This document shows positions 1 through 50,807 of a DNA stretch of 50,807 nucleotides, one piece after another. The notes under the pieces are model-generated. The model was not told the DNA's origin. It saw only the letters and a list, made by a program, of their open reading frames with translations, and did no database searches. Position 1 is the stretch's first letter, and each line of letters opens with the position of its first letter. Location of the stretch: positions 1 to 50,807 of the IMG/VR virus record IMGVR_UViG_3300028577_000015. One strand, 5' to 3'. This stretch comes from a virus. A program made the translations under genes and the position numbers.

Positions 1-501
1 CTAGCCCCTTCAACCGACGTCGGGCTGCTGATCGAGCAGGCCTATCCCGACGTCAAAGTCCACTACCGTGACCAAGGAGATGACACATGGACATCGGCGG
101 AGTCGTCCGCGTCGGCGAGCGCAAGCCAACCGACATCCCCATCGCTGCGCCCGACCCTGTACGGGAAAGGCCCGATCCAGGTGAAGTACACATACCAGCC
201 GCTGCCCCCGCTGCAGAACCCGCTCCCGCCGTTGGCGAGCCCGCCACCATCGAGCCCACCGAGTCCGTTCCAGCATAACTCGTTGATGATGCAGCAGCAT
301 CATCTAGCCCTCGCACAGAAGATGATGGATGACTTGATTCGCGACCTGGCTGCCGACCTGCACACCCCGCTGATCGCAGCCAAGCCGAAACCGAAACCAC
401 CGAGACCATCGCTTCTCCGCCGGCTGCTCTCGACCAACTGGTTTTGGTGGGCGTTCTTGTTCTGCTTCTTCTACGGCCTGATGCACCTGCTGAAGCCATG
501 A
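1..501 (+). CDS. Hypothetical membrane-anchored protein, 5' end outside window
   Basis: The first reading frame is open from base 1 to the TGA at 499-501, giving 166 visible residues, so the true start lies to the left of the window. The visible part has a Ser/Pro-rich middle (around residues 35-95), a Lys-Pro stretch (around 125-135) and ends in one strongly hydrophobic Trp/Phe/Leu segment (about residues 142-162), which suggests a C-terminal tail anchor in the inner membrane. I do not recognise the family. Its stop overlaps the next start by ATGA. A 63-codon frame inside it (87-278) has a good ribosome site and is an alternative reading of the 5' part. Confidence 0.55.
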   Translation, partial: LAPSTDVGLLIEQAYPDVKVHYRDQGDDTWTSAESSASASASQPTSPSLRPTLYGKGPIQVKYTYQPLPPLQNPLPPLASPPPSSPPSPFQHNSLMMQQHHLALAQKMMDDLIRDLAADLHTPLIAAKPKPKPPRPSLLRRLLSTNWFWWAFLFCFFYGLMHLLKP

Positions 502-722
502 CCTACCGAGAGCACCGCATCCGGGGCAGCCTGCAGTCTCACGTCTCGTCGGCGGCTGCGTCTGACCCGGAGGTGGTCGCCGAGTTGCAACGGCAGGTCT
601 ACCACGCCGACCGCGGCATCTACTTCACGAAGAAGCAGCTCGCCGCGATGCCGTGGGACGTGCGTGGCTTCATCGAGGCGCAGGGGCGTCGGATCTTCGG
701 GCCACGGCGAGGTGCCACATGA
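498..722 (+). CDS. Hypothetical small phage protein
   Basis: This 74-residue product starts at the ATG that overlaps the upstream stop codon (ATGA), so it is probably translationally coupled. A longer in-frame extension to 444 would run through the membrane segment of the previous gene and is not needed. The protein is basic, has no membrane segment, and ends in an Arg/Gly-rich tail. The family is not recognised. It overlaps the next gene by ATGA as well, so it belongs to one short rightward operon that ends at the terminator near 1540. Confidence 0.6.
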   Translation: MTYREHRIRGSLQSHVSSAAASDPEVVAELQRQVYHADRGIYFTKKQLAAMPWDVRGFIEAQGRRIFGPRRGAT

Positions 723-1462
723 GCAAACGCATTCGCTCGCGCAAGATCGCTCTGACGCTCGAGGGGCAGTACACCGCTCTCGGCATGCGTCCGGTCGGGG
801 CGATGGAGCCGCTGCAACGCTGGTTCGCGACCGAGCCGTGGATGGGTGGTTTCATCTCGGCGGCGGCGTTCCGGCAGGTCGAGTGGGACCGCCGCGCCCG
901 CGAACTGCGCGAAGCGATTCGCCGGCGCGATGCCAAGCGCGCGCGCGATCCGGGGCCTGACGTATCCGGCCGCTTCGACGTCAATCCGTTCCTGGTCGCG
1001 AAGGGGCACAAGGTCGAGGTGGCGCCGAAGCATCTCCGATCAGATCCGGACTCGCAGTCGTTCCCGAAGCGGATGACGACCCAGCGGGTCATCGATCGCC
1101 TGAAGGCGCGCGGCACGATCAGCCACCGCGAATGGATGGCGGGCACCGTGCTGTGGGAACGCTGGAGCCAAGCGGTCACCGGAGACCGCCTCGTCTCAGC
1201 TTATGAATTCATCACGACCTATGGGTCGCCGAACATCGACCGCCTCGTCGAGAAACGGCTCGATGCTGCAATGGTCTATCTGGACTGCATGGCGCTCATC
1301 CCGGTGCGCTTCCGAGGTGTCGTAATGCACGTCGTGGTCGACGACCTGGACCTGTCGGCCTGGGGCGTGAAAACGGCCAAAAGCGAGAGGTCAAGGAGAC
1401 GTCGGGCGGCGAAGCTTCTAACCCGCGGCCTGTCTGCATTGGCTAAGGGTTTGGGGTATTGA
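719..1462 (+). CDS. Putative late regulator, DUF6456-like C-terminal region
   Basis: The product has 247 residues and starts at the ATG inside ATGA shared with the previous stop. The N-terminal half is rich in Arg and contains a probable nucleic-acid-binding region. The C-terminal half (about residues 120-247) has the order helix, basic patch and final Leu/Ala-rich helix that I associate with DUF6456-type alphaproteobacterial regulators, but the match is from memory and loose. It is the last gene before a terminator and before the packaging/head region, the position where lambda-like phages keep a Q-type late activator. That role is an inference from position. Confidence 0.45.
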   Translation: MSKRIRSRKIALTLEGQYTALGMRPVGAMEPLQRWFATEPWMGGFISAAAFRQVEWDRRARELREAIRRRDAKRARDPGPDVSGRFDVNPFLVAKGHKVEVAPKHLRSDPDSQSFPKRMTTQRVIDRLKARGTISHREWMAGTVLWERWSQAVTGDRLVSAYEFITTYGSPNIDRLVEKRLDAAMVYLDCMALIPVRFRGVVMHVVVDDLDLSAWGVKTAKSERSRRRRAAKLLTRGLSALAKGLGY

Positions 1463-1507
1463 TTCCGTGGCCGTAGATCTGTATAGGGTTGCCTCAGTTG
1501 AAGTTGC

Positions 1508-1540
1508 GCCCGCCGGGAAGTTTCCCCGAGCGGGCTTTTT
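1508..1540 (+). terminator. Rho-independent terminator
   Basis: Arms GCCCGC (1508-1513) and GCGGGC (1530-1535) enclose a second G/C-rich helix (CGGG with CCCG) and are followed directly by five T. It closes the short rightward operon 1-1462. Confidence 0.75.
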
Positions 1541-1555
1541 CATGGGTGCACGCCA

Positions 1556-2608
1556 GTGAACCTTCAGCCCTTGATCCGCGACTGGCACGCCCACGAGCTA
1601 CAGGCCGACTATGGCCTCGACGGCGTCCGCCTGGTGATGGGCTGCCCGGTGTGGGGCGACCTCTACGTCGACCAGTTCCTCGGCTATTGCCTGCCGTCGT
1701 TGGTCGCGAACAAGATCGATGGCTGCGCGCTCGTGTTGTTCGTCGATGGCCCGACCGAGCAGCGTCTGCTGGGCTACCCCTGTCCCATCCCGACGATCTT
1801 CCGGCGCCTGCCCGAGCCGATCATGGAAGGCCTCTACGCCGAGCCCGGCCACAAGTATTTTCTGCTCGCCGCGGCGCACAACCTGCTGATCCACCAAGCT
1901 GCCAAGGTCGGCGCCGGCTTCCACATGACAGTGCCGGACACGGTCTACAGCGTGAACTACTTCGAAAACCTCGAGCGCCTCGGCAAGCAGCACGCGGCGA
2001 TCGCACACACCGGCTTTGCCATCGTGCCGAGGACTGGCCTGCCGGTGCTGGACGGTTTCCGTCAGGCCAGCACGCTGAAGATCTCCGCCGCTGATCTCGG
2101 CCGCATCGGCTGGGAGCATCTGAACCCGCAGTGGGCCAGCTGGACGATGGACGACATCACCGACTTTCAGTCGTCCGGTGAAAACGGACAACTGCCGCTG
2201 ATGCCGTCGTCGCACTACATCCACTGGCGCGGCCGCGACGCGTACCGCATCCACTGCGCGCACCAGAGCGCCGCCTGGATCAGCCCGGAGCGTTGCAAGC
2301 AGGTCACCCCCGAGCTTGGCGGCACGGTCGACTCCGAGCTGCCGCGCTACCTGGCCGGTGATTTCTATGCGCCGACGCTGGCCGACGATATGACCTACAT
2401 CGTCATCGCCTGCGAATCGCCGGTCGACGGCCGCGTCCCGTTCGAGGTGTTCCAGAAGGAGTTCTGGCGATTCATCGGGTCAGACCGCCGGTTCATGCCG
2501 TACTTTCTCGCCCCGTGCGTGGTGCCAGCGCCCCACGACGAGAGCGCGCCCGATGACGCCGAGTTGGACCGGCGCCTGGCCGCTCTGATAGCCCGGCTGG
2601 AGGCGTGA
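1556..2608 (+). CDS. Glycosyltransferase-like protein
   Basis: This 350-residue cytoplasmic protein starts at GTG, with no strong ribosome site. Near its start a beta-strand/loop runs into Cys30-Pro-Val-Trp-Gly, followed by a helix with Leu-Pro-Ser-Leu and then a strand Leu-Phe-Val-Asp-Gly at about 61-65; a second segment at about 124-137 has Pro-Asp followed by Tyr-Ser. This pattern resembles a poorly characterised group of GT-A-like proteins found near polysaccharide genes. There is no obvious DxD, so activity is uncertain. It stands alone between two terminators, outside the packaging operon, as expected for an accessory (moron) gene. Modification of host surface sugar or virion glycan is inference. 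Confidence 0.4.
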   Translation: MNLQPLIRDWHAHELQADYGLDGVRLVMGCPVWGDLYVDQFLGYCLPSLVANKIDGCALVLFVDGPTEQRLLGYPCPIPTIFRRLPEPIMEGLYAEPGHKYFLLAAAHNLLIHQAAKVGAGFHMTVPDTVYSVNYFENLERLGKQHAAIAHTGFAIVPRTGLPVLDGFRQASTLKISAADLGRIGWEHLNPQWASWTMDDITDFQSSGENGQLPLMPSSHYIHWRGRDAYRIHCAHQSAAWISPERCKQVTPELGGTVDSELPRYLAGDFYAPTLADDMTYIVIACESPVDGRVPFEVFQKEFWRFIGSDRRFMPYFLAPCVVPAPHDESAPDDAELDRRLAALIARLEA

Positions 2609-2628
2609 GGCTGGGATATTCCCGTCTA

Positions 2629-2675
2629 TAAAAACGGAAAACGCCGGCCATCAGGGGTAACCCCGAGGGCCGGCG
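2629..2675 (-). terminator. Terminator of the leftward cassette
   Basis: Eight-base arms CGCCGGCC (2642-2649) and GGCCGGCG (2668-2675) enclose a smaller AGGGGTAACCCC hairpin. Read leftward, the stem is followed by two T runs (TTTT, then TTTTT). It lies just past the stop of the DUF3489 gene at 2699. It may also stop rightward transcripts from 1556-2608. Confidence 0.75.
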
Positions 2676-2698
2676 ATGTTGGTAGCGGCGGCTGACGG

Positions 2699-2983
2699 CT
2701 AGTCGACGATCTTGTAGACCCGCCCGCGCTCGGCGTCCCCCGACTCGATCTTCAGCCCGAGCTTCTTCTTCAACGCCCCGGCCATCGCGCCGCGGACCGT
2801 GTGGCGCTGCCAGTCGAACGCCTTGCAGGCCTCGTCGAGCGTCATGCCGTCAGGGCGCCGGAGCATTTCGATCATCTTCTCCTGCTTCGATCCGGTGCGC
2901 TTGGCGCCGGGGGCCTTGGTGCCCTTCTGCGTCTTGGGCGCCTTCGGAGCCTTCGACTTCTTCGCTTTCGTCTTGGTGGTCAT
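2699..2983 (-). CDS. DUF3489 domain protein (winged-helix regulator)
   Basis: The product has 94 residues. Residues 1-32 are a Lys/Ala/Pro-rich disordered tail resembling histone-like extensions. Residues 33-94 match the DUF3489 pattern: KQEKMIEMLRRPDGMTLDE, then the hallmark His-Thr-Val-Arg-Gly and Gly-Ala-Leu-Lys-Lys-Lys-Leu-Gly-Leu, ending in a strand with Gly-Arg-Val-Tyr. The family is a small winged helix common in alphaproteobacteria and their phages, presumed to bind DNA; no target is known to me. It is the last gene of a leftward cassette, 12 bases from the next one. Confidence 0.85.
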   Translation of the reverse strand: MTTKTKAKKSKAPKAPKTQKGTKAPGAKRTGSKQEKMIEMLRRPDGMTLDEACKAFDWQRHTVRGAMAGALKKKLGLKIESGDAERGRVYKIVD

Positions 2984-2995
2984 CGTATCGTCCTC

Positions 2996-3577
2996 TTACG
3001 GGTGGCGGCCAAAATAGCGCGTGGCGCCGTCGCGCTTCTCCTTGGTGAGAATGAGTCCCGCGGCTTTCGCCTGCGCGGGCATGCTGACGCTGGGCCAGCC
3101 GGTAGCGGCGAGAACCTCCTTCGTGGTGCAGCCCTCTGGTCGCTGGAGCAGGGCGGAGATCACGTGGACCTTCGAGCGGCCCGACGGCGCCGGGCTGGGA
3201 GCCTCACCGGGCTTCGCCGGCGGCTTGTAGTGCAGCGACCAAGGCTTCGCGACGCTGATGACGTAGGTCTCGTCGTCGCCGCAGACCACGCGCTGGATCG
3301 GCAACGCGACGACGTCGTGGGCGTCGGCGAGAGCGGCGAAGTTTTCGTAACGGGCGAGGACGCTCTTGCTGCCGTCGCTGTGCCTGACGCTGACAACCAC
3401 CGGCAACTCGGGGCGATCGAAGAGCGCGGGGTTGACGGTCGGCCGTGGCCTGTTCGAGTGGTCGCGGAACGGCGCCCAATCCCGGCGAGGCGTGTTCAGG
3501 TTGCGCGCCTCCTCGTTGGTGAGCCGCCGCACGTTGGGGCGGAGCAGGAAGGCGGGGATCGCGAGGTCGTCGGTCAC
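2996..3577 (-). CDS. Protein with C-terminal DUF3489-like winged helix
   Basis: The product has 193 residues. Residues 1-140 form an unrecognised N-terminal region, with a Pro/Ser linker near 120-135. Residues about 138-193 repeat the layout of the DUF3489 domain next door: Val-Ile-Ser-Ala-Leu-Leu-Gln-Arg-Pro-Glu-Gly, Thr-Gly-Trp-Pro-Ser-Val-Ser, and a closing strand Thr-Arg-Tyr-Phe-Gly. The two neighbours are probably diverged relatives with different N-terminal parts. A DNA-binding or regulatory role is inferred from the domain. It ends 10 bases before the neighbouring start region at 3587. Confidence 0.65.
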   Translation of the reverse strand: MTDDLAIPAFLLRPNVRRLTNEEARNLNTPRRDWAPFRDHSNRPRPTVNPALFDRPELPVVVSVRHSDGSKSVLARYENFAALADAHDVVALPIQRVVCGDDETYVISVAKPWSLHYKPPAKPGEAPSPAPSGRSKVHVISALLQRPEGCTTKEVLAATGWPSVSMPAQAKAAGLILTKEKRDGATRYFGRHP

Positions 3578-3586
3578 GGCGGCCTC

Positions 3587-3817
3587 CTAGCGCACGCCAA
3601 TCGCGAGCGTGACTACATGGAACTGGTCAGGCCAGCGGCGGGCGAAAACTTGGCAGACGCCGCCCGCCTCGGTCTCGCGGACGATGCGGTTGCAGGCGTC
3701 GCGGTGAAGCTGGAGATAAATCTCGATCGTCGAGAGCGGCGCGCGCATCACGAAGGCCGGCTTGGCTTCGGGCGCGGCCTTCTGGTGGAGGAAGAGGTCG
3801 TAAAGCTGGGTGGTCAT
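3587..3817 (-). CDS. Hypothetical protein, first gene of leftward cassette
   Basis: This 76-residue protein starts at the ATG at 3817, which is preceded by an AAGGGG ribosome site eight bases upstream; longer frames up to 4054 lack one and have a shadow-like composition. It has no membrane segment or recognised motif, two Cys, and a central amphipathic helix. It is the promoter-proximal gene of the three-gene leftward cassette. I see no convincing -35/-10 pair in the 188 bases between it and the divergent methyltransferase gene. Confidence 0.55.
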   Translation of the reverse strand: MTTQLYDLFLHQKAAPEAKPAFVMRAPLSTIEIYLQLHRDACNRIVRETEAGGVCQVFARRWPDQFHVVTLAIGVR

Positions 3818-4005
3818 CTGAAGCCCCTTGGCTTGCCCGGCTGGACCATTCCGGCCGGTCCCGAACACATCGCTCCGACAAGCGCTCCACTCAAGCGCCC
3901 AGGCCGTTCTGGAATGGCAAAGACCGCCCGGCCACGAGCACAAAATAACTCCGGAAATGCTGGGCTTTAGGGCCCCACAGGGCCCGAACGGGCGGGAACG
4001 GCAGG

Positions 4006-5328
4006 ATGCCCCAGGCAAAGCGAAAATCCGCCCCTGAGCAGGGAATTTCGGCACCCGGAGCAGGGAATTGGCCCGCCGACAAGGTCGAGCGCCGGCCGAT
4101 CGATAGCCTAGTGCCGCACGTCAACAACGCCCGGACGCACTCGGACCAGCAGATCGACCAGCTGGCCGCCTCGATGCGGGAGTGGGGTTGGACCAGCCCG
4201 GTGCTGGTCGACGAGGACGGGACGATCATCGCCGGCCACGGCCGAGTACTCGCCGCTCGCCGGCTCGGCTTCACCGAGGTGCCGGTCATGGTAGCCGTCG
4301 GATGGAGCGCCGAGCAGAAGCGGGCTTATGTCCTGGCCGACAACCAGTTGGCGCTGAACGCCGGCTGGAACGACGAGCTGCTGCAGATCGAACTCAAGGG
4401 ACTCGAGGCGCTGAACTTCGACCTCGGTCTACTCGGCTTCGCTGACCTGCCGGCGCTGCTCGCGAAGGGCGCCGGCAAGACCGACCCGGACGAGACGCCG
4501 GAGCCGCCGGCCGAGCCGGTCACGTTCCTCGACGACGTCTGGATCCTCGGCGACCACCGGCTGATCTGCGGCGACTGCACCGTCGGCGATGTCGTGGCCA
4601 ACCTGCTCGACGGCGCCGCGCCGCACCTGATGGTGACCGACCCGCCGTATGGGGTCGAGTATGACGCGCGCTGGCGCCTCGAGGCGGGGGTGAACAAGGC
4701 GCACCAGAAGCGCGCCGAAGGCAAGGTGCTGAACGACGATCGCTCAGACTGGCGTGAGGCTTGGGAGCTGTTCCCAGGCGACATCGCCTACGTCTGGCAT
4801 GGCGGACTTCACGCCGCGAAGGTTTCGGAAAGCCTGGCGCACTGCGACTTCATCATTCGCTCACAGATCATCTGGAGGAAGACCTCGCTGGTCATGGGGC
4901 GCGGGCACTATCACTGGCAGCACGAACCCTGCTGGTACGCGGTCAGGAAGGGTGCGGCCGGAAGCTGGGCGGGCGACCGCAAGCAGTCGACGGTGTGGGA
5001 TATAGCGAACATGCACCGCACCCAAGGCAACGTCGACGACGGCAAGACGAACCACTCGACACAGAAGCCGGTCGAGTGCATGCGCCGCCCAATCGAGAAC
5101 AACAGCAAGCCGGGCGACGCGGTGTACGAGCCGTTCTCCGGATCCGGCACCACGATCATCGCCGCCGAGATGACCGGCCGTCGCTGCTACGCCGTCGAGC
5201 TCAACCCGGCCTACGTCGATGTCGCCGTGCAGCGGTGGCAACTTTTCACCGGCAAAGAGGCAACCCTCGAAAACGATGGCCGCTCGTTCGCAGCAGTAGC
5301 CGCGGAGCGCGTCCAGAAAGGGGCGTGA
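4006..5328 (+). CDS. ParB-like domain fused to DNA methyltransferase
   Basis: The product has 440 residues. Residues about 28-120 are a ParB/Srx-type N-terminal domain with the box Gly-His-Gly-Arg (77-80) and the Ala-Asp-Asn-Gln motif (111-114). Residues about 172-430 are an SAM-dependent amino-methyltransferase: motif IV Asp-Pro-Pro-Tyr-Gly at 212-216 comes before motif I Phe-Ser-Gly-Ser-Gly-Thr-Thr at 377-383, the beta-class order. DPPY predicts N6-adenine or N4-cytosine methylation; the target is not readable. Such fusions are common just upstream of phage terminases, and may protect phage DNA or mark packaging DNA. It is the first gene of the packaging operon and overlaps the next by TGATG. 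Confidence 0.9.
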   Translation: MPQAKRKSAPEQGISAPGAGNWPADKVERRPIDSLVPHVNNARTHSDQQIDQLAASMREWGWTSPVLVDEDGTIIAGHGRVLAARRLGFTEVPVMVAVGWSAEQKRAYVLADNQLALNAGWNDELLQIELKGLEALNFDLGLLGFADLPALLAKGAGKTDPDETPEPPAEPVTFLDDVWILGDHRLICGDCTVGDVVANLLDGAAPHLMVTDPPYGVEYDARWRLEAGVNKAHQKRAEGKVLNDDRSDWREAWELFPGDIAYVWHGGLHAAKVSESLAHCDFIIRSQIIWRKTSLVMGRGHYHWQHEPCWYAVRKGAAGSWAGDRKQSTVWDIANMHRTQGNVDDGKTNHSTQKPVECMRRPIENNSKPGDAVYEPFSGSGTTIIAAEMTGRRCYAVELNPAYVDVAVQRWQLFTGKEATLENDGRSFAAVAAERVQKGA

Positions 5329-5759
5329 TGGTACGCCCAACGCACGAACCGACCGACTCCAACCGCAAGACCGTCGAGAGCATGTCGGGATACGGGATCC
5401 CCGAAGACGACATTGCCCTGGTGATCGGCATCGATCCGAAGACGCTGCGCAAGCACTATCGCCGCGAGTTGGACCTCGGTCACATCAAGGCGAATTCGGC
5501 GGTGGCACAGAACCTTTTCAAGAGGGCAACCGGCGATGGCTCGCAATCCGTCACGGCTGCGATCTTTTGGGCCAAGACCCGCATGGGTTGGCGGGAAACC
5601 ACCAGGCTTGAGCATAGCGGCCCGGAAGGCCGACCTATCCAGCTCGACCTTACGAAGCTGACCGCCGATGAACTTGAGAAGCTCGAGGCAATCATCGGTC
5701 CGCTTGCCGAGCGCCCCGACGATGATGAGCCTGATCAGGGCGGAGAAGGAGAGACGTAA
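5328..5759 (+). CDS. Putative terminase small subunit (HTH protein)
   Basis: The product has 143 residues and starts at the ATG in TGATG shared with the methyltransferase stop. Residues about 14-40 form a helix-turn-helix (Gly-Tyr-Gly-Ile-Pro-Glu-Asp-Asp-Ile-Ala, then Asp-Pro-Lys-Thr-Leu-Arg-Lys-His-Tyr). A helical segment ending in Phe-Trp-Ala-Lys-Thr-Arg-Met-Gly-Trp (about 82-90) follows, and the tail is acidic. This pattern recurs directly upstream of large terminase genes, where it is taken as the DNA-recognition subunit that starts packaging. Its 3' end overlaps the 5' end of the large subunit. Confidence 0.65.
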   Translation: MVRPTHEPTDSNRKTVESMSGYGIPEDDIALVIGIDPKTLRKHYRRELDLGHIKANSAVAQNLFKRATGDGSQSVTAAIFWAKTRMGWRETTRLEHSGPEGRPIQLDLTKLTADELEKLEAIIGPLAERPDDDEPDQGGEGET

Positions 5760-7209
5760 GCTCGACGCCGAGCGCGAGCGCGTCAGAAACGACGCCGAGA
5801 AGATCAGGGCCCGCTGCAAGTCGTTCGCCGGCTTCGTCCGCGAGGCCTGGCACGTCATCGAGCCGAACACGCCGCTGGTGTGGAACTGGCACCTCGACGC
5901 CATCTGCAGCCACCTGGAGGCGGTGACCGACGGCCGCATCAACCGGCTGCTGATCAACGTGCCGCCCGGCTCGTCGAAGTCGCTGATCGTCAGCGTCCTG
6001 TTTCAGGCTTGGGAGTGGGGGCCGAAGGGTCTGCGCGCCATGCGCTACCTCGCGACGGCCTTCAACGACGGCCCGGTCAAACGAGACACCCGCAAGTGCC
6101 GCGACCTGATGCTGTCGGAGTGGTATCGCTCGCTCTGGCCTGAAGTCGTGCTGACGAGGACCGCCGAGCTATCGTTCGCCAACGACAGCACCGGCACGCG
6201 CGAGGGTGTCGCTTTCGGTTCGCTGACCTCGCAGCGCGGCGATCGCCTCCTGATCGACGACCCGCATTCGACCGAAACCGCCGAGAGCCCTGCCGATCGA
6301 GTCCGGACGACCCGCATGTTCCGCGAGGGCGCCGTCAACCGCCTCAACGACCAGGAGCGGTCGGCGATCATCGTCATCATGCAGCGGCTGCACGAGGACG
6401 ACGTCTCCGGCGTGATCAAGAAGCTGGGCATGGACTACGTCCACCTTTGCCTGCCGATGGAGTTCGAGGTCGAGCGTCGGTGCACCACCCGCATCGGCTT
6501 CGTCGACCCTCGCGAGAACGATGGCGACCTGCTCGATCCGGTGCGTTTCCCACGCTCGGTCGTCGAAGCCCTGAAGCGTGACATGGGCAGCTACGCCTAT
6601 GCCGGTCAGTACCAGCAGCGACCGTCACCGCGCGACGGCGGCCTGTTCAAGCGGCAGTGGTTCGAGGGCAAGGTCATCAAAGAGCCGCCGCCCGGGACCA
6701 AGTGGGTGCGGCATTGGGATCTGGCGGCGACGAAGCGGGTGACCGCAGCCCGCACCGCTGGCGTCAAGATCGGTCGGACACCGACTGGCCGCTTCGTGGT
6801 CGCGCACGTCGTCAAGACGCAGGACGAGGGCAGCGAGATCCGCAAGCTGATCAAGGCCGTGGCCGAGGCCGACGGTAGGGACGTCGAGATCAGCCTGCCG
6901 CAGGATCCCGGCCAGGCCGGCAAGGTCCAGGCGCAGGACTTCGTGGCGATGCTCGCCGGCTGGCGGGTGAGGGCTGAACCTGAAACTGGCGACAAGGTGA
7001 CCCGCGCGCAGCCGTTCTCGGCGCAGTGCGAGGCCGGAAACGTCGACCTGGTCGAGGGCGCCTGGAACCAGGACTACCTCGACGAGCTCTGCCTCTTTCC
7101 GAGCGGCACGTTCAAGGACCAGGTCGATGCATCATCGGGTGCGTTCGGGCGGCTCGTCACCGCCGCGAGAGCACCTGCCGCGCAGTCCGGCGCCACGCGG
7201 AGGAATTGA
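5722..7209 (+). CDS. terL: Terminase large subunit
   Basis: The product has about 495 residues from the ATGATG at 5722; the frame is open further upstream. The ATPase domain shows Walker A Pro-Pro-Gly-Ser-Ser-Lys-Ser (about 80-87) and Walker B Leu-Leu-Ile-Asp-Asp-Pro (about 176-181). The RNase H-like nuclease domain has its first acidic motif in His-Trp-Asp-Leu-Ala (about 330) and later acidic positions in Gln-Asp-Pro-Gly-Gln-Ala-Gly-Lys (about 392) and Lys-Asp-Gln-Val-Asp-Ala (about 466). It is the motor that cuts concatemers and pumps DNA into the prohead through the portal encoded next. Confidence 0.95.
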   Translation: MMSLIRAEKERRKLDAERERVRNDAEKIRARCKSFAGFVREAWHVIEPNTPLVWNWHLDAICSHLEAVTDGRINRLLINVPPGSSKSLIVSVLFQAWEWGPKGLRAMRYLATAFNDGPVKRDTRKCRDLMLSEWYRSLWPEVVLTRTAELSFANDSTGTREGVAFGSLTSQRGDRLLIDDPHSTETAESPADRVRTTRMFREGAVNRLNDQERSAIIVIMQRLHEDDVSGVIKKLGMDYVHLCLPMEFEVERRCTTRIGFVDPRENDGDLLDPVRFPRSVVEALKRDMGSYAYAGQYQQRPSPRDGGLFKRQWFEGKVIKEPPPGTKWVRHWDLAATKRVTAARTAGVKIGRTPTGRFVVAHVVKTQDEGSEIRKLIKAVAEADGRDVEISLPQDPGQAGKVQAQDFVAMLAGWRVRAEPETGDKVTRAQPFSAQCEAGNVDLVEGAWNQDYLDELCLFPSGTFKDQVDASSGAFGRLVTAARAPAAQSGATRRN

Positions 7210-7211
7210 CC

Positions 7212-8663
7212 ATGGCGAAGGGACCGAACGTAGCGAATAGGGCGGCCGACCCCAGCACGCCATCTCTTGCGAACGCCTCGCTCGCCCCGATGTGGGGGAT
7301 GATCAAAGACATCCTCGCCGGCGCCAAGGCAGTGCGGGCGGCCGGCAAGACCTACCTGCCGAAGTTCCCGGCCGAGTCCAACGACGAATATGACCGGCGC
7401 AAGGATTCGGCGCCGTGGCGGCCGGAGTTCGAGGACGCGATCCGCGCGATCAGCGCGAGGCCGTTTACCGATGAGGTCAAGCTCGTCGGTGAGCCGTCGG
7501 GCGACATCGCGCAGCTGGCAGACGACATCGACGGCCGCGGAAACAACCTGAACACTTTCGCGAAGGACGTCTTCGAAGGCGGCGTCACGCTCGGCGCGCA
7601 TGGCATCCTGGTTGACTTCCCGAGCATGCAGGCCGGAGCAACGATCGCCGATGAAAAGGCGGCGGGCGCGCGGCCCTATTGGGTGTCCGTCGGCGCCGAC
7701 GAGATCATCGCCATGCGCACCACGAAGATCGGTCGCCGCGAGGTCGTCACTCACCTTCGCCTGAAGGAAACGGCGATCGAGACGAACGGCTTCGAAGAGA
7801 AGACCGTCGACCGGATTCGCGTGCTCGAGCCCGGCAAGTGGGAGATCTGGAAGCCGGTCGCGAATATCGCTGGCTCCATGGAATGGGTGATCGAAAGCGA
7901 AGGCAAGCTCACGCTCGACGAGGTGCCGTTCGTTTTTTACGCCACCGCCAAGCGTATCGGCTCGCAATACGTCAGGCCGCCGCTGCTCGACCTGGCCGAC
8001 ATGCAGATCGAGCTCTATCGGTTTCTGTCGACTGAGGAGCAGATCTACACCATTGCCGGATCGCCGATGCTCACGGCCAATGGCATGTCGGCACCAACGG
8101 ACGGCGGCGCCGTCGAGACCGGCCCGGGGCGCGTGCTGTATGCCCCCGGCTTTGAGCGCATCGCGACCAGCTGGGACTATATCCAGCCCGACGCCGCCAA
8201 CCTGACCGCGATCAGTGCGAAGGCGGCCGGGATCATCGAAGACATGCGCCGCCTCGGCCTGCAGCCGATGCTGCCGAAGACCGGCAACATCACGGCGACC
8301 GCGTCGGGCGTCGAGGCGGCGAAAGCCCACTCGGCAGTCGGCACCTGGGCGAACGGACTGAAGGACGCGCTTGAGCAGGCCTGGGTCTTCACCGCGAAGT
8401 GGATGAAGTCGAGCGAGGCCGTTTCGGTTTCGGTCAACACCGACTTTGGCGTCGGCCTGTACGAAGCCGACGACCTCCGCGTCCTGCTGGACTCCTACAA
8501 GGCCAACGTCATCAGCAGCGAGACCTACATCGACGAGCTCATCCGTCGCGATCTGCTCGGTCCGCAGTTCGATCCCGAGGCCAACACAGAGCAACTCCTA
8601 GCCGCTGTTCCCGTCGACATCCCCGACATCGTTCCGCCCGGAGGCGGCGGTCCGCAGCCGTGA
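7212..8663 (+). CDS. Portal protein (DUF4055 family)
   Basis: The product has 483 residues, starting at the ATG at 7212 behind a very good GGAGG site that overlaps the terminase stop. The early segment Tyr-Leu-Pro-Lys-Phe-Pro (about 54-59), the central Val-Pro-Phe-Val-Phe-Tyr and the late Ala-Gly-Ser-Pro-Met-Leu pattern are those of DUF4055 proteins, which sit right after terminases and have the helix content of portals. It would form the dodecameric ring at one capsid vertex, the docking point for terminase and then for the neck. The C-terminus ends in Pro/Gly. Confidence 0.85.
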   Translation: MAKGPNVANRAADPSTPSLANASLAPMWGMIKDILAGAKAVRAAGKTYLPKFPAESNDEYDRRKDSAPWRPEFEDAIRAISARPFTDEVKLVGEPSGDIAQLADDIDGRGNNLNTFAKDVFEGGVTLGAHGILVDFPSMQAGATIADEKAAGARPYWVSVGADEIIAMRTTKIGRREVVTHLRLKETAIETNGFEEKTVDRIRVLEPGKWEIWKPVANIAGSMEWVIESEGKLTLDEVPFVFYATAKRIGSQYVRPPLLDLADMQIELYRFLSTEEQIYTIAGSPMLTANGMSAPTDGGAVETGPGRVLYAPGFERIATSWDYIQPDAANLTAISAKAAGIIEDMRRLGLQPMLPKTGNITATASGVEAAKAHSAVGTWANGLKDALEQAWVFTAKWMKSSEAVSVSVNTDFGVGLYEADDLRVLLDSYKANVISSETYIDELIRRDLLGPQFDPEANTEQLLAAVPVDIPDIVPPGGGGPQP

Positions 8664-8941
8664 GGGCGACGGGTTGGTATTGGGTGCAAAGGGTGCCCGA
8701 GGAAGACTGGCAGCCGGCTCATTGGGGACCGTCGCCCTATCCGCCTGAGTGGCGTTGGCGCCTAGCGACGTATCTCGAACTTCATCGCGGACGACTTCAC
8801 CGCGTCGGAGGTCGCATTGAGCCTCCTGCAACTGCACACGCCGCTGCCGGTGACGATCACCGCGCGCACGCTGCCACCGGGCGTCAAAAGCAGAAGCGAT
8901 CGCGGGTGGTGCTACGCGTGGCGAGAGGTCGGCATCGATAG
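8660..8941 (+). CDS. Small phage protein, Trp-rich
   Basis: This 93-residue protein starts at GTG overlapping the portal stop (GTGA). Its N-terminus (Gly-Trp-Tyr-Trp-Val and Trp-Gln-Pro-Ala-His-Trp) and the later Arg-Ile-Glu-Pro-Pro signature match a group of small phage proteins of unknown role. The last 40 residues are basic and low in complexity because they overlap the next gene in another frame by 125 bases; the functional part probably ends near the Glu-Pro-Pro. Confidence 0.6.
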   Translation: MRATGWYWVQRVPEEDWQPAHWGPSPYPPEWRWRLATYLELHRGRLHRVGGRIEPPATAHAAAGDDHRAHAATGRQKQKRSRVVLRVARGRHR

Positions 8942-9071
8942 CCATCGGCTTTGGATCGTCGCCATGGACGACACCGGCGAGGTCATCGACTTCCCGCAGA
9001 CGGAGATCGTGATCGACCACAACTGGTCGATGGGGCGGCGCCAAGCTTCGAAGAAGCGGAGTCCGAAATGA
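8817..9071 (+). CDS. Hypothetical phage protein, TTG start
   Basis: The product has 84 residues. TTG at 8817 is chosen because GGAGG lies five bases upstream and an in-frame stop (TAG) lies just above, with no ATG or GTG between. The pattern Trp-Cys-Tyr-Ala-Trp, Leu-Trp-Ile-Val-Ala-Met-Asp-Asp-Thr-Gly-Glu and Asn-Trp-Ser-Met-Gly-Arg recurs in small proteins between phage portal and scaffold genes. The role is unknown. It overlaps the preceding gene by 125 bases in a different frame and the next by ATGA. Confidence 0.7.
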   Translation: MSLLQLHTPLPVTITARTLPPGVKSRSDRGWCYAWREVGIDSHRLWIVAMDDTGEVIDFPQTEIVIDHNWSMGRRQASKKRSPK

Positions 9072-9259
9072 TCGATCGACTGACCCAGCACGAAGCCATG
9101 CGCCGCGATCTGGCGACGCCGTCTGTGGCCGAGAGCTACCGCCAGGCCAGGCTTGCGCAGATGGACGCCCGGCCGCTGTCCGCCGACGAGCGCAAGCTGC
9201 GCGACGCCCTCGCGATCCCGTATGCGCTGCCGCCGCGACGGCCGAGGAACGAACGATGA
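9068..9259 (+). CDS. Hypothetical small protein
   Basis: This 63-residue, mostly helical, Arg/Ala/Leu-rich protein starts at the ATG in ATGA shared with the previous stop. No membrane segment or known motif is seen. It is linked by another ATGA to the tiny membrane protein that follows, so the three genes 8817-9339 are translated as a coupled set between portal and scaffold. Confidence 0.65.
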   Translation: MIDRLTQHEAMRRDLATPSVAESYRQARLAQMDARPLSADERKLRDALAIPYALPPRRPRNER

Positions 9260-9339
9260 CCGTGCTCGGCATCATCTTCGCCTGCGGGTGCGCCGTCATG
9301 GTCGCGCTGGTTCTGCTCGACGTTCCGAAGCGGCGCTGA
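9256..9339 (+). CDS. Tiny single-pass membrane protein
   Basis: This 27-residue product begins at ATGA overlapping the previous stop. Residues 3-21 are continuously hydrophobic with two Cys, followed by Asp-Val-Pro-Lys-Arg-Arg, so a single inner-membrane helix with a positive C-terminal end is predicted. It is short, but the coupled start and membrane pattern support it. The family is not recognised. Confidence 0.5.
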   Translation: MTVLGIIFACGCAVMVALVLLDVPKRR

Positions 9340-9432
9340 AACCGAGTCCGCCAAGGCGACGCTCGTCGTCTCGGCACCCCGAGGGCGAAGGCTCTCAACT
9401 TCGCGGGCGAAGGTCCGCAAAGGAGCACCACC

Positions 9433-10230
9433 GTGAAACTGAAGACTGTAGAAGTGAGCGGCAAGACGTATGCCGAGGTTGTCGATGGCAAGCCGGTGTT
9501 CGAGGTCGATGGCAAGGACGTCCCGTTCGACGGCCCGGCCGCGGTCGCGACCATCACGCGCGTCACCGATGAGTCCAAGAAGTTCAAGGAGCGCGCGCAG
9601 GCCGACGAGGCGAAGCTGAAGACGTTCGAGGGCATCGCTGACCCGGCCAAGGCCCTGAAGGCGCTCGAGACCGTGGCCAACCTGGACGCCGGCAAGCTGA
9701 TCGAAGCCGGCAAGGTCGAGGAAATGAAGGCCGGCATCATCGCCGCGGAGACGGCAAAGCACGCCAACGAGAAGAAGTCGCTGTCCGAGAAGGTCGACGA
9801 GCTCGCCGCCAGCCTGGCGAAGAGCGACGCGGCGTTCTTCAGCGAGAAGGTCGGCGGCGCGTTCGCTCGATCGAAGTTCATCACCGAGAAGACGATCCTG
9901 CCGCCGGACGTTGCCCAGGCCACCTTCGGCAACCGTTTCAAGATCGAGGAAGGCAAGATCATCGGCCTCGGCGCTGACGGCCAGCCGATCTACTCCAAGT
10001 CGAAGGCCGGCGAGATTGCGGACTTCGACGAGGCCATCGAGAGCATGCTCGACGGGCACCCCAACCGTGACCGCCTCCTGGTCGGCACCGGCCAGTCCGG
10101 CACCGGCAAGAAGGGCAACGAGGGCGGCGGCAGCGGCGGCAAGACAGTCGCGCGCAGCGAGTTCAGCAAGCTCGATCCCACGACGCAGATGACCCGGATG
10201 CGCGAGGGCTACCAACTCGTCGACGGCTGA
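9433..10230 (+). CDS. Scaffold-like protein (DUF6651-type)
   Basis: The product has 265 residues from GTG at 9433, behind an AAAGGAG site. Residues about 45-150 are a Lys/Glu/Ala-rich helical, coiled-coil-like stretch; the C-terminal part has a Gly-rich linker (about 222-236) and a basic/acidic tail ending in Arg-Met-Arg-Glu-Gly-Tyr. This layout and the position just upstream of the coat gene fit an assembly scaffold or its protease-cleaved equivalent. I recall it as DUF6651, from memory. It would drive coat polymerisation into proheads and then leave. Confidence 0.75.
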   Translation: MKLKTVEVSGKTYAEVVDGKPVFEVDGKDVPFDGPAAVATITRVTDESKKFKERAQADEAKLKTFEGIADPAKALKALETVANLDAGKLIEAGKVEEMKAGIIAAETAKHANEKKSLSEKVDELAASLAKSDAAFFSEKVGGAFARSKFITEKTILPPDVAQATFGNRFKIEEGKIIGLGADGQPIYSKSKAGEIADFDEAIESMLDGHPNRDRLLVGTGQSGTGKKGNEGGGSGGKTVARSEFSKLDPTTQMTRMREGYQLVDG

Positions 10231-10247
10231 TCGCCGCCGACTAAAAC

Positions 10248-10261
10248 CCGCCAATTGGCGG
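10248..10261 (+). other. 14-base palindrome between scaffold and coat genes
   Basis: CCGCCAATTGGCGG is perfectly self-complementary and is followed by ATTT. It sits in the 171-base gap before the coat gene, which also holds a 12-base direct repeat GCCGAAGGGCTG (10293-10304 and 10351-10362). It may be a weak terminator, an RNA-stabilising hairpin or an operator; the sequence alone does not decide. Confidence 0.4.
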
Positions 10262-10401
10262 ATTTCGACCGCGCTCACTGAGGGACCCGCCGGCCGAAGG
10301 GCTGGCGCGGTCTGAGCGCCCGCAAAGCCACCCGAACGGGCCTTTGCAAAGCCGAAGGGCTGCTTCCCCACCGAACGCCACCCACAACATAGGAGGCCCC
10401 T

Positions 10402-11562
10402 GTGGCCAACACTCTGACTGGTCTTATTCCGACCATCTACACCGGTCTCGACATCGTCTCGCGCGAGCTGATCGGTTTCATCCCGAACGTCTCTCGCGAT
10501 GCCAAGGCCGACTCCGCTGCGCTCAACCAGACCGTTCGCTCGCACGTCGTGCCGGCGATCGCGACCGAAGACATCTCCGCGGGCGCCACTCCGGCTGACT
10601 CCGGCGACATGACGGTCGGCTACGTCGACGTCACCATCACCAAGTCGAAGGCGGCGCCGATCCGCTGGACCGGTGAGGAGCAGCTGTCCGTCGGCGGGCA
10701 ACTCAACCCGATCCTGGTCGATCAGTTCGCCCAGGCATTCCGCGTCCTCGCCAATGCGGTCGAGGTCGACCTTGCGGCCCTCTACAAGAAGGCCTCGCGC
10801 GCCTACGGCACCGCCGCTTCGACGCCGTTCGGCACTGCCTCGGATCTCAGCGATCTGGCACAGATCAACAAGATCCTCGACGACAACGGCGCGCCCGCGA
10901 CCGGTCGCATCCTGATCCTGGGCTCGGCCGCTCGCGCCAACCTGGAAGGCAAGCACTCCGAACTGTTCCGAGTGAACGAGGCCGGCGATGCCGGTGCCAT
11001 GTTGCGTCAGCGCATGATGCGCCAGCTGCAGGGATTCACCATGGGCTACTCGGCGGGCATTGCATCTCAGACCGGCGGCGCCGGCACTGGCTACCTCGTC
11101 AACAACGCCGCCACCATCCTGGTCGGCGCCACCACGGTCGCTGTCGATACCGGCACGGCGAACACCACCGGCATCCAGGCCGGTGATGTGATCACCTTCG
11201 GCACCTCCGACAAGTACATCGTCGGCACCGGCATCACGACTGCGGCCGGCAACATCGTCATCAACAACCCCGGCATCGTGAAGGCCGCGATTGCCGACAA
11301 CCAGGCGATCAACGTCTCGGCGAGCTACACCGCCAACATGGCGTTCACGCAGAACGCCCTGGTCTTGGCGGCTCGCACGCCTGCGATGCCGGCGGGCGGT
11401 GACTCGGCCGATGACGTGATCAACGTCACGGATCCGGTCTCCGGGCTCACCTTCCAGATCGCCTACTATCGCCAGTATCGCCGCACCAAGATCGAGGTCG
11501 GCTTGGCGTGGGGCGTCCAGATGGCGAAGCCGGAGCACTGCGCCGTCCTGATGGGCGCCTAA
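10402..11562 (+). CDS. Major capsid protein (P22 coat-like)
   Basis: The product has 386 residues, starting at GTG directly after a perfect AGGAGG. The N-terminal Val-Pro-Ala-Ile-Ala-Thr-Glu-Asp-Ile block, the central Arg-Trp-Thr-Gly-Glu-Glu-Gln (about 92-98), Ala-Ser-Arg-Ala-Tyr-Gly-Thr and Asp-Asn-Gly-Ala-Pro, and a Gly/Thr-rich inserted segment (about 225-300) match the P22-type coat family with an HK97 fold. It builds the icosahedral shell. The strong site and the terminator after the gene suit high expression. Confidence 0.9.
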   Translation: MANTLTGLIPTIYTGLDIVSRELIGFIPNVSRDAKADSAALNQTVRSHVVPAIATEDISAGATPADSGDMTVGYVDVTITKSKAAPIRWTGEEQLSVGGQLNPILVDQFAQAFRVLANAVEVDLAALYKKASRAYGTAASTPFGTASDLSDLAQINKILDDNGAPATGRILILGSAARANLEGKHSELFRVNEAGDAGAMLRQRMMRQLQGFTMGYSAGIASQTGGAGTGYLVNNAATILVGATTVAVDTGTANTTGIQAGDVITFGTSDKYIVGTGITTAAGNIVINNPGIVKAAIADNQAINVSASYTANMAFTQNALVLAARTPAMPAGGDSADDVINVTDPVSGLTFQIAYYRQYRRTKIEVGLAWGVQMAKPEHCAVLMGA

Positions 11563-11579
11563 GCCTACTGAAACGATAC

Positions 11580-11610
11580 GGGGCGGTCGAAGTGGGCCGC
11601 CCCGCCTTTC
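11580..11610 (+). terminator. Hairpin after the coat gene
   Basis: Arms GGGGCGG (11580-11586) and CCGCCCC (11597-11603) with a ten-base loop are followed by GCCTTTCTC, a weak T stretch. It may stop or attenuate transcription between the coat gene and the methyltransferase gene. Confidence 0.55.
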
Positions 11611-11629
11611 TCTCGCAGAAGGAAACCAA

Positions 11630-12325
11630 ATGGCCGCCCTCACGCCGGAAATCGTCGCCGCGGTCATCGATCAGGTCCGGCCCAAATACACGCTCACTCC
11701 GCCCCAGGCGCTTGAGATCACCATCCGCCGCGTGATCGACGCCATCGAGAAGAACATTCCCGGTGACCTGGTCGAGTGCGGCACCTGGATGGGCGGCTGC
11801 AGCTACGCCATGCTGCATGTCCAGCGCGCGATCTACGGAGAAATCCGCCGGCCCGTGTGGATGTACGACAGCTTTGAAGGCATGTCCCCGCCGTCGAAGG
11901 AGGACGGAAATCACGCCGCCGGATGGTACGGCGAGCAGACGAACCTGCCCCGCGACGTTGCGAGCAATCACTACTGCATCGCGCCATATCCGCTGGTGGT
12001 CGCTGCGGTCGCCGAGCAGGGTTTCCAAGACCACGTCATCCTGCGCAAAGGCTGGCTGGCCGACACGCTGCCAGAGCGCAAGCCCGACCAGGTCGCCGTC
12101 CTGCGCATCGATTGCGACTGGTATGAGCCGGTGATGTGCTGCCTCGAGCAGCTGGTCCCGAACGTGTCGGTCGACGGGTCGATCATCCTGGACGATTACT
12201 ACGCCTGGGAGGGCTGCACGCTGGCCACCCACGAGTACCTCGCCAAGCACAACCACCCGTGGATCATCCGGTCGATCGAGGATGGCCACGGCTGCTGGAT
12301 GATCAAGCGGCCGGCGACCTGGTAA
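11630..12325 (+). CDS. TylF/MycF-type SAM-dependent O-methyltransferase
   Basis: The product has 231 residues. SAM motif I is Val-Glu-Cys-Gly-Thr-Trp-Met-Gly-Gly (48-56), followed by the acidic end of strand 2 in Tyr-Asp-Ser-Phe-Glu-Gly-Met-Ser (79-86). Leu-Arg-Ile-Asp-Cys-Asp-Trp-Tyr-Glu-Pro (158-167) and Leu-Asp-Asp-Tyr-Tyr (187-191) supply the aspartates that bind Mg in TylF/MycF/NovP enzymes. Those enzymes methylate sugar hydroxyls, so a sugar or glycoconjugate substrate is likely but unproven. It is cytoplasmic, with no signal peptide. It interrupts the head module, between the coat hairpin and the connector gene, where no enzyme is expected. Its base composition does not stand out. Confidence 0.8.
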   Translation: MAALTPEIVAAVIDQVRPKYTLTPPQALEITIRRVIDAIEKNIPGDLVECGTWMGGCSYAMLHVQRAIYGEIRRPVWMYDSFEGMSPPSKEDGNHAAGWYGEQTNLPRDVASNHYCIAPYPLVVAAVAEQGFQDHVILRKGWLADTLPERKPDQVAVLRIDCDWYEPVMCCLEQLVPNVSVDGSIILDDYYAWEGCTLATHEYLAKHNHPWIIRSIEDGHGCWMIKRPATW

Positions 12326-12348
12326 CCGAGTGACCACGGAGGCTGACC

Positions 12349-12888
12349 ATGTCGCTGATCGTCGAAGACGGCACCGCTCCGGCTGGCGCTGATACCTATG
12401 CCTCGCTCGCTACGATCAACGCCTATGCGCTCTCGCGCGGGCTGACGTTCGCCATCACCGGCGCCGACACCACGCCAGCCGAACAGGCCGCCCGCCGCGC
12501 CTTCGTCTTCATCAACACTCGCTACCGGTCGCGGTTCACGGGCATCCGCACCTATCGGCGCCTGCAGTCGGGCGAGTTCCCGCGATACAATTGCTATGAC
12601 GCGCAGGACCCGCCTTCGTACCTGCACTTCAATGAGATCCCGCAGGAGATCATCGACGCTCAGTGCGAGGCGGCGATCCGCGAGAAGGCGACGCCTGGTT
12701 ACCTCAACCCGGATGTAACCCCAGGCAAGATCAAGAAGTCGTTCAGCGCCGGTGGTGTCGCCGTCGTCTACGAGGTCGGTTCATCGGGCGCGGGAGGACA
12801 GAGGCCCGACATGGCCGTGATCGACGAGATCCTGTCGTCGTTGATTGGCAGGTCCTCGGGCTATTCCGGAAAGTCTCTCCGCGGATGA
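12349..12888 (+). CDS. Head-tail adaptor (DnaT-like ssDNA-binding fold)
   Basis: The product has 179 residues. It begins with the Ala-Asp-Thr-Tyr-Ala-Ser-Leu block (14-20), continues with helices containing Ala-Arg-Arg-Ala-Phe-Val-Phe-Ile, then Ile-Pro-Gln-Glu-Ile-Ile-Asp-Ala-Gln (about 96-104) and Ser-Phe-Ser-Ala-Gly-Gly (about 131-136). This is the family annotated as putative DnaT-like, which by position is the neck adaptor bound to the portal ring. It follows the methyltransferase gene by 23 bases and overlaps the next gene by ATGA. Confidence 0.75.
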   Translation: MSLIVEDGTAPAGADTYASLATINAYALSRGLTFAITGADTTPAEQAARRAFVFINTRYRSRFTGIRTYRRLQSGEFPRYNCYDAQDPPSYLHFNEIPQEIIDAQCEAAIREKATPGYLNPDVTPGKIKKSFSAGGVAVVYEVGSSGAGGQRPDMAVIDEILSSLIGRSSGYSGKSLRG

Positions 12889-13271
12889 CGATTTACGATG
12901 ATCTCCGGGACGCCGCAGTCGAGGCCTTGGGTGAGCTCGCGCAGGGCACCGTCACCCTCACCAGGACGACGCGCGCCGCCACGACCTCCTACGACCCGGG
13001 CGCGGTCACCGGGGTGGCCGTCTACACGCTCGACGCCGTCGTATCGGGGGTGTCCAGGAAGTATGTCGACGGAACGCTGATCTTGGCGTCCGATCTCCAG
13101 CTTACGGTCTCGCCGCAGGCCACGCTTTCTGACGGCACCACGGTCGCCGACGTAGCACCGCTGATGACGGATGGGATCTCGGTCGACGGCAAGGACCGCA
13201 AGGTGAAGAAGATACTGGCCACGCCGGCGGCCGGGACTGCAGCGGTCTATCTGATCTTCATCGAGGGCTGA
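12885..13271 (+). CDS. Putative head closure / neck protein
   Basis: The product has 128 residues from the ATG in ATGA shared with the previous stop. It is mostly beta strands with a Thr/Val-rich composition. The C-terminal part has Val-Asp-Gly-Lys-Asp-Arg-Lys-Val-Lys-Lys-Ile, reminiscent of siphovirus head-closure proteins, which have a beta-sandwich that plugs the portal channel. The assignment rests mainly on the gene order adaptor, closure, and is moderate. Confidence 0.55.
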   Translation: MTIYDDLRDAAVEALGELAQGTVTLTRTTRAATTSYDPGAVTGVAVYTLDAVVSGVSRKYVDGTLILASDLQLTVSPQATLSDGTTVADVAPLMTDGISVDGKDRKVKKILATPAAGTAAVYLIFIEG

Positions 13272-13273
13272 GC

Positions 13274-13504
13274 ATGACCGTCATGTCGGGAAACGAACTC
13301 GGCCGCGAACTGTGCAAGCTATTCGGACTGGACGAAGGGAACGTCAGTAAGATCACGATAGTTGCCGAGGCCGGAGCGGTCGCCCTGGTCACGGTCGAGA
13401 GGGCTATTCCGGTCGTCGACAAGGATGCGTTGATCGAGACACTGACGACGTTTCACGACTGGAAGAAATTCAAGGTGGTCGAGACCGACAAGAAGGCCGA
13501 CTAA
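13274..13504 (+). CDS. Hypothetical phage protein in neck region
   Basis: This 76-residue protein starts two bases after the previous stop. The first half has Gly-Asn-Glu-Leu-Gly-Arg-Glu-Leu-Cys-Lys-Leu-Phe-Gly-Leu (a helix) followed by two beta strands, and the C-terminus is Lys/Asp-rich. Similar short proteins occur at this place in several alphaproteobacterial phages, without known function. The stop TAA is followed at once by the next ATG. Confidence 0.6.
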   Translation: MTVMSGNELGRELCKLFGLDEGNVSKITIVAEAGAVALVTVERAIPVVDKDALIETLTTFHDWKKFKVVETDKKAD

Positions 13505-14506
13505 ATGGCCAGCCGGTCGACCCTGCAGGACCGGATCCAGGCCCTGCTGACAAAGTATGAGCCGCAGATCCGAGACGCCTTCCTGGCGTCGATCAGCGAC
13601 ATCACGAACCGCGCCAAACTCGGCGCCATCATCGCCGCCTTGGAGCGCGGGGACATCGAGGGGGCGCTGGCGGCAGTCCATGTCGAGCCGGCGGCATTCC
13701 AGCCACTCGAGTCCGCGATCCGGACCGGCTTCGTGCAGGCGGCCACCACGACGGCAGCCGCGATCCCGGCCCAGGTCGTTGTCCGCTTCGATGCGCGCAA
13801 CCCGGCGGCCGAGCAGTGGCTGTCGACGCACTCGTCCCAGGCCATCGTCGAAATCGTCGCCGACCAGCGCACTGCAGTCCGGATCGCGCTGACGGACGGC
13901 ATGGCCCGCGGCGACAATCCGCGGACCACGGCGCTCAACGTGGTCGGCCGCATCGGACAGTCGGGGCGCCGGGAAGGCGGCATCGTCGGGTTGACCTCGC
14001 AGATGGAGCGGTACGTCGCTAACGCGCGCGCCGAGCTGACCAGCGGAAACCCGGTCACCATGCGTGGCTACTTCACCCGGCTGCGCCGCGACAAGCGGTT
14101 CGACGGCATCGTGCTCAAGGCCATCAAGGACGGAAAGCCGGTGGACGCCGCGACGGTGAGCCGGCTGACCAGCCGCTATGCCGATCGCCTGCTGGCGCTG
14201 CGCGGCGAGACTATCGGCCGAACCGAAAGCATGGCCTCGATCCACGAGGCCCAGCACCAGGCTTATCTGCAGGCGGTCGGGAAGGGCGCCGTCAAGGCCT
14301 CCGCTGTTCGCCGCACCTGGATCGCCACAAAGGACTCGAGGACGCGCGACAGCCACCGGCACCTGGACGGCACCACCGTCGGGCTCAATGAGCGGTTTCC
14401 CAACGGCTGCCTATTCCCGGGCGACCCGTCGGCCGATATCGCCGAGATCGCGAACTGCCGCTGCCATTTGATGGTCCGCATCGATCGCCTCTCGAACCTG
14501 GAGTGA
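13505..14506 (+). CDS. Minor head / MuF-like protein (SPP1 gp7 family)
   Basis: The product has 333 residues. Most of it is helical. The C-terminal 90 residues carry the family signature: Arg-Thr-Glu-Ser (about 239-242), Trp-Ile-Ala-Thr-Lys-Asp-Ser-Arg-Thr-Arg-Asp-Ser-His (about 272-284), Asp-Gly-Thr and Pro-Gly-Asp-Pro-Ser, then Asn-Cys-Arg-Cys. The family acts in head morphogenesis and is probably ejected with the DNA. It starts immediately after the previous stop and ends seven bases before the gp10-like gene. Confidence 0.85.
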   Translation: MASRSTLQDRIQALLTKYEPQIRDAFLASISDITNRAKLGAIIAALERGDIEGALAAVHVEPAAFQPLESAIRTGFVQAATTTAAAIPAQVVVRFDARNPAAEQWLSTHSSQAIVEIVADQRTAVRIALTDGMARGDNPRTTALNVVGRIGQSGRREGGIVGLTSQMERYVANARAELTSGNPVTMRGYFTRLRRDKRFDGIVLKAIKDGKPVDAATVSRLTSRYADRLLALRGETIGRTESMASIHEAQHQAYLQAVGKGAVKASAVRRTWIATKDSRTRDSHRHLDGTTVGLNERFPNGCLFPGDPSADIAEIANCRCHLMVRIDRLSNLE

Positions 14507-14512
14507 CCGGCG

Positions 14513-14947
14513 ATGGCGCAGCAGTCGTTCCAGAGTTCAATCGATGCCTGGGTGCAGAAGACGAAGGCCCGCATGGAGGCGGTGGTCAAAAACGCCGCCG
14601 AGTCGGTGATCGAGGAAGTCGTCTTACGTTGTCCCGTGGACACGGGCTTCTTACGAGCCTCTCTGACGGCCTCGCTCGACGGTCCTCTGCCGATGCGGAA
14701 CGACAAGCCTGCGGGTGCGGCGCCGAATTCATTCGACGCCCAGGACGTCTCTCTGGTGATCGAAGGCGCGCAGCTGGGCCAGACCATCTACGCTTCGTTC
14801 ACCGCCCGTTACGCCAGCTTCGTGGAATATGGAACGAAGCACACAAACCCCGTCGGCATGGTGAGATTGTCCGCGGCCAACTGGGGTTTTCATGTCGAAA
14901 GCGCTGTAAGGCAGGCAAAGGCTGCGGTAAATTCAGCGGGCCGCTAA
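14513..14947 (+). CDS. HK97 gp10-like head-tail joining protein
   Basis: The product has 144 residues. Pro-Val-Asp-Thr-Gly-Phe-Leu-Arg-Ala-Ser-Leu (about 41-51) and Phe-Val-Glu-Tyr-Gly-Thr (about 104-109) are the two hallmarks of the HK97 gp10 family, which links head to tail. The start ATG follows GGAG. The normal next gene, the tail terminator at 15940, is displaced by almost 1 kb by an endonuclease gene and an antisense frame. Confidence 0.85.
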   Translation: MAQQSFQSSIDAWVQKTKARMEAVVKNAAESVIEEVVLRCPVDTGFLRASLTASLDGPLPMRNDKPAGAAPNSFDAQDVSLVIEGAQLGQTIYASFTARYASFVEYGTKHTNPVGMVRLSAANWGFHVESAVRQAKAAVNSAGR

Positions 14948-15003
14948 GGGACTGGAACTCCCCTAGCGACCCTAACCAAACGCAACCCATTGGAGGGGTT
15001 GGA

Positions 15004-15702
15004 ATGGCTCGCAAACGCATATGCTCAGTCGATGGCTGCGGCAACCCCACGCAAGGGGCTGGCTATTGCTCTGGTCACTACAAGCGACTGCTAAGATACG
15101 GCGATCCGCTAGGTCGCCCCAAATTCAAGAACGGCGGCAAATGTCTGGTCGGCGGGTGTCTCGGAGTGGCGCGTTCAAAGGGGATGTGCCGTCGCCACTT
15201 TTTGAGGTTCAAGGATCACGGCGATCCGTTGGCTGGCCGGACGCCTGAAGGCGTTCCCGAAGCGTGGCTCCGATCCCATGCGACGCACGACGAACCGGGT
15301 TGTCTTATCTGGCCTTTTAGCAAGGGCAAAAAATACGGGCACGTCACGTTTGACGGACGAAAGACGACGCCCCACCGCGCAATGTGCGAGTTGGTGAATG
15401 GGCCGCCACCATCCGCCTCTCATGAGGCTGCGCATGACTGCGGAAAAGGCCACGAGGGTTGTGTCCACCCGGGCCATCTACGCTGGGACACGTCGAAGGG
15501 AAACCACGCCGACAGGTTGATCCACGGCACGCACACTCGCGGCGAGCGCAACGGCTGGGCAAAACTGGACCGCGAGAATGTCAGAGAGATTCGCCGCCTA
15601 CACGGTGTCGTGAAAATGAAGGAGATTGCCGAACGGTTCGGCGTTCACATCGGCACCGTCGAGAAGATCATTGCCGGTCGCGCGTGGGCTTGGCTGGACT
15701 AG
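15004..15702 (+). CDS. Free-standing HNH homing-type endonuclease
   Basis: The product has 232 residues, starting at ATG after GGAGGGG. Two Cys-x4-Cys-type zinc fingers near the N-terminus (Cys-Ser-Val-Asp-Gly-Cys and Cys-Leu-Val-Gly-Gly-Cys, each with a later Cys/His pair) precede an HNH domain at about 125-175: His-Arg-Ala-Met-Cys-Glu-Leu-Val, then Cys-x-x-Gly-His and Cys-Val-His-Pro-Gly-His-Leu, and Gly-Asn-His-Ala-Asp. The C-terminal 45 residues are a helix-turn-helix (Lys-Leu-Asp-Arg-Glu-Asn-Val and Ile-Ala-Glu-Arg-Phe-Gly-Val). Such proteins cut DNA near their own insertion site and spread by homing. The preceding gene looks intact. Confidence 0.85.
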   Translation: MARKRICSVDGCGNPTQGAGYCSGHYKRLLRYGDPLGRPKFKNGGKCLVGGCLGVARSKGMCRRHFLRFKDHGDPLAGRTPEGVPEAWLRSHATHDEPGCLIWPFSKGKKYGHVTFDGRKTTPHRAMCELVNGPPPSASHEAAHDCGKGHEGCVHPGHLRWDTSKGNHADRLIHGTHTRGERNGWAKLDRENVREIRRLHGVVKMKEIAERFGVHIGTVEKIIAGRAWAWLD

Positions 15703-15934
15703 GCGTCTCGTTCGCCGCAATAAGCGCGGCCATGAAGAGCATCAGGCAGCGGTGCGAGGCTTTCAGCGCGGTGTCTCCGCGCGTCGTCTGACCGGTCAGC
15801 GGCTCGAGCTCGAACGCCATCCTGTGCAGGACGTCCTGAACTTCCATGTCTGATAGCGGGGCGGTCTTGGGGCGCGGCTTGTCGTCCAAGCTCTTCTCCA
15901 GCGGTGGTCGCCCCACGCAACCGGCGGAGACCAT
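15668..15934 (-). CDS. Possible antisense gene in the head-tail region
   Basis: This leftward frame gives 88 residues from the ATG at 15934, or 73 from TTG at 15889, which has GGAG six bases upstream and is my preferred start. Residues after the Met-Glu-Val-Gln-Asp-Val-Leu-His block form a plausible amphipathic helix and a hydrophobic helix (Cys-Leu-Met-Leu-Phe-Met-Ala-Ala-Leu-Ile). It has a better protein-like composition than the plus frames here. It overlaps the end of the HNH gene by 35 bases. Being opposite to a 28-kb rightward region is unusual; it may be a passenger with the endonuclease, or a chance frame. Confidence 0.4.
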   Translation of the reverse strand: MVSAGCVGRPPLEKSLDDKPRPKTAPLSDMEVQDVLHRMAFELEPLTGQTTRGDTALKASHRCLMLFMAALIAANETPSPAKPTRDRQ

Positions 15935-15939
15935 AGACC

Positions 15940-16356
15940 ATGACCGACGCCGTCGAAACCACGATTACCAAGCTGTTGATGGACAGGCTGCTTGCCTTTG
16001 CCTCCGCGCAGTCCCTGCAGGTTGCCTGGCCGAACCTGGCCTTCGATCCGCCGGCGGCGACCTACCTGAAGGCGGACCTTCTGTGGAACCGCAAGAACAA
16101 CATCGGGATCCCCGATGACAGCACGACCGAGCATCGCGGAATCTTCCAGGTGACTGTGATCGCCTCGGCGAATTCCGGCATCGTCTCTCCGACCAACGTC
16201 GCTGGCGCCATCGTCTCGCAGTTCAGTCGAACCGCATCAATGTCGCTCGGCAGCCTGGCCGTCGTCGTCGACTCCGAGCCCTCGCTTGGACCCATGCCGC
16301 AGGCCGCCGACCGCTTTCGGATACCGGTGTCGATCCCGTTTTACGCCTTCAACTGA
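15940..16356 (+). CDS. Tail terminator-like protein (DUF4128)
   Basis: The product has 138 residues. The start has a purine-rich GGAG 11 bases upstream. The layout of an N-terminal helix, a segment rich in Ala/Pro and the block Gly-Ile-Phe-Gln-Val-Thr-Val, and an ending in Arg-Ile-Pro-Val-Ser-Ile-Pro-Phe-Tyr-Ala is that of DUF4128 tail-terminator proteins, which cap the tail tube and join it to the neck. It is followed by a 76-base gap and the tail tube gene. Confidence 0.75.
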   Translation: MTDAVETTITKLLMDRLLAFASAQSLQVAWPNLAFDPPAATYLKADLLWNRKNNIGIPDDSTTEHRGIFQVTVIASANSGIVSPTNVAGAIVSQFSRTASMSLGSLAVVVDSEPSLGPMPQAADRFRIPVSIPFYAFN

Positions 16357-16432
16357 ATTCCCGGCATCCGACCGGGATAACACCCCCTCGCGTCCTGCGT
16401 GGGGTCTCTTGCCATGACAAAGGAGCACCCCC

Positions 16433-16933
16433 ATGGCCATCCACAAAACTGCTGGCGCGAAGGTCTACATTCTGACGACTGCCGTCGACCCGAACGTCAT
16501 CAACGCCTACGGCACTGACGCCTCGGCGATCGCGTACTTCACCGCCCTGAGCGGTTGGATCGAGATCGAGGAAGTCGAGAACCTCGGCAGCATCGGCGAC
16601 CAGTCCAACCCGATCAACTTCACCTCGATCAACAACCGCCGCACCCGCGCCCTCAAGGGTCCGCGTGATGCGGGCACGCACCAGATCGTCTGCGGTCGTG
16701 ATCCGCTCGCAGCCGGGCAGATCGCGATGATGACGGCGCAGGCGACTGACTACAACTTCCCGTTCCGCGTCACCCTGGCGGACATCCCGCCGGGCACCAC
16801 CACGCCGACGCAGATGTACTACGCCGGCATGGTGATGTCGGACCCGACGAACCTGGCCGACGTGAACGCGGTCACGCGCCGCGACTTCAACGTCAAGATC
16901 AACACGAAGCTGTACGAAATTGCTGCCGTCTGA
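16433..16933 (+). CDS. Major tail tube protein
   Basis: The product has 166 residues behind AAGGAG. It has the repeated beta strands, Asn-Leu-Gly-Ser-Ile-Gly-Asp (about 50-56), Ala-Leu-Lys-Gly-Pro-Arg-Asp-Ala-Gly (about 73-81) and the late Gly-Met-Val-Met-Ser motif of alphaproteobacterial phage tail tube proteins. It stacks as hexameric rings around the tape measure. An excellent terminator follows, consistent with a highly expressed monocistronic message. Confidence 0.85.
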   Translation: MAIHKTAGAKVYILTTAVDPNVINAYGTDASAIAYFTALSGWIEIEEVENLGSIGDQSNPINFTSINNRRTRALKGPRDAGTHQIVCGRDPLAAGQIAMMTAQATDYNFPFRVTLADIPPGTTTPTQMYYAGMVMSDPTNLADVNAVTRRDFNVKINTKLYEIAAV

Positions 16934-16946
16934 TCGCTGACACGAC

Positions 16947-16977
16947 CGCCGGCCGTCTCACAAACGGCCGGCGTTTT
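16947..16977 (+). terminator. Terminator after the tail tube gene
   Basis: A perfect ten-base stem CGCCGGCCGT (16947-16956) and ACGGCCGGCG (16964-16973) with a seven-base loop is followed by TTTTC. It probably limits expression of the downstream chaperone and tape-measure genes relative to the tube protein. Confidence 0.85.
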
Positions 16978-17000
16978 CTCGCGCAACAGAGAGAGGAACA

Positions 17001-17456
17001 ATGGAAAAGCCAGCCACCAAGGCCGACGATGCGTTCGATATCGGCGCGCTTCAGGCAGCCGACACCGCTGTGATGTTCGTAGTTTTCAATGGCGCCCGGA
17101 CGAAATGGGCCTGGACGTTCGCCGGCCCCGGGCATCCGAAGGCGGTGGCGCAGAGCGCCCGTCTCGCTCGGGAGCGCGCGAAGCGAGAAGCCATGCAGGA
17201 GGCGGCTCGCGTCAACGGCCGCAAGTGGAAGCCGGAAGCGAAGTCGGATGACGACACCAAGGTGTCCAACGTCGAGTTCATCCTCGAGCGCCTGATCACT
17301 TGGAACACGATGCCGTTCAACGGCAAGCCCTACGAGTTCAGCCCGGAGAATGCCCGCGCGATTCTGATGAACGACAGCATGGTCGGCCTGATGATCCAGG
17401 CCCTGCAGTTCATCGGCGACGACGATGCTTTTATAAAGGGCTCGGCGACCAGCTAA
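17001..17456 (+). CDS. Tail assembly chaperone, upstream (G-like) part
   Basis: The product has 151 residues behind GAGAGG. It is a helical protein with an Arg/Ala-rich helix (about 53-70) and an acidic stretch before the end; the last codons read through the frameshift site at 17429 and stop at 17456. By order (tube, chaperone, tape measure) it corresponds to lambda gpG, which coats the tape measure during tail assembly. A -1 frameshift at 17429-17434 would add the C-terminal domain encoded to 17908. Confidence 0.75.
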   Translation: MEKPATKADDAFDIGALQAADTAVMFVVFNGARTKWAWTFAGPGHPKAVAQSARLARERAKREAMQEAARVNGRKWKPEAKSDDDTKVSNVEFILERLITWNTMPFNGKPYEFSPENARAILMNDSMVGLMIQALQFIGDDDAFIKGSATS

Positions 17457-17471
17457 GGGCGCACGCCGAGC
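17428..17471 (+). promoter_or_regulatory. Programmed -1 frameshift signal (slippery site plus stem)
   Basis: The G-like frame runs Ala-Phe-Ile-Lys through GCT TTT ATA AAG. A four-T run at 17429-17432 lets the Phe tRNA re-pair on TTT one base back, so the next codon becomes TAT in the -1 frame. Five bases past this site lies a perfect eight-base stem GCTCGGCG (17440-17447) and CGCCGAGC (17464-17471) with a 16-base loop, at typical pseudoknot/stem spacing. The -1 frame is open to 17908 and has no usable start codon in the overlap, so a frameshift is the simplest way to make it. Confidence 0.75.
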
Positions 17472-17908
17472 GCGCCTTCGCCCTCGACGCCTTCGTCGAG
17501 GGGCGCACTCAACGGGACCGGCTGGAATCCCAACTTGAGCGAGCCGAAGAGTATCTCGCCAAAGGGATAAAGGTCGACGAGGCCAAGGCCCGGGTCGCCG
17601 CACTGCAGGCCGACCTGGTCGTGCCGCCGTTCCCGGTGGCGATGGCCTACCTCTGGAAGGCCTACATGCGGCTCCGGCGCCGCAAGTCGATGGGCTTCAA
17701 CGGCCTCAACAAGATCGAATGGCCGGACATCGACGCCTTCATGCGGGCCTCCCGGTTTCCGCTCGCGCCGTGGGAAATCGAGATCATCGAAGACCTCGAC
17801 GACATCTACTGCAGGGTCTCGGCGGACATCCGCGCCGGAACGGCCGGCACCGCCAGCCAGTCCGACACAGCCATCGCCGACAGCTTGAAGAGTGTCGCGA
17901 AACAGTAG
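17429..17908 (+). CDS. Tail assembly chaperone, frameshift extension (T-like)
   Basis: This -1 frame has no ATG, GTG or TTG start before the chaperone stop; it is expected as the C-terminal 158 residues of a GT-type fusion of about 302 residues. It has a long charged helix (Gln-Arg-Asp-Arg-Leu-Glu-Ser-Gln-Leu-Glu), then Val-Pro-Pro-Phe-Pro-Val-Ala-Met-Ala-Tyr-Leu-Trp and Ile-Glu-Trp-Pro-Asp-Ile-Asp-Ala-Phe-Met, features of tail chaperone T domains. In lambda the GT form recruits the tube protein to the tape measure. It ends ten bases before the tape-measure start. Confidence 0.75.
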   Translation, partial: FYKGLGDQLRAHAERAFALDAFVEGRTQRDRLESQLERAEEYLAKGIKVDEAKARVAALQADLVVPPFPVAMAYLWKAYMRLRRRKSMGFNGLNKIEWPDIDAFMRASRFPLAPWEIEIIEDLDDIYCRVSADIRAGTAGTASQSDTAIADSLKSVAKQ

Positions 17909-17918
17909 GGAGGCCGCC

Positions 17919-20900
17919 GTGGAAGACATCGCCTCCCTTGGTCTGTCGATCGACAGCAGTCCGCTCACCGAGACCAACCGCCAGCTCGACAAGTTTCCCG
18001 CGTCAGCCGGCGCTGCGGAACGTTCCGCCAAGAGTCTCGGTGATGCTGTCGCTGCGGCGTCAGCCAAGGCCGTGGCCGCAACCGGCGCGCAGGCCGCAGC
18101 GATGGACGCGGCCGTCGCGAACGTCACGCGCGGCCGCACTCAGTACGACATCATGGGCGCGAGCGTGACCAAGGCCGCCGCCGCCATGGACACGATCGTT
18201 CAGAAGTCTGCCGGCATGCGGGCGCTCTCCGACGCCATCGACGCCGCATCAGTGAAGAACACGAAGCTGGCCGCAAGCACGGCCCAGGCCGCGAGCGCCT
18301 TGCCGGCGGTTGCCGCATCGGCGGCCGCAACGCAGGCCAAAGTCGACGCCGCGACGGTTGCGGTCAACAAACTGTCGGACGCCCTGGCCTTCGGTTCATC
18401 GCGAACCGTAGGCAAGGCGGCAGAGAGTGCCGGCACCGCCCTCGTCGGCGTGCTGGGACCGATCGGCTTGGTCGTTGCTGGCACGGTTGCCGCCGCGGCG
18501 GCCTATGCTGTTCTGGTGGTCGAAGCAGCCAAGGTCAGCGACGCCCTGGCCGAACAGCAGCGTCGCCTCGGCACCTTGCTGGGCTCACAAAATCAGGCAG
18601 CGGCTGCCTACAAGGATATCGCGGGCTTCGCCTCCGCGGTTGGGATCAGCGTTGGCGATGCCACGGAGAAGTTCGTCGCCTTCGCGCGCGCCGGCCAGGC
18701 TGTCGGCGCCGTGCGGCAGAACATCATCGATATCACCTCGGTGGCGGAGAAGCTGACGCAGCTATCCGGAGCCAACCCCGCCGAGGGCGGCGCGGCCCAG
18801 CAGGCTCTTGCCGGCATGCTGAAGGACAGCGTGGTCAGCGCCGCGCAGCTCACCACCGTGCTCGACAACGTCCCTCAGATCGTCGGGAAGATCGCAGACG
18901 GCCTCGGCGTGTCGGTCACGCAGCTCCGCCTCATGGCGCAGCAGGGCGACCTCTCCAACAAGCAGGTGTTCGATGCCCTGCTGTCGCAGACCAAGGCGGT
19001 CGACGCCGAGTTTGCGCAGATGCCGAAGTCGATCGGCAGCACGTTTCGGAGCCTTGGAGACGATCTCGGGCAGCTGTTGATTCGCTTTGCCAACCTCTTG
19101 CCGCTGGTGCGGGAATACCGGTCGGCCATCGAATTGGCGGCGGTGGCGGCGAAGGCGCTGAACGACGCCACCAAGCAGGAGACGCCTGCGCAGGTCATCG
19201 CGCGGACGGTGCCGCTGATGGGGACTGGCGCGGCCATTGATACGCGCGGTCGCGATGTCCTTGGTATTGGTCAGATGTCGCCGGCGGCCAGCGCTGCCGC
19301 CAGCGCAGAGGCCGCAAAGCAAGCGCAGAAGGAATTCTCTGCTGCCATCGCCCAAATGATGGCCGACTTCGAAGACCAGCAGGGCGCTGCGTCGACCGCC
19401 GTGCAGAAGCTCGCCGCCCAGGCCATCCTCGATGCTGTCGCGATCGCCGACAAGCTCGACGCCGCGTCCGCGAGCATGAAGGAGTTCCAGCGGCAGACCG
19501 AGACGGCGAAGAAGGGTCTCGACGCCATCCAGGGCGGCTTCTCCGGTTTGGATTCCGCGACGGCCGTGCAGCAGACCAAGAGCCTCACGGATGCGCTGCA
19601 GCTCCTGCAGGACAAGTCGCTGGAAGCCACGACGGCATACGGAAAGGCGCTTGATGCTCTCGCCCAACACGGGCAGCAGAGCGAGCTCGGCATGACGCCG
19701 GGCCAAATCGCCACGCAGGCGCAGGTCAAGACGCTCACCCTGTCGCAGCCAGGCATCCCGACCGAGGCCGCGCAGGGAATTGTGACCGCGCAGCAAGGCC
19801 AGATGCTCGACGACATGATCCAGAAGCAGGGTCGCGAGCTCATCGTTCAGACGGCCATTACGCAGGCGCTGAGGGGCGGAAAGGCCGCCGCCGACGAGGC
19901 CGCTGTCGCCATGCAGGTGCTTGGCATCGCATTCGAGCAGCTCGGCACACTGACGCCCGAACTGCAGGTCAAGCTCGACGTGCTAGCCCAGACGCTGGGT
20001 GACATCAAGCAACAGGCCCGCGAACAGGCGACGATCGAGGCCTCCAAGCCGCTGGAAGATGACCTCGCGGCGATTGCGGCGGCGATGAAGGTGGTCGAGC
20101 AGGGCAGCTACGCTATGAAGCTCGCCCAACAGCAGGCCAGGTCCGCGCTCTCGGATAATGGGACCGGCGGCCTGCAGCTGGAAGTCTTCAACGCCCAGCA
20201 GGCTTTGACCGATGCCGCGACGCTGAAGAACCTGAGCGACCAACTCGATCTCACGAAGAAGCTGGCCGCCGCCGCCGGCGACGTGGCCGCGCAAAAGAAG
20301 ATCCAGCTGGATTACGACATCAAGCAAGCTCAGATGAACGCGGCGCCCGGGGCGGCAGCTGGCATCGACCAGAATATGCGGGACCAGGCCGCCGCGAAGC
20401 AGACTCTCGACCTGGCCAACGGTTCGGCCGAGATGCAGCGGCAGCTCGACCTCACCAAGCAGCAGACCGACCTGGTGCGCAACGGCTCGGCCGACTACGC
20501 CGCCCAGCTCGCCATGATGCAGAAGCGGAACGAGCTCGAACAGAAGTTCGGCGACATCTCGCAAAACACAGAGGCGCAGCGCCAGATCGACCTGGCCGGA
20601 GAGCAGGCCCGCGCCAACGTCGACCTCCAGCGCGCCCAGGATGCCGCCGCGCACACGAAGCAGATCTGGCAGAACGCCTACGACAATATCCAGAGCGCCA
20701 TCGGCGATGCGTTCTACAACGCCTTTAGCACCGGCGTGTTCAACGCCAAGTCGGCCGCCGACGCGATGAAGCAGATTTTCCTTCGCACGCTGGCGGAGAT
20801 CGCCGCCGCTGCAATCATTCGCCCGATCGTCCAGCCGATCTTCGCGGCCGGTCAGTCGGCCGGCATCATCCCGAACGGCGTCGGCGGTACGTCGGGCATC

Positions 20901-23900
20901 GGTTCTGGCGGTGGCGGTCTCGGCATGCCGAGCATCGGTGGCACCGGCGCGACCAGCTGGATGGGCGATTTCGGCTCTTGGCTCAACACGCCGTTCATCA
21001 GCGCGTTCGCTCCAGCAGTCCCGGCCGGCGGATATACCGATGTCGGTTCGCTCATCAGCGCGCAGAACCTGGGACAAGGTCTGACGCCGCTCGGTGCGTT
21101 CGCCGGCGCCGCGTCCATCGGCCTGGGCGCCTATAACCTGATCAACTCCAAGTCGGCGGGCGGTGCCATCGGCGGCGCGGCCAGCATCCTCGGCGGCGGC
21201 CTCGGTATCGCTGGCGCGTTGGCGCCTGCGGCTCTCGGCGGGCTGCTCGGCCCGATCGGCATGGGCATCGGCCTGCTCGGCGCCTTCCTGCCCGGACTCC
21301 TGGGCGGCAACACTCCGCCTCCGCCAAAGGTGATGGCGACGGGCGGACTCAACTTCAACGCCGGGAAGTGGAACTACAACGGCAGCGAATACAACGGCGG
21401 GCAGGGCCTCGGCGGCACGCTCGGCGGCGTCGGCGGCACGATGAAGAGCCTCATGGACGCGGCCGGCGTCACGAGCCTCACGTCGTCGAATTCGTTGAAC
21501 TACCAGACGCTCTCGCAGGGTCAGTTCTCCAACGCCACCACGTTCGTCAACGGGATGCAGTGGGGGCAGGGCAGTGGCAACGACGCCGGCCTCGACACGG
21601 CGGCCGCTCACATCGCGCACATGATCATGATGGAGCCCGGCAGCGGCATCTCCGACCTGATGCGCCAAGGGCTCGGCAACTATGGCCAGCAGAACCTCGA
21701 CCACGCGTTCTCGACGCAGGAGTTGAGCACGGCGGTGTCCGAGCTGAAGGCGCTCGATACCACCATGAAGGATCTCGGCCGCACCATCACGCCAGCCGAG
21801 ACGGCGCTCAAGCAGATCGACGATCAGTTCAAGGCCCTCACCGACACGGCCACGAAGTACGGGCTCGACACCACGAAGATTGATAGCGAGCAAGCGAAGG
21901 CCAGCACGAAGGTTGCCACCGACTTTGCCGACGGCATCCAGCGCCAGATCGACGACATGTCGGACCCGACAAAGGGCCTCCTGTCCGACCTCGACAAAGC
22001 CAAGCAAGACGCGATCGACAACAACAACTACATCCTCGCCAACGTCGTCGGTGCGCAGGACCAGATTGCCAATATCGAAGCGCTGTATGGCGCCAAGCGC
22101 GCGGCGATCGTCGAGGCTGCCGCCAAGCAGGCGCAGGCCTATTGGGACACGCTCGCCCAGGGCCAATCGGCGGTCTGGAGCACCACCGATCCGACGCGGG
22201 CGCAGTTCGCGGCGCTCAACACGAGTTATGCGAAGGATTACGCGGCCGCATGGAGCGCAGGCGGCAGCGTCGACGGGCAGGGTCCGACCGACAAAACACT
22301 CGCGCTCACGGACCTGGCCGACCAGACGTATCACGCGCAGCGCGACAAGCTGGTCGGCGATTTCATTGGCGGCCTCGAAGCGGGCATCACGCAGCTCAAC
22401 GATCCGATGCGCGCGCAGCTTGACGCGCTGGCCAAGACGCGCGACGCCAACCTGCTGTCGGCTGCCGCGATCAAGGATGCCACCGGCAACACCGAGGCGC
22501 TGACCGTCGCTCAACAGTCCTACGACAAGTCGGTCGCCAAGCTCGCCGACGACTTCGTGTCCGGCCTCGCCACGTCGCTGACCGCGCTCGTCGACCCGAT
22601 GCGCAGCACGATCGATGGTCTCCAGAAGCAGCGCGACACCAACATGGTCGCCGCCCAGGCCATCGCCGATGCTACGGGCCGCACCGATGCGTTGACCGCC
22701 GCGACGGCGCTCTACAACGCCCAGATCGCCAAGACGGCCGGCGATTTTACGAAGGGCCTCAACAGCCAGGCGCTCGGCATCACGGACCCCGTGGCGGCGC
22801 AAAAAGCGACCGCCGCCGATCAGTTCGCGGCGAACACCCTGGCGGCTCAGGCGATCAAGGATGCCACGGGAAGCACGGACGCTCTGACGGCCGCCAGCGC
22901 GCTCTACGATGCCCAACTGAAACAGATCGCGAAGTCCGTCGCCGACACGCAGCGCGGATATGACACTTTCACCACGGGCCTCGCCAGCCAGCTCACCTCG
23001 CTCACCGATCCGATGACGGGCCAGATCGATGCGCTGAAGGCGTCTCGCGACGCCAACATCCTCCAGGCCGAGACGATCCGCGATGCTACCGGCGACACGA
23101 CGGCGCTGACAGCGGCGACCGCGCTCTATAGCGGTCAGATCGCCAAGCTCGCGAAAGACTTCACGGACGGGATTGCCGATCAGAAACTGGCCATTGACAA
23201 CCCGATGGCGGCCCAGCTTGCCGGGTTCGCGAAGACGCGAGACGCCAATGTGCTGGCGGCCTCGGCGCTCGGTATCGGCAGCGGCGCCGCCATCGATCTC
23301 TACAGCGCCCAGGTCAATAAGACGGTCGGTGATTTCGTCAAGGGCCTGTCCGACCAGCTCCTGGCCCTGCAAGACCCCATGGCCGCACAGATCAAAGGCC
23401 TGGCCGATCAGCGTGATGCGAATGTACTGGCCGCAAACGCGATCAAGGACGCCACTGGCCAGACCGATGCACTGACCGCGGCCAACGATCTCTATACCAA
23501 CCAGGTCAAGAAGCTGCTGTCCGACCAAGTCAAAAGCCTGGCTGACCAGAAGCTTGCCGTCGACAACCCCATGGCGGCGCAGTTGGCCGGCTTCGCCACG
23601 ACGCGCGATGCGAACCTCAAGATCGGCCAGGCGCTGCTCGCCGCGACCGGCGACAGCTCGGCCGTCGATGGTGCCAACGCGCTTTACAATTCGCAGGTCA
23701 CCAAGACGACCGGCGACTTCATCAAGAGCCTCGGCGACCAGATCACCACGCTGAATAGTCCGGTGCAGGCGCAAATCCAGGCGCTCGATGATGCTTACAC
23801 CGCCAACCTGAAGGCCGGCCAGGCGATCAAGGACACGACCGGCGACACCACGGCCCTGACGCTGGCCACGACCTTGCATGGCGATGCGATCGCCAAGATC

Positions 23901-25529
23901 GCCAAGGACTTCACCACGGGCCTCAACAATCAGGCGACCGCGGTCGACAATCCGGTGCAGGCCAACCTCGACGCGCTGGCCCAGCAGTTCGATGCCAACA
24001 AGAAGGCGGCCGACGCCATCGATGCGGCGACTGGAAAGACCGACGCGCTGACGGCAGCGACCGATCTCTACAGTAAGCAGATCGCCAAACTGGCGGACGA
24101 CTTCACCAAGGGGCTCAAAAATCAGACACTCGGCGTCACCGACCCCATGGCCGCGCAGCTTGCCGGCTTCCAGGACACCTACAACACGAACCTGAAGGCC
24201 GCGAACGCCATTTTCGCGAGCACTGGCGACAGCAGCGGCATCGCGGCAGCGCTGGCGCTCTATCAGGCGCAGGTCAGCAAGACGACCGGCGATTTCACAC
24301 GCGGCCTTGCTGACCAGTTCACGGCCCTCGACGATCCGATGAAGGCGCAGCTCACGACCCTGCGCGAGCAGTACGACGCCAATGTGCTAGCCGCCAACGC
24401 CATCAAGGATGCGACGGCGTCGACCGATGCGCTGACGGCCGCGAACGCGCTCTACCAGAAGCAGACCGACAAGATTGCGAGCGACTTCAGCTCGGGGATC
24501 GGGACGCAGCTTCAGGCGCTCCAGAACCCGATGGCCGCGCAGATCGCGGCGCTCAATCAGCAATATACTGCCAACCTCCAGACCGCTCAGGCAATTGAAG
24601 CCGTGACCGGAAAGACGGGCCTCGCTGCATCGGCGCTGGCGCTTCTCAACGCGCAACTCGACGACCTAGCCAAGAAGTTCACCGAGAAGTTCACGACCGG
24701 CCTGCTGAGCCTCACCGACCCGACGCGCGCGCAACTGACAACAACGGCCAGCCAGCAAGCCGACGATCTTCAGTCGGCGGCGGCTCTCGGCGGCGGCGCC
24801 ACTGCGGCCGTGCAGGCCTATTACAAGGCGGCCTACAACAAGACCGCGACCGACTTCCAGAACACCATCAACCAGGGCCTGGAGACGATCAACGACCCCT
24901 TGCAGGCGCAGATCGACGCGCTCCACGTCACGCGCGATGCCGCGCTCCAGTCGGCCCAGGCGATCAATGACTTCGCCGCGACGATGGGCACGACGATGGT
25001 CGATACGCTCAAGACGGCGGAATACTACACGCAGCAGGAGGCGCAGCTCCGCAAGACCTTCTACAGCCAGGAATTGAGCGGCCTCGAAAGCCTGATCCAG
25101 CAGCTCACCTACGGCACCCTGAGCGGCGCCTCGCCCTCGACGATGCTCTCCGGCACCCGCGCGGCCTACCAGACGACGCTCGCGGCGGCCCAAGGTGGCG
25201 ATACCACGGCGCTCCAGAACCTCACCACGATGGCGAGCGACTACGCCAATTCGGCTCGCACGTACTTTGGCTCCAGCGCCGAATACTACTCGACGATCCA
25301 GGATGTGCGCGACGCCCTGCAGTCCCTCGATGTCAACATCCGGGGAGGCAACGTGGCGCCCGGCGACACTAGCACCGCCGGCTCGCCGACCGACCCGAGT
25401 GCGTGGGCTGGCATCATCGCCTCGCTTCAGACGATGGTGCAGAACCAAAACCAGCAGATATCGGACCTCCGCGAGGAACTTTCGACGACTAACGCGCTGC
25501 TGACGCGCACGCTCGTGAATGTGCCGTGA
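17919..25529 (+). CDS. Tape measure protein, very long
   Basis: The product has 2536 residues from GTG at 17919, preceded by GGGAGG; an ATG at 17892 lies inside the preceding gene. The N-terminal part holds a hydrophobic segment (about 175-205) and the tape-measure N-terminal domain with Gly-Leu-Gly-Val-Ser and Met-Leu-Lys-Asp-Ser blocks (about 220-400). Coiled-coil stretches follow to about 940, then a Gly/Ala-rich hydrophobic stretch (about 950-1130). From about 1480 to 2350 there are 14 units of mostly 64 residues with the motif Asp-Pro-Met-x-Ala-Gln and Asp-Ala-Thr-Gly-x-Thr-Asp-Ala-Leu-Thr-Ala. Its length should set tail length; at about 0.15 nm per residue the tail would be near 380 nm. 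Confidence 0.92.
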   Translation: MEDIASLGLSIDSSPLTETNRQLDKFPASAGAAERSAKSLGDAVAAASAKAVAATGAQAAAMDAAVANVTRGRTQYDIMGASVTKAAAAMDTIVQKSAGMRALSDAIDAASVKNTKLAASTAQAASALPAVAASAAATQAKVDAATVAVNKLSDALAFGSSRTVGKAAESAGTALVGVLGPIGLVVAGTVAAAAAYAVLVVEAAKVSDALAEQQRRLGTLLGSQNQAAAAYKDIAGFASAVGISVGDATEKFVAFARAGQAVGAVRQNIIDITSVAEKLTQLSGANPAEGGAAQQALAGMLKDSVVSAAQLTTVLDNVPQIVGKIADGLGVSVTQLRLMAQQGDLSNKQVFDALLSQTKAVDAEFAQMPKSIGSTFRSLGDDLGQLLIRFANLLPLVREYRSAIELAAVAAKALNDATKQETPAQVIARTVPLMGTGAAIDTRGRDVLGIGQMSPAASAAASAEAAKQAQKEFSAAIAQMMADFEDQQGAASTAVQKLAAQAILDAVAIADKLDAASASMKEFQRQTETAKKGLDAIQGGFSGLDSATAVQQTKSLTDALQLLQDKSLEATTAYGKALDALAQHGQQSELGMTPGQIATQAQVKTLTLSQPGIPTEAAQGIVTAQQGQMLDDMIQKQGRELIVQTAITQALRGGKAAADEAAVAMQVLGIAFEQLGTLTPELQVKLDVLAQTLGDIKQQAREQATIEASKPLEDDLAAIAAAMKVVEQGSYAMKLAQQQARSALSDNGTGGLQLEVFNAQQALTDAATLKNLSDQLDLTKKLAAAAGDVAAQKKIQLDYDIKQAQMNAAPGAAAGIDQNMRDQAAAKQTLDLANGSAEMQRQLDLTKQQTDLVRNGSADYAAQLAMMQKRNELEQKFGDISQNTEAQRQIDLAGEQARANVDLQRAQDAAAHTKQIWQNAYDNIQSAIGDAFYNAFSTGVFNAKSAADAMKQIFLRTLAEIAAAAIIRPIVQPIFAAGQSAGIIPNGVGGTSGIGSGGGGLGMPSIGGTGATSWMGDFGSWLNTPFISAFAPAVPAGGYTDVGSLISAQNLGQGLTPLGAFAGAASIGLGAYNLINSKSAGGAIGGAASILGGGLGIAGALAPAALGGLLGPIGMGIGLLGAFLPGLLGGNTPPPPKVMATGGLNFNAGKWNYNGSEYNGGQGLGGTLGGVGGTMKSLMDAAGVTSLTSSNSLNYQTLSQGQFSNATTFVNGMQWGQGSGNDAGLDTAAAHIAHMIMMEPGSGISDLMRQGLGNYGQQNLDHAFSTQELSTAVSELKALDTTMKDLGRTITPAETALKQIDDQFKALTDTATKYGLDTTKIDSEQAKASTKVATDFADGIQRQIDDMSDPTKGLLSDLDKAKQDAIDNNNYILANVVGAQDQIANIEALYGAKRAAIVEAAAKQAQAYWDTLAQGQSAVWSTTDPTRAQFAALNTSYAKDYAAAWSAGGSVDGQGPTDKTLALTDLADQTYHAQRDKLVGDFIGGLEAGITQLNDPMRAQLDALAKTRDANLLSAAAIKDATGNTEALTVAQQSYDKSVAKLADDFVSGLATSLTALVDPMRSTIDGLQKQRDTNMVAAQAIADATGRTDALTAATALYNAQIAKTAGDFTKGLNSQALGITDPVAAQKATAADQFAANTLAAQAIKDATGSTDALTAASALYDAQLKQIAKSVADTQRGYDTFTTGLASQLTSLTDPMTGQIDALKASRDANILQAETIRDATGDTTALTAATALYSGQIAKLAKDFTDGIADQKLAIDNPMAAQLAGFAKTRDANVLAASALGIGSGAAIDLYSAQVNKTVGDFVKGLSDQLLALQDPMAAQIKGLADQRDANVLAANAIKDATGQTDALTAANDLYTNQVKKLLSDQVKSLADQKLAVDNPMAAQLAGFATTRDANLKIGQALLAATGDSSAVDGANALYNSQVTKTTGDFIKSLGDQITTLNSPVQAQIQALDDAYTANLKAGQAIKDTTGDTTALTLATTLHGDAIAKIAKDFTTGLNNQATAVDNPVQANLDALAQQFDANKKAADAIDAATGKTDALTAATDLYSKQIAKLADDFTKGLKNQTLGVTDPMAAQLAGFQDTYNTNLKAANAIFASTGDSSGIAAALALYQAQVSKTTGDFTRGLADQFTALDDPMKAQLTTLREQYDANVLAANAIKDATASTDALTAANALYQKQTDKIASDFSSGIGTQLQALQNPMAAQIAALNQQYTANLQTAQAIEAVTGKTGLAASALALLNAQLDDLAKKFTEKFTTGLLSLTDPTRAQLTTTASQQADDLQSAAALGGGATAAVQAYYKAAYNKTATDFQNTINQGLETINDPLQAQIDALHVTRDAALQSAQAINDFAATMGTTMVDTLKTAEYYTQQEAQLRKTFYSQELSGLESLIQQLTYGTLSGASPSTMLSGTRAAYQTTLAAAQGGDTTALQNLTTMASDYANSARTYFGSSAEYYSTIQDVRDALQSLDVNIRGGNVAPGDTSTAGSPTDPSAWAGIIASLQTMVQNQNQQISDLREELSTTNALLTRTLVNVP
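22359..25010 (+). repeat. 192-bp periodic array inside the tape measure gene
   Basis: Fourteen units are marked by Asp-Phe (one Asp-Gln) at the start of each helix-pair block. The aligned second codons fall at 22362, 22554, 22746, 22968, 23160, 23334, 23526, 23718, 23910, 24102, 24294, 24486, 24690 and 24855. Nine of the 13 intervals are exactly 192 bases (64 residues); the others are 222, 174, 204 and 165. Degenerate relatives occur near 21924 and 22190. The units have diverged, so old duplication with selection on length is more likely than recent slippage. Confidence 0.85.
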
Positions 25530-27151
25530 GCACCTACAGCGACCAGGCGCTCGCGCTCAAGCTGACGGCGTTCAACCTCGGCGCGTTCGGCGGCTTCGAT
25601 GGCCCGCCGTTTCCCGGTGGCGAGTTCGACGTCGTTCCGATGTCCGTCACGTTCGGCGGTTCGCAAGTCTCGACGTATGTGGCGGCGACCGTCGGCCTCG
25701 CGACGTCGCCCAGCGACACGCCGGCCAATACGAACATCCCGGACCTGCTCTCACCGGCGATCAACTACGGTGTGAGCCTCTTCAACGGCTCCGATCCGAC
25801 CTCGGACGGCAGCAGCACGACGGGCGTCCTCACGATCGCCGATGTCTCCGGTGCGCTCGATTCGTTGACCACCTACGCGCTCGACGGGGCCACAGCGACC
25901 TTGCTGCGCGGCGATCCGACGGCACCGCTTTCGACGTGGTCGACCGTCGCCACCTTCACCACCGCGGGCATGGTCTATGACACCCGCCAGAAGCAGATCA
26001 AGGCGCGCGATCTCGGCTGGACGTTGTCGGGAGAGCTGCACTCGACGCGCTACGCCGGAACCGGCGGCTACCAGGGCGACTCCACGTTCACGAACCGGCT
26101 CCGGCCGCTCACGATTGGCCAGGTCTTCGACATCTCGCCGATCCAGCTCGGCGCCGCGCTGCTGATCTACGAAGTGTCGTGTTCGTCGGTCAACGCCATC
26201 ACCGACGTTCGAGACGGCGGCGCCTCGCTGACCTTCGATTCCGATTATCCGACCTATACGGCGCTCGCGGCGGCAGCGATCTCCGGCGGTCATTACGCGA
26301 CGTGCCTCGCCTTCGGTCTGTTCCGCCTAGGCGGCGCTCCGGCCAAGCAGATCACCGCCGACGTCCAGGGCGACGCCGATTCGATTGGCGGCGTCGGCTA
26401 CGTCAACACACGGGCCGCCATTGCCAAGCGCATCGCCATCGGCCGCGGCAACCTGAAACTGACGACGGCACAGCTCAACGCGGCCTCGTTCACGGAATTC
26501 GATACCGCGCAGCCCGCGATCGTCGGCTGGTATTGGGACGGCTCGACCGCGACCACGAAAGCCCAGGCGCTCAGCCAGGTGCTCAAGGGCTGCCTTGGCT
26601 GGTGGTACACGGGAATCGACGCTCTGCTCTATGTCGGCGTCCTCGATGCGCCGCCGTCAACCGGCACGACGACGATCACCTATCCGCAGGACTTCATCAG
26701 CGAGCCGTCAATGCAGGCCTACGGGTCGCCGAGGCAGGCGACCTACATCAATTGGTCGACGAACTACACGCCGCAGACCCAGGACCAGCTCGCCGGCTCG
26801 GTCACCCAGGCGAATGCCGCGATCTACATCGCCGACGCGCGCCAGCAGGGCGTGGCCTCGGCCAACGTCCTGGTCGCGTGGCCGACATCACCGATCGTCA
26901 CCACGGATGCGGGCTACGCGCTGTCGGCTGATGCGGCAACCGAGGCGAGCCGGCAACAGCGCGTGCTCGGTGTCCCGCGCGAACGCTGGACGATCACGGT
27001 TCGCATGGACCCGCTCACCACGGGCCTGCTCGGCAGCGCCGTCACTGTCGCCGGCTGGCCCCGCTACTCGTTCCTGCCGTCGCGCACCCTGATCTGTGTC
27101 GGCGTGTCGGTGGTCGGGAAAAATCAAATCGCTTTGGATTTGTGGGGTTGA
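25526..27151 (+). CDS. Tail hub / distal-tail-like protein
   Basis: The product has 541 residues from GTG, overlapping the tape-measure stop (GTGA). It is Ser/Thr/Gly-rich with beta strands. The central Lys-Gln-Ile-Thr-Ala-Asp-Val-Gln-Gly-Asp (about 272-281) followed by a helix with Ala-Lys-Arg-Ile is typical of gp27-like tail-hub proteins, as is the C-terminal beta barrel ending in Leu-Asp-Leu-Trp-Gly. It would sit at the tail tip around the tape measure end. It is a structural assignment by position plus motif. Confidence 0.6.
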   Translation: MSTYSDQALALKLTAFNLGAFGGFDGPPFPGGEFDVVPMSVTFGGSQVSTYVAATVGLATSPSDTPANTNIPDLLSPAINYGVSLFNGSDPTSDGSSTTGVLTIADVSGALDSLTTYALDGATATLLRGDPTAPLSTWSTVATFTTAGMVYDTRQKQIKARDLGWTLSGELHSTRYAGTGGYQGDSTFTNRLRPLTIGQVFDISPIQLGAALLIYEVSCSSVNAITDVRDGGASLTFDSDYPTYTALAAAAISGGHYATCLAFGLFRLGGAPAKQITADVQGDADSIGGVGYVNTRAAIAKRIAIGRGNLKLTTAQLNAASFTEFDTAQPAIVGWYWDGSTATTKAQALSQVLKGCLGWWYTGIDALLYVGVLDAPPSTGTTTITYPQDFISEPSMQAYGSPRQATYINWSTNYTPQTQDQLAGSVTQANAAIYIADARQQGVASANVLVAWPTSPIVTTDAGYALSADAATEASRQQRVLGVPRERWTITVRMDPLTTGLLGSAVTVAGWPRYSFLPSRTLICVGVSVVGKNQIALDLWG

Positions 27152-27154
27152 CGC

Positions 27155-28138
27155 ATGTCGGCAATCAAAAAAGACCGGGTGTGGGACCTCTCCATCACCA
27201 CCGGGCTGGGGGCCGTTGCGCTCGCCGGCACACCACCGACCGGCTTCCGCACGTTCTCGTCCGTGATGTCGAACGGCGACACATGCACGGCCACGCTGGT
27301 CGATCGCACGACCGGCGCATGGGAGACGTTCTCGGCGACCTACAACAGCAGCGGCAACACGCTCACTCGCGGCACGTGGCTCGACGGCTCGACCGGCGCG
27401 CACCTCGACCTCACGGCCGGCACGAAGGACGTTTTTCTATCGGCCTCGGCGTCGACCATCGTCACGACGGATACGGGCGCGCTCGACTGGGCGGCCGCGA
27501 TTGACGTTGCGTCGGCATCGACTTGCGCTATCGGCGCGGCGGCATCGAATTACGTCAACATCACCGGCACCACGACGATCACCGCCTTTGACACGGTGAG
27601 CGGTCCCAAGGTCCGATATGTCAAGTTCGCGGCGGCTCTGACGCTCACCCACAACGCCACCACCCTGGTCCTGCCGGGCGGCGTCAACATCACGACGGCG
27701 GCCGGCGACCGCGCGCTATTAGTCACCGAGGGCAGCGGCAACTGGGTGTGCTGGGACTTCATGCCCAAGAATGGCCATCCGCTCACGACCGGCCTGGCGA
27801 CCATCGCGAGCGCCACGACGACTGACCTCGGCTCGAGCCCGTATCAGTCGGTCACGGTTTCCGGGACGACGACGATCACGTCTTTCGGCAGCACGGCCCC
27901 GACTGGCGTCGTCAAGCACGTCACGTTCAGCGGCGCGCTGTCGATCACCTACAACGCGACATCGATGATCCTGCCGGATGGCGCGTCGATCACGACTGCC
28001 GCCGGTGACTGCCTGAGCTTCAAGCACGAAGGCTCCGGCAACTGGCGCCTGGTCGGCTCGCAGTATGCGACGACGCCGGCGGCCATCATTCCCGCCCGCT
28101 ACGGCATCTACTTGGCAAATAACTTTGGAGCGATGTGA
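27155..28138 (+). CDS. Tail fibre-like protein with internal duplication
   Basis: The product has 327 residues. Two related blocks lie at about 125-205 and 215-300; each has Thr-Thr-Thr-Ile-Thr, then a strand with Phe-Ala or Phe-Ser, Leu-Pro-x-Gly and Ile-Thr-Thr-Ala-Ala-Gly-Asp, ending in Glu-Gly-Ser-Gly-Asn-Trp. This is a common beta-rich module in phage tail proteins. The N-terminus has Arg-Val-Trp-Asp-Leu-Ser and may dock to the tail tip. It overlaps the next gene by TGATG. Confidence 0.7.
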   Translation: MSAIKKDRVWDLSITTGLGAVALAGTPPTGFRTFSSVMSNGDTCTATLVDRTTGAWETFSATYNSSGNTLTRGTWLDGSTGAHLDLTAGTKDVFLSASASTIVTTDTGALDWAAAIDVASASTCAIGAAASNYVNITGTTTITAFDTVSGPKVRYVKFAAALTLTHNATTLVLPGGVNITTAAGDRALLVTEGSGNWVCWDFMPKNGHPLTTGLATIASATTTDLGSSPYQSVTVSGTTTITSFGSTAPTGVVKHVTFSGALSITYNATSMILPDGASITTAAGDCLSFKHEGSGNWRLVGSQYATTPAAIIPARYGIYLANNFGAM

Positions 28139-28584
28139 TGACCGTTACCGCGACTCCCGTTTACTCCCAGACGCCCTACAGCGTCTCCCTCGATCTCACC
28201 GGCGCATCGGCCTGCACGACGCGAGCGCCGACGGCGACGGCGTCGCTTGCTGGCGCGAACATTGTCCTGTTCGTGCCCACCAGCACGAACGGCGTTCGCC
28301 TCGACTACATCAAGGTCGTCGCAGCATCGACTGCAATCACGTCGGCATCTGCCGCCAACGTGCTGGGGCTTTGGAATTGGGACGCCACGAAGGCATGGCT
28401 GACCGATGAAATCCTGATCTCGGCGATCACGCCCAGCGCCACGGCCATCGGCTTCACGACGACCTACACATTCGTCAACGGCCTCTTTCTGCCGGCCGCG
28501 AACCGTCTCTACGCCAGCCTCACCGTTGCCACGACGTCGAGCACGACCGCGCTCACGGCGACGGCATTCGGGGCGCTGCTCTAA
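28138..28584 (+). CDS. Hypothetical structural protein
   Basis: This 148-residue protein starts at the ATG in TGATG shared with the previous stop; GTG at 28135 is the alternative. It is a Thr/Ala/Ser-rich beta protein with no Lys-rich or membrane parts, similar in composition to neighbouring tail proteins. The family is not recognised. Its TAA overlaps the next ATG by one base. Confidence 0.65.
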   Translation: MTVTATPVYSQTPYSVSLDLTGASACTTRAPTATASLAGANIVLFVPTSTNGVRLDYIKVVAASTAITSASAANVLGLWNWDATKAWLTDEILISAITPSATAIGFTTTYTFVNGLFLPAANRLYASLTVATTSSTTALTATAFGALL

Positions 28585-29075
28585 TGCCCGCCGTTTCGGG
28601 CGCCTTCGGGCCCAGCCGCCACGCCTTCGACTATCGGGGCATGCGCGCGCCGCTCATCGTCGGCGGCACGTTGCAGGGCACGAAAGAGAAGGCGATCATC
28701 CTGCCGATCGCGCCGGGCAGCACCGGCAACACCACGCTCACGATTGAGGGCGCGCTGTATTCCGACTGGTATTACACCACCAACGCCTCGGCCAACTGGA
28801 CCTTCAACCTCGTCGGCGCCAACGGCACGCCGCTCAATCAGTATCTCTCCGACATCGGCGACATGCTCACGGTCGCCATTTGGACGACCCAAGGCGGGAC
28901 GGCCTACTACGCGAGTGCGTTCAAGATCGATGGCATCGCCGTCACGCCAAAGTATTTCACCGGCACGGCCTTCACGGCCGGCAACGCCAGCGCGCTCGAC
29001 GTCTACTTGATGACGGCCATGAAGACCGCTCAGGGCACGTTCGTGATGCTGGCGTCGCAGACGAAGTACGCCTGA
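28584..29075 (+). CDS. Hypothetical tail-region structural protein
   Basis: This 163-residue beta-rich protein begins at TAATG overlapping the previous stop. It has Gly-Thr-Leu-Gln-Gly-Thr-Lys-Glu-Lys-Ala, Tyr-Ser-Asp-Trp-Tyr-Tyr-Thr-Thr-Asn-Ala and a C-terminal helix ending in Gln-Thr-Lys-Tyr-Ala. It is probably a virion or tail-tip accessory protein, from place only. The next start overlaps its stop (TGATG). Confidence 0.6.
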   Translation: MPAVSGAFGPSRHAFDYRGMRAPLIVGGTLQGTKEKAIILPIAPGSTGNTTLTIEGALYSDWYYTTNASANWTFNLVGANGTPLNQYLSDIGDMLTVAIWTTQGGTAYYASAFKIDGIAVTPKYFTGTAFTAGNASALDVYLMTAMKTAQGTFVMLASQTKYA

Positions 29076-29986
29076 TGCCGATCATTCACACCTACGCCAA
29101 CGCCTCGGCGCTCGCGTTCGGCTTTGGGCCGTCGCTCGCGATGGAGCTCGTGGGTACGATTGCCATCTTCGACCTCGGCAACAGCGCAACGACGCGCAAC
29201 AAGTACAAGTTCGCAAACGACACGTCGGTCGCGGCGACGGCGTCAACTGCGGCGGCAAGTGGGGGCGCGGCGGTCGGGACATCGACGGCAGGATATTTTG
29301 CCCTGGGCGGTGGCACCGGGCGGGATAAATACACATTCACGGGCGCGTTTTGCGTTTCGACGACGGCGGTTGGCTCAACCCTAAGTACCGGCGCCGCGGC
29401 CGGGACCTCTACGGTGGGCATATTCCAAATTGGCAACGCGGCAACCACCAGGGAAAAATACACCTACTCGAGCGACGCCGTGGCGTCGACAACGGCTGCG
29501 AGTAACGCGAGCGGCGGAACGACGGCGGCCGGCAACAGCACCGTGGGCATTTTTTCGCGAGGCTCACCTGATAGCGCCGTGTCGCAATTTGCGACCCGCG
29601 ACAAATACACCTACAGCGGCGACACCAGCGGTTCAGCAACGTCGGCGAGTGCCGTCGCGTGGCTGGGATCGGCGGCGGGCAATGCCACGGTCGGCATCTT
29701 TGCCCTCGGCTACTCCTCGGGCGCGGTCACAACGCGCGACAAATACACATACAGCGGCGACACGAACGGCGCGGCGACGGCGGCGGGCGCGGCATCGAGG
29801 GGGACAGCGGCAGCAGCGGTTGACGCCATCGGTATCTTTGAGATTGGCGGTCTCAATAGTGGCGGCGTCTCCTCTCGCGAAAGATACACATTCTCTGGCG
29901 ATTCGGTTGCGGCTGCGGCGGCAGCAAGCACGACCGTTAGCTCCGGCTCCGCCTGCTCCAACGGCACAACGGGCGTCAACATATGA
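29075..29986 (+). CDS. Kelch-like beta-propeller tail protein
   Basis: The product has 303 residues from the ATG in TGATG. Six blades are readable, each with Thr-Arg-(Asp/Glu/Asn)-Lys-Tyr-(Thr/Lys)-(Tyr/Phe), then a Ser/Thr/Ala-rich strand and Ala-Gly-Asn-(Ala/Ser)-Thr-Val-Gly-Ile-Phe. This repeat type is found in phage tail proteins that I have seen labelled kelch-like. A six-bladed propeller would expose loops that could bind host surface glycan. Near-identical DNA for Lys-Tyr-Thr-Tyr-Ser-Gly-Asp recurs in blades 4 and 5. Confidence 0.7.
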   Translation: MPIIHTYANASALAFGFGPSLAMELVGTIAIFDLGNSATTRNKYKFANDTSVAATASTAAASGGAAVGTSTAGYFALGGGTGRDKYTFTGAFCVSTTAVGSTLSTGAAAGTSTVGIFQIGNAATTREKYTYSSDAVASTTAASNASGGTTAAGNSTVGIFSRGSPDSAVSQFATRDKYTYSGDTSGSATSASAVAWLGSAAGNATVGIFALGYSSGAVTTRDKYTYSGDTNGAATAAGAASRGTAAAAVDAIGIFEIGGLNSGGVSSRERYTFSGDSVAAAAAASTTVSSGSACSNGTTGVNI

Positions 29987-30609
29987 GCAGCCATCCGCAC
30001 CGCAACAATTCGGATTTCCAGCTTCGCTACTTCATGGCCGGTTCCTGCTACACGCCGGACGGCGCGTGGGCGCTGCTCTACGGCCAGCGGATCGATATCG
30101 AGAACAAGATCGAGCACACCATCGCGCAGGGTCTCGAACGCGAGGCCGCCATTGCGCGCGCCGAGGACGTTATCGCGATACCGACCATCGGCCGCGCCGA
30201 CCGACTGACCGCGCAGGCCGAGATCATCAAGGCCAATGCAGGCCGGTACATCTGGGAGAAGAACCTCGAAGCGGCGCGCAACGAACTGAAGGCCATCGTC
30301 GACATGATGGCTGAGCTGGCGCCGCAGCGGAAATATAGCCATCTGCCGTTGCTCGAAGCCAACGAGGCAATGCAGCGCGACGAATGGCTGGGCGAGCTGA
30401 TGATGCGCGCCGAAAACCAACTCGCCACGCGCGGCACGATTGCCCACGACGATCTCAACACGATGCGGTGCCATCCCGACTTCAAGTCGCACATCGTGCC
30501 GCACATCGAGGCCATCATGCTTGCGGCGAAAACGGGTGTGTCGGGCCTCAACATTTTGACAACCGACAGGCCGCCGCTGCTGACGGACGACCGGGAGAAA
30601 ACGGCATGA
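29983..30609 (+). CDS. Hypothetical protein next to Kelch-like fibre
   Basis: This 208-residue protein starts at the ATG in ATGA overlapping the Kelch stop. It is largely helical and charged, with His-Pro-His near the start, Glu-Arg-Glu-Ala-Ala-Ile-Ala and Gln-Arg-Lys-Tyr-Ser-His, and no membrane segment. The composition is unlike the beta-rich fibre genes around it, so it may be an assembly chaperone rather than a virion protein; this is inference. It overlaps the next gene by ATGA. Confidence 0.6.
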   Translation: MSSHPHRNNSDFQLRYFMAGSCYTPDGAWALLYGQRIDIENKIEHTIAQGLEREAAIARAEDVIAIPTIGRADRLTAQAEIIKANAGRYIWEKNLEAARNELKAIVDMMAELAPQRKYSHLPLLEANEAMQRDEWLGELMMRAENQLATRGTIAHDDLNTMRCHPDFKSHIVPHIEAIMLAAKTGVSGLNILTTDRPPLLTDDREKTA

Positions 30610-31151
30610 CCTACGCCCGCGTGAACGGCACGACCCTGGTGCAGTACCCTTACGGATTCGCCGAGTTGCAGGCCGACAATCCGCACACCGCTTATCCGAA
30701 CGGCGATGTCGCGCACTGGTTCCCGTTGACGGACGCTGCCGCCGCATCGGGCGACAACCTGGCGTCCGTCGCCGACGTGGCACAGCCGACATTCGACCCG
30801 ATCACGCAGCTATGCGTTCAGGCCACGCCGACGCTGGTCAACGGCGTCTGGACTGGCGCATGGACTGTGACCGACAAGAGCGGCGACGAGATGCACGCGG
30901 AAGCAATGGAACTCCAATGCACGCGCTCGCAGTTCATGCTGGCGGCTTTCGAGACGGGTAAGCTTTCGGCAATCAAGGCGTTTGTTGCCAGCCTCAACCC
31001 CGACGATGCGACACAGGGCGAAATCGTCATCCGTTTCAAGGAAGCGCCGATCTTCTATCGCAACTTCGCCGGCTGGGACGCCATGGCGGGCAACATTGGC
31101 GAGACGCCGGCCAGCGTTACGGCGCTGTTCCGCCTCGCGCTGACGAAGTAG
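30606..31151 (+). CDS. Hypothetical tail-region protein
   Basis: This 181-residue protein starts at the ATG in ATGA. The N-terminal half contains Thr-Phe-Asp-Pro-Ile-Thr-Gln and Val-Asn-Gly-Val-Trp-Thr-Gly-Ala-Trp-Thr-Val, which recalls tail-fibre assembly or fibre-tip proteins. The C-terminal half is helical with Phe-Tyr-Arg-Asn-Phe-Ala-Gly-Trp. The function is unknown. The next gene follows four bases after the stop. Confidence 0.6.
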   Translation: MTYARVNGTTLVQYPYGFAELQADNPHTAYPNGDVAHWFPLTDAAAASGDNLASVADVAQPTFDPITQLCVQATPTLVNGVWTGAWTVTDKSGDEMHAEAMELQCTRSQFMLAAFETGKLSAIKAFVASLNPDDATQGEIVIRFKEAPIFYRNFAGWDAMAGNIGETPASVTALFRLALTK

Positions 31152-31155
31152 CCCC

Positions 31156-32061
31156 ATGTTTGGCCTAGGTCCCTACGGCTCGTATGCGTTCGCCGCCGAA
31201 ACGCTGACGCCGACCTGGCCGACGGCCGGAGCGGCCGAGAAGGTGCTGCTGCTCACGCCGACCGACTCCGACGCCGCGACGCTCGCCAGCGGGTCGACGC
31301 CACAACTCGCGCTCGCGAATTTGCAGGACATGCACCCAGCGAAGAAGTGGCGCAGCGCGGCGGCAACGACATCGGACTACATCACGCTTGCGCTGGCCAA
31401 GCCCGTGGCCGCCAATGCGCTCGCCCTGGTCGCCCACAACCTGACCTCGAGCGGCTGGCTTCGCGCGCGCGGTGCCAACACAGCAGCCGAGGTGACGACG
31501 AGCCCGGTAGTCGACACCAAGCTCGCGCAGGCCTGGCCGCTCGGCGTCAAGCCCAACGCGGCGAGTTGGAACAACTACACCGCGCTCCTGCGCTGGACCA
31601 ACGACACGCCGTTGCAGTATTGGCGCGTCGACATCTGCGACGGCGGACTCGTCACCTATCTCGAGGCCGGGCGTCTAGTGCTCGGCCGCTACTTCCAGCC
31701 GTCTCTACTCAATCTCGATTTCAACTCGCCACTCGGTTTCTCCCCGGCCGACGTGCAAGCCAACACTGATTTTGGTGGCACTCAGACCGATGCCCGCTAC
31801 CGGCCGCGCACGCGCACGTTGACGTTCGCGGCGATGAAGCAGAGCGATCTGTTCGCCGGGATCCACGAGATCCAGCGTCTCGCCGGCATGGCCCGCGATG
31901 TCATCGTCTGCGTCGATCCGGCGGCCACCGACACGTTCCACATCCAGACACTGCAGGGCGTCATGACGTCGGGCGGCAACTACGTGCCGCAAGTGGCGTG
32001 GACCGACGACGGGCAGATGGTGTGGTCGCTGAACATCCCGTTTCGCGAAATCCTCTTTTAG
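31156..32061 (+). CDS. Hypothetical tail protein, beta-sandwich-like
   Basis: The product has 301 residues. The start is Met-Phe-Gly-Leu-Gly-Pro-Tyr-Gly, and residues about 55-170 alternate strands with Trp/Asn/Thr in a pattern typical of a jelly-roll or F5/8-type domain (Leu-Val-Ala-His-Asn-Leu; Tyr-Trp-Arg-Val). It may bind a carbohydrate, but no diagnostic residues are visible. It is one of the last tail-fibre-region genes. Confidence 0.55.
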   Translation: MFGLGPYGSYAFAAETLTPTWPTAGAAEKVLLLTPTDSDAATLASGSTPQLALANLQDMHPAKKWRSAAATTSDYITLALAKPVAANALALVAHNLTSSGWLRARGANTAAEVTTSPVVDTKLAQAWPLGVKPNAASWNNYTALLRWTNDTPLQYWRVDICDGGLVTYLEAGRLVLGRYFQPSLLNLDFNSPLGFSPADVQANTDFGGTQTDARYRPRTRTLTFAAMKQSDLFAGIHEIQRLAGMARDVIVCVDPAATDTFHIQTLQGVMTSGGNYVPQVAWTDDGQMVWSLNIPFREILF

Positions 32062-32073
32062 TCGGAGCCTGCC

Positions 32074-32886
32074 ATGCTGGCTGATTTCACCGTCGAGCAA
32101 TGCAGCACGACGGGGACCTCGAACCCGTATGCGCTGTCGGTCGGCGTGCTGAGCGGCTATCAGGCGTGGTCGGCCGCCGGTATCGCGAGCGGGACCGTCG
32201 TCATCTACGTCGCCAAGACAGCGCCGAGCTCGCCCGGCGGCATGAAGTACGAGATGGGTTACGGCGCGCTGACCACCGGCTCGCCGTGGACCATCGCGCG
32301 GACCGGTATCATCAAGTCGTCCAACGGTAACGCCGCCGTCGATTGGCAGTCGCAGGACATCTACTATGTGATGTCGGCGCCATTCGACGCTGCGCTCGCG
32401 GGCCTCATGGTCGGCAACATGGCGACGAGCCGGCCCGCGTGGGCACAGGCCGGTTTCGAATGGCTCGACAAGACCGCCGGGCTAGCAACGCGGTGGCTGC
32501 GCAAGCTCTATTCCGGCAGCGCTGATATCGAGACGGGCCGCCTCCACGTCGTGAACGGCGTCTACACAGCCGCCATGTCCATGGATGCTATCGACATCGG
32601 GGCGGCAGGCGTCACGGTCGACGACACCCACCGCGACAAGTTCCTGGACTTCAATGTCACGGCGGCCGGGCGGACCTGCACGCTGTCGGCCGGCGCCTCC
32701 TACGCCAAGGGCTTCGCGTTCGGCGTCTACGGTTACGGCTCGCTCGCCAACAATGTGGCGCTGACCCCGAACGGCTCCGAAACGATCAACGACGGCGCCG
32801 GTGGCGCAGCGCTCAACATCCTGGGCGGCGCTCCGAAAATCGTCCGATGGGATCATGTGCGTGGCGCCTGGCGCGTCCACGGCTGA
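32074..32886 (+). CDS. Hypothetical tail fibre-like protein
   Basis: The product has 270 residues behind a GGAG site. The first 110 residues are Gly/Ser/Ala-rich beta strands with Trp residues (Tyr-Gln-Ala-Trp, Ser-Pro-Trp-Thr-Ile-Ala-Arg-Thr); the C-terminal third has Leu-Asp-Phe-Asn-Val-Thr and Gly-Gly-Ala-Pro-Lys-Ile-Val-Arg-Trp-Asp, which recalls the ends of fibre proteins. The role is inferred from place between tail and lysis genes. Confidence 0.55.
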   Translation: MLADFTVEQCSTTGTSNPYALSVGVLSGYQAWSAAGIASGTVVIYVAKTAPSSPGGMKYEMGYGALTTGSPWTIARTGIIKSSNGNAAVDWQSQDIYYVMSAPFDAALAGLMVGNMATSRPAWAQAGFEWLDKTAGLATRWLRKLYSGSADIETGRLHVVNGVYTAAMSMDAIDIGAAGVTVDDTHRDKFLDFNVTAAGRTCTLSAGASYAKGFAFGVYGYGSLANNVALTPNGSETINDGAGGAALNILGGAPKIVRWDHVRGAWRVHG

Positions 32887-32901
32887 GAAGGAGACGGGCA
32901 A

Positions 32902-33216
32902 ATGGCCGACATACCAAACGGCAATGGACGCCCTCCTGAACCGACCAAGGGCGCGCAGGCCTATCGCTGGGCCGTGACCGGCGGCCTCGCCATCCTCGGC
33001 GTGCTGTCATACCGCGTCCTCGTGAACGTCGACGACATGGCGCGAGATGTTCGGCAGCTACAAATCCAGGTCACGCAGCTCACCTCGACGCTAGCGAATC
33101 TGACCGCTCAGATCGCCTCGGCCGATCGCCGCAACGACACGCAGGACATCAAGATCAACGAGGTCGAGCGGCGGGTGTGGCAGCTCGCGCCGCAGGGCAA
33201 CAAGGCGACGCCGTGA
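32902..33216 (+). CDS. Membrane protein with coiled coil, XhlA-like layout
   Basis: The product has 104 residues after AAGGAG. One membrane helix (about 24-42) is followed by a heptad-like segment (about 46-90) with Leu-Gln-Ile-Gln-Val and Leu-Thr-Ser-Thr-Leu. The layout resembles hemolysin-XhlA/anti-holin-type proteins that open lysis cassettes. It overlaps the holin-like gene (GTGA at the end). Whether it is holin, antiholin or neither is not clear. Confidence 0.6.
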   Translation: MADIPNGNGRPPEPTKGAQAYRWAVTGGLAILGVLSYRVLVNVDDMARDVRQLQIQVTQLTSTLANLTAQIASADRRNDTQDIKINEVERRVWQLAPQGNKATP

Positions 33217-33551
33217 ACTTCTGGGCCAACCTCAGCGCCGCGATCTTCACCGGCGAGAAGTCGTGGGCATGGCGCCGGCGGATGGTGTTCGTCGGATGCG
33301 CGGTGTTCCTGGCGGGTTGCGTGCATGGCGTCTGGTTCGATCCCGTCCTCGAGCACGCCAGCATGGTCTTGACCAACTGCATCACCGGATTCGGCGCGAC
33401 GCTCGCCGCCTATCTCGGCATCGCGACGGCAGACGAACATCTGAAACGAGAGACCGAAAGGAAGTCCCGCTATGGCTATGAGGATGAGCGAACAGGGGAT
33501 CGACCTTCTGATGCAACGCGAAGGCAGCAGGAGGGCAGCCTATCGCGATAG
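33213..33551 (+). CDS. Putative holin
   Basis: The product has 112 residues from GTG at 33213, overlapping the previous stop. Two hydrophobic segments (about 23-43 and 53-70) with a short linker and a charged C-terminal tail fit a class II holin. A Cys lies in each segment. Its last 80 bases overlap the endolysin gene in another frame, as is common in compact lysis cassettes. It would form the inner-membrane lesion that releases the endolysin. Confidence 0.6.
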   Translation: MNFWANLSAAIFTGEKSWAWRRRMVFVGCAVFLAGCVHGVWFDPVLEHASMVLTNCITGFGATLAAYLGIATADEHLKRETERKSRYGYEDERTGDRPSDATRRQQEGSLSR

Positions 33552-33912
33552 CCAGGGCATCGCGACTATCGGCGTCGGCCATACGGGGCCGGAGGTGCAG
33601 ATGGGCCTCGTCTGGAGCGATGAGCAGATCCGCGACGCGCTCGCCCGTGATCTCGCGTGGGCCGAGGGAGCGGTCAACAGCCAGGTCCGCGTGCCGCTCG
33701 AGCAACACCAGTTCGACGCCCTGGTGAGCTTCATTTTCAACATCGGCTCGGGGGCGTGGGCGAGTTCGACCATGCTGCGCAAGCTGAATGAAGGCGATTA
33801 TGAGCAGGCCGCGGCGCAGTTCGACCGCTGGCACGTCCCGCCGGAGATTACGTCGCGCCGGAATGGCGAGCGTGAACAATTCAAGGGGGCGGCCTTCGAG
33901 GCCCGCGCCTGA
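33472..33912 (+). CDS. Endolysin, GH24 lysozyme (T4/P22 type)
   Basis: The product has 146 residues behind AAAGGAAG. The catalytic triad of the T4-lysozyme family is spaced exactly: Glu17, Asp26 (nine on) and Thr32 (six on), within Gln-Arg-Glu-Gly and Tyr-Arg-Asp-Ser-Gln-Gly-Ile-Ala-Thr-Ile-Gly-Val-Gly-His. It cleaves peptidoglycan MurNAc-GlcNAc bonds. There is no signal peptide or N-terminal membrane helix, so it needs the holin to leave the cytoplasm. Confidence 0.93.
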   Translation: MAMRMSEQGIDLLMQREGSRRAAYRDSQGIATIGVGHTGPEVQMGLVWSDEQIRDALARDLAWAEGAVNSQVRVPLEQHQFDALVSFIFNIGSGAWASSTMLRKLNEGDYEQAAAQFDRWHVPPEITSRRNGEREQFKGAAFEARA

Positions 33913-34322
33913 TGCCCGCGATCGGCACGCTACTCGCTCACTGGAGGCTGGTGCTGATCGGGCTCCTCGTGGCCGCGCTGGCCATCCAGACCATCCGCCT
34001 GGAGCGGGCTGAGAACGCGCTCATCGCCGATCGTCTGGCCCAGGCCGAGGCGATCAGGAAGGCGCAGGACGCCGCCACCAAGCTGTCCGACGAACTGATC
34101 ATCGCCCAAGCGGCGGCCATGGCCGTGACCGAAAAGAAGGTGACCCGATATGTCGACCGGATTCGCACGGTTCAGGCGCCGGATACTGCCTGCGCTACTG
34201 ACGAGCGCATGCGCATTGGCAACGGCGGCGTGCGGGACCTCATTCGTGGCGGTGACAGCAAAGCCATCGGCGGCGCTTTTGATCCCGTGCCTCGATCCGG
34301 TCCTGGTGCCGGACCCCGATAA
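33912..34322 (+). CDS. Rz: Rz-like inner-membrane spanin
   Basis: The product has 136 residues, starting one base after the overlap with the endolysin stop. An N-terminal membrane helix (about 12-26) precedes a charged coiled coil (about 29-85) and a Cys/Gly/Arg-rich tail. It is the i-spanin that joins the outer-membrane Rz1 to disrupt the outer membrane after endolysin action. The Rz1-like gene is nested inside its 3' half in another frame. Confidence 0.8.
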   Translation: MPAIGTLLAHWRLVLIGLLVAALAIQTIRLERAENALIADRLAQAEAIRKAQDAATKLSDELIIAQAAAMAVTEKKVTRYVDRIRTVQAPDTACATDERMRIGNGGVRDLIRGGDSKAIGGAFDPVPRSGPGAGPR

Positions 34323-34464
34323 CGCCACCGCCGAGCAGATCAACATCGAGCGCATCAACGTCGCCCGCGCCTATGTCGACTGCAAGCAGCGACACGCCGA
34401 TCTGGTGACGTTCGTGAACGGCGACGCGCCGGCGTCACCTGCGAAGAAAGGCTGGTTCTGGTGA
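34150..34464 (+). CDS. Rz1: Rz1-like outer-membrane spanin (lipoprotein)
   Basis: The product has 104 residues, starting inside Rz in another frame. A signal peptide with Arg-Arg-Arg and a hydrophobic core ends at Leu-Ala-Thr-Ala-Ala-Cys, a lipobox variant with Ala at -1. The rest has many Pro and ends in Lys-Gly-Trp-Phe-Trp. The nested arrangement is the usual one for spanin pairs. It extends 142 bases beyond the end of Rz, so it is longer than the most compact nested Rz1 genes. The lipobox is imperfect, and this lowers certainty. Confidence 0.7.
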   Translation: MSTGFARFRRRILPALLTSACALATAACGTSFVAVTAKPSAALLIPCLDPVLVPDPDNATAEQINIERINVARAYVDCKQRHADLVTFVNGDAPASPAKKGWFW

Positions 34465-34568
34465 CCCCAACACAGCTCGCCGTCGCCGCCTTCGTCACTG
34501 GCCTCGCCGCAGCGGCAGCGGCGCTCGCCTTCGTGCTGGTGACGCCGTTCTCGTGGTGGCTGCCATGA
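34461..34568 (+). CDS. Tiny membrane protein after lysis cassette
   Basis: This 35-residue product starts at GTG overlapping the Rz1 stop (GTGA). Residues 5-30 are almost all Ala, Val, Leu and Phe, ending in Phe-Ser-Trp-Trp-Leu-Pro: one membrane helix. It overlaps the next start by ATGA. The coupled starts on both sides support it as a gene; its role is unknown. Confidence 0.5.
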   Translation: MTPTQLAVAAFVTGLAAAAAALAFVLVTPFSWWLP

Positions 34569-34912
34569 ACGCGCGCAACGCCGCCATCATCCCCTGGCTG
34601 CTCGTGGTGCTGGTCATCCTTGCCGTGCTGGCCTTTGCGCCGAAGGCGAGGGCGCATGAGCCCTACAGCGACTGGCGCGTCCCCAACAATCCGGCGGTGA
34701 GTTGCTGCAACGGCGACGATTGCCGGCCGACCCGCGCCTACATGGGCGACGACGGCCTGTGGCGGGCTTGGGTTGGCCCCGGCCCTAAAGACTATCTCAT
34801 CGTCCCGGCTGACCGCCTACTGCCCACAGACCTCGCTAAGGACGGTCGCTCTCACCTTTGTGAGAAAGCGGGTTGGATTTACTGCTTCAGCCCTGGCGAG
34901 CCGAGGATCTGA
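34565..34912 (+). CDS. Secreted Cys-rich protein of alphaproteobacterial type
   Basis: The product has 115 residues from ATG at 34565. A hydrophobic signal peptide (about 6-26) ends in Ala-Arg-Ala before His-Glu-Pro-Tyr-Ser-Asp-Trp, so it is exported. The mature part has Cys-Cys-Asn-Gly-Asp-Asp-Cys-Arg-Pro-Thr (about 47-56) and Leu-Cys-Glu-Lys-Ala-Gly-Trp-Ile-Tyr-Cys-Phe, with Cys pairs likely to form disulphides in the periplasm. Related sequences are frequent in alphaproteobacterial chromosomes. A phage-borne copy might alter the envelope or exclude other phages; that is inference. Confidence 0.7.
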   Translation: MNARNAAIIPWLLVVLVILAVLAFAPKARAHEPYSDWRVPNNPAVSCCNGDDCRPTRAYMGDDGLWRAWVGPGPKDYLIVPADRLLPTDLAKDGRSHLCEKAGWIYCFSPGEPRI

Positions 34913-36045
34913 TGACGACACCGAAGCTCCCGCTCGCCAAATCCCGCCAGTTCCTCGACGAGATAGAGAAGGCGCTGGCGGAGGGACACTATCCGCCCAG
35001 CCATCCGGGCATCAACGGGAGGGACAAGCGCTCGGCCGTCCGCGTCGCCGGCCTTCGCCTTGGTATGAAGAACGGATCGATCGCGTCGACCTACAAGGCA
35101 GCCGTTCGCGCCGCCAACAAAACGCCTGACTGGTCGAAGTGGGCGCAAGCCGATCCCGGATTTCAGGCGGTCAAGACACCGGAGCCCGACGAGCCGATCG
35201 AGGACCTGCTGGAGCAGCGCAGCAAGGCGTTCATGCGCAAGGACAAGGCGGCTGCCGCCCGGAAGCTGATCGAGGTCCGGGTGAAGATCGACGGCCCTTT
35301 CGGCATCTGCCACTTCGGCGATCCGCACGTCGACGACGACGGCTGCGACCTCCCGGCACTGCGCAAGCACATCGAGATCGTGAACTCCACGCCCGGCCTG
35401 TTCGGAGCCAACGTGGGCGACCTGCAGAACAATTGGGTCGGGCGGTTATCGCATCTGTGGGGCGAGCAGGAGACCAGCAAGCGGCAGGCATGGCGGCTTA
35501 CCGAATGGCTCGTGACGTCGGTTCCCTGGCTCTATCTGGTCGGCGGCAACCACGATTCGTGGTCGGGCACGGGCGACCCCTTGCAATGGATGATCCGAAA
35601 TCAGGCGGGCGTCTTTGACTATGACGGCGTGCGCCTCGCGCTCCGGTGTCCGAATGGCAAGGAGATTCGCGTCAACTGCCGCCACGACTTCGCCGGCCAC
35701 TCGATGTGGAACCCAGTGCACGGCCCGCTGAAGGCAGCGATGATGGGGTGGCGCGACCACATCCTGAGCTGCGGCCACAAGCATGTCAGTGGCGCCATGC
35801 CGCTCAAGGATCCGATGTCCGGCCTTATCACGAACGTCATCCGGTGCGCTGGCTTTAAGAAGCACGACCATTACGCCAAGCAGAAGGGCTTCCCGGACGG
35901 CACGATATCGCCGGCAATCACGACCATCATCGACCCGTCGAAGGCCGACAACGACCCCGACCAGGTGACGGTGATCCACGGTATCGAACGGGCGGCATTC
36001 ATCCTCACCGCCATGCGGGCGAGCAAGCGGAAGGTCGCCGCATGA
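34912..36045 (+). CDS. Calcineurin-like metallophosphoesterase
   Basis: The product has 377 residues from the ATG in TGATG. Residues about 36-66 look like a helix-turn-helix. The two-metal phosphoesterase motifs follow in order: Gly-Asp137-Pro-His139, Gly-Asp170, Gly-Asn213-His214-Asp215, His258 in Cys-Arg-His-Asp, and Gly-His289-Lys-His291. All key residues are present. The family includes nucleases (Mre11/SbcD) and phosphatases; the substrate is unknown. The N-terminal helix-turn-helix suggests a DNA-related job. It belongs to the accessory group between lysis and integrase genes. Confidence 0.85.
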   Translation: MTTPKLPLAKSRQFLDEIEKALAEGHYPPSHPGINGRDKRSAVRVAGLRLGMKNGSIASTYKAAVRAANKTPDWSKWAQADPGFQAVKTPEPDEPIEDLLEQRSKAFMRKDKAAAARKLIEVRVKIDGPFGICHFGDPHVDDDGCDLPALRKHIEIVNSTPGLFGANVGDLQNNWVGRLSHLWGEQETSKRQAWRLTEWLVTSVPWLYLVGGNHDSWSGTGDPLQWMIRNQAGVFDYDGVRLALRCPNGKEIRVNCRHDFAGHSMWNPVHGPLKAAMMGWRDHILSCGHKHVSGAMPLKDPMSGLITNVIRCAGFKKHDHYAKQKGFPDGTISPAITTIIDPSKADNDPDQVTVIHGIERAAFILTAMRASKRKVAA

Positions 36046-36395
36046 CCTATCCAGCCCTGCCGACCACCGTGACCATCGACGGCCTCACATACCGCATCGT
36101 GCTGGACGCCGACATCAAGCCGGGCGGCGATCGCAAGGCGCAGGATTATCAGGAGGACGGCGAGTTCGACGCCAGCCAGCAGGAGATACGTCTGCGGCCC
36201 GGCATGGCGCCAGGGTACGCCCGCCACATCCTCACCCACGAGCTGTTGCATGCGCTGTGGGAGCATGCCGGTCTGACGGCCGCTGGCGGCCCGCTGGAGA
36301 CGTTCGAGGAGCAGGTCGTCACGGCGTTGGCCCATCGGCTGCACACGTTCCTGCGGGACAATCCGGCCTTTGTGGCGTTCGTGACCGAGACATGA
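36042..36395 (+). CDS. HExxH metalloprotease-like protein
   Basis: The product has 117 residues from the ATG in ATGA shared with the phosphoesterase stop. His66-Glu67-Leu-Leu-His70 is a zinc-protease signature inside a helix, followed by Leu-Trp-Glu-His and a second helix with Glu-Glu-Gln-Val-Val, where Glu could be the third ligand. The protein has the size of phage ImmA/SprT-like small peptidases. It might cleave a host regulator; no target is visible. It overlaps the next gene by ATGA. Confidence 0.7.
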   Translation: MTYPALPTTVTIDGLTYRIVLDADIKPGGDRKAQDYQEDGEFDASQQEIRLRPGMAPGYARHILTHELLHALWEHAGLTAAGGPLETFEEQVVTALAHRLHTFLRDNPAFVAFVTET

Positions 36396-36574
36396 CCGAG
36401 CCTATCTTCAGCCACGCCCGGCTGATCGACGTCGAGGGTGAACCATTGGTGGTCCGCATCTGGACGCCTGGGGTGGAAGGCTCGCGCGATTTTGCCATCG
36501 ACCTGCCGAGCTTCTTCACCCTGGCCGAGGAGGTCATGCGCGCCTGGCTGCGGCGGCTGAGGTGGAAGTTCTGA
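36392..36574 (+). CDS. Hypothetical small protein
   Basis: This 60-residue product starts at the ATG in ATGA shared with the peptidase-like stop. It is a mixed alpha/beta protein with Ile-Asp-Val-Glu-Gly-Glu-Pro-Leu-Val-Val and a basic C-terminal helix with Trp and Arg. It is the last rightward gene before the 339-base gap upstream of the integrase. The function is not known. Confidence 0.5.
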   Translation: MTEPIFSHARLIDVEGEPLVVRIWTPGVEGSRDFAIDLPSFFTLAEEVMRAWLRRLRWKF

Positions 36575-36913
36575 TAAGGCAAAGCTGATTGAAAAGCGGT
36601 CTGATTATAAGACGGCGCTTATGGCCTCACGGCTGGCGGCGTTTTTTGCGTTTCGGAGTGTGCCCATCCCGTGCCCAAATCACGTTTCACCCCGATGAAA
36701 TGGGCATCCATACACAAACGGTTATCGGGTGGAAGTCGTCACTTTCGCGCCCGAGCCCGCCTAGAACCGCCTAAATCGCCCTTTTCACGCCCGCCCTTTT
36801 CCTGCCTTATCCCGTAGTTTCCCGCCCCGGCGCGTCGGCACTGTGCCCGATTCGTGCCCTGGCGGGGCACTGTGCCCGGACACCCCGTTTGGGCACACTC
36901 CGGGGAGGGCACC
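36575..36913 (+). other. Integrase upstream region: GTGCCC repeat cluster, candidate attP
   Basis: This gap of 339 bases lacks a credible gene. A six-T run lies near 36641. The core GTGCCC or its complement occurs at 36660-36665, 36671-36676, 36843-36848, 36854-36859, 36865-36870 (complement), 36872-36877, 36891-36896 (complement) and 36907-36912 (complement). GGCACTGTGCCCG is directly repeated at 36837-36849 and 36866-36878, and GGGCAC/GTGCCC is inverted around 36871. Such clusters are typical of integrase arm sites or of an operator at an int promoter. The core crossover sequence cannot be named without a host junction. Confidence 0.6.
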
Positions 36914-37954
36914 ATGGCAACGATACGGAAGCGGCCGGGCGGTCGCTGGCAGGCGATCATACGCCGGACGGACCTGCGCGCCAGCAAGGCATTCGACCGC
37001 AAGATCGACGCCGAGACTTGGGCGCGAAAGATCGAGCATGACGCCGACATGGGGCGGGCCGGACTGCCCGGTCGGACACGCGGCACGCTGGCGGCCCTGA
37101 TCGACCGCTACGAGCGCGAGATGTACCCGGTCAAGCGCTGGGGTGCCAGCAAGGCCCACGAACTGAAATGCCTACGCCGTGACATTGGCAGCCGCCTCCT
37201 GAGCGATTTGAGCCGGCCGGTGGTCCTGGCCTACATCCGCGGGCTAGACCTCACTGGCGGGGGAATTTCCGGGCGCCTGAGCTATCTCCGCGAGGTGGTC
37301 AAGACGGCGCACGATCTGTGGGGAATGACGGTCCCGCTGGGCGAGGTCGACGCCGCGATCGCCGTGGCGCGCCGGATGAAACTGGCCGGCAAGTCGATGG
37401 CGCGCACCAGGCGGCCGACCAAGGCCGAGCTCGCCAAGATCCTGGCCTTCGCCGACGCGCAGCGGACAGCGACCATCGACCTCGGGGCTATCGTCCGGGT
37501 GTTGTCCGTCCTGCCGCTGCGGTGCGGCGAGCTGCTGGGCATCGAATGGGAGGACCTCGACCCCAAGCGGCGGACGGCGGTCATCCGGTCACGCAAGCAC
37601 CCCGACTTCCGAGTGCGCGAGAACAGCGCGCAGGAAGTGCCGCTGATCACGTTCGGCGGCGTGGACACGTTCGCCCTGGTGGCCGATCGGCCGCGCTACC
37701 TGCCGAGCCCGTTCCCGTACAAGCGCGGGAGCGTCTCGACGGCGTTCGGAATGGCGGCGCTGAAGTGCCAAATCGCCGACCTGCACATCCACGACCTACG
37801 CGCGCACGCGATTTCGTCGCTACTCGAGGCCGGGGTCGACATCCCGCAGGTGGCGCTGATCTCAGGGCACAAGAACTGGAAGGTGCTGGCGTCTCACTAT
37901 GCGCGGCTGGATGCGGCGAGCGTTCACGACGCGGTCAAGAGGGCGGAGAGCTAG
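36914..37954 (+). CDS. int: Tyrosine-type integrase
   Basis: The product has 346 residues from ATG at 36914 after GGGGAGGG. The N-terminal part has an arm-binding fold with Arg-Lys-Arg-Pro-Gly-Gly-Arg-Trp. The catalytic residues are all present: Arg203 in Pro-Leu-Arg-Cys-Gly-Glu, His293 and Arg296 in His-Asp-Leu-Arg, His319 in Ser-Gly-His-Lys, and Tyr329 in Ser-His-Tyr-Ala. It would recombine attP and attB, with the arm sites probably in the 36659-36913 cluster. The next gene is convergent with a two-base gap. Confidence 0.93.
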   Translation: MATIRKRPGGRWQAIIRRTDLRASKAFDRKIDAETWARKIEHDADMGRAGLPGRTRGTLAALIDRYEREMYPVKRWGASKAHELKCLRRDIGSRLLSDLSRPVVLAYIRGLDLTGGGISGRLSYLREVVKTAHDLWGMTVPLGEVDAAIAVARRMKLAGKSMARTRRPTKAELAKILAFADAQRTATIDLGAIVRVLSVLPLRCGELLGIEWEDLDPKRRTAVIRSRKHPDFRVRENSAQEVPLITFGGVDTFALVADRPRYLPSPFPYKRGSVSTAFGMAALKCQIADLHIHDLRAHAISSLLEAGVDIPQVALISGHKNWKVLASHYARLDAASVHDAVKRAES

Positions 37955-37956
37955 GT

Positions 37957-38586
37957 TTAAGCGGCGACCAGTTTCGGCGTCACGGTGCGCGCGATGCTCA
38001 GCAGGAGGTCGCGAAATTCTATCGGCGTGGCGTCCCGGATCTTGGTTTTATCCTTACCGCCAATCATCGCCATGACCCCGATGCGTCGGGCCTTTGCGTA
38101 GCCATGTTTGGCGAGCGCAACGGGATGAATACGTTGTCCGCAAGTTCCCCAAATAAGCGACGGAAGGTCCGCGCCATTCGCGTAAAGCCATGTGGCTTTG
38201 CGGGCGAAATGGCCGTAGTGACCCTGCTCAACGCAACACGTCCATCCGCCATTCCAGTCGGCAACTACCCATCCGCCACCTCGCGGGGGCGTATTGAGGC
38301 CGAATGTGCGCCAAGCGTGACTTCCTTCTGGGTGCTCCAGAACACCGCCCCAAATTCGCACGGCCTCAAGCGCCGCCGAAAAGCATCCGTCGTCGTCTCC
38401 AAGTTTGTATTGGCCAGGCTTACACGGCGCACCACCCCAATAACGCCCCCATCGCTGGCAAGGCGGATGCGCCACGACCGGATGCGGCCCGCCATAGGTC
38501 CGCGCATCGCGAGCCACGTCCCACGGATCGACATCGGGCAGCCCGTAGTAACAGCCGCCGGCTTGGACATAGAGGGCCGCGATCAA
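37957..38586 (-). CDS. PPC-motif protein, DNA cytosine methyltransferase-like
   Basis: The product has 209 residues. TTG at 38586 is preferred over TTG at 38619 because the family starts with Met-Ile-Ala-Ala-Leu-Tyr-Val and a GGGAG site fits; it also overlaps the upstream stop by TTGA. Val-Ala-His-Pro-Pro-Cys at about 36-41 resembles motif IV of C5 methyltransferases, and Glu-His-Pro-Glu-Gly-Ser (about 86-91) follows, with Lys-Ala-Thr-Trp-Leu-Tyr near 131-136. The usual SAM motif I is not obvious, so the family may be a diverged or inactive relative. It overlaps the upstream gene and ends two bases from int. Confidence 0.6.
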   Translation of the reverse strand: MIAALYVQAGGCYYGLPDVDPWDVARDARTYGGPHPVVAHPPCQRWGRYWGGAPCKPGQYKLGDDDGCFSAALEAVRIWGGVLEHPEGSHAWRTFGLNTPPRGGGWVVADWNGGWTCCVEQGHYGHFARKATWLYANGADLPSLIWGTCGQRIHPVALAKHGYAKARRIGVMAMIGGKDKTKIRDATPIEFRDLLLSIARTVTPKLVAA

Positions 38587-38825
38587 CCCGCCATCTCCCG
38601 TGCCACCGCATCGAAGCAATGAGCGCTCCTCGCCTTGAGGTAAGCCGCGACCGAGTCCGCATAGAACAGACGCTGCCGCCCGGTTTTCGTGAACGTCGGA
38701 AGGTCGGCGTGCGCGCGGTTCTTCAGCGTCTTTACGCTGATCCCCAGGAGCCGCGCCACGTCCTGCTCGGTCATCAGGCCGAAGCGGTCCAGCAGCTCCT
38801 TGGCGCTCAGTGGCTTGCGGGTCAT
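38583..38825 (-). CDS. HTH protein, possible excisionase
   Basis: The product has 80 residues from the ATG at 38825. A MerR/HTH_17-type helix-turn-helix is clear at about 18-40 (Met-Thr-Glu-Gln-Asp-Val-Ala-Arg-Leu-Leu-Gly-Ile-Ser-Val-Lys-Thr-Leu-Lys-Asn), followed by a wing with Gly-Arg-Gln-Arg-Leu-Phe-Tyr and a C-terminal helix. Size and fold match phage excisionases, and the integrase is the nearest other recombination gene. It is part of the leftward operon, so it would be made early. A simple repressor role is possible. Confidence 0.65.
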   Translation of the reverse strand: MTRKPLSAKELLDRFGLMTEQDVARLLGISVKTLKNRAHADLPTFTKTGRQRLFYADSVAAYLKARSAHCFDAVAREMAG

Positions 38826-39097
38826 GCGGGCATTCTCTGATATAGCGGCCCGACGATTGTTGGGTGCAAATCCTCTATGTCTTTGGCGCGTTTCTGTGCG
38901 CGCTCCCTTGTCGGGAATGTAAGAGCCTGCACGCGCCACTCTCCACCGAAGCCATGCCAATCATCTGGATCCCAGTGGGAATACGTAAGCAGCCAGTATG
39001 CGGTAACGTCGCCCATCGCTTCCCGGCCTTGCAAGAATGCAACAATCTCGCCGGGCGTCGGTGGTGTCCGCTTCCGGCGGGGTTTGGCGGCGGTCAT
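38822..39097 (-). CDS. Hypothetical early protein
   Basis: This 91-residue protein has a Lys/Arg/Pro-rich start, Ile-Val-Ala-Phe-Leu-Gln-Gly, and Trp residues in Tyr-Ser-His-Trp-Asp-Pro-Asp-Asp-Trp-His-Gly-Phe-Gly (about 40-52). No fold is recognised. It overlaps the next gene by ATGA (38822-38825) and is itself overlapped by ATGA at 39094-39097. Confidence 0.6.
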   Translation of the reverse strand: MTAAKPRRKRTPPTPGEIVAFLQGREAMGDVTAYWLLTYSHWDPDDWHGFGGEWRVQALTFPTRERAQKRAKDIEDLHPTIVGPLYQRMPA

Positions 39098-39384
39098 GGC
39101 TTCCCCTCCGTCTTCGCTTCCAGCGCGTCCAGTAGGGTGGGGAGGGCGTTACGCATGGCGGCGATCAGTTCCATATCGGCTTTGATTTGTGCCGGGTCGC
39201 CGTTACTTCCGGGTGTCGCGCTATAGCCTACGGGCACTGGCGGAAAAAAGACCCGCTGCTCGTCACTGGAATGGATGACGATAGAGTCGCCGTTGCCATA
39301 CGGCACCGTGAACCAGTCGCCCGGCGTCGCCTTCTCCATCAGCCCGCGCAGCTCGGCCACAATGGCGGCGATGTTGTCACCCAT
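39094..39384 (-). CDS. Hypothetical early protein (Ea22-like pattern)
   Basis: The product has 96 residues. ATG at 39384 is preferred over 39411 because GGAG lies seven bases upstream of it, and the shorter form reduces overlap with the next gene to eight bases. The first part, a helix Ile-Val-Ala-Glu-Leu-Arg-Gly-Leu followed by Lys-Ala-Thr-Pro-Gly-Asp-Trp, is typical of small phage early proteins of the Ead/Ea22 kind. It ends in a helix with Leu-Leu-Asp-Ala-Leu-Glu-Ala. The function is unknown. Confidence 0.6.
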   Translation of the reverse strand: MGDNIAAIVAELRGLMEKATPGDWFTVPYGNGDSIVIHSSDEQRVFFPPVPVGYSATPGSNGDPAQIKADMELIAAMRNALPTLLDALEAKTEGKP

Positions 39385-40087
39385 GTTGGTCTCCGTCACG
39401 CGCCCCGGCATCGGCCGCCGCGAGGGCGCGTTTGCCCTTGTCGAGTATCAGCCCCAAGCCTTCGTGCGGTCGGAATCCGTCGATCGACGGGAGCAAGCAG
39501 TCCATCAACGTCACCGCAGAGCGCAGCGCCTCCCGCAGTCCTTCGACCCCATCAGCCCCATCGGCCGCCGCGAGGGCGGCATTGGCGATCCCTTCGGCCT
39601 GTCGGCGCGTGAACAAATAGCCAGCAATTTCGCCCGCTTCGATCACACGCTGGACGGCCCCCTCATCGGCAGCGGGCGCGGGGCGACGTAGGCGCTCCGT
39701 CAGTTCCTTGATCCGCGCGTCCTGCTGCCTGATCGTCTCATCGCGGCAATCGATGCCATCTGGGATGGAGCCGGGCTCGACGGCGATCTTGGTTTTCACG
39801 CCGTCGATAACTTGCCACGCGAAGTTGGCTTCAAGGCGCGTGTGCAGGCGGTCAACCTCGCCAATCAGCCACGCGACCATCTCGCCCGTGTCCGGCAGAA
39901 CCAGGTCGTTGCCAGGATTCACCGCGCGCCAAAGGGCGGTGCCGCGTTGGGCAGCCTTCCAATAGAGTTCAAACGACCGCCCCCATTGCGCGAGCTCGTC
40001 GGCCGCGAGATGGATGACGATATGATCATCCACGTTGGTCGTGCGACCCGCGACAGTGCGGAGTTGGGTGATTGTGCTGTCGGTCAT
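39377..40087 (-). CDS. Hypothetical early protein with Ea22-like C-terminus
   Basis: The product has 236 residues. The N-terminal half has no recognised motif and contains Trp-Arg-Ala-Val-Asn-Pro-Gly-Asn. A charged helical segment (about 114-137, with Arg-Gln-Gln-Asp-Ala-Arg-Ile-Lys-Glu-Leu) may form a coiled coil. The C-terminus with repeated Ala-Ala-Asp and helix pattern recalls the Ea22 type. It overlaps its neighbours by eight and four bases. Confidence 0.6.
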   Translation of the reverse strand: MTDSTITQLRTVAGRTTNVDDHIVIHLAADELAQWGRSFELYWKAAQRGTALWRAVNPGNDLVLPDTGEMVAWLIGEVDRLHTRLEANFAWQVIDGVKTKIAVEPGSIPDGIDCRDETIRQQDARIKELTERLRRPAPAADEGAVQRVIEAGEIAGYLFTRRQAEGIANAALAAADGADGVEGLREALRSAVTLMDCLLPSIDGFRPHEGLGLILDKGKRALAAADAGARDGDQHG

Positions 40088-40419
40088 TGCGGCGCCTGCC
40101 TGAAGGCCTTGATCGCGGCGCGGGCACGATCATCGTAACGCTCGCAATCCTCCATGTAATCCTCGCCATCGGCAGCGGCGATTGCGCGACCGATAGTCTC
40201 GACGGAGGCCGCCGGCATGTGCTGGTTCAGAAAATCCCGGATCGCCTCAAGCTCTGACTTCGCCAGTCGCATGAAGCGCCAGTTGCTGTCCTCGCCGTCG
40301 CCCCAATCCAGATCATCCTCTTTGAAGGACACTCGCCCGGCGCCATCCTCGTCGCCGTAGCCGGAAAGGTTGATCTCGATCAGGCCTTCGCAAAAGCCAA
40401 ATGTCGCAGCGTTTTTCAC
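40084..40419 (-). CDS. Hypothetical acidic early protein
   Basis: This 111-residue, strongly acidic protein has Asp-Asp-Leu-Asp-Trp-Gly-Asp-Gly-Glu-Asp and a helix Leu-Ala-Lys-Ser-Glu-Leu-Glu-Ala-Ile-Arg-Asp-Phe. No membrane segment. The acidic nature resembles DNA-mimic inhibitors, but nothing more supports that. It overlaps its neighbours by ATGA on both sides. Confidence 0.6.
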   Translation of the reverse strand: MKNAATFGFCEGLIEINLSGYGDEDGAGRVSFKEDDLDWGDGEDSNWRFMRLAKSELEAIRDFLNQHMPAASVETIGRAIAAADGEDYMEDCERYDDRARAAIKAFRQAPQ

Positions 40420-40622
40420 AAGAGCACCTGTTGCTGATTCGGCAGCGTCGCCAGCAGCGCGGCCATCTGCTCAGTCGGCGCCGGCTCAATCGTGACGGCG
40501 TCCATCGGGGAGCGGCCGAAGTCTCGCAGGTAGCAAAGCACCCCGAGCGCGTCCTGCTCGGTGCGGCACGGCCACTCGATGCCCTTGTGGGTGATGGTCC
40601 AAGCGAAGGTCACGTCTCCCAT
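40416..40622 (-). CDS. Hypothetical early protein
   Basis: This 68-residue protein begins Met-Gly-Asp-Val-Thr-Phe-Ala-Trp-Thr-Ile-Thr-His. It has a beta-hairpin-like start and a helix at Gln-Met-Ala-Ala-Leu-Leu-Ala-Thr-Leu. It overlaps the previous gene by 13 bases and the next by four. Function unknown. Confidence 0.55.
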   Translation of the reverse strand: MGDVTFAWTITHKGIEWPCRTEQDALGVLCYLRDFGRSPMDAVTIEPAPTEQMAALLATLPNQQQVLL

Positions 40623-40846
40623 GACGGCTCACCTCGCGACAGTCGCTCTGCCTTCTGCCGGCGCAGGATCTCGGCCGAGCGATAGATCATCGACCAGTAT
40701 GCCGGACCGTGCGCATGCTCGATCACCTCGCGCACGCAATCCAGCAGGCGGACCTGGCGGATGAACTCTTCGGGCGCGACTGGATTGCCCGCCTCGAGTC
40801 CCATGTCGATGATCCGCAGACCGGCGGCCTTGTCATCGTCAGCCAT
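40610..40846 (-). CDS. Hypothetical early protein
   Basis: This 78-residue protein is helical and charged, with Ile-Arg-Gln-Val-Arg-Leu-Leu-Asp-Cys-Val-Arg-Glu-Val and a C-terminal Arg-Arg-Gln-Lys-Ala-Glu-Arg. It overlaps its neighbours by eight and 13 bases. No family is recognised. Confidence 0.55.
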   Translation of the reverse strand: MADDDKAAGLRIIDMGLEAGNPVAPEEFIRQVRLLDCVREVIEHAHGPAYWSMIYRSAEILRRQKAERLSRGEPSWET

Positions 40847-41219
40847 GGGGCGGCGTCCACTCGATCAACACACCGCTGAAGACATCGAGCGTCTCGTGCT
40901 CGGCCTTCCAGAACGCGGCCATGTCGTCCCAGTCTTCGAAGCCGTCGCGCCAGGCGAAGCTATCGCGATCGTCTCGGGCAACGATGGGCAGGCGGTCGCC
41001 GACCGTTATCCGCGGCGACTCGAATTCGAGCCGAATCGGTGTGACCGCAAAGCAGATCGACCGCGCGATCAGGCGACACTGCTTGGTGCGCATGGCCGTA
41101 TAGAGCTGGACCTGCTCGCCAGGCCGCGCGTGGCGCTTGCGATCGTTGCGGATGGTCTGGCGCTTACGGCCGACCTCGATCGGCTGGATGAAGCGGGACC
41201 TGAAGGAATAGGCGACCAT
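40839..41219 (-). CDS. ASCH-domain protein
   Basis: The product has 126 residues from the ATG at 41219; upstream extension reads through the next gene. The start Val-Ala-Tyr-Ser-Phe-Arg-Ser-Arg-Phe-Ile-Gln-Pro-Ile and Lys-Arg-Gln-Thr-Ile-Arg, with Gly-Glu-Gln-Val-Gln-Leu-Tyr, are the ASCH layout; a beta-barrel follows and ends in Glu-Trp. ASCH proteins bind RNA or modified nucleosides, and some act as N4-acetylcytidine amidohydrolases. The exact job here is unknown. A one-base gap separates it from the upstream gene. Confidence 0.75.
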   Translation of the reverse strand: MVAYSFRSRFIQPIEVGRKRQTIRNDRKRHARPGEQVQLYTAMRTKQCRLIARSICFAVTPIRLEFESPRITVGDRLPIVARDDRDSFAWRDGFEDWDDMAAFWKAEHETLDVFSGVLIEWTPPHG

Positions 41220-41220
41220 G

Positions 41221-41460
41221 TCAGTCGATGAACAGACGGAGGTCGTAGGCGCGCCCCTCGAGCGTCGCCGTCGGCGGCTCGGTGAGCTCGCGCTCAAAGG
41301 CCGAGTTGTCGGCCTGCTTGTGGACGGCGATGCGGGTGACCAGCACCTGGCACTCGATGCCGCTGTCGGTCACGCCCTTCCAGACTCGAGCCGGGATCTT
41401 ACCGCCGCTCCTCGGCTCGATCTGGACGATCTGGTCAGTGTTCTCTATCGTGATTCGCAT
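41221..41460 (-). CDS. Hypothetical early protein
   Basis: This 79-residue protein starts at ATG 41460, with GGAG seven bases upstream; the ATG six bases before would place GGAG too close. It is beta-rich (Ile-Thr-Ile-Glu-Asn, Ile-Glu-Cys-Gln-Val-Leu-Val) and ends in Leu-Arg-Leu-Phe-Ile-Asp. It lies after a terminator-like hairpin that separates it from the cold-shock gene. No family is recognised. Confidence 0.5.
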   Translation of the reverse strand: MRITIENTDQIVQIEPRSGGKIPARVWKGVTDSGIECQVLVTRIAVHKQADNSAFERELTEPPTATLEGRAYDLRLFID

Positions 41461-41482
41461 ACCCATTCTCCGATCAAAGGGA

Positions 41483-41512
41483 GGGGCGGGGACGGGCAAT
41501 CGGGCCCGCCCC
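41483..41512 (-). terminator. Terminator-like hairpin after cold-shock gene
   Basis: Arms GGGGCGGG (41483-41490) and CCCGCCCC (41505-41512) with a 14-base loop lie just past the cold-shock stop, read leftward. The tail is TCCCTTTG, so only weakly T-rich. It may attenuate readthrough into the rest of the leftward operon. Confidence 0.5.
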
Positions 41513-41521
41513 TGCCGACGG

Positions 41522-41728
41522 TCAGTCGACCAACTTCAGATTGGCTGCGGCCGACTTGCCCCGCTCCACGACGACGTCGTAGGTGACCTTCTGGCCCTCG
41601 CTCAGACCACTAAGGCCCGCGCGCTCGACCGCGCTGATATGACAAAAGCAGTCTTTGCCGCCGCCATCCGGCTGGATGAAGCCAAAACCCTTCTGGGCGG
41701 AAAACCACTTTACGACACCTGTAGCCAT
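41522..41728 (-). CDS. Cold-shock domain protein
   Basis: The product has 68 residues, the usual CspA size, with TAGGAG upstream. Val-Val-Lys-Trp-Phe-Ser (5-10) and RNP1 Lys-Gly-Phe-Gly-Phe-Ile (13-18) are intact. RNP2 is Cys-Phe-Cys-His-Ile (27-31), whereas most relatives have Val-Phe-Val-His-Ile, so two Cys replace Val. It binds single-stranded nucleic acid and could act as an RNA chaperone or antiterminator. It is flanked by hairpins on both sides, so it may be transcribed partly on its own. Confidence 0.92.
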   Translation of the reverse strand: MATGVVKWFSAQKGFGFIQPDGGGKDCFCHISAVERAGLSGLSEGQKVTYDVVVERGKSAAANLKLVD

Positions 41729-41753
41729 AGCTTTGCTCCTAACCCGTTGGTTT

Positions 41754-41787
41754 CAAAAAATCGGCAAGCCGGGTTCATGCTCTGCCG
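41754..41787 (-). terminator. Possible terminator after the second endonuclease
   Basis: Read leftward, CGGCA (41787-41783) and TGCCG (41766-41762) flank a 16-base loop and are followed by ATTTTTTG (six T). The five-base stem is short and overlaps the end of the endonuclease gene, so confidence is moderate. Confidence 0.4.
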
Positions 41788-42299
41788 AAGTCTTCTTGCG
41801 AGGCTTTCCGCGACTGGCGGCCTACTGTCGTCGCCCATCGGATGTTGCCCGGAAAATAGCCGCGCTTTCTGTCGATACGGCGCAGGATCATGTCCGCCGG
41901 CTTCCGACCAAGATGTTCGATCAGGTATGAGATGAAGACTTCGGCGTTGTGCCACGGCGCATACACTTCCAGTCCCGCCCCGCCGTAGTATCTGTATTTC
42001 TCATGATTGGGGTTTCGGCAGCGCGCCATCATGGCTACCCATGTTCGATACTCCGGCGACCACCGCTTGTTGCGCGTGTGACCGTGGGTGATCGATGCAA
42101 CTCCCAACACTTCCTTCTTGAGGCAGCCGCAGGATTGAGAATTGCCGGACCGGAGATTGTTGCCGCTGACCTTTAGCTCTGACTGGCAAGAGCAGACGCA
42201 CAGCCATAGGGCTTCGCCGCTTCTATTAAAGCCAGCCTGGCGGCTGACCGTGAGGCGGCCAAAGCCTTTGCCGGTCATGTCGATTACCGATCGAGGCAT
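41775..42299 (-). CDS. HNH-like homing endonuclease
   Basis: The product has 174 residues. A Cys-x-Cys and Cys-Gly-Cys-Leu pair (about 34-61) forms a zinc-binding N-terminal part. Then comes Tyr-Arg-Thr-Trp-Val-Ala-Met-Met-Ala-Arg-Cys (about 84-94), Tyr-Tyr-Gly-Gly-Ala-Gly-Leu-Glu-Val (about 104-112), Arg-Arg-Ile-Asp-Arg (about 139-143) and Asn-Ile-Arg-Trp-Ala-Thr (about 151-156), a known homing-type nuclease core. It probably inserted as a mobile gene in the early operon. It is a different type from the one at 15004, so two independent arrivals are likely. Confidence 0.8.
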   Translation of the reverse strand: MPRSVIDMTGKGFGRLTVSRQAGFNRSGEALWLCVCSCQSELKVSGNNLRSGNSQSCGCLKKEVLGVASITHGHTRNKRWSPEYRTWVAMMARCRNPNHEKYRYYGGAGLEVYAPWHNAEVFISYLIEHLGRKPADMILRRIDRKRGYFPGNIRWATTVGRQSRKASQEDFGRA

Positions 42300-42301
42300 T
42301 G

Positions 42302-42523
42302 TCAGCTTGCCTTTAGGTCCAACACGTCGCCGAAGTACCGGGCCTGCGCGAGATCGTGGTGCCAGAAGAAATCCCGTACTTGGTCGGGTGTGATGTCGCC
42401 CTTGGCGACAGCCAGCAGCGCATCATGCAGGCAGCTGATGGCGTCGGCCGCGTGCCATAGGTCCTTCCGGCGCTTGATGGCGTTCCGACCGTTGTGGGCG
42501 ATGCCGCTGCCGCTGATCCTCAT
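42302..42523 (-). CDS. Hypothetical early protein
   Basis: This 73-residue protein from ATG 42523 has Lys-Arg-Arg-Lys near residue 17 and two helices (Ala-Ile-Ser-Cys-Leu-His-Asp-Ala-Leu-Leu and Asp-Gln-Val-Arg-Asp-Phe-Phe-Trp-His-His). A longer extension upstream would read into the neighbouring gene. It overlaps that gene by ATGA. Function unknown. Confidence 0.5.
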   Translation of the reverse strand: MRISGSGIAHNGRNAIKRRKDLWHAADAISCLHDALLAVAKGDITPDQVRDFFWHHDLAQARYFGDVLDLKAS

Positions 42524-42735
42524 GCCGGCAGCGCCCCCGGCGCGCGCTCGCTCGGATAGTCGGCGAACGCCGGATCGGTCGTGTGCTGGTGGCAGCCTTG
42601 CTTGCCGGTGGTGTACTTGCCGCGCATCGGGGAGTCCGGCTTCAAGCACATGGCCTCGACCGGTCCGCCGTGTGCCCTCGCGATCAGCTCGGACCATGCC
42701 GAGCAGCTGTTGCAACGCTGCATTGGTGCTTTCAT
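42520..42735 (-). CDS. Cys-rich small protein
   Basis: This 71-residue protein has Cys-Asn-Ser-Cys near residue 8, a third Cys at about 30 and a fourth at about 48 next to His-Gln-His, so a zinc ribbon or finger is likely. The C-terminal segment is Pro/Ala-rich. It overlaps the next gene by ATGA. The function is unknown. Confidence 0.55.
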   Translation of the reverse strand: MKAPMQRCNSCSAWSELIARAHGGPVEAMCLKPDSPMRGKYTTGKQGCHQHTTDPAFADYPSERAPGALPA

Positions 42736-42737
42736 CG

Positions 42738-43031
42738 TTAAGGCCCCGAGCTGAAATCAAGCCAACCCATCCCGTACTTCGCCCGCGACTGATTCATCAC
42801 CGCATTGATCTTTTCGCTTATCTCGCGTTGAAGCTCGGCATCTTCGGCGGTGACGGGCTGATAGCGTCCGCAGCGTTTGCATATCCGCATGTGGTAGGCG
42901 ACCGGCCAGTCCAGCGGGTTGCCAAGTTCATCGCGCATTTTCCGACCCATCGTGGAGCCAACCGGCCGGATCGGCTGATCGCGAATGTCATGCCCGAACA
43001 CGCGGCACATCAATTTCTTCTTCTGTGGCAT
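42738..43031 (-). CDS. Small protein with zinc-finger-like Cys pairs
   Basis: This 97-residue protein from ATG 43031 (TGATG with the upstream stop) has Cys-Arg-Val-Phe-Gly-His-Asp near residue 10 and Cys-Lys-Arg-Cys-Gly near 52-56, so a treble-clef-like zinc site is plausible. A helix follows with Glu-Ile-Ser-Glu-Lys-Ile-Asn. A similar C-x-V-x-G-H plus CKRCG layout is common in small phage proteins of unknown function. Confidence 0.6.
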   Translation of the reverse strand: MPQKKKLMCRVFGHDIRDQPIRPVGSTMGRKMRDELGNPLDWPVAYHMRICKRCGRYQPVTAEDAELQREISEKINAVMNQSRAKYGMGWLDFSSGP

Positions 43032-43597
43032 CACCCGATCTCCTGCAGCGCCATGTCGCGCGCCACGTTGAGCACGCTCATCGCCTCGTGACTGCCGCCG
43101 GGCGTGTCCGGGTGAGCGCGACTGGCGCGGTACTGGTCGAGCTCAGTCGAGTAGCGGATGCCGCCGATGCAGAACTCGCCCCATCTGGCGCGCCCTCCGG
43201 ACTCCCAGCGGGCGACGCTAGGCCCCATGGCAAGCGCGCGGGCGATGTCGGCATGATCGGTGAACGTCAGGCCGACCGACAGCTTCTTCTCGTTCACCAC
43301 CTGCGGCTTCTCCACCGGGAAGATGTCCTCGCCCTTCGTGATGGTGACCGACGTGACGCGCTCGCTCTTCAGGTGCTGCTCAGCGCACCCGAGGGCGTCG
43401 TCGCCGTTGGCGCACGGCAGGCCCTGCTGGATCAACTCTGGGCCTCCGTGCAGCGTCACCGTCCATGGCGGCCTGAGCTTGGGCATGTGGTCGTAGAGCA
43501 TGCCCAGCAGCACGTTGACGTGCCCGTGGTTGGTCGTGCCCGGCTGGACGGCCACACCGCGCAGCCACTCGATCGCCTTGCGCTGTTCGTCGGTCAT
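43031..43597 (-). CDS. Hypothetical early protein
   Basis: This 188-residue protein starts at ATG 43597, which overlaps the stop of the membrane protein gene by ATGA; longer frames run into that gene. It has Trp-Thr-Val-Thr-Leu-His-Gly-Gly-Pro-Glu and a middle Gly-Asp-Asp-Ala-Leu-Gly-Cys. It ends in Val-Ala-Arg-Asp-Met-Ala-Leu-Gln-Glu-Ile-Gly. No fold is recognised; it is one of the larger unknown early genes. Confidence 0.55.
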   Translation of the reverse strand: MTDEQRKAIEWLRGVAVQPGTTNHGHVNVLLGMLYDHMPKLRPPWTVTLHGGPELIQQGLPCANGDDALGCAEQHLKSERVTSVTITKGEDIFPVEKPQVVNEKKLSVGLTFTDHADIARALAMGPSVARWESGGRARWGEFCIGGIRYSTELDQYRASRAHPDTPGGSHEAMSVLNVARDMALQEIG

Positions 43598-43788
43598 CGT
43601 CCTCCCCCCACCGCCATCCGCTGCAGCGTCTTCTTCATGGCGTCGAGGTCGGCCTTGACCTGCTTCAAGCCGTCGAGGTCGACGTGGTGATAGGCGACGT
43701 GGCAAAGCCACAACCATGCGGTCCAGAAGTAGGCCCAGAACCCGAAGTCGTAGTGGGCGAACAGGACGTAGGCGATCAGTAGGGTCAT
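43594..43788 (-). CDS. Small membrane protein
   Basis: This 64-residue product has an aromatic-rich hydrophobic N-terminal half (about 2-34: Tyr, Phe, Trp in many positions) that may cross the membrane once or twice, followed by a charged helix with Lys-Gln-Val-Lys-Ala-Asp-Leu. The start overlaps the upstream stop by ATGA. Function unknown; a superinfection or host-inhibition role is possible but not shown. Confidence 0.55.
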   Translation of the reverse strand: MTLLIAYVLFAHYDFGFWAYFWTAWLWLCHVAYHHVDLDGLKQVKADLDAMKKTLQRMAVGGGR

Positions 43789-44234
43789 CGGCCCGCCTCC
43801 AGACGTTGATGCAACAACTCACGCGCCCGCGCAGGGCCATAGACGTCCCGTTTCCGGCGATACCAGAGCTGCACTTCCCTCGGCTGCTGGCCGGGGCTCT
43901 TTGGGTCGGGTGTGAGAACTCGCGGCCCCCAGGAATGCTCCCTGGCGATCTGGCACAGACGCGCCGGAGTGATTCGGTATTTCGCCGCGATGTCCTTCGT
44001 TGGCATCTTGGGATGCCGCCAATCGGCCTTGAGATCAGCGAGCACGGCGGGCGTCCAGCGCGTTGGCGGCGAGGGTCGCTTCCGCCAATCGAGGCGGATG
44101 AGCTTCTTCATGGCGCGAAGCGATACGCCGGCGATTCCGCAGGCGTCGATGTAGGGGACACCAGCCAACATGAGCGCGCAGGCGGCCGCGCGCTGGCCGT
44201 TTCGCACGCGGTCTTTGAGCGGCAGGTCGGCCAT
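43785..44234 (-). CDS. HTH-like early protein
   Basis: This 149-residue protein starts at ATG 44234. Two helix-turn-helix-like segments appear: Ala-Cys-Ala-Leu-Met-Leu-Ala-Gly-Val-Pro-Tyr-Ile-Asp-Ala-Cys-Gly-Ile-Ala-Gly (about 17-35) and Thr-Lys-Asp-Ile-Ala-Ala-Lys-Tyr-Arg-Ile-Thr-Pro (about 79-90). Trp residues and a basic C-terminus are compatible with DNA binding. It is a regulator or terminase-like HTH protein, not decidable here. Confidence 0.55.
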   Translation of the reverse strand: MADLPLKDRVRNGQRAAACALMLAGVPYIDACGIAGVSLRAMKKLIRLDWRKRPSPPTRWTPAVLADLKADWRHPKMPTKDIAAKYRITPARLCQIAREHSWGPRVLTPDPKSPGQQPREVQLWYRRKRDVYGPARARELLHQRLEAGR

Positions 44235-44623
44235 CACCAATCCTCCCCAAGGTCGTGCCGAGCGGTCAGCCGATCCTCGATCGCCCGATCCCGGGCGTCG
44301 TCCGGATCTGGCTGGCTGTCCTCTGCTGCCTGGTGAGCGGCTGCGTCGTAGTTCTCCTCCAGCCACTCGGCCGCCGCGTCCTGCAGCGTCTTCGCCTCGA
44401 GGTCGGCGAACGATCCCTCGTAGGGTCGCGGCTCGCCGTTGACGTACCGCTCGGCGCTGATGAACTCGATCTCGGACCCGTAGCCGGGCTCTCCGCCGCT
44501 GGCGTACGTCGGGCCGGTCGCGGGCGCGCCTGGCACGTATGAGAAGCGAATGGCGACTTCGACCTCCGCGCCCTCGTCGTCGGGGCCGATCGGGATGGTG
44601 GTGTGGACGCGATGCTCGCTCAT
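44234..44623 (-). CDS. Hypothetical early protein
   Basis: This 129-residue protein starts at ATG 44623, overlapping the next stop by ATGA. The N-terminal half is beta-rich (Val-Glu-Val-Ala-Ile-Arg-Phe-Ser-Tyr) and the C-terminal half is a helix rich in Ala, Glu and Asp. No family is recognised. Confidence 0.55.
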   Translation of the reverse strand: MSEHRVHTTIPIGPDDEGAEVEVAIRFSYVPGAPATGPTYASGGEPGYGSEIEFISAERYVNGEPRPYEGSFADLEAKTLQDAAAEWLEENYDAAAHQAAEDSQPDPDDARDRAIEDRLTARHDLGEDW

Positions 44624-44922
44624 TTCGGAATCCTCCGCAGGACCAACCCGCCCTTCTCGACGTGCCGACGAACTCCCGGCTCGAGCACCTGGGCCACGCT
44701 TGGCTTGAACCATTCGTGCGAGGCAGCGAGCGTGCCGTCGAACACGCGGTAGAAGCTGGAGTGCATCATGCCGTCGCAGTTGGGATCGGCTTCGCAGCGG
44801 ATCATAAAGGGCGTCACGCCCTCCTCGAGGTCGCGCGTCACGATGTGGCCTCGGCACTTCCGGCAAGTGTAGATGTTCTTCTTGCCGTCCGGACTGGTCA
44901 GCAGATCGGGCAGGGCACTCAT
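44620..44922 (-). CDS. Zinc-ribbon-like early protein
   Basis: This 100-residue protein has Cys-Arg-Lys-Cys (about 20-23) and Cys-x5-Cys (about 43-49), a Cys pattern that can hold zinc, followed by Met-Met-His-Ser-Ser-Phe-Tyr-Arg-Val-Phe. It ends in a basic segment. It overlaps the DnaQ-like gene by ATGA, so it is coupled with it. A nucleic-acid or protein-binding role is inferred. Confidence 0.6.
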   Translation of the reverse strand: MSALPDLLTSPDGKKNIYTCRKCRGHIVTRDLEEGVTPFMIRCEADPNCDGMMHSSFYRVFDGTLAASHEWFKPSVAQVLEPGVRRHVEKGGLVLRRIPK

Positions 44923-45803
44923 CCGCGCACCGTGAAGCGCGTCAGCGGCGTGACCTTGGACGAGCGGCCAAGGACTTCTCGCCGATAGATCTCGGTCTTG
45001 AGGAACGCAGCCTCAGCGTCGAACTCGTCCGGCCAGACTTCCTTGTGCCAGGCCTTGTGGCGCCCATCGGTGCCATCGTTCCAGCGATAGCCGCGGGCCT
45101 TAAGGACGTCCTTCGTGTCGAACGGCGAGTCGACGGCCCAGATGCGCCGGCTGTCCTGCAGCGCGCGATCGAGCAACCGGGCGAGGCCGGTGCGCGCGCT
45201 GGGCAATGTCAGCGACAACAGGAACAGCGCCGCCATGCAGTCGTTGATCGCGTTGTGGGCGTCGTAGAAGTAGCCCAGCGACGCCGCGATGTAGGAAAGC
45301 TTACGGCCCTCGACGCCTTCCTCGGCCCACGGGACCTGCTCCATGCTGCAGGCCCATGGCATGTCAGCGAAACCGGACCAGATGCGCTCGCAGAATGGGC
45401 GGTCGAATTCGGCGTTGTGCGCGACGACCAGGCCGGTGCCCTTGGCGAACTCCGCCAGGGCTTCCCGGTCGATCGACTTGCCGGCCACCATCTCGTCGGT
45501 GATGCCGTTGATCTTCGTCATCGCTGGAGGGATCGGGCAGCCGGGGTCGCTGTAGCTGTGAAAAGGGACGCCGATGCTGATCAAGCCACCGGCATCGGTG
45601 TATTCGAAGGGCACCGCAGCGAATTCGATGACTGCATCCTTGGCGTGGTCGAGGCCGGTAGTCTCAGTGTCGACGAAGAGGCCGCGATGCACTGGACCGA
45701 AACCAGGCTGCGTGATGTGCAGGCCTGGCCCAATCTTGATCCGTCGCAGGATCCGGTGGTCGGGCGAGGCCTCGACCAGGGCGAGGGCTTCGGTGAGATC
45801 CAT
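44919..45803 (-). CDS. DnaQ-like 3'-5' exonuclease (DEDDh)
   Basis: The product has 294 residues from ATG 45803, which overlaps the upstream stop (TGATG). The exonuclease motifs are complete: Asp45 and Glu47 in Phe-Val-Asp-Thr-Glu-Thr-Thr-Gly, Asp134 in Ala-His-Asn-Ala-Glu-Phe-Asp, and His183 with Asp188 in His-Asn-Ala-Ile-Asn-Asp. It would remove nucleotides from 3' ends. With the RecA-like, Rad50-like and RecE-like genes upstream it fits a recombination or repair set. The C-terminal 90 residues have no recognised domain. Confidence 0.9.
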   Translation of the reverse strand: MDLTEALALVEASPDHRILRRIKIGPGLHITQPGFGPVHRGLFVDTETTGLDHAKDAVIEFAAVPFEYTDAGGLISIGVPFHSYSDPGCPIPPAMTKINGITDEMVAGKSIDREALAEFAKGTGLVVAHNAEFDRPFCERIWSGFADMPWACSMEQVPWAEEGVEGRKLSYIAASLGYFYDAHNAINDCMAALFLLSLTLPSARTGLARLLDRALQDSRRIWAVDSPFDTKDVLKARGYRWNDGTDGRHKAWHKEVWPDEFDAEAAFLKTEIYRREVLGRSSKVTPLTRFTVRG

Positions 45804-46003
45804 CACCAACCCCGATCACGGTCTAGCTGATCGTGGGCCTCATCGCGTTCCGCATGGGCGGCATCGCGAGCCTCACGAAGGCAGGACGTGCTTTCGCAGG
45901 TATCGAGCCGGTCATAGTGGCGGTTCTCGATGAACCCCATGTCGGCGCCGCAGACCCAGCAGGAGCGCACCTTGCCTGCCGGCGGCTTGGGTGCGTCGGC
46001 CAT
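45803..46003 (-). CDS. Small zinc-finger-like protein
   Basis: This 66-residue protein has Cys-Trp-Val-Cys (about 15-18) and Cys-Glu-Ser-Thr-Ser-Cys (about 36-41), which can form one zinc finger, followed by an Ala/Glu/Asp helix that ends in Asp-Arg-Asp-Arg. It sits between the ATPase gene and the exonuclease gene, overlapping both starts, so it is coupled to the set. Confidence 0.55.
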   Translation of the reverse strand: MADAPKPPAGKVRSCWVCGADMGFIENRHYDRLDTCESTSCLREARDAAHAERDEAHDQLDRDRGW

Positions 46004-46974
46004 CAGTCGGCCGCCTGCTTGTCGCCCAGCAGGTCAGGCATGCCATCAACCTTCTCCCGGTGTGCATTGACCGCGCGATAGAGGCGGGCGTGCTCCTCGG
46101 GCCGCTTGTCCTTGAGCCACTGGACCGCCACGGCGACCTTCTCGCTCATCAGATGCGCGGTGATGTCCTCGCCGGACTTGAATGCCTGGACCTCGTTGAT
46201 CAGCTGGTCGACGACCTGCTCTGCCTTGCTCTTGCCGGACGGTCCGACGCCGCCGATGTCGTCGCCTCGGGCCCAAGCTGCCAGCTGCTGGCCGGCTTCC
46301 TCGCCGATCAACTCGCCATCGGGGAACAGGTGCAGATGCTGGCGCTGGATCTTTCGCGGCAGGTCGTAGTTGACGCGGCCCGGCTTATCGTTGGCGAGCG
46401 TGATCATCGTTGTCAGCTCGAACATGAACCGGCTGTCGCCGATCGGCGTCCAGCCCAGCGCGACCGGCTTCCCGTTCGAGCCGACTCCGGTCTTTTCCTC
46501 GGCGCGCATGCAGAACACGACCGGGATGCGGCGCTGCAGGAAGGACGAGATCATCGACTTGTGCGCCATCTTCGGCTTGATCCAGGCGCTCATGTTCAGC
46601 CGCTCGTTGTCGCCCTTGATCTCGTCGTGCCACTCAAGGACACCACCTTCGCCAGCCCATTCGTGGCTGAAGCTGTCGATCACCAGGACGCCATAGTCCT
46701 TGGCCTCGGCGTCCTTGACGGCCTGGGCGAAAAAGTCCGGGCGGAAGGGCGGCAGCATGTCGGCGACGTCGAAGTCGAAGTCGCTGGCATAGTGGGACAT
46801 CCTGCGACCCTCGGTATCGAGCGCCGCGATCCGCTTGCCGCCGGCGATGCCCTTGGCGAGGCGAAGTGCGCTGTAGGTCTTGCCGCTGCCAGTGCCTCCG
46901 GCAACGCCCACGAACAAGCCGACACCAACGCGCTTGGCCGGCTTGAAGTCGAACATTGGACCCTTGTCCGCCAT
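46003..46974 (-). CDS. RecA/Sak4-like AAA ATPase
   Basis: The product has 323 residues. Walker A Gly-Gly-Thr-Gly-Ser-Gly-Lys-Thr (26-33) and Walker B Val-Leu-Val-Ile-Asp100-Ser are clear. The RecA-fold core ends near residue 230, followed by a helical tail with Lys/Glu. Phage proteins of this type (Sak4-like) act as single-strand annealing or strand-exchange recombinases. It would load on ends resected by the upstream RecE-like nuclease. It lacks a visible DNA-binding C-terminal domain like bacterial RecA. Confidence 0.8.
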   Translation of the reverse strand: MADKGPMFDFKPAKRVGVGLFVGVAGGTGSGKTYSALRLAKGIAGGKRIAALDTEGRRMSHYASDFDFDVADMLPPFRPDFFAQAVKDAEAKDYGVLVIDSFSHEWAGEGGVLEWHDEIKGDNERLNMSAWIKPKMAHKSMISSFLQRRIPVVFCMRAEEKTGVGSNGKPVALGWTPIGDSRFMFELTTMITLANDKPGRVNYDLPRKIQRQHLHLFPDGELIGEEAGQQLAAWARGDDIGGVGPSGKSKAEQVVDQLINEVQAFKSGEDITAHLMSEKVAVAVQWLKDKRPEEHARLYRAVNAHREKVDGMPDLLGDKQAAD

Positions 46975-46979
46975 GGCCG

Positions 46980-48350
46980 TTACTCCGCCGCTTGGGCGTG
47001 CGCCGCCCGGCTTTCAGGAGTTGAGGCGACGTGGCCGTCCTCCATGACGATGCCGACCTTGCCGGTGCTGTCGACTGCCTCGGCCCAAACCTGGCAGTCG
47101 TTGGCGTCCGCCATCTCGTTCAGCAGCTTCCAGCCGTTCTCGTCGAGCAGCGAGCCGTCGCGGACGAGGATCACGCTGAGTTTGCCGCGCCCAGCCATGG
47201 CGATGGCGCAGGAGGCTCGCAGCTGCTCGGCATCGCTGGCCTGATCGAACGGAACGCCGTTCAACGTGATCATGTCCGCGCCAAAGCCTAGCCCCTCGAC
47301 CGGTAGCTTGGCGGTTGCGATGGCGTCGGCCTTGGCCTTGTCGCGCGCCTCCATGGCCTCGGTGAGAGCGTCAGCCTCCGCCTTCGCCTTGCTAGCCTCG
47401 TCTTGCAGTTGCTTGCGGCGCTGCGCGAGGTTGATGACGCTGTTGGTCTTCTTCGCGGCGGCCAGACGGGCCTGGACGTCGGCCGCGCTCTTGGGCTCGT
47501 CCAGCGGCGGCGCTTTCTTCAGCTTGGTGGAGAGCATGTCGGCCCGCGCGTCGGCAGCCTTTGCTGCCTCCTCGAGTCCGTCAGCCTCGGCGCGTAGAAG
47601 CTTCGCTCGCTTCATGGCGTCGTCCGCTTCTTTGCGCTTGGTCTGGATCTCGGTCGCGGCCTGTTCGCGGCGCAGTTTCTGCGCCTCGATCTTGCCGTTG
47701 AACTCGCCAACCTGACCGATCTCCTTAACGATGGCGTCCTCGTCGACAGGCTCGGGCACGACCTCGGGGATCGCGATGGCGCTTGCCTGCGCCTCCAGTT
47801 CCTTCACCCGCCGATTGACGGCCGTGCGCTTTTCATAGTCGGCCCGGTTCAGGCCTTCCAGCTTCGCGAAATCGATGCCCGGCACGAAGCCCTTCAGCGC
47901 GTCGAACTGTTGCTTCGGCTGCATGCGAGCGAAGGCCAGCGGGTCGAGCGACAGACTGCCCAGCAGGCTATCCAGCATGCGCTGCGGGCTCGGGAATCTG
48001 GCGCCGTCTGCGCTCTCCACCGTGATCGTCGTGCCCGGCTGCTCGCCCTCGCCGCGCTTCTGGAACGTGCGGGTGATCACCACCTCGCCGAGGTCCAGCT
48101 TGATCGTGGCCTTGTCCTGCCCCTTGCGGATGGGCACGGCCTGGACGTTGCCAGCGCCAGCGAGCGCCCACCAGATGCTGTTCAGCGTCGAGGTCTTGCC
48201 GCTGCCGTTCTTCCCGGTGATCTGCACCACGTTGCCCTGCGGCGTGATGCTGACCGCAGTCAGCTTCTTGATGTTCTCGGCCTGCAGCCGGATGATCTTG
48301 AGGCCTGGCGGCTTCTTCGCGGGCACGTCGAGGGCGAGTTGGTCTGTCAT
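46980..48350 (-). CDS. Rad50/SMC-like ATPase
   Basis: The product has 456 residues. Walker A Gly-Lys-Asn-Gly-Ser-Gly-Lys-Thr (46-53) follows a typical N-terminal strand pair (Leu-Gln-Ala-Glu-Asn-Ile-Lys-Lys-Leu). The middle (about 185-345) is a long Lys/Glu/Ala coiled coil. The C-terminal part has Ala-Glu-Gln-Leu-Arg-Ala-Ser and Walker-B-like Ile-Leu-Val-Arg-Asp. The coil has no Cys pair, so no zinc hook. It is a compact Rad50-like head with a short coil, five bases before the Sak4-like gene. Confidence 0.85.
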   Translation of the reverse strand: MTDQLALDVPAKKPPGLKIIRLQAENIKKLTAVSITPQGNVVQITGKNGSGKTSTLNSIWWALAGAGNVQAVPIRKGQDKATIKLDLGEVVITRTFQKRGEGEQPGTTITVESADGARFPSPQRMLDSLLGSLSLDPLAFARMQPKQQFDALKGFVPGIDFAKLEGLNRADYEKRTAVNRRVKELEAQASAIAIPEVVPEPVDEDAIVKEIGQVGEFNGKIEAQKLRREQAATEIQTKRKEADDAMKRAKLLRAEADGLEEAAKAADARADMLSTKLKKAPPLDEPKSAADVQARLAAAKKTNSVINLAQRRKQLQDEASKAKAEADALTEAMEARDKAKADAIATAKLPVEGLGFGADMITLNGVPFDQASDAEQLRASCAIAMAGRGKLSVILVRDGSLLDENGWKLLNEMADANDCQVWAEAVDSTGKVGIVMEDGHVASTPESRAAHAQAAE

Positions 48351-48383
48351 CGGTCGGTTCCTTCGGTCAGTCGTGGATAGTGA

Positions 48384-49322
48384 TCAGGCGGCTTTGGTTT
48401 CGAGCGGCCGCTGCCAGCGGTCGACACGATGCAGGCCGGCGAGCCGGCGCAGTTCCTTCTGCGACGATCGCCAGAAGGCAGGATCGATGATGCTGCCTTC
48501 ATCTAGGTCGAAGCCCGGCCACTCGCCGCGCTTCATGCAGACGCCCCACATTTTGATGGCGAGCTCGACCATCTCCTCCGCCTCGGCGATCGCCTGGCGA
48601 CCCATGCGCACCATGTTCAGCGCGTGCGGTTCGTCCTGCTCGATGACTGCGAACCAGAACTCGACCTCACCGAGGCCGGGGATCAGTTTCTGCAGACCGC
48701 GCGGATAGAGCACGGACTGGTAATCGTAGGACTTGTCGAAGGCGATGCTCTGCCAGTCGTCCGCGTGGCTGCTGCCGCTGGTCGTCTTCATGTCGGCGAT
48801 CTCGACATGCCCGCCTTCGCGCACATAGTCGGGCAGGTAATCGAGGCGGCCCCGGCACCACACGCCGTTCTGCTCCTGCCAGGCCATGGTTACCTCGGCC
48901 TTGCCGCCCGTGAACATCTTCTCGAACCGGGTGCCGGCCAGCTGGTCGCGTGCCGCCTCGACCATCCGGTCGACCCTCTGCATGTCGTCCTGCAGGATCG
49001 GCACCTGGCCGGCGGCGCGCGCCTCGTCGCGCATGATCCGGGCGGCATCCTTGCGGTAGTTTTCGAAGGGCACCTGGATGACGTCGCGCCCCTTGCCGAG
49101 GAAGATCTTGTGAAAGGCGGTGCCGATCTCCATCGCCCGCGTCGGCTCTTTCTCCTCGAACATGCGCGCCTTGTTCAGCCGCGGATGCTCGTAGTAGGCG
49201 TGCATCGGCGTCTGGTTGACGAGCAGCTTCGACAGGCTGTTGCTGAGCGACGGCAGAGGGCAGGGGTCCGCGTGGTAGTCGCGCTCGGGAATGTCGTCGT
49301 AGAGTCCGGGGGCCTTGATCAT
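48384..49322 (-). CDS. RecE-like exonuclease (PD-(D/E)XK, DUF3799 type)
   Basis: The product has 312 residues. The nuclease core has Gly-Thr-Ala-Phe-His71, Gly-Arg-Leu-Asp161-Tyr-Leu and Glu-Ile-Ala-Asp177-Met-Lys179-Thr-Thr, the D-x-K active site of the PD-(D/E)XK fold. This is the layout of RecE C-terminal / lambda-Exo-like proteins, which resect 5' ends of double-stranded DNA. The gene begins the block with the Rad50-like and Sak4-like genes. Its start overlaps the upstream stop (ATGA). Confidence 0.85.
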   Translation of the reverse strand: MIKAPGLYDDIPERDYHADPCPLPSLSNSLSKLLVNQTPMHAYYEHPRLNKARMFEEKEPTRAMEIGTAFHKIFLGKGRDVIQVPFENYRKDAARIMRDEARAAGQVPILQDDMQRVDRMVEAARDQLAGTRFEKMFTGGKAEVTMAWQEQNGVWCRGRLDYLPDYVREGGHVEIADMKTTSGSSHADDWQSIAFDKSYDYQSVLYPRGLQKLIPGLGEVEFWFAVIEQDEPHALNMVRMGRQAIAEAEEMVELAIKMWGVCMKRGEWPGFDLDEGSIIDPAFWRSSQKELRRLAGLHRVDRWQRPLETKAA

Positions 49323-49486
49323 GCTGTTTCATCCCTCTGATGTTGAACTTTCGCGGCCTCGCGCTCGGCTGCGTCTTCGTGTCGATGCTGGGCCTCATGC
49401 TCCTTCGCCTCGCCGCGGCGCAGTCTCGCGTCGCACCACGCGCAGCGCGGCGGATCGGGGTCGTAGAAGGAGGGCCGGGCGATCAC
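49319..49486 (-). CDS. Small Cys/His protein with charged helix
   Basis: This 55-residue protein starts at GTG 49486, which overlaps the upstream stop (GTGA), and its own stop overlaps the nuclease start (ATGA). Cys-Ala-Trp-Cys (15-18) and several His (30, 34, 36) could bind zinc; the rest is an Ala/Glu/Arg helix. The coupled starts and Cys motif support it. It may help the RecE-like nuclease, by position only. Confidence 0.6.
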   Translation of the reverse strand: MIARPSFYDPDPPRCAWCDARLRRGEAKEHEAQHRHEDAAEREAAKVQHQRDETA

Positions 49487-49677
49487 TCCGGCACCCGGTG
49501 TTCATGCGGGCCAGACGTCTCGACGCAGGCATAGTTCTTGTCGTCGTCGCGCATCTTCGCGGCCTGGGCTGCCTCGCCGGGATCTCGGAAGACGGCGACG
49601 TGCGGGATCCATCTGTCGCAGAGGCGAAGCGCGTAGGTGACGTGCCAGGTGGAGACAGTCTTCGTGGCAGCGCTCAT
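49483..49677 (-). CDS. Hypothetical early protein
   Basis: This 64-residue protein from ATG 49677 has Trp-His-Val-Thr-Tyr-Ala-Leu-Arg-Leu-Cys-Asp-Arg-Trp-Ile and an Ala/Lys-rich middle, ending in Glu-Thr-Ser-Gly-Pro-His-Glu. Longer frames run into the neighbour. It overlaps both neighbours by four bases. No family is recognised. Confidence 0.55.
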   Translation of the reverse strand: MSAATKTVSTWHVTYALRLCDRWIPHVAVFRDPGEAAQAAKMRDDDKNYACVETSGPHEHRVPE

Positions 49678-50003
49678 CGCGTCACCGGCCGCCGCTCGCC
49701 AACCCGCACGCATGCCAGCCACGTCCCGCTCGGCAGCCCGGCCGTCATGCGCTCGGAGGCGAGGTCCAGGTTGCACTCGGTCGCGCCCATCGGTCGTCCG
49801 CGCCGCTCGCAATCCTTGCCGGGTTCGCAGACCAAGAGTTGATGTGTCGGCGGGTATCGGTCCTCGCGCTCGGCGGCACGGGCCGGTCCGACGCCGATCA
49901 CGACGGCGGCGACACCGAGCGCGGCACCGGCGGCCATGAGCGCGAGCTCGGGCCAGTAGCGGAGGAGCCGGATGCGGAGGCGGCGGGCGAGGGCGGTGGT
50001 CAT
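49674..50003 (-). CDS. Putative exported or membrane-anchored protein
   Basis: This 109-residue protein from ATG 50003 has a basic N-terminus, a hydrophobic helix (about 24-45) and a possible cleavage after Ala-Arg-Ala. The mature part has three or four Cys, including Cys-Glu-Pro-Gly-Lys-Asp-Cys (about 65-71), which could form disulphides in the periplasm. An exported early protein is unusual and might affect the host envelope. It overlaps the next gene by ATGA. Confidence 0.55.
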   Translation of the reverse strand: MTTALARRLRIRLLRYWPELALMAAGAALGVAAVVIGVGPARAAEREDRYPPTHQLLVCEPGKDCERRGRPMGATECNLDLASERMTAGLPSGTWLACVRVGERRPVTR

Positions 50004-50269
50004 GGCTTGCCGGCCAGTCCGCAATAACCCGTGTCGACCGTTGTCAAAGGGCCGGTCTCTCGATCTTCTTTACGATCGTGATGGTAGACGCGGCCTTGTT
50101 CATCGATTGCGTAGGGTTCTCCCCATCTCCACGCCATGCAGGCAGAGCCGATGCAGGGCGGCCAGCCTGCTTCCGTATCGGCATTCGGGCCGGGGTTTGG
50201 GCGGTTCTCGGCACTGCTGTATACTCGCGCGAACGGGCACCACTTCGTCTTGGCTTCGTCTTCGGTCAC
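50000..50269 (-). CDS. Hypothetical Cys-containing protein (CPFARV type)
   Basis: This 89-residue protein starts at GTG 50269, overlapping the previous stop by four bases. Trp-Cys-Pro-Phe-Ala-Arg-Val (about 10-16) and Cys-Ile-Gly-Ser-Ala-Cys-Met-Ala-Trp-Arg (about 40-49) match a small family of phage and alphaproteobacterial proteins. The four Cys (including one near the end) may bind metal. The function is unknown. Confidence 0.65.
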   Translation of the reverse strand: MTEDEAKTKWCPFARVYSSAENRPNPGPNADTEAGWPPCIGSACMAWRWGEPYAIDEQGRVYHHDRKEDRETGPLTTVDTGYCGLAGKP

Positions 50270-50487
50270 GACGCCACCGCCGCGCTCTCGCCGAGGCCGG
50301 TGTCCGCGATGACGTTCTCGGCATAGGTCGCGGCGGCCTCCAATGCGACGGCCATCGCGCGGGCCTCGGCGGCCGACATGCTGAACGTGGTCACATGGTC
50401 GGACTGATGGCTCAAGCTCAGGCACACGCGCTCGGTGTTAAAGCCGAGCGCAAAGCCGCGCGGGTGGTGAAAGACGCGGGACTGCAT
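50266..50487 (-). CDS. Hypothetical early protein
   Basis: This 73-residue product starts at the ATG in TGATG shared with the stop of the repeat protein; a GTG three bases upstream is the alternative. It is beta/alpha mixed with Gly-Phe-Asn-Thr-Glu-Arg-Val-Cys-Leu-Ser-Leu and a C-terminal Ala-rich helix. The next gene overlaps its stop by four bases. Family not recognised. Confidence 0.55.
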   Translation of the reverse strand: MQSRVFHHPRGFALGFNTERVCLSLSHQSDHVTTFSMSAAEARAMAVALEAAATYAENVIADTGLGESAAVAS

Positions 50488-50807
50488 CACGACACCTCGA
50501 TCGGCTTGTTGTCTTCGCCGAGCCGGTAGGTCTTGCCGGCCTCAACGCCGTTCTCGCCAACCTTGCTGGAGAAGATGGCCGCGAGTTCGATCTGCGATCC
50601 GTCAGCGCTCCACGCCCAGCGGGTGAGGACGATGGCGCCGTTGGCCCCCGCCTTCGCCGTGCTGTCGCGGCCAAGAGCAGAGGCAATGGCCCAGTCGCCG
50701 GTCGTGGCTGCGTGCGCCTCGGCGCCGGTCGTGGCTGCGTGCGCCTCGGCGCCGGTCGTGGCTGCGTGCGCCCTGGCGCCGGTCGTGGCTGCGTGCGCCC
50801 TGGCGCC
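50487..50807 (-). CDS. AHAATTG-repeat protein (DUF7666-like), 5' end outside window
   Basis: The frame is open from the right edge to the TGA at 50487-50489; 106 residues are visible. It begins with four copies of a nine-residue unit Gly-Ala-(Arg/Glu)-Ala-His-Ala-Ala-Thr-Thr, then Gly-Asp-Trp-Ala-Ile-Ala-Ser-Ala-Leu-Gly-Arg-Asp-Ser. The C-terminal domain has Ala-Gly-Ala-Asn-Gly-Ala-Ile-Val-Leu and Lys-Val-Gly-Glu-Asn-Gly, then Tyr-Arg-Leu. Similar repeat proteins of unknown function occur in phages, with varying repeat numbers; the recalled label is DUF7666. The start and total copy number are not in the window. Confidence 0.75.
   Translation of the reverse strand, partial: GARAHAATTGARAHAATTGAEAHAATTGAEAHAATTGDWAIASALGRDSTAKAGANGAIVLTRWAWSADGSQIELAAIFSSKVGENGVEAGKTYRLGEDNKPIEVS
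50700..50807 (-). repeat. 27-bp tandem repeat, four copies, at window edge
   Basis: Units lie at 50700-50726, 50727-50753, 50754-50780 and 50781-50807. The first two are identical and the last two are identical to each other, differing from the first pair only in CTCGG versus CCTGG, which changes Glu to Arg. The period is a whole number of codons, and the window ends exactly at a unit boundary, so the number of copies is probably larger and was cut by assembly. Confidence 0.9.

What the first reader, a model, noticed from the sequence alone, without database searches (positions are those of the whole stretch)
11630..12325. TylF-type sugar O-methyltransferase inserted after the coat gene
A complete, metal-dependent-looking methyltransferase lies in the head module between coat and connector genes. 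Known TylF/MycF/NovP enzymes methylate sugars. Its place right behind the coat gene suggests expression with capsid proteins, perhaps to modify a virion or host glycan. I know of no established role for such an enzyme in a phage head operon.
Basis: partly seen in the sequence, partly recalled or inferred. Interest (0 to 1): 0.7.

Follow-up and report, generated by a model that had tools for sequence, protein, structure and literature searches.

The report
Phage head-operon sugar-capping enzyme pair
A bacterial virus carries a sugar-methylating enzyme next to its shell gene and, elsewhere in the same genome, an unannotated sugar-attaching enzyme; six phages whose packaging genes mostly belong to different families keep both, so the pair probably decorates the virus particle with methyl-capped sugars, as some mycobacteriophages are reported to do.

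Summary
ORF 11630-12325 (+) encodes a 231-aa TylF-family methyltransferase (MT; Pfam 117 bits, cut-off 23). Its nearest structures by sequence and by predicted fold are the sugar O-methyltransferases NovP, MycF and SpnH, and the catalytic aspartates align. It lies between the P22-type coat gene and the Ad1 connector. All six phages of the MT clade (window plus five IMG/VR contigs, 51-56% identity, one clade at 99/99 support) also carry an unannotated ~350-420 aa protein (G; window 1556-2608). Its AlphaFold2 model (pLDDT 90) matches GT-A glycosyltransferases. G is absent from 45 records with more distant TylF-like genes and from 22 coat-relative records. All copies but one lie in or near packaging/head modules of mostly different families. 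A seventh phage has G in the coat-adaptor slot, without a detectable TylF gene. Best reading: G puts a sugar on a virion protein and MT caps it. This is a variant of a known kind: cluster O mycobacteriophages have a distantly homologous O-methyltransferase plus glycosyltransferases between portal and capsid, reported to modify capsid and tail tube. The G family had no match in Pfam, PHROGs or PDB sequences. Nothing was tested biochemically.

The parts
11630..12325 (+). TylF-family SAM- and metal-dependent sugar O-methyltransferase (MT), 231 aa; conserved D161, D163, D188, D189; predicted mobile lid around residues 86-120
1556..2608 (+). Partner gene G: predicted GT-A fold glycosyltransferase, 350 aa, GTG start; no Pfam, PHROG or PDB sequence match
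11579..11604 (+). Terminator-like hairpin (10 pairs, 9 GC) between coat and MT
1508..1540 (+). Terminator-like GC hairpin followed by TTTTT just upstream of G (approximate ends)
   Evidence: ends read from sequence and fold
10402..11562 (+). P22-type major coat protein (phrog_283), candidate acceptor of the glycan
   Evidence: acceptor role is inference
12349..12888 (+). Head-tail adaptor Ad1 (phrog_477), 23 bp downstream of MT
5668..7209 (+). Terminase large subunit (phrog_38)
16433..16933 (+). Major tail (tube) protein, second candidate acceptor by analogy with cluster O mycobacteriophages
   Evidence: phrog_158; analogy from PMC11600133

Best explanation
MT and G form a two-enzyme virion-glycan pathway of the phage. 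G (predicted GT-A glycosyltransferase) transfers a host-derived sugar to a late structural protein, most likely coat and/or tail tube. MT then O-methylates a hydroxyl of that sugar, using SAM and a divalent metal held by D161/D188/D189 with D163 as general base, and so caps the glycan. Shown here: family and fold assignment of both proteins, conserved catalytic aspartates in MT, clade-wide co-occurrence, and location in or near packaging/head modules. Inferred: both activities, the order of the steps, the acceptor, and the benefit (shielding the particle from binding proteins, proteases or lectins, or changing adsorption).
For: MT is closest to NovP, MycF and SpnH, which act on already attached sugars, and far from the NDP-sugar methyltransferase CalS11. 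The top of the PDB fold list for G's model consists of GT-A glycosyltransferases. G occurs in all six phages of the MT clade (window plus 5 of 5 records) and in 0 of 45 records with more distant TylF-like genes. It is also absent from 22 records with related coat genes, which have no TylF match either. The pair lies in or near packaging/head genes of mostly different families, with start/stop overlaps or near-overlaps between TerL and G, G and G, or G and portal in L002, L041 and L042. In L142 G sits directly between a phrog_283 coat gene and an adaptor, the kind of slot MT holds in the window. The cluster O mycobacteriophage MT and the C-terminal domain of Che8 gp108 match the MT profile (E 5e-19 and 2e-18); the cluster O O-MT and glycosyltransferases are reported to modify capsid and tail tube, and Che8 and Corndog proteins are reported glycosylated. 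PBCV-1 offers a second viral precedent: its own methyltransferases cap the rhamnose of the coat-protein glycan (PMC9614988). Neither protein has a clear transmembrane segment.
Against: No biochemical or mass-spectrometric data. In the window G lies about 3 kb upstream of TerL and 9 kb from MT, not beside it, and each is preceded by a terminator-like hairpin. G is unrelated by sequence to the Catdawg and Che8 glycosyltransferases and has only a degenerate metal motif (PD, D128, instead of DxD). L142 has G without a detectable TylF gene, and one of the three G copies of L041 lies about 1 kb before TerL-side genes rather than in the TerL-portal gap. All phages are uncultured and most records are fragments; L002/L003 and L041/L042 come from shared metagenomes and L041/L042 are close relatives; the control set was chosen by score, not at random.
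Confidence: 0.62

Rival explanations
1. The pair modifies a host surface glycan (LPS, capsule or another surface polymer) in the lysogen or late in infection, blocking superinfection or re-adsorption of progeny.
For: The phage encodes a tyrosine integrase (36854-37954), so it is probably temperate; phage-encoded surface-glycan modification is common (established knowledge); distant G relatives are domains of large alphaproteobacterial proteins, one next to a WbqC-like gene.
Against: No GtrA-type flippase and no GT2-family gene in the record, with working controls; no clear transmembrane segment in MT or G; genes lie in or near the late packaging/head region in all phages seen, not beside the integrase.
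Confidence: 0.15
2. MT acts on something other than a glycan made by G, such as a nucleotide sugar, a small metabolite or phage DNA, and the co-occurrence reflects shared ancestry of linked cargo genes.
For: TylF-like proteins occur in many viral contigs without G, and the N-terminal part of TylF enzymes is shortened here (Pfam match starts at profile position 80).
Against: Nearest enzymes are glycoside O-methyltransferases; no base-hypermodification genes turned up among the proteins scanned, though not every gene was scanned; G accompanies the MT clade across different packaging gene sets.
Confidence: 0.13
3. MT is a neutral or recently acquired cargo gene in a variable slot behind the coat gene, with no virion function.
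For: The coat-Ad1 interval holds different genes in relatives, from 0.3 to 5 kb, and none of these has MT.
Against: Intact catalytic residues across 51-56% identity, GC3 like the neighbours, presence of G in every phage of the clade, and L142 carrying G in the coat-adaptor slot.
Confidence: 0.1

Closest known systems
Cluster O mycobacteriophages (Corndog, Catdawg): portal - O-methyltransferase - three glycosyltransferases - protease - capsid
   Same: Distantly homologous O-methyltransferase (hhalign 98.8%, E 7e-17; hmmsearch E 5e-19) together with glycosyltransferases in the head module; reported to modify capsid and tail tube (PMC11600133)
   Different: Its glycosyltransferases show no sequence relation to G; here one to three G copies instead of three different transferases; other phage types; the second aspartate of the DD motif is E in Catdawg gp33 and Che8 gp108
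Mycobacteriophage Che8 gp108 (glycosyltransferase fused to methyltransferase) with gp109 and gp110
   Same: C-terminal domain matches the MT profile, E 2e-18; Che8 proteins reported glycosylated (PMC12363180)
   Different: Fused, lies near the right genome end and not in the head operon; different glycosyltransferases
TylF family sugar O-methyltransferases NovP, MycF, SpnH
   Same: Sequence, fold and catalytic aspartates
   Different: 22-30% identity in the structural alignments, shorter N-terminal region here, antibiotic sugars as their substrates
Chlorovirus PBCV-1 A064R domain 3 and A061L
   Same: Virus-encoded methyltransferases capping a coat-protein glycan, working with viral glycosyltransferases (PMC9614988)
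   Different: Eukaryotic virus; sequence relation to MT not tested here

Membership tests
TylF sugar O-methyltransferase | Pfam TylF profile above curated cut-off | tested here: met
   116.9 bits, cut-off 23
TylF sugar O-methyltransferase | Fold closest to NovP/MycF/SpnH | tested here: met
   Top 14 PDB fold hits are these three enzymes, E 1.1e-13 or better
TylF sugar O-methyltransferase | Three aspartate metal ligands and general-base aspartate | tested here: met
   D161, D188, D189 and D163 align with the LRMDGD and DDY motifs of NovP/MycF and are invariant in 11 sequences; the roles of these residues in MycF/NovP are from memory
TylF sugar O-methyltransferase | Mobile lid over the SAM site | tested here: inconclusive
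   Model residues 107-114 below pLDDT 50, in the expected lid region; NovP lid described in PMC4760980
TylF sugar O-methyltransferase | N-terminal auxiliary region of the antibiotic enzymes | tested here: not met
   Protein is 231 aa and the Pfam match starts at profile position 80; this marks the antibiotic branch and is not, to my knowledge, a condition for the whole family
TylF sugar O-methyltransferase | O-methylation of a sugar | not testable with these tools
   needs enzyme assay
GT-A glycosyltransferase (protein G) | GT-A fold | tested here: met
   pLDDT 90.3 model, PDB fold hits are glycosyltransferases; TM-scores are only about 0.2-0.5, so fold-level, not family-level
GT-A glycosyltransferase (protein G) | DxD metal motif | tested here: inconclusive
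   Only a conserved D128 in HMxxPDxVY; two copies read SD; some GT-A enzymes lack DxD (established knowledge)
Corndog-type virion glycosylation cassette | Homologous O-methyltransferase in head module | tested here: met
Corndog-type virion glycosylation cassette | Glycosyltransferases homologous to those of the mycobacteriophages | tested here: not met
   No match of G, or its profile, to Catdawg gp34-36 or Che8 gp108-110
Corndog-type virion glycosylation cassette | Glycans on capsid or tail tube | not testable with these tools
   needs mass spectrometry of virions
gtr-type serotype conversion | GtrA flippase and GT2 transferase | tested here: not met
   None in the record, controls positive

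The most novel reading that the evidence does not exclude
A previously undescribed, mobile virion-glycan module of non-mycobacterial tailed phages: a new GT-A glycosyltransferase family (G), usually with a TylF-type capping methyltransferase and sometimes a second O-methyltransferase, acquired repeatedly into packaging/head operons of unrelated phages to put methyl-capped sugars on the capsid.
Probability: 0.5. Interest if true: 0.65.

Novelty: new variant of a known kind. Interest (0 to 1): 0.52.

Why it matters
In the literature reached here, enzymatic glycosylation of tailed-phage particles is reported for a few mycobacteriophages, where it lowers antibody recognition. A separate glycosyltransferase family paired with a capping methyltransferase in phages with mostly different packaging genes would suggest that virion glycan decoration arose more than once and is wider than known. 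It also gives a sequence handle (G plus TylF MT) to find more cases and to test what methyl-capped virion sugars do in soil or water, where no antibodies act.

Tried and rejected
Known phage genomes: no match of window MT, or of three G queries, in the phage record collection; an MT relative as query gave only weak mycobacteriophage matches, which led to the Corndog and Che8 comparison. Recent horizontal insertion by composition: not supported, GC3 matches neighbours. A conserved place directly behind the coat gene for MT: rejected, relatives have other genes in that slot. Seroconversion cluster: rejected for lack of GtrA/GT2. Sequence-based naming of G through Pfam, PHROGs and PDB gave nothing; only the fold search helped. 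PDB sequence hits of the G profile (Sec1, PLK1) are at E 0.19 or worse and were dismissed as chance. The G tree is poorly resolved, so whether MT and G were inherited together was not decided. The Freeman 2023 paper itself is not held; statements on it come from two citing papers.

Full report
Observation. The ORF at 11630-12325 is complete and encodes 231 residues. It matches Pfam TylF at 116.9 bits against a cut-off of 23 and the solved enzymes NovP (E 1e-22), SpnH and MycF by sequence. Coat (phrog_283) ends at 11562 and the Ad1 connector (phrog_477) starts at 12349. GC3 is that of the neighbours. A terminator-like hairpin at 11579-11604 separates coat and MT, so coat is probably made in larger amounts than MT (inference).

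Enzyme. AlphaFold2 gives a confident model (pLDDT 89); its best PDB matches are NovP, MycF and SpnH. The aspartates at 161, 163, 188 and 189 align with the corresponding motifs of NovP and MycF and are invariant among 11 aligned relatives. That D161/D188/D189 bind metal and D163 is the base is transferred from what I recall of MycF/NovP. The N-terminal part of the antibiotic enzymes is shortened here.

Relatives. A search with an alignment found 305 related stretches among viral contigs, of which 80 were kept. Only five share more than 50% identity with window MT: L002, L003, L040, L041, L042. A tree of 51 sequences puts these five and the window in one clade at 99/99.

Partner. L002 and L003 carry an unannotated ~400-aa protein beside TerL and portal. 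Its homologue lies in the window at 1556-2608 and also in L040, L041 (three copies) and L042 (two copies). Searching whole records, G is in 5 of 5 clade records and in 0 of 45 records with more distant TylF-like genes. It is absent from 22 records with related coat genes, which also lack a TylF match. The control set is not random and records may be fragments. G has no sequence match in Pfam, PHROGs or PDB. Its model has pLDDT 90.3 and its PDB matches are GT-A glycosyltransferases such as hyaluronan synthase, WrtF, GnT-I and SpsA. TM-scores are modest, so this is a fold-level statement. The metal motif is reduced to PD. Distant G-like domains occur in 20 of 385 genomes searched in the class of a Caulobacterales record.

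Module. In L003 and L041 MT and G lie between TerL and portal; in L042 they lie directly before portal in the same order as L041, with TerL beyond the contig end. In L002 MT lies before TerL and G between TerL and portal. In L040 G and MT are adjacent, about 1.3 kb before TerL. In the window G lies about 3 kb before TerL and MT after coat. One further G copy of L041 (2204-3355) lies about 1.2 kb before TerL. Start/stop overlaps couple G to its neighbours in L002, L041 and L042. Packaging and portal families are mostly different: portals are phrog_145 (window), 12082 (L002, L040) and 1216 (L003, and distantly L041, L042); TerL is phrog_38 in the window and L041 and of other families elsewhere. 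L041 and L042 add a second O-methyltransferase (the L041 one checked). A seventh phage, L142, holds G directly between a phrog_283 coat gene and an adaptor gene, without a TylF match. So the place behind the coat recurs for the pair, though not for MT itself.

Known systems. Catdawg gp33 and the C-terminal domain of Che8 gp108 are distant homologues of MT. In Catdawg the order is portal, O-methyltransferase, three glycosyltransferases, protease, capsid. PMC11600133 states that these enzymes modify capsid and tail tube proteins, citing Freeman et al. 2023; PMC12363180 lists Che8, Corndog and Myrna as having glycosylated proteins. PBCV-1 methylates the terminal rhamnose of its coat glycan with its own enzymes (PMC9614988). 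G is not related by sequence to the mycobacteriophage transferases.

Judgement. The most likely function is virion glycosylation by G followed by methyl capping by MT. The kind is known; the glycosyltransferase family and the phage groups appear new, as far as the searches here reach. Rivals are host-surface modification, an unrelated substrate, and neutral cargo.

Limits. No experiment was done; the phages are uncultured and most records are fragments. The co-occurrence rests on few independent events: the window plus three metagenomes for the MT clade, with L041 and L042 close relatives of each other.

Noticed in passing
window 11562-12349 and L005-L030: The coat to Ad1 interval is a variable slot; several relatives hold a small protein with a motif like KVKRDGPKGY..I....FDP..H, which the window lacks; L021 has about 5 kb of cargo including a 461-aa phosphatase-like ORF (named by eye).
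   Followed up: partly
window 17892-25529: Tape-measure gene of 2545 codons whose C-terminal half is a long series of degenerate protein repeats of roughly 70 residues (DPMAAQL... / KDATG.TDALTAA...); no DNA-level tandem repeat found.
   Followed up: partly
window 4006-5328: ParB-N-like domain fused to an N6/N4 DNA methylase just upstream of the terminase genes.
   Followed up: no
L041 6949-7701, L042 948-1925: Second O-methyltransferase (Methyltransf_3 type in L041; L042 by eye) directly before the TylF MT, possibly a second capping step.
   Followed up: partly
L122 976-2574: Bacterial protein with TPR-like N-terminus and a G-like domain, next to a WbqC-like and a radical SAM-like gene (annotated by eye).
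   Followed up: no
window 14503-15702 and L030 5154-5888 (-): HNH-type ORF in the neck region has a relative (40% identity) next to the coat gene on the other strand in L030, suggesting a mobile homing endonuclease.
   Followed up: no
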